Shown here piece by piece: positions 1 through 64,000 of a stretch of DNA of 64,000 nt. The translations under genes and the position numbers were made by a program. Source of the stretch: Bolinopsis microptera (Eukaryota > Ctenophora > Tentaculata > Lobata > Bolinopsidae); NCBI RefSeq assembly GCF_026151205.1, contig NC_087073.1:1180001-1244000 (forward strand). Reading direction: 5' to 3'. The notes beneath the pieces were generated by a model that saw nothing but the letters and a program-made list of their open reading frames with translations, ran no database searches and had not been told where the DNA came from. Every line of letters begins with the position of its first letter. The first letter of the stretch is position 1.

Positions 1-1499
1 AGGTGTACTAAGTTTAAATATTACTAGGCAGGCTGAGCGAGCAAACTCAAGAAAGGCGTGCTCAGAAAGTAGATTACATTTACTGTTGGTCATTTCATAA
101 AAATTGTCGCCAATACGAACAAAGCCTGAATAGATAGATTGGCCGGACTTAGCTATGTATGCAACAGTTTCGAACCTCACCTGGCTATCAAAATAAGAGA
201 CATCAAAATGTGAACAAACGCCATTAAAATACTTATCATCATCAGGCTGAGTAAGAATAATGAAGTCTACCATGGAATTCTGAGATTGCAAGCAATTATC
301 TAGACCGATTCCCATATTTAAAGAGGTTGCTTTAGATTCTATCAGCAGTACACCAAGCTTCTTCAGATCAGGAAGAAAACAGATAGAAAAGATCGAGCAG
401 GGGTCGGATGTCGAACCGCTAGCATCTGAAATTTTCTTATCGATCTTCTTCTTCATCCTAAAATGTACTAACTGGTTGTAGGGGGTCTTGCCACAGACAA
501 AAGAAAGCAGTTCGTGACATAAACAAGTCTCCTCATCAAGTATGGGTTCACCTATACTACTTAGTGACACCGTATAAACAACAGAGTTAAGGGCTGACGA
601 ATCAGAAGAGGGATCTTGCAGAAGAGGCAGCGGGTGAGGAGATTTCAAGTCACTCGTTGAAGGAGTGTCAAAACGGGTTGAATTTGAAGACGTTTTTTCA
701 ACACCCTTCCGGACTAGAAATCCCAACTCATCTACCACACACTCTTCTCCTACATTTTTCTCAACTCGACTTTTCCAAGCATCGTTTATCTTCTTGTTGT
801 GGACACTAGTAAGATACGATACAAACAATATGTGCTGTTCAGGACTCATCTCATTGCAAAAACTTTTTGTGAGCGCAAGGACGTGGTTCTGCTGTTCTAC
901 TACTGACGTATTTAAATAGGCTCCTAGATTAGTACATTTAACAGACCTTAAGTACGTGTCGACTAAAGTTTGATTGGACTCATGGAAGATGTCAAACAGC
1001 ATTAGAACAGATGGTAATAAGCTTATAGGATGAACTGAAGTGTGGTCGTAACTACTTATATCAAGCTGACAGGTTGTGTATGTGTTATGATTAAATATAG
1101 CTGTTTTACGACCATCTTTGTACATTTCCGACTTTGGGCACTCGGGGTCACCTAAACGACCCCGGTATGGTCTACAAAAACCTGGATAATTTCCTTCCAT
1201 GTGATTGCCCCAAGTCGTTGCTATGTCGGAAAAATTAAAGCTAGGTTGAACTTGAAACGAAGTTATAAGGTTAGCATAGTCGGCCACTGATTCGGGCATT
1301 GTAAGGAACTTAATACCATAGCACACACCATGGGGACAGAATGCTCGTAAGACACCTCCAGATTTTCCAGTGAGCTTGGTAAAATTCTTGCGAACTACTG
1401 AATAAAGTTGGGTATTACCTTCTAGGTCTATAAGACGTGCAACCATGTGGCTCTTGCCTCCACGTGTTTCAATATCAAGTGACTTACAAATATCTTTAA
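1..1499 (-). pseudogene. KDZ-like transposase, C-terminal part (separated by a MITE)
   Basis: Reading the minus strand from 1495 down to base 1, one frame stays open with no stop for about 498 codons. It continues the frame of the large gene at 1737-4887 if the MITE and one TTAA are removed. The first residues (LKDICKSLDI, GGKSHMVARLIDL) look like a SAP-type DNA-binding helix pair. Next comes AFCPHGVCYGIKFL, a block typical of KDZ (Kyakuja-Dileera-Zisupton) transposases, then NTSVVEQQNH, another block of that family. The last ~60 codons (about bases 1-180) resemble the end of a ubiquitin-specific protease (YIAKSGQSIYSGF, then GDNFYEM), but the usual catalytic His of the GHY box is replaced in GF. 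The gene runs off the window, so the true end is not seen. The transposase assignment is from memory of family motifs; the protease reading is inference. Confidence 0.62.
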
Positions 1500-1732
1500 C
1501 CCATTAGGGACGATAGGGTCGTTTTTATGACCCACCTTTTCTAGACGAAAAACCAAATTATTAAACGCTATAACGAATCTATAGCACATATACTCAAAAT
1601 TTATTGGGCTTCATTATATGTAGCCCAATAAATTTTGAGCATATATGCTATAGATTCGTTATAGCGTTTAATAATTTGGTTTTTCGTCTAGAAAAGGTGG
1701 GTCATAAAAACGACCCTATCGTCCCTAATGGG
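1500..1732. mobile_element. piggyBac-type palindromic MITE
   Basis: A 233-bp element starts CCCATTAGGGACGATAGGG and ends with its reverse complement. TTAA lies directly on both sides (1496-1499 and 1733-1736), which is the target duplication of piggyBac elements. The two arms are about 110 bp each and differ at only about two positions, around a short AT-rich centre near 1614-1624. The element encodes nothing. It sits inside the coding frame of the KDZ-like gene, and the host frame is restored when element plus one TTAA are removed, so the insertion is a clean disruption. The near-identical arms suggest a recent event. Confidence 0.92.
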
Positions 1733-4700
1733 TTAAGCTGCTTATATGAATTTGTAGAATTCACCAGTTGTTCTATGCGTTCTAATGGCAGTTTGATTTC
1801 TTCAGCTTTATCATTAGCAAGGAGGGGCCGTGTGTATGGATCTATACTACTAAAATTTTGAGAACTGACAATAGGTGGAAGTGTCTGACCTTTTTTCATG
1901 GAGAAGTGCTTAACATTGCTACTGTAATGAGGAGATTTCTTATCAAGATATGACCTAGATAGATTGTGCTGTGAACAATTTAAATGCATTGCTGAAGAGC
2001 TAGAATACTCATGGTTAGTTACTTCACCAGGTTTAACATCAAAACAAACACTCCTTATTACATCGTACGTTAAATAAACAGGAAAATGGCCACATCTATA
2101 ACAATTAAGAGTTTTATCAAGATTCAAATCCTTTAAGGCCATGTATGCTTTAACAGCGTCAAGTAAGAGGTGGATGTTGTATTTAACGTCGGTCATAACT
2201 GACATTATCTCAAAAAAAGCAGTCAAAGAAGTGTTCTTGATCCAAGCTGCGAGAGCAACTTCCATCAGAGAAATAGAGAAAAATGAATTATTATTAAAAT
2301 TGAAATAACCTTCTGAATACTCGGCATATCTATACCTCATGGAGCAAATAGGACAATTCTTAGTGACAACTTTAACACCTGTTTTCTTTTCATGCATGGT
2401 GAATATACAGCCACGGTTGCTCACGTCAAAGGTTACAAGATCAACATCAGTACATTTGTGACACTTTGTTTCAATCGGAGCAAACTCCGCCTTTGGTGAG
2501 TGATCCTTAAATCCAGTCACGTCAAAGGGTATGACTTTGTTCTTAAGTACATATTGCATCATCGCTTCTGCAAACATCAGTTCATTGGGGTCACTGTCAT
2601 CCTCGGGGCGTGACTCACCAATAACCGGATTAATCTCTGATGCGAGAACTGCAACTTTCCGATGAAGACAAGATTTGATGCCACACTCACATTTATGTGT
2701 TTTACTACACCTATCATAAGTAACTATTACACGCCCTAACTTACTGTAGTATTTCGGCTTCTCATCACCAGCAAACACACTATAGTAGATATATCGAGAA
2801 GTACTGCATATATCTACCATAGTGGGAATGTACTGCTTGATGACCGGAAGACCGAAATCCCTAGCTGTTTTACAAAAAGCCATTATGAGATTCTTATCAT
2901 CATCACCAAAACTATCGTATGTAAGAACACTATCAATTAAATCTGGCTGAACATTGAGGTTACGGTTTACACAAGCTAGTACGTGTTGACACAAAAAACC
3001 TGGATTTAAGCTACCGTTGTGGAAGTTGTAAAAATCACGACAAAGAGGTGCGGTACACTCCCAACCATTCTTATTATGAACTACATGAACTGGACTAGCG
3101 GGCCCCTGGGCGCACCGCCTAACAAGATACGTACCTGATGATGGACAAATAAGCTCCGCCTGAAGCAATTTTGTGGTATCGGCCTTGCCGGGGCGAGCAC
3201 TTCCAGACGATTCTACTCTGATTCTACACAGACCAACGTGATCATTCATTCGACAAAGAGATGCGTGGGACTTGTCGCAAACTGGACAATGATAGTGCTT
3301 CCTCTTACCACTAGAAGCCATAACAATGCAATTTGCAGACGTATCCCAGCATACTCTGGGTTGAGAAGAAGCAACATGCTGATCTCGATCAACCTCAGCA
3401 GTGGACGAACCAACATGCTGATCCCGCACATCAGTGGAAGAACTCGAAGACTGATCATGACCGACTGACTGTTCCCCATCAACCCCAGCAGAAATCTGAA
3501 CTGAGGGCTGACTAGGATCAATCACTGGAGTCGAATCAATCACTGGAGTCGAATCAATCACTGGAGTCGAATCAATCACTGAAGTCGAGGACAAAGATGG
3601 GGCTGTTATAAAACTTCGCCCGGCAGAACATTTTAACATATGCGTAACTACTCTCTTAAAATCACGGTATGAGTACGACTTACACAACAAGCAATGAAAA
3701 TGAAGTACACGAGTCGTTTTCACTCTAATACAAGATAAATTTCTACAAGTCATTTCACGTTTGTAAGACTTCAAAGAATCAACATCATCGGTTTTAAGAA
3801 CGTTTTCTATATGTTGCACAGAACCAAAGGGATGATTCGTGGATAGGTCCTGATCTAGCTCGTCAGGAGGAGAAGCAACAGGTTGATCCCGAACATCAGT
3901 GGAAGAACTCGAAGACTGATCATGACCGACTGACTGTTCCCCACCAACCCCAGCAGAAATCTGAACTGAGCATTGACCAGGATCAATCACTGAAGTCGAG
4001 TTAATCACAGAAGGCAAGTCATTCACCGAAATCGAGGCTAGTTTCTTAATCGAATCTAGACGGCTCTTCGAAACAGCTGGATCTGCTCTCTTAAAACTAG
4101 AGAACTTTGGAAGTTCAGAGGTTTCATCGAACTGTTTCGGGCCAGCCTGATCAGAGCATCTATACTTGGGTGGTTGCTCAAAATCATCGTCGGAATCTGT
4201 CAACGACGGTTCAGCTTGCTGCTTAGCTGACTGAGTCTGAAGCTTCTTCTTGAAAGCCTCACGAGCTGCTGCATCCTTGGATTTTTCTAAATCCAACATT
4301 TCTGCTGTTGTGAAAATTATGACAGAATACAATACATCTGGCCTAATCTTATCTACCGGAAGAAATATTGTCTGTAAAAATTTCAACAATTGATTCGAAT
4401 CTACTGAACGTCTAAAACTCGAAACGATTTCATTGTGGAGATTTTGGGACTCAAGAAGGTTAAACTTGATGGCTCTATCAGTGATAATACAACTATATAA
4501 CGACAACAGAGAATAAATAGAACCATCCTTATCAAGACTACTGTGATTAAAACCTTCGTAAACTTCTAACGTATGTTTCGCTGGAAAGAAATGTCTAAAG
4601 AATGTCTTATATTCAGTTAACAGAGGATAAATCATTTGAACATTTGAGCCACAGAATAATCTTACAGAGGGGTCCCTCGGGCTAACTTTAGCGTCAGATA

Positions 4701-4887
4701 CGAATACATAATTTCCACATTCTAGCCTAAGAACTACAGAGGAACATACTGTGAGGTCATCAGAATAATCATATGCGAGAGGAGGTAATTCGTCCTTAAT
4801 GTCATGGAAATAAATGCCAAATACGGAACCTAAGCTATGTGAATCACGAATAAGGTCAATGTAAGATGTGATGAGCTGTCGATCCAT
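1702..4887 (-). pseudogene. KDZ-like transposase, N-terminal 1,050 residues
   Basis: The frame of 1,061 codons starts at the ATG at 4887; host coding ends at 1733 and the last codons read into the MITE. No characterised N-terminal domain is recognised in residues 1-190. Residues 200-295 are charged and low in complexity. There are two Cys2-His-Cys fingers (C399/C402/H417/C420 and C534/C537/H550/C554). A SWIM zinc finger is clear: CECGIKSCLH at 733-742 (CxCx4CxH). CxxC pairs follow at 809/812, 845/848 and 929/932, with SEGYFNFNNNSFF at 858-870, a block I associate with KDZ transposases. A linker is internally duplicated (residues 302-335 and 457-490), and a 6-residue unit STPVID is repeated just before the second copy. 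Together with 1-1499 this would be a protein over 1,500 residues long. Its size, zinc ribbons and SWIM finger fit a KDZ element; terminal inverted repeats were not found. Confidence 0.7.
3517..3588 (-). repeat. 18-bp coding minisatellite (about 4 copies)
   Basis: The unit ATCAATCACTGGAGTCGA is repeated four times head to tail; the last copy has GAAGTCGA. On the minus strand it encodes the repeated hexapeptide STPVID in the linker between the two zinc fingers of the KDZ-like protein. Being a multiple of three, it changes length without breaking the frame. Confidence 0.9.
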
Positions 4888-5129
4888 CGATCCGACAAGT
4901 GATGGAGGACAGGGAGCAGAGATATACGTTACCGACCTAAGGAGGATGGTATGTAGGGTGTGTTGTCAAACAGAAAGTAGCAGAAAGCTACGTTTCCGAG
5001 CAAGGAAGAAGGGTCGAAGAAGTAGTAGTAAACTACGTTCCTGACTAAGGAATAAGGGGTAGGTGCTTTCGTGTTGTAACTGTCTGAGATGTTGTAGTGA
5101 AAGCTGTAAAGATGGTGGGTAAGATGAAT

Positions 5130-5980
5130 GATCCTCGTCGTGATATCCTTTATACCCCTTCGTCCGGTGACAAGGATAACAAGCTGATGCTGCTCAAGTA
5201 AGCATCATGCACGTGATCATTCTCTGATCGGATCTTGTAATTGTACAGTTCACGTCATTCAAACAGATCGTGTGGTATTAACTAGGGCCGTTGTTCGTGT
5301 TCTTATGGAATGTGGTATTAACGAGGGCCGATGTTCGTGTTATTATGGCATGTGGTTTTCATCGAACGTAGCTCACGTCATGAACAGATCATGTGGTATT
5401 AATTAGGGCTGTTGTTCGTGTTCTAATGGCATGTGGTATTTATCGAACAGTTCACGTCATGAACAGATCATGTGGTATTAATTAGGGCCGTTGTTCGTGT
5501 TCTTATGGAATGTGGTATTAACGAGGGCCGATGTTCGTGTTATTATGGCATGTGGTATTAACGAGGGCCTATGTTCGTATTATGGCACGTGGTATAAATG
5601 AGGGCTTATGTTCATCTACTAGGGTAACTGTACTGCTGGAAATAGTCAAAGAGAGGCCTGATGGGCGTGTTCTTATGGAATGTGGTATTAACGAGGGCCG
5701 AAGTTCGTGTTCTTATGGCATGTGGTATTGATGATGGCCGATGTTCATCTACTAGCGCTTTCTGTACTGCCTGGACAGAAAGCGCATCGACATCTAATAA
5801 TTATAAACCCCTTCGTCCGGTGGCGCAAACAACAAGCTAATTGCACCTACGCAGTTCACATCACTTGCAGAAGGGCATAGATCACCTATGCAGTTCACAT
5901 TTGCAGAAGGGCTCAGATCACATCACTCTCAAATGGCACCTATGCAGTTCACATCAATTCGGAGTGATAAAACCTGCACA
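5130..5980. repeat. Degenerate direct repeats upstream of the KDZ-like gene
   Basis: Short units recur throughout. GTGGTATTAACGAGGGCC followed by TGTTCGTGTT and TTATGGCATG occurs many times between 5270 and 5740, with spacing near 40 bases. ACCCCTTCGTCCGGTG occurs near 5155 and again near 5809, in both cases followed shortly by AACAAGCT. CTATGCAGTTCACAT occurs several times between 5840 and 5960. The stretch from 4888 to 5130 has only short related pieces (AGTAGCAGAAAGCTACGTT and variants). These could be subterminal repeats or the 5' flank of the transposon; no terminal inverted repeat was identified. Confidence 0.6.
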
Positions 5981-6129
5981 GGGCAAGAGAATGAGGAGTG
6001 ATAGACGTTGAATTGGAGTGTTTTTGTATATTTATGTTTATGAATGATATTAAATTGTTAGCTCATTATGTCACTTCTCTATTCGACGTCAATAACTACG
6101 GCTAGGGCTGCACACTTACCCCTCCACCA

Positions 6130-8453
6130 TACCAGATCGATTGATCTCAATTCTGTTCCAGAAACCAATATAGAACATTGCCCCCAGAGCCTTTTCTGAG
6201 CTTGCTAGGGCCACCAAACTTTTCATGGACACTCCTGGTATCAATACCAACAGACTCTGATCGGTTTCAACTCAGTTTAGGCGATTTTAGGGTAAAGTTC
6301 ATTTTTGTTCATTTCGTTCATTTCATGAACCAGGGGATCATTTGGCACTTCTGAGTGGCTGAACATGTTAGTAAACATACCCTTCCACCATACCAGATAG
6401 ATTTTAAGTCAACCCAGGCATAACTACTGCCCCAAAAGCCTGTCTCAAAGTTGTCTCAATTCTGTTCCAGAATCCCAACTACTCTGAAACCAAAATGGAA
6501 CATTGCCCCCAGAGCCTTTTCTGAGCTTGCTAGGGCCACCAAACTTTTCATGGACACTCCTGGTATCAATACCAACAGACTCTGATCGGTTTCAACTCAG
6601 TTTAGGCGATTTTAGGGTAAAGTTCATTTTTGTTCATTTCGTTCATTTCATGAACCAGGGGGGATCATTTGGCACTTCTGAGTGGCTGAACATGTTAGTA
6701 AACATACCCCTCCACCATACCAGATAGATTTTAAGTCAACCCAGGCATAACTACTGCCCCAAAAGCCTGTCTCAAAGTTGTCTCAATTCTGTTCCAGAAT
6801 CCCAACTACTCTGAAACCAAAATGGAACATTGCCCCCAGAGCCTTTTCTGAGCTTGCTAGGGCCACCAAACTTTTCATGGACACTCCTGGTATCAATACC
6901 AACAGACTCTGATCGGTTTCAACTCAGTTTAGGCGATTTTAGGGTAAAGTTCATTTTTGTTCATTTCGTTCATTTCATGAACCAGGGGATCATTTGGCAC
7001 TTCTGAGTGGCTGAACATGTTAGTAAACATACCCCTCCACCATACCAGATAGATTTTAAGTCAACCCAGGCATAACTACTGCCCCAAAAGCCTGTCTCAA
7101 AGTTGTCTCAATTCTGTTCCAGAATCCCAACTACTCTGAAACCAAAATGGAACATTGCCCCCAGAGCCTTTTCTGAGCTTGCTAGGGCCACCAAACTTTT
7201 CATGGACACTCCTGGTATCAATACCAACAGACTCTGATCGGTTTCAACTCAGTTTAGGCGATTTTAGGGTAAAGTTCATTTTTGTTCATTTCGTTCATTT
7301 CATGAACCAGGGGATCATTTGGCACTTCTGAGTGGCTGAACATGTTAGTAAACATACCCCTCCACCATACCAGATAGATTTTAAGTCAACCCAGGCATAA
7401 CTACTGCCCCAAAAGCCTGTCTCAAAGTTGTCTCAATTCTGTTCCAGAATCCCAACTACTCTGAAACCAAAATGGAACATTGCCCCCAGAGCCTTTTCTG
7501 AGCTTGCTAGGGCCACCAAACTTTTCATGGACACTCCTGGTATCAATACCAACAGACTCTGATCGGTTTCAACTCAGTTTAGGCGATTTTAGGGTAAAGT
7601 TCATTTTTGTTCATTTCGTTCATTTCATGAACCAGGGGGGATCATTTGGCACTTCTGAGTGGCTGAACATGTTAGTAAACATACCCCTCCACCATACCAG
7701 ATAGATTTTAAGTCAACCCAGGCATAACTACTGCCCCAAAAGCCTGTCTCAAAGTTGTCTCAATTCTGTTCCAGAATCCCAACTACTCTGAAACCAAAAT
7801 GGAACATTGCCCCCAGAGCCTTTTCTGAGCTTGCTAGGGCCACCAAACTTTTCATGGACACTCCTGGTATCAATACCAACAGACTCTGATCGGTTTCAAC
7901 TCAGTTTAGGCGATTTTAGGGTAAAGTTCATTTTTGTTCATTTCGTTCATTTCATGAACCAGGGGATCATTTGGCACTTCTGAGTGGCTGAACATGTTAG
8001 TAAACATACCCCTCCACCATACCAGATAGATTTTAAGTCAACCCAGGCATAACTACTGCCCCAAAAGCCTGTCTCAAAGTTGTCTCAATTCTGTTCCAGA
8101 ATCCCAACTACTCTGAAACCAAAATGGAACATTGCCCCCAGAGCCTTTTCTGAGCTTGCTAGGGCCACCAAACTTTTCATGGACACTCCTGGTATCAATA
8201 CCAACAGACTCTGATCGGTTTCAACTCAGTTTAGGCGATTTTAGGGTAAAGTTCATTTTTGTTCATTTCGTTCATTTCATGAACCAGGGGATCATTTGGC
8301 ACTTCTGAGTGGCTGAACATGTTAGTAAACATACCCCTCCACCATACCAGATAGATTTTAAGTCAACCCAGACATAACTACTGCCCCAAAAGCCTGTTCC
8401 AAAGTTGTCTCAATTCTGTCTCAATTCTGTCTCACTGTTCCAAAATTGTTCCA
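6130..8453. repeat. 325-bp satellite, seven tandem copies
   Basis: The anchor ACATTGCCCCCAGAGCC recurs at 6175, 6500, 6827, 7152, 7477, 7804 and 8129, giving spacings of 325, 327, 325, 325, 327 and 325. The 327-bp units carry two extra G in the run after ATGAACCAG. The first copy is partly diverged upstream and the last decays near 8400. Copies are nearly identical. Copies 2-4 and 5-7 have the same order of lengths, so the array also has a 977-bp three-unit period. Open frames inside it are by-products of the repeat. Confidence 0.95.
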
Positions 8454-8605
8454 AAATCTCGGATTCATGAACTCAATTAATTAGTGGGTAATAAATTAAT
8501 TAATTAGTGGGTAATAAGAACTTATATATTACACATTCATAGGTTTTAAAACATTGCTGACTACTTTTAACCTTTATGTGATCTTATAAATGTTTTTCAT
8601 TTCAG

Positions 8606-8720
8606 TCGTGCCTGTCTATTTTCAAGAACTTGGCTTCTCTGGAGAAATCGGTGGACACTTTTACCATAGAATTAAAGTTCGTGGAAGGAGAACTTGTCTT
8701 CAGTCTCAATCACAGACACG
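8606..8720 (+). CDS. RAD9: RAD9 checkpoint clamp subunit, internal exon a
   Basis: RAD9 is a subunit of the 9-1-1 (RAD9-RAD1-HUS1) ring, a PCNA-like clamp loaded at damaged DNA in the nucleus to activate the ATR checkpoint. This exon follows the acceptor TTTTTCATTTCAG (ends 8605) and ends before GTTATT. It encodes SCLSIFKNLASLEKSVD and 22 further codons and aligns without gaps to the RAD9 segment SFLSVFRSLAMLEKTVE of vertebrates. Length is 115 bp: it starts in phase 0 and leaves one base over, which exon b (11198-11297) completes as GGA. Exon c is 13494-13611. Together the three exons give 111 residues, about positions 80-190 of a ~390-residue protein, covering the end of the first PCNA-like domain and the start of the linker. 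Upstream exons (the start codon) and the second clamp domain were not found in this window. The match is to family sequence recalled from memory; the reading frames and splice phases are seen directly. Confidence 0.9.
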
Positions 8721-8753
8721 GTTATTATTATTCTGGTGTTATACATTATCTAA

Positions 8754-8842
8754 ATACATTATATACATTATATACGTTATATACATTATATACATTATAT
8801 GCATTATATACATTATATACATTATATACATTATATACACTA
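8754..8842. repeat. 9-bp microsatellite (ATTATATAC)n
   Basis: About ten head-to-tail copies of ATTATATAC, with one GTTATATAC and one GCATTATATAC variant, start about 30 bp after the donor of RAD9 exon a. The array is therefore inside the first RAD9 intron seen here (8721-11197). Confidence 0.9.
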
Positions 8843-9503
8843 GCAGGAACCCGTCTAACCCTAAAATGGTGTCAAGACTCAAGAGACTAAATAAATTATT
8901 ACCTATTTAATTCGCGTTTTTGACACCACTTGGGGGTCCAAATTTTGGGCACTAAAATTTTTATTTCTTGGCCAATTTTTAATTCTTTAACGGTTTTTGC
9001 GGAAAATCGTGTTAAAGTTGATGCCGTGGTGTCAGTAAAATGGTACGGACATATATCGTCTCGCTTTATATATAGCAAGATTAGTTGATAATAGTCATCA
9101 AATCCTATGATAACTAAAACAAACTGGGATACTTCTAGTGTGTCAGTGTGGACCACAGTGTGGCACTTACAGTTACAGTTACTATACGGTTGATAGATGA
9201 AATTTCACATTCTTGTCAATATAATTGTGACAGCTTATTTTTTAACAATCTTATAAATGACTCCTGATTGTTCAATAAACAAGTTCGACAGAGCAAGATA
9301 TTGAAAATGAAAGCAGACCGGATCAGTGTCCGATCGACTCCCAGTTGGCTCCTAGTTTGTTAACAATAGAATGAATTACAGGAAAATAAATATTAATTAA
9401 ATATGAAATCTTACAAGGCAAAATAATTAAATATGAACGTAAAATTCATAAGCGTGGTTACAAACTATTGTATTCCGAATAAATGCGTCTGAAAATGAGT
9501 AAA

Positions 9504-9605
9504 GCAGCATTTAAGACACAACATTTCTCCCGATAAGAAATTTTAAAAACTACCTTATACGTGTAGAAATGTTGTGACAAATAAAACAGTGTGATGCTGC
9601 TTAAA
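9504..9605. mobile_element. Small foldback (MITE-like) element
   Basis: AAAGCAGCATTTAAGACACAACATTTCT is answered about 70 bp later by AGAAATGTTGTGACAAAT and, further out, ATGCTGCTTAAAGATC, so both an inner 11-bp and an outer 8-10-bp stem can pair. No target duplication is obvious. Confidence 0.5.
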
Positions 9606-10134
9606 GATCAATCACTGCTGTTTACCAGTTAGTGACTGTTCATAATATGTAAGCTCTCCTCGAAATATGTACTTGGGTTTATATACGCGCAACAATTTCG
9701 TCATCAAACGAAAGTTAAGAACTTTTGAGTTGCGGAGTTATTTGAAAAATTCCGGTCCTCGATAAATTGCGGTGACCTTATATTATAACTAGTGTAACCC
9801 GGCCTACGGCCGGGACTTCACTGCCGCAGTTAAAAAGGGTAGGAGTAATTACCCGCTGAGTCAAAACCCGGATTAGGCGAGCAATTCTATTCGGAGTGCC
9901 CTCACGTATCCAATAGTATGCTTAAAAAATTGTAATTCTTAATCAATAATCAATAGAGATTAACCCTGCACCACACCAGCCTATCATATTTGTCAACATG
10001 CATTACATTGTCGTATGAAAGTATGAACTCTCTCTACAGTCCAAACAGACCGTTTGAGCACTCCCTCCCCTAATAAGTTTATAGTATCATATGACCATGT
10101 AATATATACGCCATGTATATATACGCTACATATG

Positions 10135-10157
10135 CAGAGAGAGAGAGAGAGAGAGAG
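10135..10157. repeat. (GA)n microsatellite
   Basis: An uninterrupted run of about eleven GA dinucleotides in the RAD9 intron, next to an AT-rich TATATA tract. Confidence 0.95.
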
Positions 10158-10507
10158 CTAGCCCCGTAACTCTTGCCGTTCTTCTCAAGCCATTTTATGT
10201 AACATATTTTGTGGTACAAAACCATCAATTAAACCACTTACCACCGGCCGATTTTTATAAAATTTGCTTATTGGCTTCGTCAGAGTTTTGTCGGCACTAT
10301 ACCGAAAAAACCAGTCCCGTAACTATTACCGTTTTTTTTGTATAACCGTTCGGAAATTACACACGAACACACGATCAGACACACATTCTGGTGTTATTAA
10401 GTTGATTTAATTTATTCTGCTCGAGTTTGAAATCTAATCGTAGCTAAGTTTGCTGGTCGGAAGATAAGCACTAGTATTACCATCAGTGGGCAGTGGGCTC
10501 GCCCTCT

Positions 10508-11162
10508 ACCTAGCAACAGTAACCTAGCAACAGTAACCTAGCAACAGTAACCTAGCAACAGTAACCTTGCAACAGTAACCTAGCAACAGTTACCTAGCAG
10601 CAGTAACCTAGCAACAGTAACCTAGCAACAGTACCTAGCAACAGTAACCTAGCAGCAGTAACCTAGCAACAGTACCTAGCAACAGTAACCTAGCAACAGT
10701 AACCTAGCAACAGTAACCCAGCAACAGTACCTAGCAACAGTAACCTAGCAACAGTAACCTAGCAACAGTAACCTAGCAACAGTAACCTAGCAACAGTACC
10801 TAGCAACAGTACCTAGCAACAGTAACCTAGCAACAGTAACCTAGCAACAGTAACCCAGCAACACTACCTAGCAACAGTAACCTAGCAACATGACAGTATC
10901 CTAGCAACAGTAACCCAGCAACAGTAACCTAGCAACAGTAACCTAGCAACAGTGACCTAGCAACAGTGACCTAGCAACAGTGACCTAGCAACAGTAACCT
11001 AGCAACAGTAACCTAGCAACAGTAACCCAGCAACAGTAACCTAGCAACAGTAACCTAGCAACAGTAACCTAGCAACAGTAACCTAGCAACAGTACCTAGC
11101 AACAGTAATCTAGCAACAGTACCCAGCAACAGTAACCTATCAACAGTAACCTAGCAACAGTA
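10508..11162. repeat. 14-bp minisatellite (CCTAGCAACAGTAA)n
   Basis: About 47 copies fill the end of the first visible RAD9 intron. Frequent 12-bp units lack AA (CCTAGCAACAGT), and point variants include CCCAGCAACAGTAA and CCTAGCAGCAGTAA. The array stops 35 bp before exon b. Confidence 0.95.
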
Positions 11163-11197
11163 CTATGACTGTAATGTTACAACTCTTCTGATTTCAG

Positions 11198-11297
11198 GAA
11201 TAAAGAAGCAGTTCAACTTAACGTTCCAGGAATGCGAGGGACTTAGTGCTATCTTCAATAAAAACTCTTCTGTCATTCACATCGTCTCAGACCAAAA
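11198..11297 (+). CDS. RAD9: RAD9 internal exon b
   Basis: The exon lies between the acceptor CTTCTGATTTCAG (ends 11197) and the strong donor GTAAGT (11298). It encodes IKKQFNLTFQECEGLSAIF and 14 more residues, matching the RAD9 block THNLSFQDCESLQAVF. The other two frames contain stops. It begins with GA, completing the Gly codon left by exon a, and ends with AA, which exon c completes to Lys. It is only 100 bp long and is flanked on its left by a 650-bp minisatellite and on its right, after about 150 bp, by a 2-kb satellite. Confidence 0.9.
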
Positions 11298-11451
11298 GTA
11301 AGTGTTCACATTGAAACTTTCCGTCTATGTTTTTGTAAAAACTCTTGTTTTTATTCTGACAGCAACGTCATTTCTTTAAGTTCAGTTTGTTGTGACTAAG
11401 GTTCAGTGTTTATGTGACTTGAGTTAACTTGTAATTTATATAAATATATAT

Positions 11452-13462
11452 ATACTGTACTAGCATATAATACCATTATGCTACTACCAATACTGTACTA
11501 GCATATAATACCATTATGCTAGTACCAATACTGTACTAGCATACAATACTATTATGCTAGTACCAATACTGTACTAGCATATAATACCATTATGCTAGTA
11601 CCAATACTGTACTAGCATATAATACCATTATGCTAGTACCAATACTGTACTAGCATACAATACCATTATGCTAGTACCAATACTGTACTAGCATATAATA
11701 CCATTATGCTAGTACCAATACTGTACTAGCATACAATACCATTATGCTAGTACCAATACTGTACTAGCATATAATACCATTATGCTAGTACCAATACTGT
11801 ACTAGCATATAATACCATTATGCTAGTACCAATACTGTACTAGCATATAATACCATTATGCTAGTACCAATACTGTACTAGCATATAATACCATTATGCT
11901 AGTACCAATACTGTACTAGCATATAATACCATTATGCTAGTACCAATACTGTACTAGCATATAATACCATTATGCTAGTACCAATACTGTACTAGCATAT
12001 AATACCATTATGCTAGTACCAATACTGTACTAGCATATAATACCATTATGCTAGTACCAATACTGTGCTAGCATATAATACCATTATGCTAGTACCAATA
12101 CTGTGCTAGCATATAATACCATTATGCTAGTACCAATACTGTGCTAGCATATAATACCATTATGCTAGTACCAATACTGTACTAGCATATACAATACCAT
12201 TATGCTAGTACCAATACTGTACTAGCATATACAATACCATTATGCTAGTACCAATACTGTACTAGCATACAATACCATTATGCTAGTACCAATACTGTGC
12301 TAGCATATAATACCATTATGCTAGTACCAATACTGTACTAGCATAAAATACCATTATGCTAGTACCAATACTTTACTAGCATACAATACCATTATGCTAG
12401 TACCAATACTGTACTAGCATATAATACCATTATGCTAGTACCAATACTGTACTAGCATATACAATACCATTATGCTAGTACCAATACTGTACTAGCATAT
12501 ACAATACCATTATGCTAGTACCAATACTGTACTAGCATATACAATACCATTATGCTAGTACCAATACTGTACTAACTACTAGCATACAATACCATTATGC
12601 TAGTACCAATACTGTACTAGCATATAATACCATTATGCTAGTACCAATACTGTACTAGCATATACAATACCATTATGCTAGTACCAATACTGTACTAGCA
12701 TAAATACAATACCATTATGCTAGTACCAATACTGTACTAGCATACAATACCATTATGCTAGTACCAATACTGTACTAGCATATAATACCATTATGCTAGT
12801 ACCAATACTGTACTAGCATATAACACCATTATAATACCATTATGCTAGTACCAATACTGTACTAGCATATAATACCATTATGCTAGTACCAATACTGTAC
12901 TAGCATATAATACCATTATAATACCATTATGCTAGTACCAATACTGTACTAGCATATAATACCATTATGCTAGTACCAATACTGTACTAGCATATAATAC
13001 CATTATGCTAGTACCAATACTGTACTAGCATATAATACCATTATAATACCATTATGCTAGTACCAATACTGTACTAGCATATAATACCATTATGCTAGTA
13101 CCAATACTGTACTAGCATACAATACCATTATGCTAGTACCAATACTGTACTAGCATAAAATACCATTATGCTAGTACCAATACTGTACTAGCATAAAATA
13201 CCATTATGCTAGTACCAATACTGTACTAGCATAAAATACCATTATGCTAGTACCAATACTGTGCTAGCATAAAATACCATTATGCTAGTACCAATACTGT
13301 ACTAGCATAAAATACCATTATGCTAGTACCCATACTGTACTAGCATATAATACCATTATGCTAGTACCAATACTGTGCTAGCATATACAATACCATTATG
13401 CTAGTACCAATACTGTACTAGCATATTATACAGTACCATTATGCTAGTACCAATACTGTACA
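11452..13462. repeat. 38-bp satellite, about 52 copies
   Basis: The unit is TACCAATACTGTACTAGCATATAATACCATTATGCTAG, written here as two halves: TACCAATACTGTACTAGCAT then ATAATACCATTATGCTAG. It repeats through almost all of the second visible RAD9 intron (11298-13493). Each unit holds a perfect 10-bp inverted repeat, TACTAGCATA and TATGCTAGTA, so every monomer can form a hairpin. Variants differ mainly in the loop (ATACAATACC, AAAATACC, or a doubled ATAATACCATT). Confidence 0.95.
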
Positions 13463-13493
13463 CATAATACCGTTCTAATCCCATTTGTCCCAG

Positions 13494-13611
13494 GTTTCTA
13501 GGAGACTGCGTCGTACATTTCCCTACTAATGTGGCGGAGATAACCCTAAACGCTAAACATGACCACACGATGCTCAGTAACTATGTAGAGGAGGAGAGTC
13601 AGTACGGCAAG
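13494..13611 (+). CDS. RAD9: RAD9 internal exon c
   Basis: The exon lies between the acceptor CCCATTTGTCCCAG (ends 13493) and the donor GTACTG (13612). It encodes FLGDCVVHFPTNVAEITL and 21 more residues, matching the RAD9 segment VLGEAVLPFSPALAEVTL and the acidic EEE stretch after it (YVEEESQYGK here). The 38-bp satellite ends about 30 bp before it and the 10-bp satellite starts within 10 bp after it. A longer open frame continues into the repeat but is meaningless. The next exon, expected to start the second clamp domain, was not found between 16.9 and 18.7 kb. Confidence 0.88.
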
Positions 13612-13617
13612 GTACTG

Positions 13618-16600
13618 TTACAGAACATTACAGAACATTACAGAACATTACAGAGCATTACAGCGCATTACAGAGCATTACAGAGCATTACAGAACATTA
13701 CGGAGCATTACAGAACATTACAGAACATTACAGAACATTACAGAACATTACAGAGCATTACAGAACATTACAGGACATTACAGAACATTACAGAACATTA
13801 CAGAACATTACGGAGCATTACAGAACATTACAGAGCATTACAGAGCATTAAAGAGCATTACAGAACATTACAGAACATTACAGAGCATTACAGAGCATGA
13901 CAGAACATTACAGAACATTACAGCGCATTACAGAGCGTTACAGAGCATTACAGAACATTACAGAACATTATAGAACATTACAGAGCATTACAGAGCATTA
14001 CAGAGCATTACAGAACATTACAGAACATTACAGCGCATTACAGAACATTACAGAGCATTACAGAACATTACAGAACATTACAGGACATTACAGAGCATTA
14101 CAGAGCATTACAGAACATTACAGAACATTACAGAGCATTACAGAGCATTACAGAACATTACAGAACATTACAGAACATTACAGAACATTACAGAACATTA
14201 CAGGACATTACAGAACATTACAGAGCATTACAGAGCATGACAGAACATTACAGAGCATTACAGCGCATTACAGAGCGTTACAGAGCATTACAGAACATTA
14301 CAGAACATTATAGAACATTACAGAGCATTACAGAGCATTACAGAACATTACAGAACATTACAGGACATTACAGAGCATTACAGAGCATTACAGAACATTA
14401 CAGAGCATTACAGAGCATGACAGAACATTACAGAACATTACAGCGCATTACAGAGCGTTACAGAGCATTACAGAACATAACAGAACATTACAGAACATTA
14501 CAGAACATTACAGAACATTACAGAGCATTACAGAACATTACAGAACATTACAGAACATTACAGAACATTACAGAGCATTACAGAACATAACAGAACATTA
14601 CAGAACATTACAGAACATTACAGAGCATTACAGAACATTACAGAACATTACAGAACATAACAGAACATTACAGAACATTACAGAACATTACAGAACATTA
14701 CAGAGCATTACAGAACATTACAGAACATTACAGAACATTACAGAGCATTACAGAGCATTATAGAACATTACAGAGCATTACAGAACATTACAGAACATTA
14801 CAGAACATTACAGAACATTACAGAGCATTACAGAACATTACAGAACATTACAGAGCATTACAGAGCATTACAGAACATTACAGAGCATTACAGAACATTA
14901 CAGAACATTACAGAACATTACAGAGCATTACAGAACATAACAGAACATTACAGAACATTACAGAACATTACAGAGCATTACAGAACATTACAGAGCATTA
15001 CAGAGCATTACAGAGCATTACAGAGCATTACAGAACATTACAGAACATTACAGAACATTACAGAACATTACAGAACATTACAGAACATTACAGAACATTA
15101 CAGAGCATTACAGAACATTACAGAACATTACAGAACATTACAGAGCATTACAGAGCATTATAGAACATTACAGAGCATTACAGAACATTACAGAACATTA
15201 CAGGACATTACAGAGCATTACAGAGCATTACAGAACATTACAGAGCATTACAGAGCATGACAGAACATTACAGAACATTACAGCGCATTACAGAGCGTTA
15301 CAGAGCATTACAGAACATTACAGAGCATTACAGAGCATGACAGAACATTACAGAACATTACAGCGCATTACAGAGCGTTACAGAGCATTACAGAACATAA
15401 CAGAACATTACAGAACATTACAGAACATTACAGAACATTACAGAGCATTACAGAACATTACAGAACATTACAGAACATTACAGAACATTACAGAGCATTA
15501 CAGAACATTACAGAGCATTACAGAGCATTACAGAGCATTACAGAGCATTACAGAACATTACAGAACATTACAGAACATTACAGAACATTACAGAACATTA
15601 CAGAACATTACAGAACATTACAGAGCATTACAGAACATTACAGAACATTACAGAACATTACAGAGCATTACAGAGCATTATAGAACATTACAGAGCATTA
15701 CAGAACATTACAGAACATTACAGGACATTACAGAGCATTACAGAGCATTACAGAACATTACAGAGCATTACAGAGCATGACAGAACATTACAGAACATTA
15801 CAGCGCATTACAGAGCGTTACAGAGCATTACAGAACATAACAGAACATTACAGAACATTACAGAACATTACAGAACATTACAGAGCATTACAGAACATTA
15901 CAGAACATTACAGAACATTACAGAACATTACAGAGCATTACAGAACATAACAGAACATTACAGAACATTACAGAACATTACAGAGCATTACAGAACATTA
16001 CAGAACATTACAGAACATTACAGAACATTACAGAACATTACAGAACATTACAGAACATTACAGAGCATTACAGAACATTACAGAACATTACAGAACATTA
16101 CAGAGCATTACAGAGCATTATAGAACATTACAGAGCATTACAGAACATTACAGAACATTACAGAACATTACAGAACATTACAGAGCATTACAGAACATTA
16201 CAGAACATTACAGAGCATTACAGAGCATTACAGAACATTACAGAGCATTACAGAACATTACAGAACATTACAGAACATTACAGAGCATTACAGAACATAA
16301 CAGAACATTACAGAACATTACAGAGCATTACAGAGCATTACAGAACATTACAGAGCATTACAGAGCATTACAGAGCATTACAGAGCATTACAGAACATTA
16401 CAGAACATTACAGAACATTACAGAACATTACAGAACATTACAGAACATTACAGAACATTACAGAGCATTACAGAACATTACAGAACATTACAGAACATTA
16501 CAGAGCATTACAGAGCATTATAGAACATTACAGAGCATTACAGAACATTACAGAACATTACAGAACATTACAGAACATTACAGAACATTACAGAGCATTA

Positions 16601-16890
16601 CAGAGCATTATAGAACATTACAGAACATTACAGAACATTACAGAACATTACAGAACATTACAGAGCATTATAGAACATTACAGAGCATTACAGAACATTA
16701 CAGAACATTACAGAACATTACAGAACATTACAGAACATTACAGAGCATTACAGAGCATTATAGAACATTACAGAGCATTACGGAGCATAACGGAGCATTA
16801 CAGAACATTACAGAACATTACAGGACATTACAGAGCATTACAGAACATTACAGAACATTACAGAACATTACAGAACATTACAGAACATTA
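13618..16890. repeat. 10-bp satellite (CAGAACATTA)n, about 327 copies
   Basis: Period is exactly 10 bp for 3.3 kb, starting 7 bp after the donor of RAD9 exon c. Most units are CAGAACATTA or CAGAGCATTA, with rarer CAGCGCATTA, CAGAGCGTTA, CAGGACATTA, CAGAACATAA and CAGAGCATGA. Blocks of rare units recur in the same order: CAGCGCATTA followed by CAGAGCGTTA appears near 13921, 14261, 14441, 15281, 15361 and 15801, showing segmental duplication inside the array. Open frames through it encode only a repeated ITEHYR/ALQN pattern and are not genes. Confidence 0.97.
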
Positions 16891-17117
16891 CATAACATCA
16901 AAGAATAGTATAGAATATTCTGGAATATTCTAGAATTGTTGTCGGAATCACTATCGGGATATTTGTCGGAATTAAAAGAACGTCCCGATTCTTATTAATT
17001 GTACTGTGTCTGGAGACTTATAATTGTAGATCATAAATTCTTTGAAATCACGTGTTGATTGCAAAATTGTCTCCCAGACTACAGATCAGTCCATTATTAT
17101 ACATTATACCGTGTTTT

Positions 17118-17566
17118 AACTTGGCACTGTTCCAACTTGGCACTGTTCCAACTTGGTACTGTTCCAACCTGGCACTGTTCCAACCTGGCACTGTTCCAAC
17201 TTGGCACTGTTCCAACTTGGCACTGTTCCAACTTGGCACTGTTCCAACTTGGTACTGTTCCAACCTGGCACTGTTCCAACTTGGCACTGTTCCAACTTGG
17301 TACTGTTCCAACCTGGCACTGTTCCAACTTGGTACTGTTCCAACCTGGCACTGTTCCAACTTGGCACTGTTCCAACTTGGCACTGTTCCAACTTGGCACT
17401 GTTCCAACTTGGTACTGTTCCAACTTGGCACTGTTCCAACTTGGTATTGTTCCAACTTGGCACTGTTCCAACTTGGCACTGTTCCAACTTGGCACTGCTC
17501 CAACCTGGCACTGTTCCAACTTGGCACTGTTCCAACTTGGCACTGCTCCAACTTGGCACTGTTCCA
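17118..17566. repeat. 16-bp minisatellite (AACTTGGCACTGTTCC)n
   Basis: About 28 copies, with AACCTGG, GGTACTG and CTGCTCC variants. Because the period is not a multiple of three and contains no stop, several frames on both strands stay open over 450 bp; none is a gene. The 200 bp before it and the 600 bp after it hold a poly(T) run (17740-17755) and nothing else I can name. Confidence 0.95.
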
Positions 17567-18008
17567 GAAATAGAATGGACACACAGAGACTTAAAACACG
17601 ACACGTTTAGTCCACCCCCTACCGGACCCTGTCCATTGTCCAAGGTAAAGGGCTTGGTTGCTTGTCATTGCAAGCATGATTACAGGGTAAAGTGGTTGCT
17701 TGATTAAGCTGGCGAAGATAAGTTCACTCAGGCTAGTTTTTTTTTTTTTTTTTTTAAAATGCTCACAAACTGGCTAACGCTTAATCAGCAAATCAAGATC
17801 AAGTTATCTAATAACTATTCTAAACCTTGTAAAGCTCGAGGACGACCAGTCCTTGCAGCAAGCGAAGACTCCATGTGAAGTTTCCACAAACAGTGCCTCT
17901 TAATTGAAACCCTCCATTATTTAAGTATGGAGCCCCTGTCGTAGCAGGTAGCAAACCACTTGAATTATCTGAAACGTTAAAAGGATTTGTTTAGGTGTTA
18001 ATTAGATC

Positions 18009-18114
18009 GGGGGAGCCAATGACTTAAATGGCATACATTTTTATTGAGAAAATGGAAAAACTTTTGAGTAAATAATAGACATTTATTGCCATTTCCAGGT
18101 TATTGGCTCCCCCC
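18009..18114. mobile_element. 106-bp foldback element with GGGGGAGCCAAT ends
   Basis: GGGGGAGCCAATGAC at the left end is mirrored by GTTATTGGCTCCCCCC at the right end, and inner segments AAATGGCA and TGCCATTT also pair. It has the form of a small MITE; no clear target duplication was seen. Confidence 0.6.
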
Positions 18115-18705
18115 ATTTGACCGCTTTACCAACTGTTTGGTGGTGGTTTAAACATGTGAGATGCATATCATATAAACGTGTAAAATGTGACAACATCTTG
18201 AATAATAGTGTTTCATATTGCAATCAAACACAATAAGTATAAATCTAAAAATTCAAAAATTCTTGTAGTTTAGCGCACTGGCTTGCTTGGCGTCAACACA
18301 GTCTAACTTTGTTTATACTTTCTTACTTTATATTTATTTTAGAGTGGAATAATGTATAATAAAAACTTGAAATCTGTAAAATCGTATATAATATTTGCAC
18401 GCTATTTCCCGGCGGTCGTCAAAGGAGGCCTATATTTATGACCCCAAGATCCCACACGTTGACATAATAAAGCTATTCTACAGGTTTAAATCTAAAACTA
18501 GTATGAAGCCGGAAGAACTAATACAGTTATAATATCAAGAGATCTTTCAGTAACATAACGTAATCGAAACGTGGACTGCAATAAAATTAACAACGCCAAT
18601 ACAAATTGTTCAACCTGACCCGCGCCATTCATGATCAATTAAGCGAGCGTGTTTTTATTATTGGTAAACAAATTGAAAGGATCAAATGAAGTCCCTGTAA
18701 AGTTG

Positions 18706-19011
18706 TTAAATGGATAACGATAATTTTTTGATGTTCAGGGCAAAAAATCGATCCCTTAATATACAACTTAAAATGGTAAAGTACAAAGTGTCTGTAATTA
18801 AGAATCTCTGTGAAAACGTCATGTGTACTCCCAGGGGGACACCTTGTCTCAGAACACACCTCGCAATTGCGTTTATCAATGTATTAAGTTGCTCATAGTA
18901 CGGTATCTCATATTCTTTTGACTTTCGATGTGAGCAAAGCATTGAGTTTATTATCTGTTTATTAACGCCGATGGGTGAATCATCCACAAATCTCTTTCGG
19001 AACACTGACGT
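18706..19011 (-). CDS. Candidate last exon of an unidentified gene (E)
   Basis: An open frame of 101 codons plus TAA begins right after CGCGTTAG (acceptor, weak pyrimidine tract). It reads TSVFRKRFVDDSPIG at its start, then IPYYEQLNTLINAIARCVLR and TDTLYFTILSCILRD. Its start is phase 0, as is the end of candidate exon D (19279-19610), so the two can be joined. The product would be largely helical with hydrophobic segments. I do not recognise the family. Chance open sequence cannot be excluded. Confidence 0.28.
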   Translation of the reverse strand, partial: TSVFRKRFVDDSPIGVNKQIINSMLCSHRKSKEYEIPYYEQLNTLINAIARCVLRQGVPLGVHMTFSQRFLITDTLYFTILSCILRDRFFALNIKKLSLSI

Positions 19012-19278
19012 CTAACGCGACGATCGTTTCGAGTAGGATTGGTTCCTGAGCCGATTTCTTAACAATTGAAGCTCACGAAATGCGAGACAAACCCCTACTG
19101 CCTCCTTACCTTTACTGTGACAACAGTCCGTTAATCGATTTACATTTTGTTGCACTCTTATCAGCTGTAACAAACTTATTGCGATAAAGAAATAGAAGTC
19201 TCCATTGATCGTTGGTAGCCGATGTTATTATATACAACTGTAAAATGGACTAAGCCACAGTTGCACAACCATACTCAC

Positions 19279-19610
19279 TGTTCCACTCATGACCCTGATT
19301 ACTATGTATCCATTCAAGTCTAATGCATGCAGAATAGGTAGCGGGGCTGAATCAGTGTTTTTCAATGAAATTTGCCTAAAAACTAAGAAATTTACTGCTG
19401 AGAGGAGAGAGTCTAAGAAGCCTCTGGAAGGAGTTGGGAACAGTGAACACAGAGCCTCATTCCCCAGTATTCCGAACTTTTTAAAGTTGTATTTAGCTCC
19501 TGACAGTGTGTCAAAGATACCAAGACTAGACCACGTGATATCGGCGTGTTCAATCCTATACAGTGTACAGTCCCGCCTGATAAAACTAAACATTCTCCCC
19601 ACATATTCGC
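19279..19610 (-). CDS. Candidate internal exon of an unidentified gene (D)
   Basis: The frame is open from an AG at 19611-19612 (AAAATGTTAG) to the consensus donor GTGAGT at 19278-19273. It contains EYVGRMFSFIRRDCTLYRI, then ALCSLFPTPSRGFLDSLLSA. It is 332 bp, starts with two bases of a split codon and ends in phase 0. The opposite strand is also open for 160 codons here, which weakens the case. No family is recognised. Confidence 0.28.
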
Positions 19611-20772
19611 CTAACATTTTACATTTGCCTTTACGCGGTTTTTGGTTAGTGCGGGCGGGCAAGTTCACTTGGCATTACTCATTTACTCGCAATATTTTAC
19701 AGACGGGACCAACAATTCATCCGATTTTAAAGTATCCCGTCAATGATTTTGTAACTCCAGTACTTCTGTAAAATCAAAAATAGGTTTTTGCCGAACAAAC
19801 AACAAAAAACCTAGACCCCCTTAAAAAAACAAAATCCCTAACCTGTTAGCTTACCATACCTCTACGTACCATATATATTCTATAATTCCGGACTATACAA
19901 TAATCAGTAGGAAGAATTAGAAGAATCCACCCCGTGCATGTTGACCTTAATACCACCCATTCATCAAAACACTTTCCAAAACAGCTACAGCTGTAATTTT
20001 CCCACACTGAAGCCAACACTAAGTACAGATGACAACTCTGGTTATAATCCCGAACTGACGGTAACTGGCTCGTGCAGCTTAAAATCGTTTGTTAAACTCA
20101 GAACCTGTTTAAAGGTAAACCAACGTGTACTCAACGTGGTCGTGTGTGTATGGAATTGTGGAAACAAGGTGGATTTGTAAAATGTAACGGGTGTGTAGAT
20201 CTCTAATACAAACATGACCACGAATAACGCGGTGTAGAATCTCTAGATAACAAGACAATATCAGTACACTTGCCTGTTGTTAAACCAGTTTTCCAAACTT
20301 TGAAACTGCTTTAAATATCAAATTGTAACGATATTTTAACATTCTAGTCGTCAGCGACTGTTTGTTTACAGCTATAGACTATATGCATAAATATAATGGG
20401 ATAATTGTAGCCTTGATAGACCTTTAATAATTTAGACCGAACGTCAAACATCGAAATAAGGTGCTGAAATGATGAGTGTATAATAGTACTGCTATACCCT
20501 AAAGTAACACTCTACATGCGTAAAAAGAATGATAACACATAATGATGATAACACATGAAAGAACACAATATTATATCAAGAGCTGATAGATAAGACCATA
20601 ATGTCTTTGCAGATACGATCTATATTTATAAGTAAAAAGGTAGGGCGTCTTTACTTATAAGGACAGTAATGAGATTACACTTTGATACAGATATGTTAAA
20701 CACAATGTGTGTTTACTGTACTCTTGCTCAACTGTTTCATAGAAGTATCCAATCAATTTTAATCTTTACAAT

Positions 20773-21012
20773 TCATTGACTGTGCACTGGCACGTGCATT
20801 CCGCCTTTCAGTATCAGTCGACTTTTAATAAACTCGGAGATTTGATCAAGGTGTCGGGTATACATTTCTCCTGTAACAAGGCCGATAAGTCTGGATACAA
20901 ACACATGTAGCATTGCAGAATGTTGGCGACCTACTAGAGTTGCGATCAATTTGTAAAGTTCTGGTCTTAATCTAAGGTGGAACATAAGGAAAGTAGTAAT
21001 TCGCAAACAAAC
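20773..21012 (-). CDS. Unidentified helical-protein gene, last exon (C)
   Basis: Starts after CCCTATTAG and runs 79 codons to TGA. It includes RLRPELYKLIATLVGRQHSA and FVSRLIGLVTGEMYTRHLDQ. It starts in phase 0, matching the phase-0 donor of exon B, with an intron of 326 bp. A regular alternation of Leu/Ile/Val heptads suggests stacked helices of an ARM/HEAT-like protein. I do not recognise the protein and give no function. Confidence 0.42.
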   Translation of the reverse strand, partial: VCLRITTFLMFHLRLRPELYKLIATLVGRQHSAMLHVFVSRLIGLVTGEMYTRHLDQISEFIKSRLILKGGMHVPVHSQ

Positions 21013-21338
21013 CTAATAGGGCAACAGGTACTTGATATTTCAGTGACCACCGTCTTTGTACAAGAGAATCCACCTTTACAAATTGTGGATTTCAAATTTA
21101 AATTGTACAGCAATTATAAATCTAAACAAAATCTATTTCTGCCTAAATTTTCTTGAAGATAGCTTGTACTTGAATACACTACTTTGCCAATAAACATTAA
21201 TAGCCAATCAACATTATAATTAACGACCACGGCTGCTTTTTTATCCTAGGTTAACTATGAAGTTGGAACCTATTTTGTAAACTAGGATGGCTTTACCCAT
21301 ATTTAGCAATCAGCCACACAAAATTCAGCTTTCTCTAC

Positions 21339-21456
21339 CAACATCTTGAGCCTTTTTAACGTGTCAAACACGTCCAATAAATGGTGCGAGATGGTGCACA
21401 TCAGCTGTTCATAGTGCAGACTAATGTTGATTAACACGTAATTGTACGCTCTCAGA
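21339..21456 (-). CDS. Unidentified helical-protein gene, exon B
   Basis: 118 bp between AGAATTAG (acceptor) and GTAGAG (donor). It reads LRAYNYVLINISLHYEQLMC then TISHHLLDVFDTLKRLKML. Its first base T completes the TG left by exon A to give Cys, and its end is in phase 0, like the start of exon C. The phase agreement across two introns (644 and 326 bp) is the main support. Confidence 0.42.
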
Positions 21457-22100
21457 CTAATTCTAAGTGATCACACACCGTGACATACCCATCTTAAAAC
21501 CAGTATCAAGTGATCAACAATTTAAAATCCAACATTACACAGAATATCGAGCACGTGATACGAGGGTTTCCTCAAATTGGTGGAGTTTTCCGTGTAATTG
21601 ACAACACCTAATTATCACGGCATAAACTATATTGCACCCCTCACAACTTAATCTCTTAATTACTCTATTGTGGCACAAAGTGGTGTACATTGTTTTTATA
21701 CTGTTATAATGGATTAAGCACGAAATGTGGGGCGGGGAAGACTCTTCATAAACTCAGGATTACATTGTAGTGTTGTTACCAAGGGACAAACTATCATTAC
21801 ACTTGACTGTACAACACTGAACATAATATATTGATATTTTTGAGACTAGAATCGAGGGCAAACGAATCGTTACATGGTATGGTTAAAAGAAAGAACAATC
21901 CTCGGTGCCAAATACGAATAATGAATTACCAACATTCAATATTCTAATTGCCCGCTCTTGATTCGAGTGTTTACTCCGTTGAAATATCATGCTCCTGCTT
22001 GTCTGCATTGAGACCAACTACAACTAATTATTAATACATTATCAAAACTAAGTATTCTGGCAGGATTTGTTAAAACGTGTGGTATGGTCATACCACTTAC

Positions 22101-22469
22101 CAGTTACCATAGTCCGTTACCCGTGCGGGATCAATCAATTTGGAAACGTGTTTATAGACCGTCCTTACAACTTTATGTCTGTATTGTAACTTGACATTCA
22201 AAACCACATACATGACCTTTTGAAGACACTCGACATCCAAATATGCTTTACTGATTAAAGGGGCAAGTGATGAACGATACAGAAAAAATATAACATATTC
22301 AAAAAGTTCACTGATAGGCTGATCCATTAGTGCGGTTAACCGGATATTGGCTGATAGGACATTGATCACTGTGACACATTGATCACTGACAGGTTTCGTT
22401 CCACTGGAAATTAACCAGCTAACCTTTGAAGTGGGAATATTTGACAGAAGGGTGTCGACTACATAAAAT
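22101..22469 (-). CDS. Unidentified helical-protein gene, exon A
   Basis: 369 bp between GTGTCAG (acceptor, 22470-22471 on the plus strand) and the consensus donor GTAAGT (22100-22095). The open frame includes DTLLSNIPTSKVSWLIS, then LMDQPISELFEYVIFFLYR and VMYVVLNVKLQYRHKVVRTV. It is the best of the three exons: long, free of repeats, with a strong donor exactly at the end of the open frame. Upstream exons and the start codon were not found in 22.5-23.8 kb. The exons A, B and C together would give about 240 residues ending at 20773. Confidence 0.45.
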
Positions 22470-23837
22470 CTGACACGGAAACATGTACCTACGATATATA
22501 CTGTCTCGCCCTATAATTATCATAAATTGTATACCCTTAATCAAATTTTGAACCCAAATAAAACACACAGTTTTGATAATAATCTCCAGCAGTGACTGAG
22601 ATACAGGCCGACATATTCAAAATCATGCACAATCCGATAGCAGACTAGTCCCTAAATTAAACAGTCACGCGAGACAAATATAATGAACTTTGTGAGCTTT
22701 AAATAGATGTATGACACAAAGTGACGAGTTGGTTGGGGAGTTTAAACATTAACAACTATATAAAGCATGCGACAAGGATAGCAGTCAACAGAGCAGAACA
22801 GAGTTCAAAATTTTGGAAAATTTCTTGAGAAAGAATAACATCGTTCAATTACGTGCCTAATTCGTTTGATAAACAACTAAACGTGCCAAGTTCCATTTGA
22901 TACCAACTAAATGTTTCAGTTATTCACATATCGCTAATCACATATCGCTACTACGTATACAAAACATTGTCGCGAAGGGTTTTAGTTTTGTTGAAGGAAT
23001 TAATTTTTCGAGACCTATCTTCATCTATACCGAAATTGAGAGGTACGTCGTAGATAAATAGTTCGAGAGACAATGATAAAAGTTTGATATATAAGGCGAT
23101 TTTGAATGAACGACCCAAAGCGAAACGAAATATAAAGCGAGACGATATTTATAAATATGGTATGAATTAATATATATCCGTACCATTTTACTGGCACCAA
23201 CGCCTGCAACTTTAACACGATTCCGCAAAAACCGTAAAATATAATACAACATAAAACCTTTTTGAATGGCTCAAAATAGCTTTAATGGCCTACACTCAAA
23301 TTGGCAGAAAAAAATAAAAAATGGCCCAAGGAAAAAGCATTTTAATGCCAAAAATTGACCATAAAAATCCAGGAACAACATTATATCCGATATATGGTCC
23401 GATAGTTTTCATTGCGTCTTAATATTAAACGTGGAAAGAAAAAGGTTACCTTTGTGAAGTGTTGATGATTCTTGCCACTTAACAAAGAGAGACAAGCGAT
23501 ATTCTGCAGCCCAGGGTCTCAAAGTTACAAGCTTGGATACTGTTAAGAAAAAATTTTCTTGTATATATGGATAACGGTAGTTTTTAAGAGGTTTTGTAGT
23601 AGTTTTGTAGTCTGGTTTCTAGAGCTCTTTAGAGTTTCTCTTTAAGTTATCCAAACTAAATAAGGATCAATACACCACCCATAAGTGACAGGGTGCAACA
23701 TATATCAACATTTAACAAAATTTATTGTGATCCCAACAACATAGATTGAAAATGTACTTATTAATGTTTTTTGATACACACACTCCACATCTCACTTATT
23801 ATAATATGGGTGTCCTACATTAATGCACATACTAGCA
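22470..23837. other. No supported gene
   Basis: AT-rich sequence with short open frames only. A TATAAAG-like box occurs at 22758 but no transcript start can be defended. Confidence 0.5.
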
Positions 23838-25000
23838 GTCTAATATATTATTAATCTTTTACTTCCTACAATACTTTTGGTCCATTCTATGACACGCTTG
23901 TCTTTTACTAAACTACCATCTATTTTGAACGAGGCCTTTATTCCAGTTTTTGTTTTTCCCCTCAGTTCATTGATCAGTGCCCATGTTTGCTTCATATTAC
24001 CTGAGACTTTTGAGAATTTTCTGCAATAGTACAATTTCTTGGCAGATCTGATAATGTATTTTAACTGTCGACGGAATTTACTATAGGTTAAGTATAGATC
24101 AGAGTCTCCAAGAAAATTTGATTCTAATTCTAATTCTAATTCTAATTCTAATTCCAAGAGGGTTGGGTTCCTTAATTGTACTCTTCCACTGCTTGTAAAG
24201 ATATTCTTTCTTTTTCACTGATGCAATGATCCCTGGTGTGATCAAGGGTTTGCAATCATATTTCTTTTTGACTTTTTGAACGATTCAGATTCAATTAAAA
24301 AGTTTTCTTTGATCAAAAGTTGTATCTTATTTGCAAAAATTTCAAAGTTTTCTACGTTGTAGCACACCTGCCCACAAAAATTTGTTTGGTCATATTAGAT
24401 TCACAGTAGTCGTATTTTGGTTTACAAGGGTCAAGTTCTGGTTCTTCAGGCATGCTACATTCGAGAATACAGAAAATTGGAGAGTGATGCGAAACCCTGG
24501 TATCCAGTAGTCCAGCTGACACAATATTGTCAGTGGAGTTTGTCAGAATATTGTCAATAAGCGATGGGACACAGCCTGGTTTATGGTGCGTTGCCAGTGA
24601 TATAAGTGGGATGAAGTTATTTCCATATAAGATGTTTTCAAAGCTGGCAGAGCCTTTATTAAATAGATTAAAGTTGAAATCTCCAAGCAGGATAACGTTC
24701 CTATCAGGAACCTGATTAAGAAGGCTCTCAACTTCGTGTAGGGCATCTTTGTCAGATCCACCAGGTGGTCTGTATAGGACACCAACTGTTTGGGGCCTGC
24801 CAACATTTGTTATGGAGACAAACACTGATTCAAGGTTAGGGTCAAAAACCACATCAGAACACGATTCAGGTTTGATCTGCTACGAAGCACACTCATAGCA
24901 CTCAGGGGAATCAGAGGAAGACAAAAAGCCCAGCACCTTGGACTGGATGACGTATCCTTCAATCTCATTCCTCAGAAGACGAGCTTTGAGGTCTCTTAAG
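23838..25000 (-). pseudogene. Decayed CR1/L2-like LINE fragment
   Basis: The minus strand from about 24852 to 24352 reads as the second half of an AP-endonuclease-like domain: VGVLYRPPGGSD, then VILLGDFNFNLFN (catalytic GDFN), SLIDNILTN and VSHHSPIFC (SHHSP, the SDH box). From 24157 to 23840 it continues as the linker before reverse transcriptase (SNFLGDSDLYLTYSKFRRQL, then MKQTWALINELRGK). Upstream, 24870-25000 also reads as endonuclease (EIEGYVIQSKVLGF) but with a frameshift or stop. The reverse transcriptase is missing. The element is truncated, frame-broken and lies head to head with the intact element starting at 25.08 kb. Confidence 0.8.
24118..24158. repeat. 6-bp microsatellite (TTCTAA)n inside the LINE remnant
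   Basis: About seven units; on the minus strand they read as alternating Glu-Leu in the LINE frame. Confidence 0.9.
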
Positions 25001-25121
25001 TTTGTTTATATAAATTTTATAGATAAATTATTGTAGCTTCTATATTGTGTAAAATTTTACGGACGAAATGATCCCAGTTTTTAATACTTTCAACACTACT
25101 ATATAACAAATAATTTGAGGT

Positions 25122-26093
25122 ATGACACCCGGAGATATGACACGATCAAGAGATGTCAAGAAAAGTCCAGTGAAGGTCGATATGACAGCGGATAATGGAG
25201 AAATTGAAGAAGAAGAAGATCGTAGCTGTGAATGTAGAAGATATATTGCGGAGGAGTTTTCTTTGGCATGTGCAACTTGCGACATGTACTGGCACTACTG
25301 CTGTGTTGGGCTTACTGGATTAACGCAGGAAGAAGGTAACCACTTGACTAACTGGCGCTGCCAAAATTGCTTTATCTCTCCCCACATCAAGGGCACAAGA
25401 AGCCAGTCCACAAATCCAGACAGTGAAGAAACCAAGACCCTACGGAATGTTATTAGAGAAGAACTTGGTGCCCTTACTCCGTGTATTAGAGGAATTGTCG
25501 AAGATTCTGTGAGTCATACCAGTTCTTCTAATGATTCATCTGAAAAACCAAAAGAAATCACAAAAATTGTGAACCAGGCTTTCCAAACCTGGGCAGATGT
25601 TACTGCAAATAGTCAGAAGAAAGTTATTGAAGAAATGAGCCTACAGCAAGCTTCTCAAAGTGTTGTCAGTAAAGTTCAGTCAAAGATGCACACTGATGCA
25701 TATGAGCGAAATTTAAGAAAGCTCAATCTGTGTGTTTTGAATGTACCAGAGAGCAAGAAAACTAACTCCAAGCTACGCCAGGAAGAGGACTCGAAGTTCT
25801 GCAAGGAGACACTAAAGATTGAAAAAAGTGACTTTATCAGTTGCCATCGTGCAGGTAAAGTGGATCCAGGTAAGCCAGACTCCTGTCGGCCATTGATCAT
25901 CCAGACAGCTGACGAGGAGTCAGTTAACTATTATTCCAACCATGGCAAGGGCTGGAAAGAGTCATCATACTGGATAAATCTGGATCTCTGCAGAGCAGAC
26001 CGAGAGATCCGTTTTTTAGCCAGAGAAGAGAGGAAGAAGAGGCGGGAAGAAGCAGAGAAGGAAAAGACAGAGAAGAAGGTGGAGAAGAAGTAA
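25122..26093 (+). CDS. CR1-like LINE ORF1, PHD-finger protein
   Basis: 323 codons from ATG. A PHD-type zinc finger is visible with ligands C36, C38, C50, C53, H58, C61, C80 and C83 (CATCDMYWHYCCVG is the core). Residues 150-260 are rich in charged residues and probably form a coiled coil followed by an RRM-like trimerisation region (NLCVLNVPESKKTNS). The C-terminus is very basic and acidic in blocks (EERKKRREEAEKEKTEKKVE). PHD-bearing ORF1 proteins are known from CR1-like elements and are thought to bind element RNA in the retrotransposition particle. ORF2 starts 29 bases downstream. The frame is intact. Confidence 0.88.
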   Translation: MTPGDMTRSRDVKKSPVKVDMTADNGEIEEEEDRSCECRRYIAEEFSLACATCDMYWHYCCVGLTGLTQEEGNHLTNWRCQNCFISPHIKGTRSQSTNPDSEETKTLRNVIREELGALTPCIRGIVEDSVSHTSSSNDSSEKPKEITKIVNQAFQTWADVTANSQKKVIEEMSLQQASQSVVSKVQSKMHTDAYERNLRKLNLCVLNVPESKKTNSKLRQEEDSKFCKETLKIEKSDFISCHRAGKVDPGKPDSCRPLIIQTADEESVNYYSNHGKGWKESSYWINLDLCRADREIRFLAREERKKRREEAEKEKTEKKVEKK

Positions 26094-26122
26094 ATAGCAG
26101 TAACAAAGAATGTAGTCAGCCC

Positions 26123-28237
26123 ATGAATATATTTTATACTAATGCTAATGGACTATTTAATAAAATTGATGAACTAAAATGTATTCTATCAGTTTATAAA
26201 TCCATTCATGTAATCTGCATTACAGAAACTCATTTTAATAGTGATATTTTAGATGCTGAAATTTTTATTGAAGGTTTTAGTATGTTTAGAAAAGACAGAG
26301 ATTTTAAAATCGATAATTCCACTAGCAACATAAGTGGAGGTGGAGGTTCTATTATTTATATTAAAAACAGTTGTAATGCTTCATTAGTGAGCTCATTTTT
26401 AAAAGCACCAGACTCTTTAGCTATTAATGTCAATACCTCTGGTGGATTGATTAGTATTTGTTGTATTTATAGGTCTACTTCTTTGAATTTAAAACAGAAT
26501 AATATGTTATTATCTTGCATCAAGAACATATCTAGTGAAAAGAATGTTTTTGAAACCATTATCATAGGAGATTTTAACCTACCTAATGTATCTTGGGAAA
26601 CTGGTAGTGTAAATAGTGGTATTTCTAGTAAGAATCAGGTTTTAATGATTCAACAAAAGTATATTGATTTATTTAATGACAGTGGTTTGACGTGGTACTT
26701 TACTAACGAAACAACCAGAAGACGGCTTGTGAAAGATACTCTCCAGGAGAGTCTTCTTGATCAGGTTTTGTATACAAATGATGCTCTTGTCAACGGTTGT
26801 AAGATCGTTTCTCCGCTTGGCAAAAGTGATCATGTTGGGATACTTGTTGAACTGGTTGTTTCGCCCAATACTAACAAAAGTCCCAAACAAAAGATTTTAA
26901 AGCCTATTTGGGGTAAGATTTCCTCAGAAGAGTTATTTAACTTTAGTAAGAATAATATTGAATGGGATTATAGTTGTACAAATAATGTTCAAGATATGTG
27001 GGTTGAATTACATGGTAAATTGGAGTCTGTTGCTGCAGCTGTCCCAGCTGCTTCGGTTTATCTCGACAACAGACCTGTCAAGTTGCCATGGAGTACAACT
27101 TCACTTAAAAGAATGAGGAAGAACAAAGATAAAGCATGGGCTGAATTTGATATTAATCCTTCGGATATTAACTTTAGCTGTGCAAATAGCAAGCAGCATA
27201 TTTTTGAGGTGGCAGAAATTAAAGCTAAAGTAAATTATGAAAAGAAGATTACATCTAATTTAAAACAGAATTGCAAATCTTTTTACTCGTATTTGCGTAA
27301 TAAACGTCAAGTCAAATCAAGTGTTGTTTCTTTAGATAGAGGAGATGGTACACGCACAGATAGTTCATCTGAGTCTGCTGAGGTACTTGCTAGTGCCTTT
27401 AGTTCTGTGTTTGTGTGTGAACCACCTGGCCCTCTTCCCCAAAATGAGAGTTATAACAGAGAGGTTATTGATGATATGGAAATTAGTAGTTCTGATATCA
27501 AGAAGCAGCTTTTAAAGCTTAATGTTTTTAAGAGTTCTGGTCCGGATGGCGTTCATCCAAAGTTGTTGAAATCCTTAGCATACGATGAAAAGTTTGTTGA
27601 AGCTGTAACTGAATTATTTGTTAAGTGTTCAGAAACAGGAGTCCTGCCTGACATTTGGAAGACAGCATCTGTTGTAGCATTGTTCAAAAAGGGTGTTAAA
27701 TCTGATCCCTTAAATTATAGACCTGTCTCTTTAACTTGTATTTTGTGCAAAGTGTATGAAAAGTTGGTGAGGGCACATTTATTAACATTTTTAGAAGAAC
27801 GAATTTCAAAGCATCAGCATGGATTTGTGAAGGGTAAATCTTGTCTTTCTAATCTCTTAGAGACATTTGATAATATTCTTGATATTTTAGACGAAGGTGC
27901 TCCTGTCGATCTTTTGTATTTTGATTTTAGTAAAGCTTTTGACACAGTCCCCCACTTTAGACTTCTATCTAAATTGGAGGGGTTTGGGGTCAAGGGAAAA
28001 GTTTTAGATGTTATAAAAGACTTTCTGACAGACAGAACCATGAGGGTTTGTGTAGAAGGACAATGGTCTGAGGTGAAACACGTGTTATCTGGTGTTCCCC
28101 AGGGGTCAGTATTGGGTCCTTTGCTATTTATTCTTTATATAAACGATTTACCTGACAATGTTAAAAATAAGATTAAATTATTTGCAGATGATCTCAAGCT
28201 AGTTTTAATACTTTCAACACTACTATATAACAAATAA
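26123..28237 (+). pseudogene. CR1-like LINE ORF2 (EN-RT), 5' part cut by insertion
   Basis: 704 codons from ATG. The AP-endonuclease-like domain comes first: FYTNANGLFNK, ICITETHF (catalytic Glu about residue 35), IIGDFNLPNVSWE, LLDQVLYTND and GKSDHVGI. Reverse transcriptase follows from about residue 480: LNYRPVSLTCILCKVYEKLV, HQHGFVKGKS, YFDFSKAFDTVPH, GVPQGSVLGPLLF and the active site FADD near residue 686. The frame then runs into foreign sequence after FADDLKL and stops 10 codons later. The remaining third of the protein is at 34326-35276. Before the insertion both ORFs appear free of stops. Confidence 0.9.
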
Positions 28238-28689
28238 TTTTAGGCATGGCTACCGATGAGTAATCCGTTGGAGTAAAGTCTGCCGGTGTCCTGGGTGTGA
28301 TGGATCTGAGTTAGATGGCAGGTTGTGGAGGTGGTAATCGTTTCTTCCTATTGCCCTGGTAGTCTTGTACTACCAGGGCTCCTGCGGTCTGGTACGAGGT
28401 TAGTTTTATTGTTAGAGATCTAGTGATGTTTGAAATTTATTAACTCCTTTTAGCTACTTCTCCTTTAGATAAGTATTGCATTCTTTTTTCTGCTATACAG
28501 TTCTTTACAACACCTCTGTTCATTATAATTCAAATTTTTTTTTTCACTCTGAACTATAAATCTCTGGCCTATTAACTGTTTCAGATCCAGATTGCTAGGG
28601 TTTACAACGGTGCCACTGAAACATCCTGCTGTTGATCTCTTATCCGGATCACCCAGTCTCCTCCCGATCCTCCCACACTTCACAACAAG

Positions 28690-30201
28690 ATGCCAACACT
28701 GCCCGCCAACTTCCTCGCCTTACTGCAAAACTTATCCCTTGAAGTAAAGCAACACATGCATACCCTCCTTACTCAGAGTATCCTGGACAGTCTGAAAGAG
28801 GAAAAGCTTGCTTCTAAAATAGAACGGTTAGATGAAAAGAAGAAGGAAAAGAAAACGAAGAAGGAAACTACTGTTCAAAATGTCTCGTATAGCCCACATG
28901 CGCTCGTAGAGCACGTTCCAGTCCTCCCTGGAATGGATGAAAATCTATTCAAGAAAATCACAGAAGAATTAGATTCAATGAATCTTGAAGGCAAATCTAA
29001 TAAAGTCCACACCCTATGGCTAAGCCCTTCATCAGAAGACTACTGCTTTGGTAACATAGTTAACAAGCCACATCCCATCAACAACTTCCCTAGCATCTTT
29101 AAGTTGATGGGACTTATTAATGACCTCCCCTCCACCACCAACAACATGGATGCTTGCCTTGTTACTAGGTACGACACTCAGCAAGCTAAGTTAAGCCTCC
29201 ATAAAGACGATGAAGACCTAATAATATCACAGTCCAGCTCCATTTGCACTTACTCAATAGGGGCTCCGCGGACACTTGAGTTTGTGCTCGATACAACCCA
29301 AGTAGAACAACGCACAACTAGGGCCTCTAGGTCAAGGCCAGCCCAAGAGTTGATTAACGCAGACTTCACCCTTCCTGCCACCAATGGCACACTGAACATC
29401 ATGAAGCCTGGTGCACAGCAAGTCATGAGGCACAGGATTGCCCCAGGAGTTGCACCTTCTGACAATGAAATCTGTTGGAGGTATAGTCTCTCCTTCAGAA
29501 AGTTAACCACACCTTCCTCTTCCCCTTCATCTCCTATTCTTCCCTCTCCTACATCCGACAGTCCTAATAAAGTATCCCCAAAAGCTCCCATCACAGACTC
29601 TCAAAAACACCAGAAGTCTATCATTCTCATTGCTGGTGACTCCTTTGCTGCCCGATTGGACGCTGATCGCCTCAGTAGAGGTAAAGAAACTGTCACCAAC
29701 ATAGCTAAGGGTGGGCTTAAGATCTCAGCTATACAGAAATCTATTGAGGCCTTTCATTCAAAGAACCCTCTTGTGCAGGTAAAGAAACTGTTCTTAAGCT
29801 TCGGTGCCAACGACATCCGGTACTGTACCCAGGGTGTCAATCATCTCAAGACCCCTGTGAGTGACCTTATGAAGACAGCAAAAAAACTTTATCCAAATGC
29901 ACGTGTTTTTGTACAAGCTATTCCACCAGTCCACCCCAACGGACAAGATAAAATCCCTGGTAATGTTTGTGCTATGAATAATTTGATCTTTGATCGCTGC
30001 TCTAGGCATAAACTGTTTTACCTTGATGTTTTTTGGGCTTTCTTAGACCGCTATGGAAACAGAAACGAGAGATTATTTCCTAAATGTGACAATAGGGGCT
30101 TTTATGATATTCATCCCAGCCCCAAGGCTGGGATGCCAGTGTTGGCAAAGTTCTATCTCAGAATCATACACTCAAAGAGGTTTAATCCATTGGGATACTG
30201 A
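28690..30201 (+). CDS. LINE ORF1: AlkB-like dioxygenase plus SGNH esterase
   Basis: 503 codons from ATG. Residues 1-65 are helical and lysine-rich. Residues 105-272 read as an AlkB-type 2-oxoglutarate/Fe(II) dioxygenase: H171 and D173 (LHKDDED), H248 (MRHRIAPG) and the arginines of RYSLSFRKL (264, 270), in the order expected of AlkB. A Ser/Pro-rich linker (274-300) follows. Residues 310-495 are an SGNH hydrolase: S318 in AGDSFAARL, G342, N374 in FGANDIR and the D473/H475 pair in YDIHPSPKAG. Esterase domains are known in ORF1 of CR1-like elements; AlkB domains remove alkyl lesions from RNA or DNA in other systems. The fusion could protect element RNA, which is inference only. All catalytic residues named are present, so both domains may be active. 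Confidence 0.85.
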   Translation: MPTLPANFLALLQNLSLEVKQHMHTLLTQSILDSLKEEKLASKIERLDEKKKEKKTKKETTVQNVSYSPHALVEHVPVLPGMDENLFKKITEELDSMNLEGKSNKVHTLWLSPSSEDYCFGNIVNKPHPINNFPSIFKLMGLINDLPSTTNNMDACLVTRYDTQQAKLSLHKDDEDLIISQSSSICTYSIGAPRTLEFVLDTTQVEQRTTRASRSRPAQELINADFTLPATNGTLNIMKPGAQQVMRHRIAPGVAPSDNEICWRYSLSFRKLTTPSSSPSSPILPSPTSDSPNKVSPKAPITDSQKHQKSIILIAGDSFAARLDADRLSRGKETVTNIAKGGLKISAIQKSIEAFHSKNPLVQVKKLFLSFGANDIRYCTQGVNHLKTPVSDLMKTAKKLYPNARVFVQAIPPVHPNGQDKIPGNVCAMNNLIFDRCSRHKLFYLDVFWAFLDRYGNRNERLFPKCDNRGFYDIHPSPKAGMPVLAKFYLRIIHSKRFNPLGY

Positions 30202-30403
30202 TGTGGTAATTCAATTCAATATTTAAATTTTTCATTGTCTGCATCAGTATCCTATTGGATCTGATCATTTGGATGTTATTTATATGTATTCAAACGAAGT
30301 GATAGCATAAGGTATGTTACTTCATATTATAGCACAATACCTGACAAAACACAACGGCGAGACACAATTCTGTTAATAATATACTTTAAAAGTTTAAAGT
30401 TCT

Positions 30404-33400
30404 ATGGGAATATCGGCTCAACAACACCGTGTTGCAACTGGTATGTTTTCTAGGTATGTTATCATCAGTAAAAGTAATAGAGGTAACGGGGAAAATTTGT
30501 TGTCCTGTCTTCTGTCTCGTCATATGTTATGTGCTCTATTGGGTATATTTTATTTTTATGTTATTTTGTATATATTTTCTTTGACTATCGATGCTAATAT
30601 ACTCCCTGGTGCTCCCCTACAACCTAAAATACACTCTGTACCATGTTTGAGGTCATCCATAAATCTTTACTTTATGGTAATATTTTGTACCATTTTTCTC
30701 AGACACTTTAAACTTGTGTATAGGGGGGAGGGGGGCATTGGGACAGCCTTAGCTGCAATTTCTGTAAAATTGCTATCTACCACAAAAACCAAACTGTCAC
30801 CTACCATGTCACCGAAACAGACTGTTAAGTTACTTTTCAGTATAACCAGCAGCTGGCTTGGGGTCATGTCTAGGTGTGGTCTGGTTTTTCTATCTCTCCT
30901 TAATATTTCCCTGATAGTAATTTGTAATTGTTCCTTACTGAACCCTGGACCAAATTTATCCGTTGTTTACAATAATGTCCATGGTTTCCTAAATACACGC
31001 GATTTAGCATCAGGAACACCACCACTAAATATGACCAAGATACATGAATTCCATGGATATATCTACAAACATAAGCCTCACATCATTATTCTAAACGAGA
31101 CATGGCTGAAAAATTCCATTCTCAGTAATGAGGTGCTCCCTGACAAATACAAAGTATTTAGGCTTGACCGATCCTTAAGATCGCATCCAGTGGATGCAAC
31201 CCAGCCCAAGAAATTCAGAAAAAACGGTGGTGGTGTTCTGATTGCCCATAGAACAGACATTGATATCTCGAGTCTAAAGTTCTCTAAAGTTAGTGTTCAA
31301 GCTGAATTATTATCCATCATAATTAAGACTCAGTGTGGAAGAAACTTTTGTATATCAACATTTTATAGAGTAGGAACGCTTGGCTTAGATAATTTTGAAT
31401 CTTTCAAGAAACATTTTGTTACTTTAGCATCTGCCAGAAAATTGCAAAGGCACATTCTGGTAGGTGACTTTAATTTGGCTTCGATTTCCTGGCCAGATGG
31501 TCAGTCATCTTGCCAGCTACATTCTAGCTTTGTAAATTTTCTCACTGATGACCTCGGACATACACAACTTATTAGCTCCCCTACTCACAAGTCAGGCAAC
31601 ACCTTAGATCTTGTGTTCACTAACATTCAAAACCTTATTAAGAATGTTAAAGTTTTAGATCAAAACGAAATGTGTATGTCCGACCACTTTTGTATCACAT
31701 TTGACATTGATATTAAGACCAAGTATATTAAGCAGCCTAAAAGAAAGATCTTTAATTATAGTAAAGGTAATTTTAGGGGCCTGAATTCTGAGTTATTTAG
31801 CATCGATTGGGATAGTATATTTGAGTGTAATGATCCTTATCTTGCCTGGAGTCGATTCAGAGGAGTTCTCGGTGCAGCCTGTGACCGATGGATCCCTAAA
31901 AAGACCATTAAGTCTCAGTTCCAGCCCCCATGGTATGACTCCGAATGTGATCGTATCCTACGAAATAAGGAGAAATGGAGAATAAGGCATAAGGGGAGCA
32001 ACTCTGAGTCTCATAAACAAAAGTTTCGTGCATTTCGCACAAAATTTAAAAATTTGATGGACGAAAGAATGAGACTCAGTGTTGAGGATGACTCCGATGA
32101 TGCTCTTATCTCCAAGAAATTCTGGACCTACGTTAAATCTAAATCAAAGTCAACCAGGATCCCTGAAACTGTCAAATATCATAATCGCTTTCGAAACAAT
32201 CCATCTGATCAAGCTGCCCTTTTTAACGAATATTTTTATGAGCAGTTTTCTCAAGAGAGCGATTATGGCATTGACATAGATTTTCGTGATGATTGTTTTT
32301 CAAGTCTTGTGTTTAGTAGAGAAGATGTTCTGTTGATTCTTAAAAAGTTAAATCCTAACAAGGCCCCTGGCCCTGATGGGATTCATGGGAGAGTCCTCAA
32401 AAACTGTGCCCAAAGCCTTGCATACCCACTTAGTGTTTTATTTAACCTGTCTTTCTCGAGCGGATGCATACCCCCTGATTGGAAGCTGGCACTTGTAGTA
32501 CCAGTGCACAAAAAGGGCGATAAGTCTTCGGTTGAGAACTACAGGCCTATCTCGTTAACATCTCTTGTAATGAAAGTCTTTGAAAGGTGCATAAAGACTG
32601 CATTATACGCTGCGTGTTCTGATCTGTTGGATGACCGACAACACGGTTTTGTTAATGAACGTTCATGCACAACCCAAATGATACCTTTCACGGACAATCT
32701 TGCACTTGCATTGAATAACAGGTCCAGGACTGATATAATATATTTTGATTTTGCGAAAGCCTTTGATAGCGTTTCGCATGACCTCATTTTAAGTAAATTA
32801 AAGAATATTTTTAATGTCGATGGACTAATGCTTAAATTTATTAAGTCCTATCTTGAGGGGCGACAACAACAAGTAGTGATAGGAGGCCAAACGTCTTCTT
32901 CTCTACCAGTTCGGTCTGGTGTCCCTCAAGGTTCTATACTTGGCCCTTTATTGTTTGTAATATTTATAAATGACATGTTCTCCTGTGTCTCTGAAGGCAC
33001 CAATATCGCCCTTTATGCAGATGACACTAAAATTTGGAGGGAGATTCTTGGTTACCCTGACCATCACATAATCCAAAATGACATCAATAGATTATATGAT
33101 TGGTCAGTGAGAAATCGAATGAAGTTCCACCCACAAAAGTGCAAAGCCCTCTCTGTGTCCCTGCAAAGGAACGTGCTGGATAACTTGCCATTCAATACCT
33201 TCTTTTATAAACTTTCTGGAAGTGATATTGACTTTGTGCCCTCTCAGTCAGATTTAGGAGTCGCAATAAACTCCAGGTTTAATTGGGGTGCACAATGTAA
33301 AGCGCTTGTTTCCAAAGCTACATCTAGACTTGGACTACTTAAGAGAACATGTCATTTCACTACTGATAAAAGGCAGAAAAGATCGTTCTATTTAGCGTTA

Positions 33401-33910
33401 ATTAGGTCTATATTTGAACATTGTTCTGTCATATGGTCCCCTCAATCTGCAACTCATCTTCAACAGTTTGTTGCTATCCAAAAGAGGGCTATTAAATGGA
33501 TCAATGGTGAACCTTACTCCAGTTATAATGACGATAAACTTGCTACAGAGCAAAAGAAACTAAATATTCTCCCTGTTAAACAGAAGTTTATTTATAACGA
33601 TCTTATGACCTTCTATAGAATAGTGAATAGCATAATTCCAGTTTCGCTCCCTACATATATAGTCCTATGCCGTCCAGAGGGCACCCGATACACTAGGCAC
33701 AATGCTCAAATAATTGATATGTCGGATACTTCAACTTACATGAGTACCACTGTGCCCTGCTCGGATGCCTTCCGAAATAGCTTTTTTCATAGATCTATGC
33801 TGAAATGGAATAGTCTACCAGTATGTATCCGGCAGTCAGAGCGGATTTCTACTTTTAAGGCCAAACTGATCAAGTACCTCTGGGCTGCCGATACAGTCTG
33901 GCCAGATTAG
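30404..33910 (+). CDS. LINE ORF2: membrane-like N-terminus, endonuclease, reverse transcriptase
   Basis: 1,168 codons. The first 175 residues are unusual: hydrophobic segments at about 41-62, 86-102 and 156-175 with basic loops between. LLNPGPNLSVVYNNVHGF (178-195) then opens the AP-endonuclease-like domain, with LNETWLK, ILVGDFNLASISW, LDLVFTN and MSDHFCITF. Reverse transcriptase follows: VPVHKKGDKSSVENYRPISL, QHGFVNERSC, YFDFAKAFDSVSH, GVPQGSILGPLLF and YADD near residue 871. A C-terminal region with WSPQSATHLQQF and IQKRAIKWI is shared by many CR1/L2-like elements. The frame is open throughout. The start chosen is the first ATG, so the hydrophobic leader is only translated if that ATG is used. 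Confidence 0.87.
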   Translation: MGISAQQHRVATGMFSRYVIISKSNRGNGENLLSCLLSRHMLCALLGIFYFYVILYIFSLTIDANILPGAPLQPKIHSVPCLRSSINLYFMVIFCTIFLRHFKLVYRGEGGIGTALAAISVKLLSTTKTKLSPTMSPKQTVKLLFSITSSWLGVMSRCGLVFLSLLNISLIVICNCSLLNPGPNLSVVYNNVHGFLNTRDLASGTPPLNMTKIHEFHGYIYKHKPHIIILNETWLKNSILSNEVLPDKYKVFRLDRSLRSHPVDATQPKKFRKNGGGVLIAHRTDIDISSLKFSKVSVQAELLSIIIKTQCGRNFCISTFYRVGTLGLDNFESFKKHFVTLASARKLQRHILVGDFNLASISWPDGQSSCQLHSSFVNFLTDDLGHTQLISSPTHKSGNTLDLVFTNIQNLIKNVKVLDQNEMCMSDHFCITFDIDIKTKYIKQPKRKIFNYSKGNFRGLNSELFSIDWDSIFECNDPYLAWSRFRGVLGAACDRWIPKKTIKSQFQPPWYDSECDRILRNKEKWRIRHKGSNSESHKQKFRAFRTKFKNLMDERMRLSVEDDSDDALISKKFWTYVKSKSKSTRIPETVKYHNRFRNNPSDQAALFNEYFYEQFSQESDYGIDIDFRDDCFSSLVFSREDVLLILKKLNPNKAPGPDGIHGRVLKNCAQSLAYPLSVLFNLSFSSGCIPPDWKLALVVPVHKKGDKSSVENYRPISLTSLVMKVFERCIKTALYAACSDLLDDRQHGFVNERSCTTQMIPFTDNLALALNNRSRTDIIYFDFAKAFDSVSHDLILSKLKNIFNVDGLMLKFIKSYLEGRQQQVVIGGQTSSSLPVRSGVPQGSILGPLLFVIFINDMFSCVSEGTNIALYADDTKIWREILGYPDHHIIQNDINRLYDWSVRNRMKFHPQKCKALSVSLQRNVLDNLPFNTFFYKLSGSDIDFVPSQSDLGVAINSRFNWGAQCKALVSKATSRLGLLKRTCHFTTDKRQKRSFYLALIRSIFEHCSVIWSPQSATHLQQFVAIQKRAIKWINGEPYSSYNDDKLATEQKKLNILPVKQKFIYNDLMTFYRIVNSIIPVSLPTYIVLCRPEGTRYTRHNAQIIDMSDTSTYMSTTVPCSDAFRNSFFHRSMLKWNSLPVCIRQSERISTFKAKLIKYLWAADTVWPD

Positions 33911-34325
33911 CTCATCAGTCTTATGAGTCTCAGAAATTTGTTTTTGTTGGTTACAATTCTGTCCGTCCAATTTCCTATCTGCTTTTCCTTTTCTTTTTTC
34001 TTTATCAGTTGTGACGGAATTGTAATGAACAAAATCCTTATAATTATTTATGATATGTTTGATTTCTTGTTAATGTTTGTCATTCAAATTTGGTAGACGG
34101 CCCCAACGTTAATGTGGCTCTTGCTATGTGTTGGTTCAGCCGAATTAATTATTATATAATCAAGTTTATTTTTCTCGTTAGTTGTCATCCGGCCAAACAT
34201 TAAGCAACTTATATTGCAGTACCATTTATCATTTAGTAATCAAAATATGTCATTGTAATTTTGCATGGCTGAAATGTAACGCTTGATTTATATATATAAT
34301 GATTAATTGAATTTTCAAATAAAAT

Positions 34326-35276
34326 GCAGCTAACCATAGAAGTGTATCTGATGATATTTTAGAACTCGAAATTTGGGAGAGTATTTGGCACTTAAACTTC
34401 AATCCTGCCAAGTGTAAAGTAGTCCATATTAATCTAAATAATAATCCTAACTCGAATTATATTGTAAATGGAGTAGAACTAGAAGTATCTGCACAGGAAA
34501 AAGATTTGGGGGTTATTACCCATAGCTCCTTGCTTTGGAATGAACAGATAAAAGCATGTATTTCTAAAGCAAATCGTATGATCTGCTGGATTGTAAGAAA
34601 TTTAGTTATTAGAGAAAAGGTTGTAATGATAGCTATTTATAAAGCTTTGATAAGACCTCATCTTGAGTATTGTGTCCAATTGTGGAATCCAGTTGCGGCT
34701 CATGGAAGTTGGGGGACTGTTTTGGAGCTGGAGAGCGTCCAGAGGCGGTTTACCCGTCTTATTGATGAGGTGGGTACTCTTCCATACAGCCGCAGACTGG
34801 ATATCCTCAATTTGACAACGCTGGCAGAGCGGCGAATACGTGGGGACCTTATCGAAGCTTTTAAAGTAACTAGTGGTTTGACTGAATATGGATCGGGTTT
34901 GTTCAGAATGAGCAGATCTGGTCTTAATCTAGTTTCAACTAATAGGTGTAATAAGAGTGTAACTAAAGTTAAGAATCTCCAGTCTTCTTTTCTTCCGGAG
35001 CGAGTCATTCCTTACTGGAACAAACTCCCTTCGGATGTCAAGAACTGCTCGACAGTTTTAAGCTTTAAAGTAAGATTGGAAGGATTTAAGAAAGAAATGA
35101 TTTCTAAAAACAGTGTAAATGATTTTTATTTTTGGAATATTTCGAGTGAAGTTTTAGGGAAAATTGAAGGACCCAGTTATTTAAGCAATAAGGAGACACA
35201 TAATGAATATCTTTGGTTTCATCCTTTTGTGGCAAAGAAGCGTTTTATAAATCTTAATTCCACTGGGAAGTATTAA
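34326..35276 (+). pseudogene. CR1-like LINE ORF2, 3' part (RT thumb and C-terminal region)
   Basis: The frame opens at ANHRSVSDDILELEIWES, which is the stretch that normally follows FADD in these elements, and goes on with LNFNPAKCKVVHIN, LGVITHSSLLWNEQI, LIRPHLEYCVQLWNP and VQRRFTRLI to a stop at 35276. It is the severed end of the ORF2 that breaks off at 28205. There is no start codon of its own. Confidence 0.88.
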
Positions 35277-35456
35277 TGAATTATTTATAGATAATGTATT
35301 AGATTTTATTAATTAATAAAATTGAATTTGATAAATTATTAATGTTGATGGAAAAATATATTTATTTAAATTATTTTTTTATTTAGTGCAATGATATTTT
35401 GTAGATCACTTGTGATGATGTTATGTCATAATCTTTACTTACTTACTTACTTACTA
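35277..35456 (+). other. 3' untranslated region and ACTT-repeat tail of the CR1-like LINE
   Basis: AT-rich tract after the ORF2 stop, ending in about five TTAC/ACTT units (35431-35456). Short tandem repeat tails in place of poly(A) are usual for CR1-group elements. Confidence 0.75.
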
Positions 35457-35593
35457 GGGGGGACTCCCAACCCACCGCCTCGGCGGGTAGTTGATACACC
35501 TTTCACAAGCAAGAGCCACTTTGGTCAACTTGCTGTGAGGTGTCTCAGCTACATGGGTTGGGGGTCCCCCCTTTTTTTTTTTTTTTTTTTTTC
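35456..35593. mobile_element. Foldback element with poly(T) flank
   Basis: GGGGGGACTCCCAACCCA at the left is mirrored by TGGGTTGGGGGTCCCCCC ending at 35573, with one mismatch. Inner parts also pair (GATACACCTTTCACAAGCAAG with CTTGCTGTGAGGTGTCTC), so nearly the whole 118 bp folds into one imperfect stem. A run of about 20 T follows directly. It is inserted exactly between the LINE tail and a LINE fragment on the other strand. Confidence 0.65.
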
Positions 35594-35596
35594 AAG

Positions 35597-35974
35597 GTTA
35601 GGGGTACACATACATAGTTTATCAATACGGGTGTAAGTAAGTGACTCATTGATGTAAATTCCCACTCCACTACCTTTAGATTTGTCACGTAATTTATTGG
35701 TGTATTCAGAGAGATAACCGGGTATCCTATACAGGTCTTTGAGGTTTGCATCAATATTTGTCTCAGCCAAGCCAATAAACGAGAGTGGATGACTGTACTG
35801 TGAGATTTCTGTGACAAATGTATCAAAATTTGCAGCATTTCCATCAATATTGTTAAAAATACCAGTAAGGTTCTGCCCATTTCTATGATACAGCTTTATG
35901 AGGTTCTTAAAGCTTTTATGATCATAATTTTTACAGCTTTTATGGATTTCATTGATTTCAATATTATAGCGCAT
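35597..35974 (-). pseudogene. LINE endonuclease N-terminal fragment
   Basis: The minus strand reads GIFNNIDGNAANFDTF, then LSFIGLAETNIDANLK (catalytic Glu of TE-type motif) and KGSGVGIYINESLTYTRIDK, the first third of a LINE AP-endonuclease-like domain. It stops at the poly(T)/foldback junction, so the rest of the element is missing. Confidence 0.75.
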
Positions 35975-36470
35975 CTTGCCGAAATTTTAACAAATGTAGC
36001 CTGGTTCATTGTTAATGGTGAACGCATTGCACGACAACTAATTTCACTAATATTACTGAATATTACTACGAATATTACTTAATATTCAATATTACTAACA
36101 GTAATATTATAAACCCCTCCGGGTCAGAATAAGATGCTGATAATCCCGGCTCCCGCTAAATAGATTCTGATAATCCCGGCTCCCGCTGTTAGTTTTTTCC
36201 CGCTGAATAAATAACCCCGACACAGCTTCTATAATCCCGCCCCGGTAATTTAGCTCAACTAGATTTGTTTTGTTTTGATATTACATGATAATTTCAACCG
36301 CGCACTGTCACGTGACCTATGGCTTAACGTAAGAACTATTTAATACACTTGATCTACGTATCGGTCTAATTGCAGGCGATGGCAAAACTCCAGCACACTG
36401 CTTACATTACTTAAACTCTTACATTAATTGGACCAGTTCCAGAACTTGTCTCGACGGTTACATTTGAGTT

Positions 36471-36552
36471 TTACCTGGGGACCTCAGGCTATCATGTTTA
36501 CAAACATAGAATAGAGATTAGGCGGAATGACAGGCTGAGCGCGGCCCAGTAA
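36471..36552. mobile_element. hAT-like MITE, copy 1
   Basis: 82 bp from TTACCTGGGGACCTCAGGCT to GCGGCCCAGTAA, nearly the same at both ends as the element inserted in the tubulin pseudogene (47962-48050). Ends TTAC...GTAA form short imperfect inverted repeats. No target duplication remains here. A 3'-end fragment also occurs at 45909-45931. Confidence 0.65.
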
Positions 36553-36816
36553 ATCATTCGCTACTCGGCAAGGTTTGTCATACGTTGTATGACCCGCCGC
36601 GCACGAGTGCAGAGTGTGCGACTCCCCCTGTATCGTAGAAACTATTCTGTATCGTAGATACTCCCCTGAATCGTAGAAACTCTACAGGGCCGGGGTAGTC
36701 GTTTCAACTATAGTGAAATTAATATAAAACAACAATGGGGTCACGACGTGATACAAGGCAAAACCCAGTGGTGCATTTTGCCGATCTACCGATTGCCGAT
36801 GTCGATCAATGATCAT

Positions 36817-36880
36817 GGTTGCGAGAAAAATTATTTGATGCGCTGCACGGCCCAATAGACAATAGTGCATCGCGCTACAA
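36817..36880. repeat. Dispersed repeat, also at 45760-45816
   Basis: TGGTTGCGAGAA, then ATTATTTGATGCGC, and the end ATAGTGCATCGCGCTACAA are shared between the two copies, which differ by small indels. A related motif GTGGTGCAT followed by GCCGATCTACCGA is at about 36769 and 37860. This looks like a short non-autonomous element. Confidence 0.6.
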
Positions 36881-39800
36881 ATATTATTAATACTCTACCA
36901 GGGGTTTTTATATTATTTTGCGGTTAATATTCTGTTTGTAGTTTGTTACTATTAGGTTGGAGTTTATTTTATTACTTAGTACGGCGTAAGACTCTTAACC
37001 CTTATTACCCTATTACCCTAACCCTTGACGGATGTTACTCTTCTAAATTTCTTCGAAGTAGCGCGCGCCGCTTTCTTCTGGAAATGTTGGCCCGATGGTA
37101 AGTACCACGCGCGAAGTAGCGCGCGCCGGGCCAGATCATTAACAATGGTCAACCCTAATCCCCTCACCCGCCACCGTAGAGTCCGGCGCGGACCCCGTTC
37201 GAGTTAATACATTGAGTTATTATATCAACACCCAAAAAACCTTATTGCCTGCCGGGCTCGCTAGAGGTGATCGATTTTCATCAAAACGTTTGTCCTCGCG
37301 CGTCACATCAAGTTTACAAGCTTTCGCACGCTGCATTGAGCAAAGTAGTCATGACAACGCGACGACATTACTTTGCAAAATTTAAAAGCTGCGATCTTTT
37401 ATTTAGCTCAAAATCAAACTTTTCGGTTTAATTCAAAATCTAAGTTGTCCCAAATTTTGCTCCCGGGGAGCTAACTTTAAATTTACGAGACGTAAATTTT
37501 GTTGAAAACCGGAAGGTTCTATTTATTTTACTTTTGGAGGTATACCCAAGCCGGTAGGGTTTGCTGGGCCTAACCTACGCGCGTTTGCACTTTCATTTTA
37601 AAACGTTCACTTTGACAAACCATTACTCTCCACCAATCAAGTCAATTTTCAATTTTAAAATATCAAAAGAAAATAGAGAATTTTGCCAACACGAAAGGGG
37701 CTCCCTGGATGGGGTAGTAAAAACGCGATCTGCACTCTCAAAATCGACTTTTAAAACTTCATACATTTTCCCCCGAAATTATAAGTCTTATTATACTGCA
37801 AAACATCCCCCTACCTCCTTGATTCACGATGTCAATCCTTCGCAGCTCGGTGAGGCACAGTGGTGCATCTCGCCGATCTACCGAAGGATTGATGCATAAC
37901 AACAAGACACGCGCTAAAGACGCGCATTTTCTGAGTGATGTTAACGATAGCTTTAAATTCACTGATGTCATTATTATTCAGCGTGACCGGTAATAGTTTA
38001 AAAATCAGAAGGAGAAAACACATGTTTAAATTACTAAAAAAGGAGTATCACTTTACAGGATTGAATTTAAATATAGTCATAATAGATAAGAGAGGAATTT
38101 GTTTCCCTTTGAATCAATCAAACTAGATGAATTGTTGTAAATACTAAGATCAAACTATCAATCTACAGGCTATCGTCAAACATGTTGCAAGGCGTCATCT
38201 TCAGTGACATAATAGATAAGAGTTTATTAACTATCATGCCAGTCTTTAGAGACGGTAACCACATTAAACTAAAGTTTTCCCAATCAAAATAAAGGGTTTA
38301 TACAAAATAAAAGGTTTATGCACTAGACTGCGAGACAATTAACCTTATGCAATGCAGGTTAGTATAACTATAATATCGGACTGAGTTGAAATTTCTGAGA
38401 GCATGATACCCCAAAATAAATATATGCCTGTGTCTGGCAATAGCGTTCAGATGGCTTCCGAACTTGTGCGGATAAGATAATATAAAAAATACAAATAAAC
38501 TATAATAACAATCTGAAAATTAATGTATCAGTACAGATCTTATACTCGAAATCAGGCACTTTCAAAACATTTCTCTTAAATTATCTTTCTTAACACCGTT
38601 CAATTGTAACTTTAAATTAAAATATTATGATGATCCGGACGATGATAAATATTAAATTACAACTGATTATATTTATGGATTTCGGCCTGTCGATGCTGGA
38701 AGCTGATCAGCTAATCGTTAATCGTTACCATGTGACAAGAATAGTATGATGAACCTCCCAATCAGTATCTATGTATCAAAAGAAAATATTGATCTAATTC
38801 AACTCGTCGGGAGCCCTTTTGAAACATCTCGAAGTTAGAGTGCAGAGTGCATGATTACTGATTATCAGCACGATTGGGTGAAACAAAGACGAAACCGTGT
38901 GTTGATTAGAATTAAAAGAGGAAGATATTTAGTGATAAATTGTGCACTCTTGCATTTAAGTTTTAATTGTTAGACTTGTTCGATGTAGGGCCTTTAATTT
39001 AACCTAATACTAATGCAGTTACTTAATACTTGGTAAGTCTAGGGAAAACAGGTGCTGAGGTGCTAGTTGTCGGAAATGAAATGGAGTCTGTTCCTGATCG
39101 AAGTTACATGATGCTGATAGATTTGATGCAGCTCAGCACTCAGCAGCCACTGTCTTCAAATAGAGTGTTCCAGTTCTGCAATCTGCAGTCTCAAATGTTT
39201 TCGCCCAGCTTTTCTTTTCATCGTGGTTATAGAAGACAGACCTGAAGAAATACTAGTATAATGATAATATAGGTAACATGTCCAGAATGAGTAAAATTGT
39301 ATTATCGGCAAATTTACTTATGTGAAAACTCCCAACAGGGTGGCGCTGGCCCAGAAGTAACTGCACACAAGCAACCCTTTAATGATCACGCACGTAATTT
39401 GTGTGAAAATATGTAACTCATTTAACGAAGTCAGTGAAAAGAACCTACCTTTATTTACCAATGTCGATTTTTTGCTTGTGATGAAGTAGTCCTCGCAAAT
39501 GTGAGATATGTATGTAGTTTGTTTTTAAAAGTAAGATTGTAGTCATAGTCGATGTATAGCGACGGTAGTTTACCAGCAGCTCCCTGTACAAATAGAAATG
39601 TGGTTTTTATATAATATTACTAGTTAAATTAATGAGTACAATGCAGGAATAAAAAAATGTGTCTTAAATGTTTTATATTAAATGTGTTATAATTATATTA
39701 ACCACCTTATATTCGTATAATATGTACTCACAAACAATGATAGTCCCAACTGTTTTTAATTGCTTATAATTTAAACCTTCTTATTAAATAATTTAGATGA

Positions 39801-40329
39801 CTGTGTCTGATCTAAAATTGCACGAGAAATAGAGAAAATTAGGTCTCAGACAGAACTCGACCGGGATATAACCGGCGCAGCCGGAATACCGGCTGGTATT
39901 TGGCGATTTTGTACCGGTACCGGCCGGGATTTTGGTTTTAGCCGGGATTTTTCCAAAATAAATTCAGTTTTTCTCAACGTTAATTTGAGTCCAAAATTAA
40001 CAAATCTGTGAACATTTTCCTAAAACATTTTGACGAAGTCATTGAACAATGGAGACTGGAGTCAATCTATATTTAACATAATCATGGGTGTACGAATTAT
40101 GGACTTCTTTCTGACTTATGACTTAATTATTGTGACTAAGTGTCACGGCTCACGGTCTTGTGTTACCGAGGGACAAGTAAAACAGAGTTCTCCGGGTAAA
40201 GAAAGCATTAATAAATGCTATTCAGTATTCATCCTATTCAATTATTCAGGTAAGGTGATGTAAACTGTAAAGTGATAAGCTCCAACGTCAAACACCATGT
40301 TCAATTAAATAAGTTTAAGTAACCAATAC

Positions 40330-40752
40330 CAGATCACAGGATTGTTATAGTTACGGAGACTGTTGGAAACGATGCAAACCAGGATCGGACTCCTATCAGA
40401 AATAGTCGACCACCGGTCCAGCCTCCCTCAAACTCAAATGCCCTACCACTACCCCAGACCACATCCACCTCTTCAGCCAGGAACAGCGCTCCCACTATAC
40501 CACTACCAGCAGTTCCTACCGCCTCAGAGGATACACTGCACGTGCCCGTTATTCCTCATGCCTCGTCTTAAATGTCCAGTCCATGAATCCTAGTGCATCA
40601 AGTGCGAGTATATGGGAAGTGCCAAAAATCTCAGCTCTTATTCAGGAGAAATCCAAAAACCACTCGTTACCGTTTATTGCACTTACGGAAACGTGGCTCA
40701 AGTCCTACATGTCAGACAAATACAAAATGTGCATCACCTCTTTCTCCTGCTG
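40330..40752 (+). pseudogene. LINE ORF fragment (endonuclease start), in duplication copy 1
   Basis: The plus strand reads a Pro/Ser-rich tail (VTETVGNDANQDRTPI on), stops at 40570, and in another frame resumes as WEVPKISALIQEKSKNHSLP and FIALTETWLKSYMSDKY, the start of a LINE endonuclease with its catalytic Glu in TETWLK. After ITSFSC the frame stops. It is a remnant of an element with overlapping ORFs. The Pro-rich part is outside the tandem duplication. Confidence 0.65.
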
Positions 40753-41380
40753 AGCAGAACCTCCCCCTTAAAAGTAAACAAATCTGCATCGCCTCCCAAC
40801 GACAATCCAGATATATTAAGCAGCAGAGACAATCATTTAAGGAGACTTCGATATCTATCAGGATCATGATTATACTGCCTGAGAACTCAGCACTTCAGGA
40901 TGAAACATATAATATTTGGTTTTCTCGATTTCATTCATATTTAGACAGAAGTCCGTGTAGATAATTGGTTATAGAATAATTGGATATAATTTTATGCGAA
41001 GTTGTGTCTGCGAAAATATACGTGTGAACTGGTCATCCCGCAAATGCTGAAAAAGTAGATGTTACCTATCATAAAATAACCGCTCGCACCGTACAGTGTA
41101 CACGACAGAGTTGTGACTGCGTTTACAAATTCTTTATCATATTGATGTGTTGCCATGGCAACCGAAACTCCATCGGAAGATCGGCCTGTAAGGCATAATC
41201 ATGATAATACACAGTATCAAAACATTGCCATTGATATCATAGCAACATTCCAGAGATTAGATTATGTGTGTGTAAGAAAATGTATGTTATAGTATTATAC
41301 AGTCTGCTAGAACATTCCGTTTACACATGGTGGCCGATAACAACTTGTTTAATTTATCTCCGAATTACACTCAAATTTCT

Positions 41381-41640
41381 GAAAGTTTCGTAGACTTAAA
41401 TCAATTACAGAGGGTGTGGCTATTGGCCAGCCCCTCTATTTCACTATTATGGTTGAAACTATAAGAATACAGATTATATTGTTACAGTGATTTTACAAAA
41501 GTCGAAACAGTAAACACCAATTTGTAGGATACTTTAAATCACACCAAAATTGGTCCCAGAATGCAATGAAATCTGATGGCGTCTTTTCAGTGAAAAAGAG
41601 GCCACACCCTCTGTAATTGATTAAAGTTTACGAGACCTTT
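41381..41640. mobile_element. Inverted-repeat (MITE-like) element, in both duplication copies
   Basis: AATCAATTACAGAGGGTGTGGC at the left is perfectly mirrored by GCCACACCCTCTGTAATTGATT at the right, and the match extends outward with a few mismatches to about 40 bp (AAAGTTTCGTAGACTT against AAAGGTCTCGTAAACTT). The second copy is at 42624-42883. There is no coding capacity. Confidence 0.75.
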
Positions 41641-41669
41641 AGAAAATGAGTTATATAACTTGGAACTTA

Positions 41670-41711
41670 AACTAAGATAAATTGAGTATTTATACTCAAT
41701 TTATCTTAGTT
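41670..41711. repeat. Perfect 42-bp palindrome (20-bp arms)
   Basis: AACTAAGATAAATTGAGTAT, TT, then the exact reverse complement. The same palindrome is at about 42913-42954 in the second duplication copy. It ends 20-25 bp before the duplication breakpoint (ATATATATAT). Confidence 0.92.
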
Positions 41712-41801
41712 GCATGAGTAATATATATATACTACCCACTATACCACTACCAGCAGTTCCTACCGCCTCAGAGGATACTCTGCACGTGCCCGTTATTCCT
41801 C

Positions 41802-41996
41802 ATGCCTCGTCTTAAATGTCCAGTCCATGAATCCTGTGCATCAAGTGCGAGTATATGGGAAGTGCCAAAAATCTCAGCTCTTATTCAGGAGAAATCCAAA
41901 AACCACTCGTTACCGTTTATTGCACTTACGGAAACGTGGCTCAAGTCCTACATGTCAGACAAATACAAAATGTGCATCACCTCTTTCTCCTGCTGA
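41802..41996 (+). pseudogene. LINE endonuclease fragment, duplication copy 2
   Basis: With the one-base deletion of copy 2, the stretch now reads in a single frame: MPRLKCPVHESC, then IWEVPKISALIQEKSKNH, FIALTETWLKSYMSDKY and a stop. It is the same fragment as at 40560-40752. Confidence 0.65.
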
Positions 41997-42976
41997 GCAG
42001 AACCTCCCCCTTAAAAGTAAACAAATCTGCATCGCCTCCCAACGACAATCCAGATATATTAAGCAGCAGAGACAATCATTTAAGGAGACTTCGATATCTA
42101 TCAGGATCATGATTTTACTGCCTGAGAACTCAGCACTTCAGGATGAAACATATAATATTTGGTTTTCTCGATTTCATTCATATTTAGACAGAAGTCCGTG
42201 TAGATAATTGGTTATAGAATAATTGGATATAATTTTATGCGAAGTTGTGTCTGCGAAAATATACGTGTGAACTGGTCATCCCGCAAATGCTGAAAAAGTA
42301 GATGTTACCTATCATAAAATAACCGCTCGCACCGTACAGTGTACACGACAGAGTTGTGACTGCGTTTACAAATTCTTTATCATATTGATGTGTTGCCATG
42401 GCAACCGAAACTCCATCGGAAGATCGGCCTGTAAGGCATAATCATGATAATACACAGTATCAAAACATTGCCATTGATATCATAGCAACATTCCAGAGAT
42501 TAGATTATGTGTGTGTAAGAAAATGTATGTTATAGTATTATACAGTCTGCTAGAACATTCCGTTTACACATGGTGGCCGATAACAACTTGTTTAATTTAT
42601 CTCCGAATTACACACAAATTTCTGAAAGTTTCGTAGACTTAAATCAATTACAGAGGGTGTGGCTATTGGCCAGCCCCTCTATTTCACTATTATGGTTGAA
42701 ACTATAAGAATACAGATTATATTGTTACAGTGATTTTACAAAAGTCGAAACAGTAAACACCAATTTGTAGGATACTTTAAATCACACCAAAATTGGTCCC
42801 AGAATGCAATGAAATCTGATGGCGTCTTTTCAGTGAAAAAGAGGCCACACCCTCTGTAATTGATTAAAGTTTACGAGACCTTTAGAAAATGAGTTATATA
42901 ACTTGGAACTTAAACTAAGATAAATTGAGTATTTATACTCAATTTATCTTAGTTGCATGAGTAATATATATATACT

Positions 42977-45900
42977 CTCATTTTTTTAGAGCAAACGTAA
43001 TTTAAATGGCTAAACACAATTCAATAAAATTTGGCTCGATCCGATTATCCAAACTATCAAATAAATGCGAAAATGAACCTTCTTTTTGCTTTTGAAAACA
43101 ATGAACACAAATATGTTTCGATTTGACAAATTTCTCGAACCAGTGGTGGTAGTAAGTCATACCAGAACCAATTATTTCAATTGGGCACTCAGTGACTGAG
43201 CTATTAATGCCAACGTTTGCACACTGACTTTTGGCCCACCCTGTATATTTATAATATACGGCTGGAAAAAATGTAACTGGATATCTGCCACAATGCTGCT
43301 ATTATTAAGGTTAAAGTAACATTTAGCACATAAAGAAGTCTGGTTTGCTAGGTTTTAATTGGTCGTATAATAACAAATAAAAATGAGTTAAGACTACAAA
43401 AACGGTCGATAGAACCTAATTATAATACCTGTATCGAGAACTCGACTTCAATGCACTGATAGCGTTGGTACTAACATTCTATCAAATTATGTCATATCTT
43501 GAGACTTGATAGCTGCCTGAAACAGTTTTGAGTCAACATTATCGTGATATTCTAGAAATTGAAACCAATTCTCAACTTTAAAAAAGCAGGTTTCAATAAA
43601 TGCCATAGAATTAAATTCTACCTTTTTAAATTTTAAGAATTTGTTGATTTATTAAAATTCTGTCTCAATTAATATATAAGGGTACATGCAATGTATTTCG
43701 ACACGCACTGTAGACTCACTTATTGGATTCGTGCTAGATGCTGTGTACGTCACCCTCTTAACCACCTCTATGGCGAAGATGAGGATGGTAAGTGCAAGTA
43801 CAGTAATGTGAGGAGAGGATGGGTATCATTTAGCACATTTTTGCTGTAGGTGTAAAGTAGCTCTTAGTCAAGGAGTATATAAATGACGGCACGACAAGGT
43901 TCTGCAACAGATCTCTGAACATGTTATCTTGTGAGCGCCGAGTGAACACTTATAAGAACAAGGCCAGCGATGTAAGACAGTATCATTGACTTAGTCCATG
44001 CTGGGAGGAAAAAAGCAAGTACAGACGACCGAAAGGAGTCGTGGTTTGGGATCCTGAGTGGGTCTCGATATTGGATAGTGCTTTTATATATCGGACCTTA
44101 TGATATTCTCAAGGTCACCAAGACGGCACAGTCTTATGGCGGGAGGTAACGGTACCATCTAAAGAGCAGATTGCTGAATCATACAAGTAAAAACTCTACC
44201 GGTACAGCAGTCTTACAGCAGACTGAGATTCAAGCGAAAGAATTGTGCTGTTATAATTATGCGGTTAAAGTTCTAGCACCGGGAGTAGTTGTTCACGGTT
44301 TGGAGAGAGCTGAGTAGGCTAGTACGGGATAGAAGGGAAGAAGCAGCTCACTGTTCCAGATGGATCTACTTCTTATCAAGGAAGAAGGAGTGGTAGGTAT
44401 AGTAAGGAAGATTGGAGCCTAAGAGTTAACTTAACATCTAGAGGTACCACAAACTTTATCTCGTCGCCAATTGCGAGCTTTAACGGGTTTCCTCAAGTGA
44501 CTCGATGGTTTAATTGTGACAAATCATGATACGAACTTTGATGAACCCATAATAGTATAGTGCAATAATACTATGATAGTATTCTCATAAGTTCTACCCT
44601 TGCAACCGAGTACAATGTACATACTAAGTGATATCAAGCTGCAATCTAAAATTTATTAATTGAATCTCAAAATAACTTCAAATTTTACCTAATAATTGCG
44701 ACATCGTTGGAAGTGAGAAATAAAATACATTAAATTTTAATCCAATTCTGCGAGAGAAGATTTGCCCAGACAGCTGACAAGAATGTATTACCATACTTCC
44801 TGTAAATGTGGTAGTTATTAGGTCATATCAAACTTGAAAATTATGTCAAAGTTTTTCTCAGTCTCTGGTGTCAATCACCAGTAGAGTGCCCAGCCGCACC
44901 AAAACAACCTGCGATTTTTACGTGGGAAACATCGTATAATACACATGCTATACACTCTAGTTTTATAGCAGCTACTGATATCATGCGGCAGTATTAATAA
45001 GCATACAAATTCAGCGCAAAAAATTGTAAAGACGACACAAATTCATGCGGGATGTTAATAAATGTGTCCATGTTGAACTCAAACTCCGACAGAATAATAT
45101 TTCAAATCGGATATATTATAATTAATCAAATGGTATCTGCTCATGTTCCGTCTATATAAACTACAAAACTAAAAAATTAGTGAAGTTCTGAAACAAAGAT
45201 CACGACTAGGTTTTATCAAAATTGAAAAGAAAACCGATCGAAGTGCACTAGAGATATAGTTTAAGTTTAAAGGGTCATCATTACTAAAATCTCTTCCTAG
45301 CTCCTAGCAATCAAGTTGTTAATCCTAGTTCTACACCTAAACAAGTACAAAATTACAGCCTTACATTTTGAAATTTTTCGATATCCAGCTCAACATAAGA
45401 CTTGCATAATGGGTACATACCGATGATCGGTGTTCGTAAATATTTGATTATTTATAGTATTGAAGTTTAAAATCTTCCTAATTATGTAAGAATAACAAAA
45501 GGAATCACGTACTAGTGTGCTGTTACGAAAAACAACTATTTAATAAAAATAAATTAACAGTATTCGAGTACAAAATTAAAAATACAAACTCCAACATAAT
45601 CGACAGACAAACTCAATAAATGAAGATTTCGTCGTGAAACGAGCTATATATACAGCTATAACGTAGCGCTCGACTCCAGTCTGAACCAAAATTAAGTCGC
45701 GTTCGTAGGAAATTGACCACCAGCTGCTGGTGGTTCGAATGTTGGTTTGCACACTACTGTGGTTGCGAGAAGCATTATTTGATGCGCGCGCGACCCAGTA
45801 GTGCATCGCGCTACAACCTACCTCCCTGCACCTCCCCCCCTTTCCCCCTTCATTCTGCTTTCTTCTGCAGCTGAACTATGAACTCTCAGCTCTTTCGCCG

Positions 45901-47640
45901 TACAGGCTGCAGGCTGAGCGCCGCCCAGTAATGCTTGCATCAACCCAAGAAACCTTACTGGATGGGGCCTATTATTGATTATTACTTTCAAAGTAAAAGA
46001 GTTAGAGACTTCCGGTTTTTTGCAAAATGTTCGTTTTATAAAAATAACGTTTCCCCCCAGGGGAATTTTGTATAAACGTAGTTGTTGAGTTATCTCAAAA
46101 TATCCAGAAAAGTCTCATTTTGCAGGCCGATTAGAAGTTTGTTGGAGGACTTCGCCGTGCCGCGCGAACCAGCATTCTTGCTTCGATCGTTGCTCTGCTT
46201 TGCAAAGCAACGATCTCGATGGGTTGACATCGTCAATTAAAGAAGTTTGCAACTTTAACTTTGCGGATTCTTGTCCTCTGATTGGCTGAATTGTGTTACG
46301 TGCTGGCTGCTTGAAAGTTGGAATGTGGCACGCGTGCAAATCACTTAATTGTTAATGTCACGCGCGCGAGGACAAGCCTACGGTGTACGAGAAGGGGCCT
46401 TACGAAGAAAATATATGCTTAAAACATATATTTTTCGTAAGGCCCCTTCTCGAACATGGCGTGTGTACGAGAAGGTGCCTTGCGCGCACGCATGTGCGTG
46501 CTTGTCACGTTTAATTAAGTTTTCGCGCGTTACTAATTAGTGGATAAGCGCATGTTGCAGACGTATTTAAAAAATGGAACAAGATAGACCGACACGAGAG
46601 CATGAATTTGGGTGCCCTCTGGGGATGTATTTTAGTAAAATCAACTCGACACTGTTCATGCAATGAAACTTCACCTAACCATCCTGACTGATTACTGAAA
46701 CACTGACAGAATCTGATGACGCGTCATGATGACAAGAACAAAGAAAATGAATTTTTATTCTGCATATGATAGCATCAAATAAAAAGGCAAATGCAATGAT
46801 GTCCGAGTTACCTTGCCATCTTTCAAAACGATTGGATCCGGTCGAGAGCATTTGCGGTGAACAAATTTTGCCCATCATAACACTATCAAGAGTCATCAGA
46901 TCATCCCAAAAATCATTTGATGTGGTCTGATATCATCATATGTAACACCCTTAATCGATATTTCTGCGTCATGGTCATGAGAAAGTTTCAAAAACCAGGT
47001 TTTAGTGGTTGCCCAATGCCCTATTTGGGCCCTTATCTATGTTCTCGTGTCGGTCTCGGTCGCGCTAAATCACTTTACAGTCGATTCTCTAGTCGTTTCA
47101 GAACCTATAGAAATAGTGCTCAGAGCTGGTTTTGTAGTTGGAAAGTGTTTTTAATGTAGAGTGGGAGTTCTGAGGATTTATAATTCGCATCATTTAGTCG
47201 TTTCAGAACCTAGAAATAGTGCTCAGAGCTGGTTTTGTGGTTAGGTTTTGTAGTAGCCATGATGTTGATAGTTGCCAAATTTCGGTAACGAATTAGGACT
47301 TAATTTGAGTTTACTGCACGCGCGATGAATAATTTGTGTTTATAGATGATAGAGATCTGCGGCGCGTTATCAGGTTAACCAATGAAATCACGGCAATTTC
47401 GTCACGTGACAGTCGAGTGTAGAGTGATTAATTATCATCCGTGGAATCGAGTTGAATTTGAATTGCAAAATAGCCGAATTGATCTTTGCCTTTAGTGGCC
47501 TGGTATGAGTCTCATGTAACCTGGTATGAGCTTTAGTAGCTTGGTATGAGCAATTTGAGTAGCCTGGTATGCGAAAATAGACATGTTCTAGTATGGAGTG
47601 TCCAAGTAAGCTACTGCTACCACATACGTAATTCGATGAT
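42977..47640. other. Gene-poor region
   Basis: No gene is supported. Marked items are the dispersed repeat at 45760-45816, the MITE end at 45909-45931, the 65-bp hairpin at 46388-46452, a local duplication of about 50 bp (47089-47141 and 47196-47248, core AGTCGTTTCAGAACCTA) and degenerate TGGTATGAG repeats at 47500-47572. CG-rich islands such as CACGCGCGCGAGG occur at 46357 and 46477-46500. Confidence 0.5.
46388..46452. repeat. 65-bp hairpin
   Basis: CGAGAAGGGGCCTTACGAAG then AAAATATATG is mirrored by CATATATTTTTCGTAAGGCC then CCTTCTCG around a 7-base centre, giving about 29-bp arms that are perfect except for one position. GTGTACGAGAAGG also recurs at 46462, outside the hairpin. Confidence 0.9.
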
Positions 47641-47649
47641 CAAAATTCG

Positions 47650-48138
<489 letters not shown>

Positions 48139-48383
48139 AAACCCTGAAGAACTTTTGAACCACTGTTTCTAAAAAGAAATCTGTAAAAATTTCTGTAAAA
48201 TTGTTATGAATTGATACTAATACTAATATGGTTGATTCAAATCAATTAATATCATTCTTAATCAATAATCATGATACCAGTGTTTTACTTTGCTTCAAAT
48301 CAATTAATCATCATTCGATATTTTTTCCTCGAGTTGGAAACTTTAATCTTTTGTGTCGGTTAATTTAGTGACGGTTCAGATTG

Positions 48384-48466
48384 GTCCATGGCTCAGTGGT
48401 TGATGATTTGTTGTAGGTTTATAACCTACCAGGACGCGCGCCGAGTTGGACTCGTCGACGGTCCCT
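48384..48466 (+). other. tRNA-like sequence (low confidence)
   Basis: TGGCTCAGTGGTTGA resembles a box A. GTAGG-TTTATAA-CCTAC has the form of an anticodon arm with a 7-base loop, and GAGTTGGACTC loosely resembles box B. The acceptor ends do not pair, so it is at most a decayed tRNA-derived repeat. Confidence 0.25.
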
Positions 48467-48554
48467 ATTATTTGAAACAAATATTTTACGAGCATCACCC
48501 GTTAAATGATTTGGTGTAACTGTAAGCTACAGTCAGATTTGTAGTTATTCACGT

Positions 48555-49199
48555 ATGATATTTAAAGTTACGGGTATTAAACGTAATTGGATTATCAATA
48601 ATAATGAGCCTATACTAGAATTTTTTAATGATTATCTAGAGTCTGATAGGGCTCGTAATATTCAGACTTATGATTTTTCTACTCTCTACACTAATCTTAA
48701 ACATGATGAAATTAAGACTGCTCTTAAAGATGTTGTTAAATTAGCGTATAAACATAGCAAATGTAACTATATTTCTATATATAACAGTGGCTTTGCGTGG
48801 GTTAAGAATCCTCGTGAAAGTACCTTTCGATTTAATGTTGATTCATTGATTGAAAGTATTGATTTTATTTTAGATAATGCTTACTTTAGTATGGGGAATA
48901 AGATATTCAAACAGATCATTGGAGTACCTATCGGGGTGAACCCTGGGCCCTTCATTGCTAACTTAACACTATTTTATTATGAGTATAAATATTTAGATAA
49001 GCTGTATAAGACGGATTATTTTAGAGCTAAGCGACTTAATAATACGTTTAGATTAATAGATGATATCACTACTGTTAATTCTGACGGCGTTTTCCAGGAA
49101 CACGTTAATACGATTTATCCTGATAGTTTGAAATTAAATAAGGAAAATGAGGTTGATACCAAGGCTCATGTTTTAGATTTGGATATATCAGCAAAATGA
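48555..49199 (+). pseudogene. Penelope-like reverse transcriptase fragment
   Basis: 215 codons. QTYDFSTLYTNLKHDEIK is the RT palm block with the first catalytic Asp, IIGVPIGVNPGPFIANLTL is the block that in Penelope-like RTs reads MGxxxAPxxANL, and TFRLIDDITTVN holds the DD active site. HVLDLDISAK closes the palm/thumb. The frame then stops. A piece of what normally follows, FIVRVYDKRDDFPFKIV, is found 460 bp downstream. The upstream end lacks a defined start. This clade differs from the GIY-YIG element at 58-61 kb. Confidence 0.75.
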
Positions 49200-49655
49200 A
49201 AACATCGAAGACGAATGGCCTAATTTTATGTTATTTTGTATAACAGGACTAAGAAAATCAAAGCGTAACATAAACCAAAATGCCGATAATAACCTTGTCT
49301 CTACATCTTATTATATGCACACACTTATGCATCACTCAATAAACGTCGCATATCTCATAAATTACACTGCCAACATTGGACATTTTTTATTATCGCCGCG
49401 TATTTCAAATCAAGTTACAAATTCTACAAATTTTGAAGTGCTCAGTCTTGTTTTACTTTTTTAATCTTTACCTATTAACCATTGGAAAATAAAACTTTAA
49501 GTTATAAACCTTCCTTGCATACTTTACCGGTAGAGTCTAAATTGAATAGTTTGTGCCCCACGGGGATGAATTTCTTATTACCATTGATATTATATATACT
49601 TTTCTGAGTAAACATTGGCTGGTACCACGGGCCAGTCCCCAACAAAAAAAATCTA
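49200..49655. other. Interval splitting the Penelope-like RT
   Basis: Holds no recognised gene. The minus strand between 49640 and 49502 reads GPWYQPMFTQKSIYNINGNK and FIPVGHKLFNLDS, which looks protein-like but is not recognised. It could be an inserted fragment. Confidence 0.35.
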
Positions 49656-49804
49656 TAGAAGAGGGGCACTTTATAGTTAGAGTTTATGATAAACGGGACG
49701 ATTTTCCGTTCAAAATCGTTCAGTATTCTCCTAATTGTAGTAACATGTCTAGAGATGTACTCATTGGAGTATTTGGTTCTCAACTCGTTCTTTCGTTAAT
49801 TTAG
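49655..49804 (+). pseudogene. Penelope-like RT, distal fragment
   Basis: GHFIVRVYDKRDDFPFKIVQ then YSPNCSNMSRDVLIGVFGSQ fits the segment that follows the palm in this RT clade (a YDKRDDFPF block, then GSQLVR). It is in a different frame from the fragment at 48555-49199, so at least one insertion and frame change separate them. Confidence 0.6.
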
Positions 49805-49918
49805 GATTTAAAAAGAAATTATTAAGTAGTAAATACCGACATACCTTATCGGACCTTATTTGGACGGACATTACTTGAACGGACATAATTATGGACGGAC
49901 ATTAATATGAACGCTAGA

Positions 49919-50772
49919 AGGCAATCAAAACCATCAAAAATCCGAATTTTTTTCATCTTTTTTTGAAGTTTTTTTAATTTTAGCAAATGATTTTTAAATC
50001 CATTTTTCATACAGTAAGCTTATCTGCGCTGTGCAGATAAGGTACGAAGGTACCTAGAGGACTAGATTAGATACCGTCGGTCACATACCTTATAGGGAGA
50101 TATCCCGGTTTGTCTTCTACTTTATCGAGATGGGTGGTATGGTAGAAGGTATCGTAGCTGACATAAGCCACCGAAGGTCGCCTATATACCAAGTGGGGGG
50201 GGGGGGGGCTAGAGATAAAGCTTAAGCTGTACTTTAGGCATTCAAGTATCTCTCTAGTAGAGCAGTTGGGATCGTTCATTGCCCGGTACGACTACGAGTT
50301 GGACAGACAACCAGTTGTAAAAGAAAATGTGGAGGTAGAAGAAGTAGGCAATCAAAACCAACAAAAATCCGAATTTTTTTCATCTTTTTTTGAAGTTTTT
50401 TTAATTTTAGCAAATGATTTTTAAATCCATTTTTCATACAGTAAGCTTATCTGCGCTGTGCAGATAAGGTACGAAGGTACCTAGAGGACTAGATTAGATA
50501 CCGTCGGTCACATACCTTATAGGGAGATATCCCGGTTTGTCTTCTACTTTATCGAGATGGGTGGTATGGTAGAAGGTATCGTAGCTGACATAAGCCACCG
50601 AAGGTCGCCTATATACCAAGTGGGGGGGGGGGGGGGCTAGAGATAAAGCTTAAGCTGTACTTTAGGCATTCAAGTATCTCTCTAGTAGAGCAGTTGGGAT
50701 CGTTCATTGCCCGGTACGACTACGAGTTGGACAGACAACCAGTTGTAAAAGAAAATGTGGAGGTAGAAGAAG
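49919..50772. repeat. 427-bp unit duplicated in tandem
   Basis: Copies 49919-50345 and 50346-50772 are almost identical. The differences are a base near the start (AACCATC versus AACCAAC) and one G in a poly(G) run (50197 and 50624). Each unit contains the hairpin GCTTATCTGC-GCTGT-GCAGATAAG. No open frame of note is present. Confidence 0.93.
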
Positions 50773-51541
50773 ACGATTAGATTACTGCTGGTACCTTCGT
50801 TTTGGCAAGTCCGGTGTAACGTTACACTGGTGTGGTATTACATCATGCTAGATGCTGGGGTGAAGAGCTTTATTGTTATTCTTATTTGGCCTGTTTCACT
50901 CTGTTATGTTTATGCCCTACATTTTGTACCTTGTATTAGTAGTGGGCATTGGTTTGGTTGTACGCTATTTCAGTTGTTTTAGTTTCTATAAAGTTATAGC
51001 TAACGTCTCATATTTTTACTTTTTACTTAACTTTAAATTATTTTTATTAGGAAAAAGCTTGAGGAAAGATGACAGTTGCATGCATAAAACTAGTTTAAGT
51101 CACCAATGCACAATCTGAAGTTTGTGCACCTCAACTAAGCCTTTCACTTGTTATAACTGTGATGGAGACACATCTCATAACAATGCATAACAATTTAACT
51201 TGGTCCAAATAAAAAAAAGCTTCGTTCACGTTCCTAGTCCTGACACAAAAGTCATGGATCGGGGAAAAAATGTATATTACAATAAATGTAAAAAGTATTC
51301 TGAAAAAACATACAATGAATATCAATAATTACTGAATCACAGTCTCTTTCTTTTATTTTTTATTAAAACATTGAAAGTTGTCTAGAACATTGAAATTTTA
51401 AATATCAAAAGTTTAATTATAGATTGTAAATTTATAGATTCGTCCGGGTTTTTGAGTTGTTATTTTTTCTATCACATCCCGATAAAACACCATGTTAAGA
51501 TAGTGTTTTGTACCGTAGAACCATTCCAGTCCACAACAAGT
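50773..51541. other. No supported coding sequence; 3' flank of the TSP1 gene
   Basis: A possible AATAAA polyadenylation signal for the minus-strand TSP1 gene lies at about 51351-51356 (TTTATT on the plus strand). Otherwise AT-rich with short frames. Confidence 0.4.
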
Positions 51542-54500
51542 TTAGATGCTCATATTAACAGCAAACAGGAGAACGACGAGGAAAATTAGGCTGACTTTCA
51601 GGGCTGCTGCATCAGAGTAGTTCTGGTTGTCTCCCTGTTCACTTTCATCATCTTCTTCACTTGTATCTTCTTCTGAAGGGGAAATTTAATTTAGTAAAAG
51701 ATACCTTCATTCTGGAAAGATATCGGCATGATCTATTTATATGGCTTTGACTAATTATTGCAAGACCACGAACAGACACAAATCTTATATTTATTTTTAG
51801 GAACTATAAACAAGTAATTACAACTATTCGATTATCCTAGTTCGCTTGACTCCCGTACGTTAGACAGTTCATTTTTCTTTCAATGTTAAAAAATTTAATT
51901 AAATGGGTAAGATAAAATCGAATGCAACCGACAAAATACTGGCACTGAAAAATTATTCATCATCCTGATGGACGATTCTTCTATTCAAAGGTGGAGCCTG
52001 ATATAATAAAGTTTTTAGGACACACGTAGAAAATAGGTATCATTATTCTGAGTCACTCAGAATCTGAGTGTGCGACAAAGTTTACCAAATCTCGCCTTAT
52101 ATTATAACCGTCGAATCCCTGCTCTTTAACCAATGATGTTTTATGATTGTTAGATTGATCTAATTAGTAATCTACTACATTTCAGAATAAGGAATACTAT
52201 ACTGTTAACTATAGGCAGCTATAGTTAACAGATTCACAAAAATGTAAACTTGTAGTTGTAACATTATAGCGCATAACAACAATAAAGTTTCTGTGTTGAG
52301 AACTTCTGAACATGCTTGGTTGATATTTTTGTATGTGTACAAATAATCTCCACTTCCAATGAACATGTCCATTAATATAAATAGAAAGTCCTGGCTACCC
52401 GACAGTTTTGCACGAAACTACCGACAATCCCCCCTCCATCCGTCGATGAACATCATAACTTATTTGGTATAATATCTACTCGACTGAAAAATTGTCTTTG
52501 GCGAGTATGATCCGTGTTTCCAGTGTCAGATGTAGCGATGTCATTATGTCATAGTATTATGTTGCAAACAGTAAATTAAATAATTAATAATAACAAAGAA
52601 ACATGTTCTAGTATTGTACAGGAACTGAATGATTGAACTTTCTAAACTAAATTCACTGGATCCTATAATAAGTTTAATTTTGTTTTAACAGAAGGATGTA
52701 GCAAGTTATCTTAGATATAAAGTTAAAACAGCAGAGCATCATTTATGGGCAGTTATAGATACCCACCAAGTCCTAAGAAACCGCATCAGAACATCTAGAT
52801 TAATCCATGATAACTGTCGTAGTAATTTAAGCAGTGTGTTTTACCCATTATAATTTTTGTTATTTTATTAACAGACCCGATCTCGTTAAAACAAATGAAA
52901 ACTGATCGAATTACCTGGACAGCTTTGAGTGTTGCAACTCTGAGATTCTGAAGATTCTCCTGAACAACTAGCACCTCCGTGTGCAGGAGAAGGATTTGTA
53001 CAAGTCCTGCTTCTTGTTTGTGTTCCTCCCTCGCAAGTCTTTGAGCAGGTAGACCATGAGCCGTCTGAACTCCAACCTCCGTTAATTGCTTCTAGTTCAA
53101 GAGAAATGTAATAACAAAATTATCCACAATCTCAATTATAACTTGGTATAAGGCACGTATTTTATTATTTATGCACTGTTTCTACGTTTAATCCCGGGTT
53201 ACCACATATTTCGATTTGCGTGATTGATCATCATGATGCATCAAAACATCTAGATTAATCCATGATAACTGTCGTAGTAATATGAGCAGTGTGTTTTACT
53301 CATTATCATTTCTTTATTTATTGTTCTGAGATGAAATTGGACATTTGATTTTTACGATTCTATATAGTATAACAGATCAAGTCTGTTACGATCCTATTTA
53401 CGACTAGCCAGGTGTGGCTAGGGTGGAGGCGATATAAATATCCTGGTCCACGAGATAATAATAGAACTATTTCACGGCCTACAAGCTACGGCACAGGTCA
53501 CGTGGTGTGCTTTCATCATGACAAAAGGAGAGAAGGAACTCATAAAGCGGAAAATAGAGTGTACTGTGTAGAGACGATAAATATATAGGCCTTATCAGGA
53601 ACATGGATGCTGAAAGTCCTTCTGGTAACAACTGTCGAGAAATAACCAGAGCAATCACAGGAATTACTATCTCATGTTCGAGAAAAGGAATATCAACCAG
53701 ATGAAGGAGACAATTCACCGAGCTGAGGCAGAAAGGAACACATGATATCGATTGTCGAGGGAGGAGCTGATTGGAGAGAGAACAGGAGTGATAACTATGG
53801 GCCTAACCGAAAGACATGGATGATTTAAGACCTTCAGTCACCAGGGTTAACGCTAAAAATACGCCTTATCAACAAACTATGAAGCACAATGCACATGCTT
53901 TTATACTGTGTAAACTCTGCAAAATAAATCAGTAATTGATAAAATTATGACCACTTTATTAGGTTATAAATAACAATATGCCAACTAGCCTATATCCCAT
54001 ATCCTATATATGTTTTATGTTATGTTAAATAGCACACTTGAAATTTAGACAGAAAACACGTAATCAAGAGCTTACGAGAGAATATCAGCAAGTTGGCTTA
54101 TTTATGAATTAAAGTTAGTGTTGCTTTGTTAAACCAATGCTTGTTGTTATTAGTCACCTGGTTGTGGTCCGTAGTAATCAGATGCTGTGTCATAGGAGGT
54201 GAACTCTATCTTTGCTACGTCTCTGTTCCAGTACGTGCTCCAGTAATTGGCGTTACCACACGTTGAATCAGAGAGCAGTATGTTGAGCACCTCTACCTCG
54301 TTACAGTGTATCACTACTCTGACATCTGCAGTTTTGGTTAGAGTGATACGCCACACCTTGTCAGCAGCTGCAGAGTGGGGATTAACAGAGAAGTAAGCGT
54401 AGGATGAGCTGCAGTAGTTGAGTAAGTATCGTGCAGCGTTGAAGTAGATCATGACTCCTCCTGCTCCCTCTCCCCCAGCAGAGTAGAAGTTAACCATCAC

Positions 54501-56205
54501 GATATCTTGACTCCCACGCTCACTATCAGTCCTAATTTCTAAAGGTGTCGACTCAAGATCCCACTCTATTTCCACGTCACGTACGACTGGTAACTCACCT
54601 GTTAATTGTATGTTTAACTCATGACTATAAAGGAATTGTAAGAATGTCGCCCATAGTTTTTTCTCAGAATTTAAGGGCCCGACCATACTATGACTGTTTT
54701 CACCATGACTGTTGTCATGGTGCGGTCAGATGTAATGACCATAGGTACGTAGTGTGTTTATAGGGCGTGCCAAGGATACGTGACAACTCCTCAGGCACGT
54801 CACGCGTGGCTTTTCAAAAGCCGTGCCTAGCCAAAAATCCGTGCCTGACGTGACTGCAGGCACAGTCTATTCAGTACTCTTGCCAACTGTCATGGATAAC
54901 GTGACGTCACGATTACCTAATAAGGTCTATATTTTGCGTGATATGGACATTGGCAGCGCAGAGTGCAAAGATAGTACTATAGTACAGCTACAGATCGTCT
55001 GAAAAATCGATCTACGGACACAAAAAGCTTCCAAAGGATTTATGACGTTATTAGGCTGACTAACTGTTCCAAAATTTTCCACATGTCTTAAAGCCACTTT
55101 TGCTACTTTTGCCACTTTTTACCACCTTTCTTGTTTGTCAAATATCTTCAGCTATGAACATCGTAGAAGGTTACAAATTAATCGAGGGTGTTTATCTTAT
55201 CGACGAGAAGAACTTTTGTCCGAAAAATGTTCACGTCAGACAATCAGATAATTTGATAATTACTAATTAGCTAATTATCTAATTACCAAAAATTATATAA
55301 ATGTTTACGTATTGGCTCGAGAATTTTTTGAGACTTGACAAAATTTTGAAAATTTGAAAATATAATTTTTTTATAAGTTTTTTTGAAGCTCAGACCATGG
55401 TTTGGTTGCCGAACCGCATCATACCGAATTGGTCCCCATTGGGAATCAAACCCCAGTCGTCCGCGTGAGAAGCAAATGTATTAAAACCACTAAACCACCC
55501 GGCCGACGTGACAGCACTCACTTTTAAGCTTTTTACTATTTTATCCCAATTGTCAAAGTATGTTTACTTGATAAACAGGAATTAACCATTAAACAGGAAT
55601 TAAACAGGAATTAAACATGAAATGACCAAAGAGAACACTAACGAACTCGTCTTGAATATCTCAATCATTAGAGTATAATTTGACTTGATCCAATTATTTC
55701 GAATAAGTAATAACTAAAATATGCGATATTGAACGTTGATTCGAAAAAAATTGAAATAATTTAATTAAATTTGATGTACACGCCGATAAAGTTATGACAG
55801 TAAGTCGTTTTCATAAAAAGTGGGGAAATTTGGTTTTCATGAATACCAACTAGTAATTACTAATTTTGATACATCTCCAGTTGTGAGTATGGTAGGAGGT
55901 TTCATTTTTATTATAATCGAAAAATTGGTTGCTACTTGGATAATAAGCAAATTAATCAATTAGCTTATTATTCAATCAGTACAGTGGTTGTACTTTTATA
56001 GCAATTGCTTAGTAATCGATTAGTAAGTCATATCAGAAAAAGTATTTAAATAATAAATCAATTGTTAACTGAAACGTTTGGGTGGTAACGTTTAGCCTCC
56101 CGTGTCCATAATTATAATATGACTAGTAAAGATTTTACCATATAAAATGTTACCTTTGACTGATGACCACAGTAGGATCGTCAAAATGATGATCGTTATC
56201 GTCAT
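51542..56205 (-). CDS. Secreted, probably GPI-anchored protein with one TSP1 repeat (4 exons)
   Basis: Exons, in order: 56205-56154, 54598-54158, 53091-52915 and 51672-51542. The joined coding length is 801 bp (266 residues). All three introns are phase 1, each joining G to the first two bases of the next exon. Exon 1 encodes [17 protein letters not shown], a signal peptide. Exon 2 encodes a ~146-residue domain with three Cys that I do not recognise by name. Exon 3 is a complete thrombospondin type-1 repeat. Exon 4 has an acidic stretch ([11 protein letters not shown]), then small residues (SDAAA) and a hydrophobic end ([15 protein letters not shown]), the form of a GPI-attachment signal or short membrane anchor. 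The product should sit outside the cell. Splice sites are GTAACA/TTAACAG, GTGACT/AACTAG and GTAATT/CCTTCAG. TSP1 repeats bind matrix or partner proteins; the ligand is unknown. Confidence 0.87.
52782..52873. repeat. Intron repeat flanking the TSP1 exon, copy 1
   Basis: ACATCTAGATTAATCCATGA then TAACTGTCGTAGTAAT is repeated at 53238-53322 in the same orientation, on the other side of the TSP1 exon. About 85 bp match with a few substitutions (TTAAGCAGTGTG versus ATGAGCAGTGTG). Confidence 0.9.
52915..53091 (-). CDS. TSP1/GPI gene exon 3: thrombospondin type-1 repeat
   Basis: 177 bp, phase 1-1. The motif is [19 protein letters not shown], then QTRSRTC and four further Cys-containing positions, ending [10 protein letters not shown]. 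Six cysteines, the Trp pair and the RxRxC arginines of group-1 TSP1 repeats are all present. Confidence 0.92.
53238..53322. repeat. Intron repeat flanking the TSP1 exon, copy 2
   Basis: Direct repeat of 52782-52873, offset by 456 bp. Both copies lie in introns of the TSP1/GPI gene. Confidence 0.9.
54158..54598 (-). CDS. TSP1/GPI gene exon 2: unnamed extracellular domain
   Basis: Starts after ATTAACAG with GTGAGTTACC and ends before GTGACT. It encodes [55 protein letters not shown] and ends [19 protein letters not shown]. Alternating hydrophobic strands suggest a beta-sandwich fold. The open frame runs on 29 codons upstream of the acceptor, where it is intron. It is one symmetrical 1-1 phase exon, so the whole domain can be moved or duplicated as a module. 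Confidence 0.82.
55431..55506 (-). repeat. tRNA-Glu-like sequence (decayed tRNA or SINE head)
   Basis: The minus strand reads GGGTGGTTTAGTGGTTTTAA (box A TGGTTTAGTGG), an anticodon arm TTTGC-TTCTCAC-GCGGA with CTC in the anticodon position, and GGGGTTTGATTCCCAA (box B GGTTTGATTCC). The order and spacing are those of a tRNA-Glu(CTC). The acceptor ends do not pair, so it is not a working tRNA. It lies in intron 1 of the TSP1/GPI gene. Around 55601-55665, AAACAGGAATTAAACATGAA and AGAGAACACTAACG also occur at 61129-61190, another dispersed repeat. Confidence 0.65.
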
Positions 56206-57134
56206 GACGTTTTACCACTCACTTACAACTTGATAAAAATGAAACAACTAATATTAGGAGGTGCACCATAAAAATAAACATGCTCGGATTTTAAAAATTT
56301 TTGTACCATTGTTTTCTAGAGACTGTGAGAATTTTCACAATACCAAATTTGTTATACCTTTTTGGAAAGATCAGTGAGTTTCGCCTAGGTGCCATATTTG
56401 ATGGTGCGCGGCTTTTGGAGCAAAATTAGCTGTAAAAGTCGCGTAATTTGACCAAATTTGACCAAATTCGTTGATTTTTGTCGTATTATTTGGATATATC
56501 TTCAGTTCCTTGAATGAGATCATTCTGAAAATTGGCGACGACCTTCCAATAGGGCTTTCACAACTGTCCAAAAAATTTGGTGGATATCGGAGTTGATATA
56601 GTGATCAAAATGGGGCAAAATACACTGCTTTTAGCTGTAACATAATGTTTGATGGTTGGATATGCTTTAAACTTTTCGGACACTTTTCTTGTAAGTCTAT
56701 GAGTAAGCATACCAATTTTTGTTGCAATCGGAGGTCGGGAAGGATACTTAATATCTATTTGTTTGAAGAAAATTGTGCTGGCCGAAATTAGCGCTAAAAA
56801 ACCATCCTACAGTCGGCACGCGCGGCTCACTGTCGATGGCACACTACCTACTAATATTTTATCATTATTTATCATTTATAATGTACTTATTATTTTATAC
56901 ACTAGTATAAGAATAATAAAAAGTTATATCAGGGAAATCTTAACATATTTCTGGAAATTTTAGTATATTTTAAGTCGATTCTCCCGTTCAATTTCGGGTC
57001 TAAGATCGTCAAACTAGTGCAGAATCAAGCAAGTTAAGTAATTTTTTTATGTATTAAATTGAATGTGCTTTTTATAAAAAGTAAATATACTTAAAATGTG
57101 TGCCTATTTTGATATTTCATCCCTAGCTTAGCAG
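56206..57134. other. 5' flank of the TSP1 gene, no supported gene
   Basis: AT-rich; several runs such as TTTGACCAAATTTGACCAAAT (56447) are low in complexity. No promoter element can be defended. Confidence 0.4.
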
Positions 57135-57648
57135 ACGTAAATAAAACAACGTAAATAAAACAACGTAAATAAAACAACGTAAATAAAACAACGTAAATAA
57201 AACAACGTAAATAAAACAACGTAAATAAAACAACGTAAATAAAACAACGTAAATAAAACAACATAAATAAAACAGCCTAAATAAAACAATGTAAATAAAA
57301 CAACATAAATAAAACAACGTATATAAAATAACGTAAATAAAACAACGTAAATAAAACAACGTAAATAAAACAACATAAATAAAACAACGTAAATAAAACA
57401 ACGTAAATAAAACAACATAAATAAAACAACGTAAATAAAACAACGTAAATAAAACAACGTAAATAAATCAACATAAATAAAACAACGTAAATAAAAAAAC
57501 GTAAATAAAACAACGTAAATAAAACAATGTAAATAAAACAACGTAAATAAAACAACGTAAATAAAACAACGCAAATAAAACAACGTAAATAAAATAACGT
57601 AAATAAAACAACGTAAATAAAAAAGCGTAAATAAAACAATGTAAATAT
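57135..57648. repeat. 14-bp minisatellite (ACGTAAATAAAACA)n
   Basis: About 36 copies with sparse substitutions (ACATAAAT, AATGTAAAT, GCCTAAAT). The minus strand is open in all three frames over 320-560 bp because the unit contains no stop there and its length is not a multiple of three. The resulting VLFTLFYLRCFIY pattern is not a protein. Confidence 0.96.
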
Positions 57649-58395
57649 AGGAGGCCCAGCTACAGAAAATCCTGTCTATGTCGTGTAAGATCATATTTTC
57701 AAGCCAAATGATCTATATGGTGGAATTTGCGAAAACGATTTTATGGTTAATGTCAGTCTGCGACCCAAGACATTTATACTGGACCTCCAGGGATCATTAT
57801 TTCAATAAAGCACCGCCATCATTTAATTTGATAATTGGAGAAGCAAGAAATAGATAAACAAACTCGGTCTTAACCTCAATGATTAGTTTGTGCAAGGGCC
57901 GTCAATAATAATAATAGAGTGGAAAATGAACATATATGCAACGATAAAAATGCAAATTCGATAAATCTTGGAATTTTTATCTAAAAATAAAGTTGCGACG
58001 AATTACTCATTATAATTGTTAGGCTGCAGGCTTGGCTACCCTGTTCTCATAGAATAATCCAATATCCATAACCTTCTAGAATATTCTGAAATATTTATTT
58101 TACTTTTAGTTCAGGAACGGTCATCAAAATTAGTTTTTAACAAGGTCGATTATATTTTGTTAAATTTCTAGCTTACTCTCAGAAAATTAATCTGGCTTTC
58201 TATGGGAGGTAATTAGAATTACACTTACATTCACATTCTCAGATTCAAATAAAAAGCATGCGAGATCACCTGGTCAAATGAGCGGGAAACGGAGAACATG
58301 AAGCTCTGGTGACGTTATAGTCACGTGACCTCAGGCTCATAATCACGTGACCTCCGACCCGATGAATTGGGTTTTGTCTTGGTCAGCTCCCTCTT
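57649..58395. other. No supported gene
   Basis: AT-rich. TCACGTGACCTCAGGCTCAT and AATCACGTGACCTCCGACC (58320-58356) form a short imperfect direct repeat just outside the Penelope-like inverted repeat. Confidence 0.4.
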
Positions 58396-58692
58396 ACTGA
58401 TATCTGGATAATATCCGGTTGGAAGAGACAAGGACAAATGAAACAAGGAAGTTAGGAGTAAGGGCAGATTTTCGGCGTCAACGCCATCTTCAGGCTAAAA
58501 TTGGTATAAATGTTAGTATATAATTATAAATGCTTCTATACTAGTTAAAATGCTAAATTGAAATTACATACACTGAATACAGGTTACATCAAATGGTATT
58601 ATATAATACATTGAAAATGGTGATGTACACACGTTTTACACTCTGTCCAAGTACATAATATCTACTGAACATAAGGGTCGTGTGCTATTTGT

Positions 58693-59449
58693 TTAAATTT
58701 GTCTCTGAATATGTTGTAAAAGAAATCCCTTAAGCTTCTCGCACTCTTCTTTGTTATTGATACTAGGTTTAAATATATTAATGTAGTAAGCTTCTGTCAC
58801 TTTTCGTTTAATGGTGCTATATAAGTTAATTTCTAAAATATCGAAAGAAATGTCTGGTTCTAAGTTATTGTGAAACTCTGAATAATGAGCAGCCAACGCA
58901 TTATCAGGATAGGTTAAAGGCCTGTTGACTGCTCTTCGATGCTCTGAAAATCTATCGTGTGCTGTTCTACTCGTTTCCCCTATATATAGCTCTTGACATA
59001 ATTTACACGTGACTTTGTATATGACACATTTTGGTTTGCAGTCGTGATTTGTTGTGATGAGTGGACATATGACACAGTTTGGTATGGTGCAGTGTGGTTT
59101 GTCGTGTGGTCGTGATGAACATAAGATATCTGAGAGTTTCTTACCAGGTGAGAGGGAAAATTGAGTGACTTCTTTGGAAAATGGCTCGTTGATGAATGGT
59201 AGAGTGCATGTTACGTGATCGGTATCTTGTATGTGCGATGATGAAGGGTTGTGTCGTGTTGAAGGTGAGAGAGGGTGAAGTCGTCCTGTTTGGTTTATAC
59301 GTCGTGGGTCTTGGTAACCGTTGTTGACCAACAAGTTGTCTACTATCTTCATGGACTCTTCTTTATACTCTGGTGTTGATGAGCAATAAGCAGCCGTTTT
59401 GTAGAAGTTCTTGATGGTGGCTACTTTTGTTCCCTCATTGTGGTGGCTG
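58693..59449 (-). pseudogene. Penelope-like element: linker and GIY-YIG endonuclease
   Basis: From 59449 the frame reads SHHNEGTKVATIKNFYKTAA, a linker with Ser/His/Pro-rich sequence, then CSSRPHDKPHCTIPNCVICP, the Cys/His cluster typical of PLE linkers. The GIY-YIG nuclease begins at CVIYKVTCKLCQELYIGETS and goes on with RTAHDRFSEHRRAV, containing the conserved Arg and His, to IFKPSINNKEECEKLKGF and a stop at 58693. The nuclease nicks target DNA to prime reverse transcription. The frame is intact, but it is cut off from its RT by 1.3 kb, so the protein cannot be made as one chain. Confidence 0.85.
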
Positions 59450-60750
59450 TTTAATAAAACAAAAGTTAATAAAACAAAAGTTAAATTTATTACCAATTAT
59501 TCAATCAATACATATCATAAATTCTAATATTGGAAACACAATGCAAAATGGATGTCTTAAACTATAATTTCGTTGTGACTAATAATCTATTGACTTTCAA
59601 AGTTGAATTTTAGTTAGGTATGAAATGCCACCACATCATAGTTAGGGTAAAATGTTATTTTTAAATTTTAAAATTGAGAAGATTGCTCTATGGCTTAAAA
59701 TTTAAAATTCTAGCAAAAGATATCTTATTTTTAAATAGTTGGTTACATTTTATGACAGTACTGGCATGACTAGTTTTATTGTGGCTGGTAAAAGGACCCA
59801 GTTGCCTGTAAGGGCTTTACTGAACCCCAGGGGACCACAATGTGATAAGATCAGGCCAGATGTTTCTATGTAGAGCAATTTATTTATTTTGGAGCTATGG
59901 TTATATGATATTGCTGGTGGTCATGTTTAAAGGTCAGTTTATCCTTGTGTGCTAATTATCCATCCAGATGCTTAGTGATGTGGGTAAATCATGCCCTTCT
60001 ACGATATATAATGTTTGACCATAAATTTGTTTTTACCACATAAACTGTGGCACTAATGTCAATTAACAATATTTACATTCATTGATATTTAAAGCGTGTT
60101 TTTCCCCAGCACTACTACACAACAAAAACCTGTCGGCCCACCGAGGAAACACGGTCGCAGAACAAAGAGCCCAATTGTGCTCTTCTATTCTGTGATCATG
60201 TGTATCTACTATAAACTAGCTAAATATACTAAGAAAATTTAATGGAATCATTACAGTCGTTTGATAAGTTCACGTGTCAAAGTAATGTTCATGGTGATCA
60301 TATTTTTGGATCCCCGGTGGGCAAACACTCGTCCGAAAGGTCAAGGCAAACCTGTCGATGTTTCACCATACGAAGTAAGGCGATTTGAACATAAACTCAG
60401 CTTACAACTCAACCCATGGGACGAGACGTCGTGAGCCTCAAAATTCTTCAAAATATATAGCACATACCTAGTTAGCAAACACTAAACACAACATACATAC
60501 ATACGATACCAAATAATGTATAATGCCATTACTACATTCGAAAGAAAAATATCTGCTATCTAATTTAAAAAATTGAAGAATAAACCTGAAGAAAGTAGAA
60601 GGAGAGGGGTTTGGGAGAGGCAGAGTAGGAAAACAACAGGATCCTGTGCCGCAGGATTTTAAAATTTGTTGTATGATGATTCGTTTTGTTTTGTCTCTTA
60701 GATTAATATAGGTCTGATACCCTTGTCATGGTTCTTTGCAATAACACCGT
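59450..60750. other. 1.3-kb segment splitting the Penelope-like element
   Basis: RT coding ends at ITLHAN (60751) and the linker resumes at SHHNEGTK (59449), adjacent residues in an intact element. The segment between has no gene that I recognise. Near its 59450 end TTAATAAAACAAAAG is repeated twice. The right end (minus-strand 5') starts ACGGTGTTATTGC. It may be an insertion; a spliceosomal intron is less likely since no GT-AG pair restores the frame. Confidence 0.5.
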
Positions 60751-61130
60751 GTTGGCGTGCAGTGTGATATTATTTTTCTGCTTCTTTCTGTAGAATTTGT
60801 GGTGTAGTGTTCCCTGCTCGTCTATCTTTATCTGGGTGTCGAGGAATGGGGTGAAATCCTGACGGCTTTCCGGATAGTCAATTTCCCACTTGAGCAACTG
60901 GTCTGGGTCCTCGTTTGAAATGGACTCCACTATCCTCAGAGATTCTTCTTTGGAGCTAGCTAGACTCCCGGCATCATCCACGTATCTCCGGTAGAATGAG
61001 ATGTGTCAATCAGTGTAAATCGATCTTCTTTCGAACATATATACTCGCACTATCGCTCCAATTGGTGATGGTTGGCACCCCATGAAGAGACCAATTTTCT
61101 GGAGGTAGAGTCTTGAGTGATATGGATTTT
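60703..61130 (-). pseudogene. Penelope-like element: reverse transcriptase end
   Basis: The minus strand reads MGCQPSPIGAIVRVYMFERR, the PLE block before the active site, then a TGA codon, HISFYRRYVDDAGSLASSKE with the YVDD active site, then WEIDYPESRQDFTPFLDTQI and HHKFYRKKQKNNITLHAN. The in-frame TGA (near 61008) and the lack of the RT fingers mark it as dead. Confidence 0.8.
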
Positions 61131-61333
61131 TAAACAGGATTAAACATAAAATTACCAGAGAGAACACTAACGGACTCGTCTTGGCTATACAAGAATGAAT
61201 AAATGAATAAATAAAATTATCAAAACTGAATCATTTAAAAATAGTAAAATTTAACCGTTTACAATTTCACGAAAATAAAAGAAGATCGTCTATAATAATT
61301 TAAGGTAATACAATAAATAAAGTTCGAGTACTA

Positions 61334-61578
61334 CATCTGTTTGCGAGGGTTAAGGGACGTTTTAGGAGGATTACGTAGATTTGAGGAGTCTGTAAGGTAC
61401 TTCCCGAACTCTTTTATATGGGGTGAGTTCATTATTGCTCCATATTCTTTTAGCATCAACAGGCTTTTGAGGTTGTCAGAGAGGTTGGACCTGAGTTGAT
61501 GGTAGTAGGGGCACTCAGTTAAGATGTGGTCTTCGGTTTCTAGAATAGGAGTTTCAAAGAAAGGGAGCTTCATATTCA
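61334..61578 (-). pseudogene. LINE C-terminal tail fragment
   Basis: The minus strand reads LPFFETPILETEDHILTECP then YYHQLRSNLSDNLKSLL, the end region of LINE ORF2 proteins with the (T/E)xxHxLxxCP motif, up to a stop at 61331. It abuts the inverted Penelope arm at 61579 exactly. Confidence 0.6.
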
Positions 61579-62036
61579 CACCTGGTAAGAAACTCTCAGA
61601 TATCTTATGTTCATCACGACCACACGACAAACCACACTGCACCATACCAAACTGTGTTATATGTCCACTCATCACAACAAATCACGACTGCAAACCAAAA
61701 TGTGTCATATACAAAGTCACGTGTAAATTATGTCAAGAGCTATATATAGGGGAAACGAGTAGAACAGCACACGATAGATTTTCAGAGCATCGAAGAGCAG
61801 TCAACAGGCCTTTAACCTATCCTGATAATGCGTTGGCTGCTCATTATTCAGAGTTTCACAATAACTTAGAACCAGACATTTCTTTCGATATTTTAGAAAT
61901 TAACTTATATAGCACCATTAAACGAAAAGTGACAGAAGCTTACTACATTAATTTATTTAAACCTAGTATCAATAACAAAGAAGAGTGCGAGAAGCTTAAG
62001 GGATTTCTTTTACAACATATTCAGAGACAAATTTAA
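61579..62036 (+). pseudogene. Penelope-like GIY-YIG endonuclease, inverted copy
   Basis: Encodes the same GIY-YIG sequence as 58693-59150 (PGKKLSDILCSSRPHDKPHC to the stop), differing at one residue noticed (INLFKP versus INIFKP). It lacks the upstream linker and RT. Confidence 0.85.
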
Positions 62037-62334
62037 ACAAATAGCACACGACCCTTATGTTCAGTAGATATTATGTACTTGGACAGAGTGTAAAACGTGT
62101 GTACATCACCATTTTCAATGTATTATATAATACCATTTGATGTAACCTGTATTCAGTGTATGTAATTTCAATTTAGCATTTTAACTAGTATAGAAGCATT
62201 TATAATTATATACTAACATTTATACCAATTTTAGCCTGAAGATGGCGTTGACGCCGAAAATTTGCCCTTACTCCTAACTTCCTTGTTTCATTTGTCCTTG
62301 TCTCTTCCAACCGGATATTATCCAGATATCAGTA

Positions 62335-62620
62335 TTTCAATCATGAGACTAATATACAGGGAACTACTCCGATATTTGAAGCTCCCTCTTACCTGACCTT
62401 AATTGAGGTGACGAACGACACCTCGTTAATTCTATAAATGTCTGGAAAGCTGCAAATTTTCACATTCCCAGCACTTAAGATTCTTAAGGAGTTGTGCAAG
62501 ATAACGATACATAGAGGCCGCAGAATTACGAGGACTACCAGATCCTCGTGGAACTTTCTAGAACTTAAGCGATCCATGATATCACGACAGGCCATACTAT
62601 AATACAAGTACTACTGGCAT
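62335..62620. other. No supported gene
   Basis: Short unique stretch between the Penelope-like arm and the microsatellite. Confidence 0.4.
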
Positions 62621-62625
62621 CTGTT

Positions 62626-62750
62626 GATTTTAGATTTTAGGTTTCAGATTTCAGATTTCAGATTTTATAGATTTCAGATTTCAGATTTCAGATATCAGAT
62701 TTCAGATTTCAGATTTCAGATTTCAGATTTCAGATTTCAGATTTCAGATG
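62626..62750. repeat. 7-bp microsatellite (AGATTTC)n
   Basis: About 17 units with AGATTTTAT and AGATATC variants. Confidence 0.95.
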
Positions 62751-63206
62751 GCTGCATCATGCATCAGGTATTTACTCTCATTGCAACTTCTTTTTTTTTC
62801 TTCTTATTCAGGGATGTTAGATAGTGATGTTATTTATTATCTCGCAACATTATGGTTGTGTACTGACAGCTGATCAACTCACCTACTTATCAATCCAACT
62901 CTGTATATTATTCGTCACTGATTGGGTGACGTGATCTGCAGATCACCGTGAGACCCCGTATCTCATGGGACCTAGTGGTTAGTGTTAAGCACACGTGTAG
63001 CATTTAGAAGTTAATTGGAAGTAAAAATTATATTCTTATAGCTTCCAGATCAAAGTTAAATTTATAATATCTGTGCACGAGACTGGTGTGCGACTAGAAT
63101 TTTTATTGATAACAGTAAATTATTTGCAAATAAACTCAGCTGACCCAGAATTCTCGCGCACTAAATTAGATTTATCAGAGGCATGAAGGGGGGGGGGCCA
63201 ATGACT

Positions 63207-63318
63207 ACCAATGGAGACTTTTGGGGACTAATGGGGACTAAAAATCATGGGGACTAGAGGTCAACTCGTTGACGTAATTCACCATTTGTCCCCATAAGTC
63301 CCCAGAATTTTTGACAGT
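63207..63318. mobile_element. Foldback with TGGGGACT repeats
   Basis: TTTTGGGGACTAATGGGGAC and ATGGGGACTAG at the left face TTTGTCCCCATAAGTCCCCA at the right, giving an imperfect stem. Confidence 0.5.
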
Positions 63319-63642
63319 TATTTATGGTTTCCAAGTTAGTTTAATAACGATACGATCGAGATGTTTTGTCCAAGATAAGAGTAGGATAAATCTGACTTAA
63401 AAGTAAAATGATAAGCCCGGTTGTAATGTGTTCTACCACTGTACAAGTCAGTTCAGATTGAGGTAAATTGAAGTTTAGCTCTCGTGAAGGTAGAAGTAGC
63501 CGACTCGCTGAACTATCTGAATCTTATAATCGAATGAAAAATCATGAATTAACCCTTCGACTTACCCTCCTAATACACTTAAAGATGTTAGATGATGGGT
63601 GAATGAGTATTTATAACAGGGGGGGGGGGGGGGATCATGTTA

Positions 63643-63760
63643 TTTTTTGTCCGTTTTTGTCCGTTTTTGTCCGTTTTTGTCCGTTAATTTTTGTCCGTTT
63701 TGAAAATATAGCTGCCAAACGGACAAAAACGGACAAAAACGGACAAAAACGGACAAAAAT
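63643..63760. repeat. Inverted arrays of a 10-bp unit (TTTTTGTCCG)
   Basis: Four and a half direct units of TTTTTGTCCG (63643-63686), a fifth degenerate one, a 20-base spacer, then four inverted units (ACGGACAAAA, 63718-63760). The two halves are perfectly complementary over about 43 bp. Confidence 0.93.
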
Positions 63761-64000
63761 TGTAACTTTTGATTTAAATTTTCTCCACAATTTGTAACAG
63801 GCTATCTGCAGAAATGGGTAGCCCGGTTAATGACCATGGTCCTTTCTCAAACTTTTAATCTTCAATTAGGCACAAAGAATAGTCTACACATTTTTTAATA
63901 ACATAAAAAGGGATGAAAAGTTTTATTACTGGAGAGTAAAACTTTGTTAAACACAAAGATTCTTGAGCACATTTTGAGTCAGACTCAAATGCGCTTAAAA

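Follow-up and report, generated by a model that had tools for sequence, protein, structure and literature searches.

Three short exons lying between satellite arrays in the ctenophore Bolinopsis microptera raise the question of whether they belong to a RAD9 gene and, if so, how much of that gene is there. The window, meaning the whole stretch of DNA analysed here, comprises 64,000 nucleotides of contig NC_087073.1 (C2 below; positions 1,180,001 to 1,244,000). On its + strand, exon 4 (8606..8720, 115 bp, phase 0 to 1), exon 5 (11198..11297, 100 bp, phase 1 to 2) and exon 6 (13494..13611, 118 bp, phase 2 to 0) showed AG borders on their acceptor sides (...TTTCATTTCAG, ...TCTGATTTCAG and ...TTTGTCCCAG, respectively) and GTTATT, GTAAGT and GTACTG on their donor sides. 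Positions, sizes, borders and phases had been given correctly to the base in a preliminary description, and the flanking DNA is tandem repeat, as its phrase "hidden between satellite arrays" implied. Joined, the exons were open across 111 codons with consistent phases (0/1, 1/2, 2/0). A search of the joined translation against protein families confirmed the proposed RAD9 identity: residues 1-107 matched positions 68-174 of the Pfam Rad9 profile (PF04139; E 7.3e-21, 75.2 bits), with no other Pfam family found at E up to 1 for the window exons or at E up to 0.001 in a second search, and among PDB entries human RAD9A chains were matched (best E 5.4e-15, RAD9A residues 80-186 covered). Two matches cited earlier, NLTFQECEGLSAIF versus NLSFQDCESLQAVF and VAEITL versus LAEVTL, were both present; the alignment, described as gapless over about 110 residues, contains one 1-residue gap near its end and is nearly gapless.

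The exons upstream of these lie outside the window. Exons 1-3 of the same copy (copy 1) were located 10.7-11.4 kb to its left, on the far side of a KDZ-type transposon of 11.1 kb and a nested ankyrin-repeat gene; the predicted junction of exon 3 with exon 4 is C2:1169291/window 8606. Exons 2-6 matched Pfam Rad9 with E 3.9e-43 (148.2 bits), and both this match and that of the window exons exceeded the gathering cut-off of 25 bits. No stop, no frameshift and no lost AG or GT was found in exons 1-6. Exon 6 is the last RAD9 exon detected in copy 1, and the coding stretch ends after 189 residues; the match stops at position 174 of the 253 in the Rad9 profile, and copy 1 does not contain two complete clamp domains. 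Of the earlier interpretation, identity, borders and phases therefore stand, but the window holds only exons 4-6 of a copy that is cut off after exon 6.

A second RAD9 copy (copy 2, C2:1327017-1318571) was found in the opposite orientation about 125,000 bases from the window exons, with the same six exons and an exon 7. Its counterparts of exons 4 (C2:1325406-1325292) and 5 (C2:1322862-1322763) each differ by 1 base from copy 1, and that of exon 6 (C2:1322190-1322073) is identical; over exons 1-6, 6 differences were counted in 567 bases, five synonymous and one non-synonymous (1 amino-acid change), located in exons 1, 3, 4 and 5. In copy 2, exon 6 would join exon 7 at 1322073/1318731. The exon set is not a product of chance, because it recurs in the inverted copy, AG/GT borders included. 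The three window exons occupy six genomic places, two each (6/6 candidates scored), and exon 7 a single place in the 265-Mb genome, in copy 2 (1/1 candidate scored), a count that is not absolute because a missing match in a genome search does not show absence. Exons 2-7 of copy 2 matched Pfam Rad9 with E 6.8e-60 and aligned to residues 12-245 of the homologous RAD9A (E 6.6e-47), the RAD9 subunit of the 9-1-1 checkpoint clamp (PDB 3a1j, 3ggr, 3g65, 7z6h). Unlike RAD9A, the window copy has nothing past exon 6, and its introns are full of minisatellites and mobile elements. RAD1 and HUS1 have one locus each in the genome, and these loci, like that of PCNA, are separate from the RAD9 copies. PCNA and RAD9 belong to the same clamp superfamily, and a candidate third RAD9 on contig C6, reached weakly by the Rad9 profile, was rejected as PCNA (PCNA_N E 1.4e-39 versus Rad9 E 2.6e-6).

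The two copies sit in the arms of an inverted segmental duplication (about C2:1154175-1197566 and 1343248-1320171), each arm carrying a zinc-finger frame, a COX19-like frame, a FAD-synthase-like frame and RAD9. The zinc-finger frame is open in the arm of copy 2 but interrupted by a 1-base gap in that of copy 1, which we counted in support of the reading favoured here. The FAD-synthase-like frame (9:3 synonymous to non-synonymous changes) and the COX19-like frame (8:0) are uninterrupted in the two arms, an observation that we counted against it. In copy 1, RAD9 homology stops at window position 17566 within an array of 16-bp units (17118..17566), adjoining unrelated DNA; homology to copy 2 ends at the array end. 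The DNA past this breakpoint (17568..19200) is without RAD9 homology and 87% identical to C6:13917412-13918995, and the 2.4 kb preceding this C6 relative, in the stretch read, contain neither such an array nor RAD9. Copy 1 is truncated after exon 6, because the duplication breakpoint lies at the end of the array; compared with the fuller copy, it carries one disabling change, the loss of exon 7 and beyond. We conclude, with a probability of roughly 0.85, that the three window exons, 4-6, belong to a 3'-truncated RAD9 duplicate in an inverted segmental duplication, with the fuller copy on the opposite strand.

An improbable alternative is that the arms represent two haplotypes of a single locus, misplaced in one contig in opposite orientation. 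In the RAD9 part, 55 of 2213 alignable non-exonic bases differ between the copies (2.5%; all nine aligned pieces, among them two intron 4 pieces with 19/149 and 7/100 differences), a level of divergence possible in heterozygous animals, and in both arms the coding frames appear to be under constraint. Against this, the 212 kb spanning both arms and the spacer contain no N and no gap, the identity of the listed arm pieces is uneven (86 to 99% along the arms), and at 17566 copy 1 abuts non-RAD9 DNA with a C6 relative, which would be unexpected for the second haplotype of a complete gene.

In the window's arm, the duplicated block ends at the 16-bp minisatellite of intron 6, and exon 7 and everything after it are therefore absent. 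In copy 2, an array of the 16-bp type extends to the acceptor of exon 7. The other arrays also differ between the arms, up to 5-fold in length: intron 4 contains one of 9-bp units (8754..8839; 86 bp versus 366 bp in copy 2) and one of 14-bp units (10508..11162; 655 bp versus 1417 bp), intron 5 one of 38-bp units (11452..13461; 2010 bp versus 393 bp), and the DNA past exon 6 one of 10-bp units that begins 6 bases from the exon end (13618..16898; 3281 bp versus 1377 bp).

That the window copy is instead a whole working RAD9, with its final exons further downstream in the spacer, is very unlikely. Long introns do occur here, intron 3 carrying more than 18 kb of extra DNA, but homology to copy 2 stops ahead of exon 7, the only exon 7 detected genome-wide is that of copy 2, and in ungapped scoring of the spacer on both strands the top-ranked candidate for the stretch after exon 7 on the + strand of C2:1197000-1318570, with the best score of 33, was a piece of a reverse-transcriptase frame in the window. 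Neither copy yielded a terminal exon past exon 7: a search by residue pattern returned two weak candidates, one by splice pattern three AG-preceded candidates (C2:1304784 to 1298841) lacking a RAD9-like continuation, none of seven high-scoring candidates for copy 2 had an AG in the right phase (0/7), and inspection of four stretches by eye revealed none. The human RAD9 tail, used as a query, had no match in the genome, an empty answer that is uninformative here, and the C-terminal tail, which was found for neither copy, is too short and variable for similarity searches. The preliminary description had named a complete RAD9 elsewhere, coupled with a lack of spliced reads, as evidence against its reading; the contig does carry a fuller copy with exon 7 on its opposite strand, but it is not proved complete, because no terminal exon was found.

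Intron 3 of copy 1 measures 19.3 kb and includes the ankyrin-repeat gene and a DNA transposon of 11,116 bp (C2:1177359-1188474), the right 8.5 kb of which open the window (1..8474). The transposon is flanked on both sides by the 8-bp target duplication AATTAATT and carries a near-terminal 22-bp inverted repeat (ATGAATCCGAGATTTTGGAACA, from position 7 of each end), and intron 3 of copy 2 has its empty site. A frame of 1087 aa, stop to stop (1702..4965, - strand), matched Pfam CxC4, a cysteine cluster associated with KDZ transposases (E 1.8e-8), and no Pfam match to a transposase domain proper was obtained in it at E 0.01. In its CxC4 cluster and 8-bp target duplication the element resembles KDZ (Kyakuja-Dileera-Zisupton) DNA transposons; PMC12730594 states 8-bp target duplications for Zisupton and 7-bp duplications for Kyakuja families. 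By these sequence features it is best described as KDZ-type, an assignment at the level of KDZ as a whole. No published description of this RAD9 locus was found, including in the accessible parts of PMC12730594 and PMC3969565, which does not exclude one in print. A recent insertion of the ankyrin-repeat gene into copy 1 was rejected as a simple story, since a fragment at C2:4.41 Mb, which contains the final 98 bases of the 129-bp RAD9 exon 3, shares its intron/ankyrin junction with copy 1. This fragment is an outgroup to both copies (at 22 sites the copies agree against it, at 6 it agrees with copy 2 and at 2 with copy 1), and therefore the ankyrin-repeat gene was more likely lost from copy 2. 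The ankyrin-repeat gene and the KDZ-type transposon would have stretched intron 3 to its present length, and grown minisatellites would have filled the other introns.

As to the fate of copy 1, it is most likely, judging from the sequence, a decaying copy or the source of a truncated protein rather than the main RAD9 of the genome. In the 9-1-1 checkpoint clamp, the RAD9 subunit that acts with RAD1 and HUS1 probably comes from copy 2, and copy 1 would yield either nothing or, at most, a protein of about 190 residues without the tail and without much of clamp domain II. With the substitution pattern noted above and exons 1-6 intact, copy 1 looks constrained, which speaks against decay. At low odds, copy 1 may remain expressed and under selection, encoding a short RAD9 isoform (about 190 residues, with clamp domain I and a portion of domain II); this possibility concerns the fate of the copy and is compatible with the anatomy of a truncated duplicate. 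None of the six exons or their AG/GT borders is disrupted, and the neutral chance of so few non-synonymous changes (1, to 5 synonymous) is 0.0025 for the pair. At the rate from all nine non-exonic pieces, 5.5 non-synonymous changes would be expected on one neutral branch (P of at most one, 0.026); at the rate from six of the nine (28/1915 differences, exon 1 counted in), an unremarkable 3.2 would be expected (P 0.17). Constraint may, moreover, predate the duplication if two diverged alleles gave rise to the arms, and of the differences polarised by the 4.41-Mb fragment, six are assigned to copy 1 and two to copy 2. The 16-bp array of copy 1 contains TTCCAG once, at its end, versus 25 TTCCAA; splicing at this AG would join exon 6 to AAA TAG and therefore give an immediate stop, an observation in favour of a short isoform. 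Still more doubtful is the specific proposal that copy 1 is a selected half-clamp gene, limited to domain I and a portion of domain II, with exon 6 spliced to the stop at this array end by a 13611/17568 junction; if it were true, the half-clamp would compete for RAD1 or HUS1 against full RAD9 and thereby tune the checkpoint.

As a truncated duplicate, the locus is a hard-to-see gene that was correctly caught, and otherwise ordinary genome evolution. For annotation, it illustrates that exons of 100-118 bp amid kilobases of minisatellite are easily missed, and that the RAD9 exons visible here are those of a truncated copy, the continuing exon sitting on the other strand. The two arms also offer a natural comparison, in which arrays have changed up to 5-fold in length while the alignable non-exonic DNA around RAD9 differs by 2.5%, and in which one array contains the breakpoint.

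Two RAD9 copies were found in the Bolinopsis microptera genome (264,652,675 bases, 232 contigs searched). The three short exons read as RAD9 in the preliminary description (window 8606-8720, 11198-11297 and 13494-13611) were all present; their acceptors (AG), donors (GT) and phases (0/1, 1/2 and 2/0) were as described, and the 111-residue join matched Pfam Rad9 (E 7.3e-21) as well as human RAD9A in four distinct PDB sequences (best E 5.4e-15; the remaining four listed chains had E 0.39 or worse). The alignment to RAD9, described as gapless, was nearly so but contained one 1-residue gap. The Rad9 profile matched four places at E <= 0.001 (8 candidates scored), three on contig C2, which carries the window (C2:1180001-1244000), and one on contig C6, which was rejected as PCNA. 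The 111-residue search gave six places (all 6 candidates scored), namely the three exons of the window and three on the minus strand at C2:1325406-1322073. When both places were read, exons 1-6 were present in each: copy 1 comprises exons 1-3 at C2:1168632-1168665, 1168973-1169043 and 1169163-1169291, with the window exons as exons 4-6, and copy 2, on the minus strand, comprises exons 1-3 at C2:1327017-1326984, 1326676-1326606 and 1326486-1326358, exons 4-6 at C2:1325406-1325292, 1322862-1322763 and 1322190-1322073, and exon 7 at C2:1318731-1318571. Exon 1 translates as MNCTAPGRHIK, which occupies the position of human MKCLVTGGNVK. Copy 1 encodes 189 residues and copy 2 at least 242, and exons 2-7 of copy 2 aligned to RAD9A residues 12-245 (E 6.6e-47).

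Copy 1 is truncated; the preliminary description was correct in its observation and family assignment, yet the gene it described is a truncated duplicate. The exon 7 protein had a single genome match, in copy 2 (the one candidate was scored; a missing match in this search does not show absence). Homology between the arms of the duplication stops at a 16-bp array (window 17118-17566), and the DNA past it is 87% identical to C6:13917412-13918995; the array was not found in the 2.4 kb read before the C6 place, and neither the Rad9 profile nor the 111-residue search gave a RAD9 match on C6 apart from PCNA. In copy 2 the array reaches exactly to the exon 7 acceptor (...GGTACTGTTCCAG) and is interrupted by an inserted 1.1-kb element that has numerous relatives (at least 77 match rows, with 40 of 569 candidates scored), located at L013:7040-8175, a stretch of C2, with ends CCAGGGGTGTAGGAA and TTCCTACACCCCTGG. 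The last array unit of copy 1 likewise ends in TTCCAG, at 17567, followed by AAATAG, so that splicing there would add one lysine before a stop. If the exon 6 donor were skipped (window 13468-13851), the frame would stay open for about 80 codons into a 10-bp array, adding decapeptide repeats.

The two copies are oriented towards each other within an inverted segmental duplication. With tandem repeats masked, 16 pieces of 154-2196 bases (86-99% identity; only pieces >150 bases were listed) formed an inverted series between C2:1154175/1343248 and 1197103/1320485, and three pieces further out (92-94% identity) were out of order; the 212 kb were read without any N. Both arms carry a zinc-finger frame, which we take to be C2H2 from its cysteine/histidine spacing, a CHCH-domain frame (Pfam CHCH, E 9.7e-7), presumably COX19-like, and a PAPS_reduct-domain frame (Pfam PAPS_reduct, E 1.6e-27), presumably FAD-synthase-like. 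The zinc-finger frame has 341 aa in arm 2 and is broken in arm 1 by a 1-base gap that could be a sequencing error. Directly downstream of copy 2, C2:1286501-1315357 (stretches L019-L021 and L013) holds a 5.4-kb unit repeated in tandem about five times, the repeats being near 80% alike.

Extra DNA in intron 3, together with intron arrays reaching close to the exon edges, explain why the window exons are hidden. Intron 3 measures 19,314 bp in copy 1 versus 951 bp in copy 2, the extra DNA being an ankyrin-repeat gene (Ank_2, E 1.8e-150; L011:9411-10000 and L012:1-7010, stretches of C2) and an 11,116-bp transposon of Kyakuja-Dileera-Zisupton (KDZ) type (C2:1177359-1188474, its right part being window 1-8474). 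The transposon is flanked by the 8-bp duplication AATTAATT, and its 1087-aa frame contains the KDZ-associated cysteine cluster CxC4; copy 2 has the empty site. Zisupton, a KDZ transposon, is described as making 8-bp duplications in one account (PMC12730594). A 325-bp array of 6.9 copies lies close to the right end of the element. Long ankyrin-gene matches elsewhere lay at 4.40, 10.85 and 13.12 Mb, all on C2 (among 40 of 967 candidates scored). At C2:4407258-4410407 the ankyrin gene is joined, with the same junction as in copy 1, to the last 98 of the 129 bases of RAD9 exon 3 plus intron, and among 203 gap-free columns this fragment differs from both copies at 22, agrees with copy 2 against copy 1 at six and with copy 1 against copy 2 at two. 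Hence the ankyrin gene was probably already present in intron 3 before the inverted duplication and was lost from copy 2. Array lengths in copies 1 and 2 were 86 and 366 bases (9-bp unit), 655 and 1417 (14-bp), 2010 and 393 (38-bp), 3281 and 1377 (10-bp), and 449 and, in two parts, 307 + 294 (16-bp). In copy 1, exon-to-array spacing was 33 bases at the end of exon 4, 35 at the start and 154 at the end of exon 5, and 32 at the start and six at the end of exon 6.

Elsewhere in the window, LINE-like frames occupy 25119-35276, with reverse transcriptase accompanied by endonuclease at both 26288-28237 and 30398-33910 and a GDSL-esterase frame at 28636-30201. Two GIY-YIG frames of opposite orientation, matching under Pfam's cut-off (58693-59496, minus; 61509-62036, plus), are presumably Penelope-like elements, and a 1.24-kb direct tandem duplication, 99.7% identical, lies at 40491-42976.

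Exons 1-6 differ between the copies at 6 of 567 bases, five synonymous and one non-synonymous (S 124, N 443), and so few non-synonymous changes would have P 0.0025 under neutrality for the pair. Non-exonic DNA of the RAD9 part differs at 55 of 2213 bases in nine aligned pieces and at 28 of 1915 in six of these. For copy 1 alone, the changes expected on one neutral branch were 3.2 (P 0.17) by the six-piece yardstick, 5.5 (P 0.026) by the nine-piece yardstick and 8.9 (P 0.0013) by the synonymous rate; the verdict on its constraint hinges on the yardstick chosen. The FAD-synthase-like and COX19-like frames also tend towards constraint (synonymous to non-synonymous 9:3 and 8:0 between arms). The substitution pattern is compatible with both arms being constrained, or with their descent from two alleles that were each under constraint before the duplication.

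RAD1 gave a single locus (E 5.5e-79, from 2 scored candidates) and HUS1 four exon matches in a single 3.5-kb stretch of contig C1 (all 4 candidates). Since both partner genes exist, a 9-1-1 clamp is likely present. No coding continuation after exon 7 of copy 2 was found by residue pattern, splice pattern or ungapped spacer scoring, so copy 2 counts as the fuller of the two but not as proved complete. Copy 2 is likely the natural RAD9 of the putative clamp. The RAD9 locus is a case of ordinary genome evolution whose anatomy is unusually clear.
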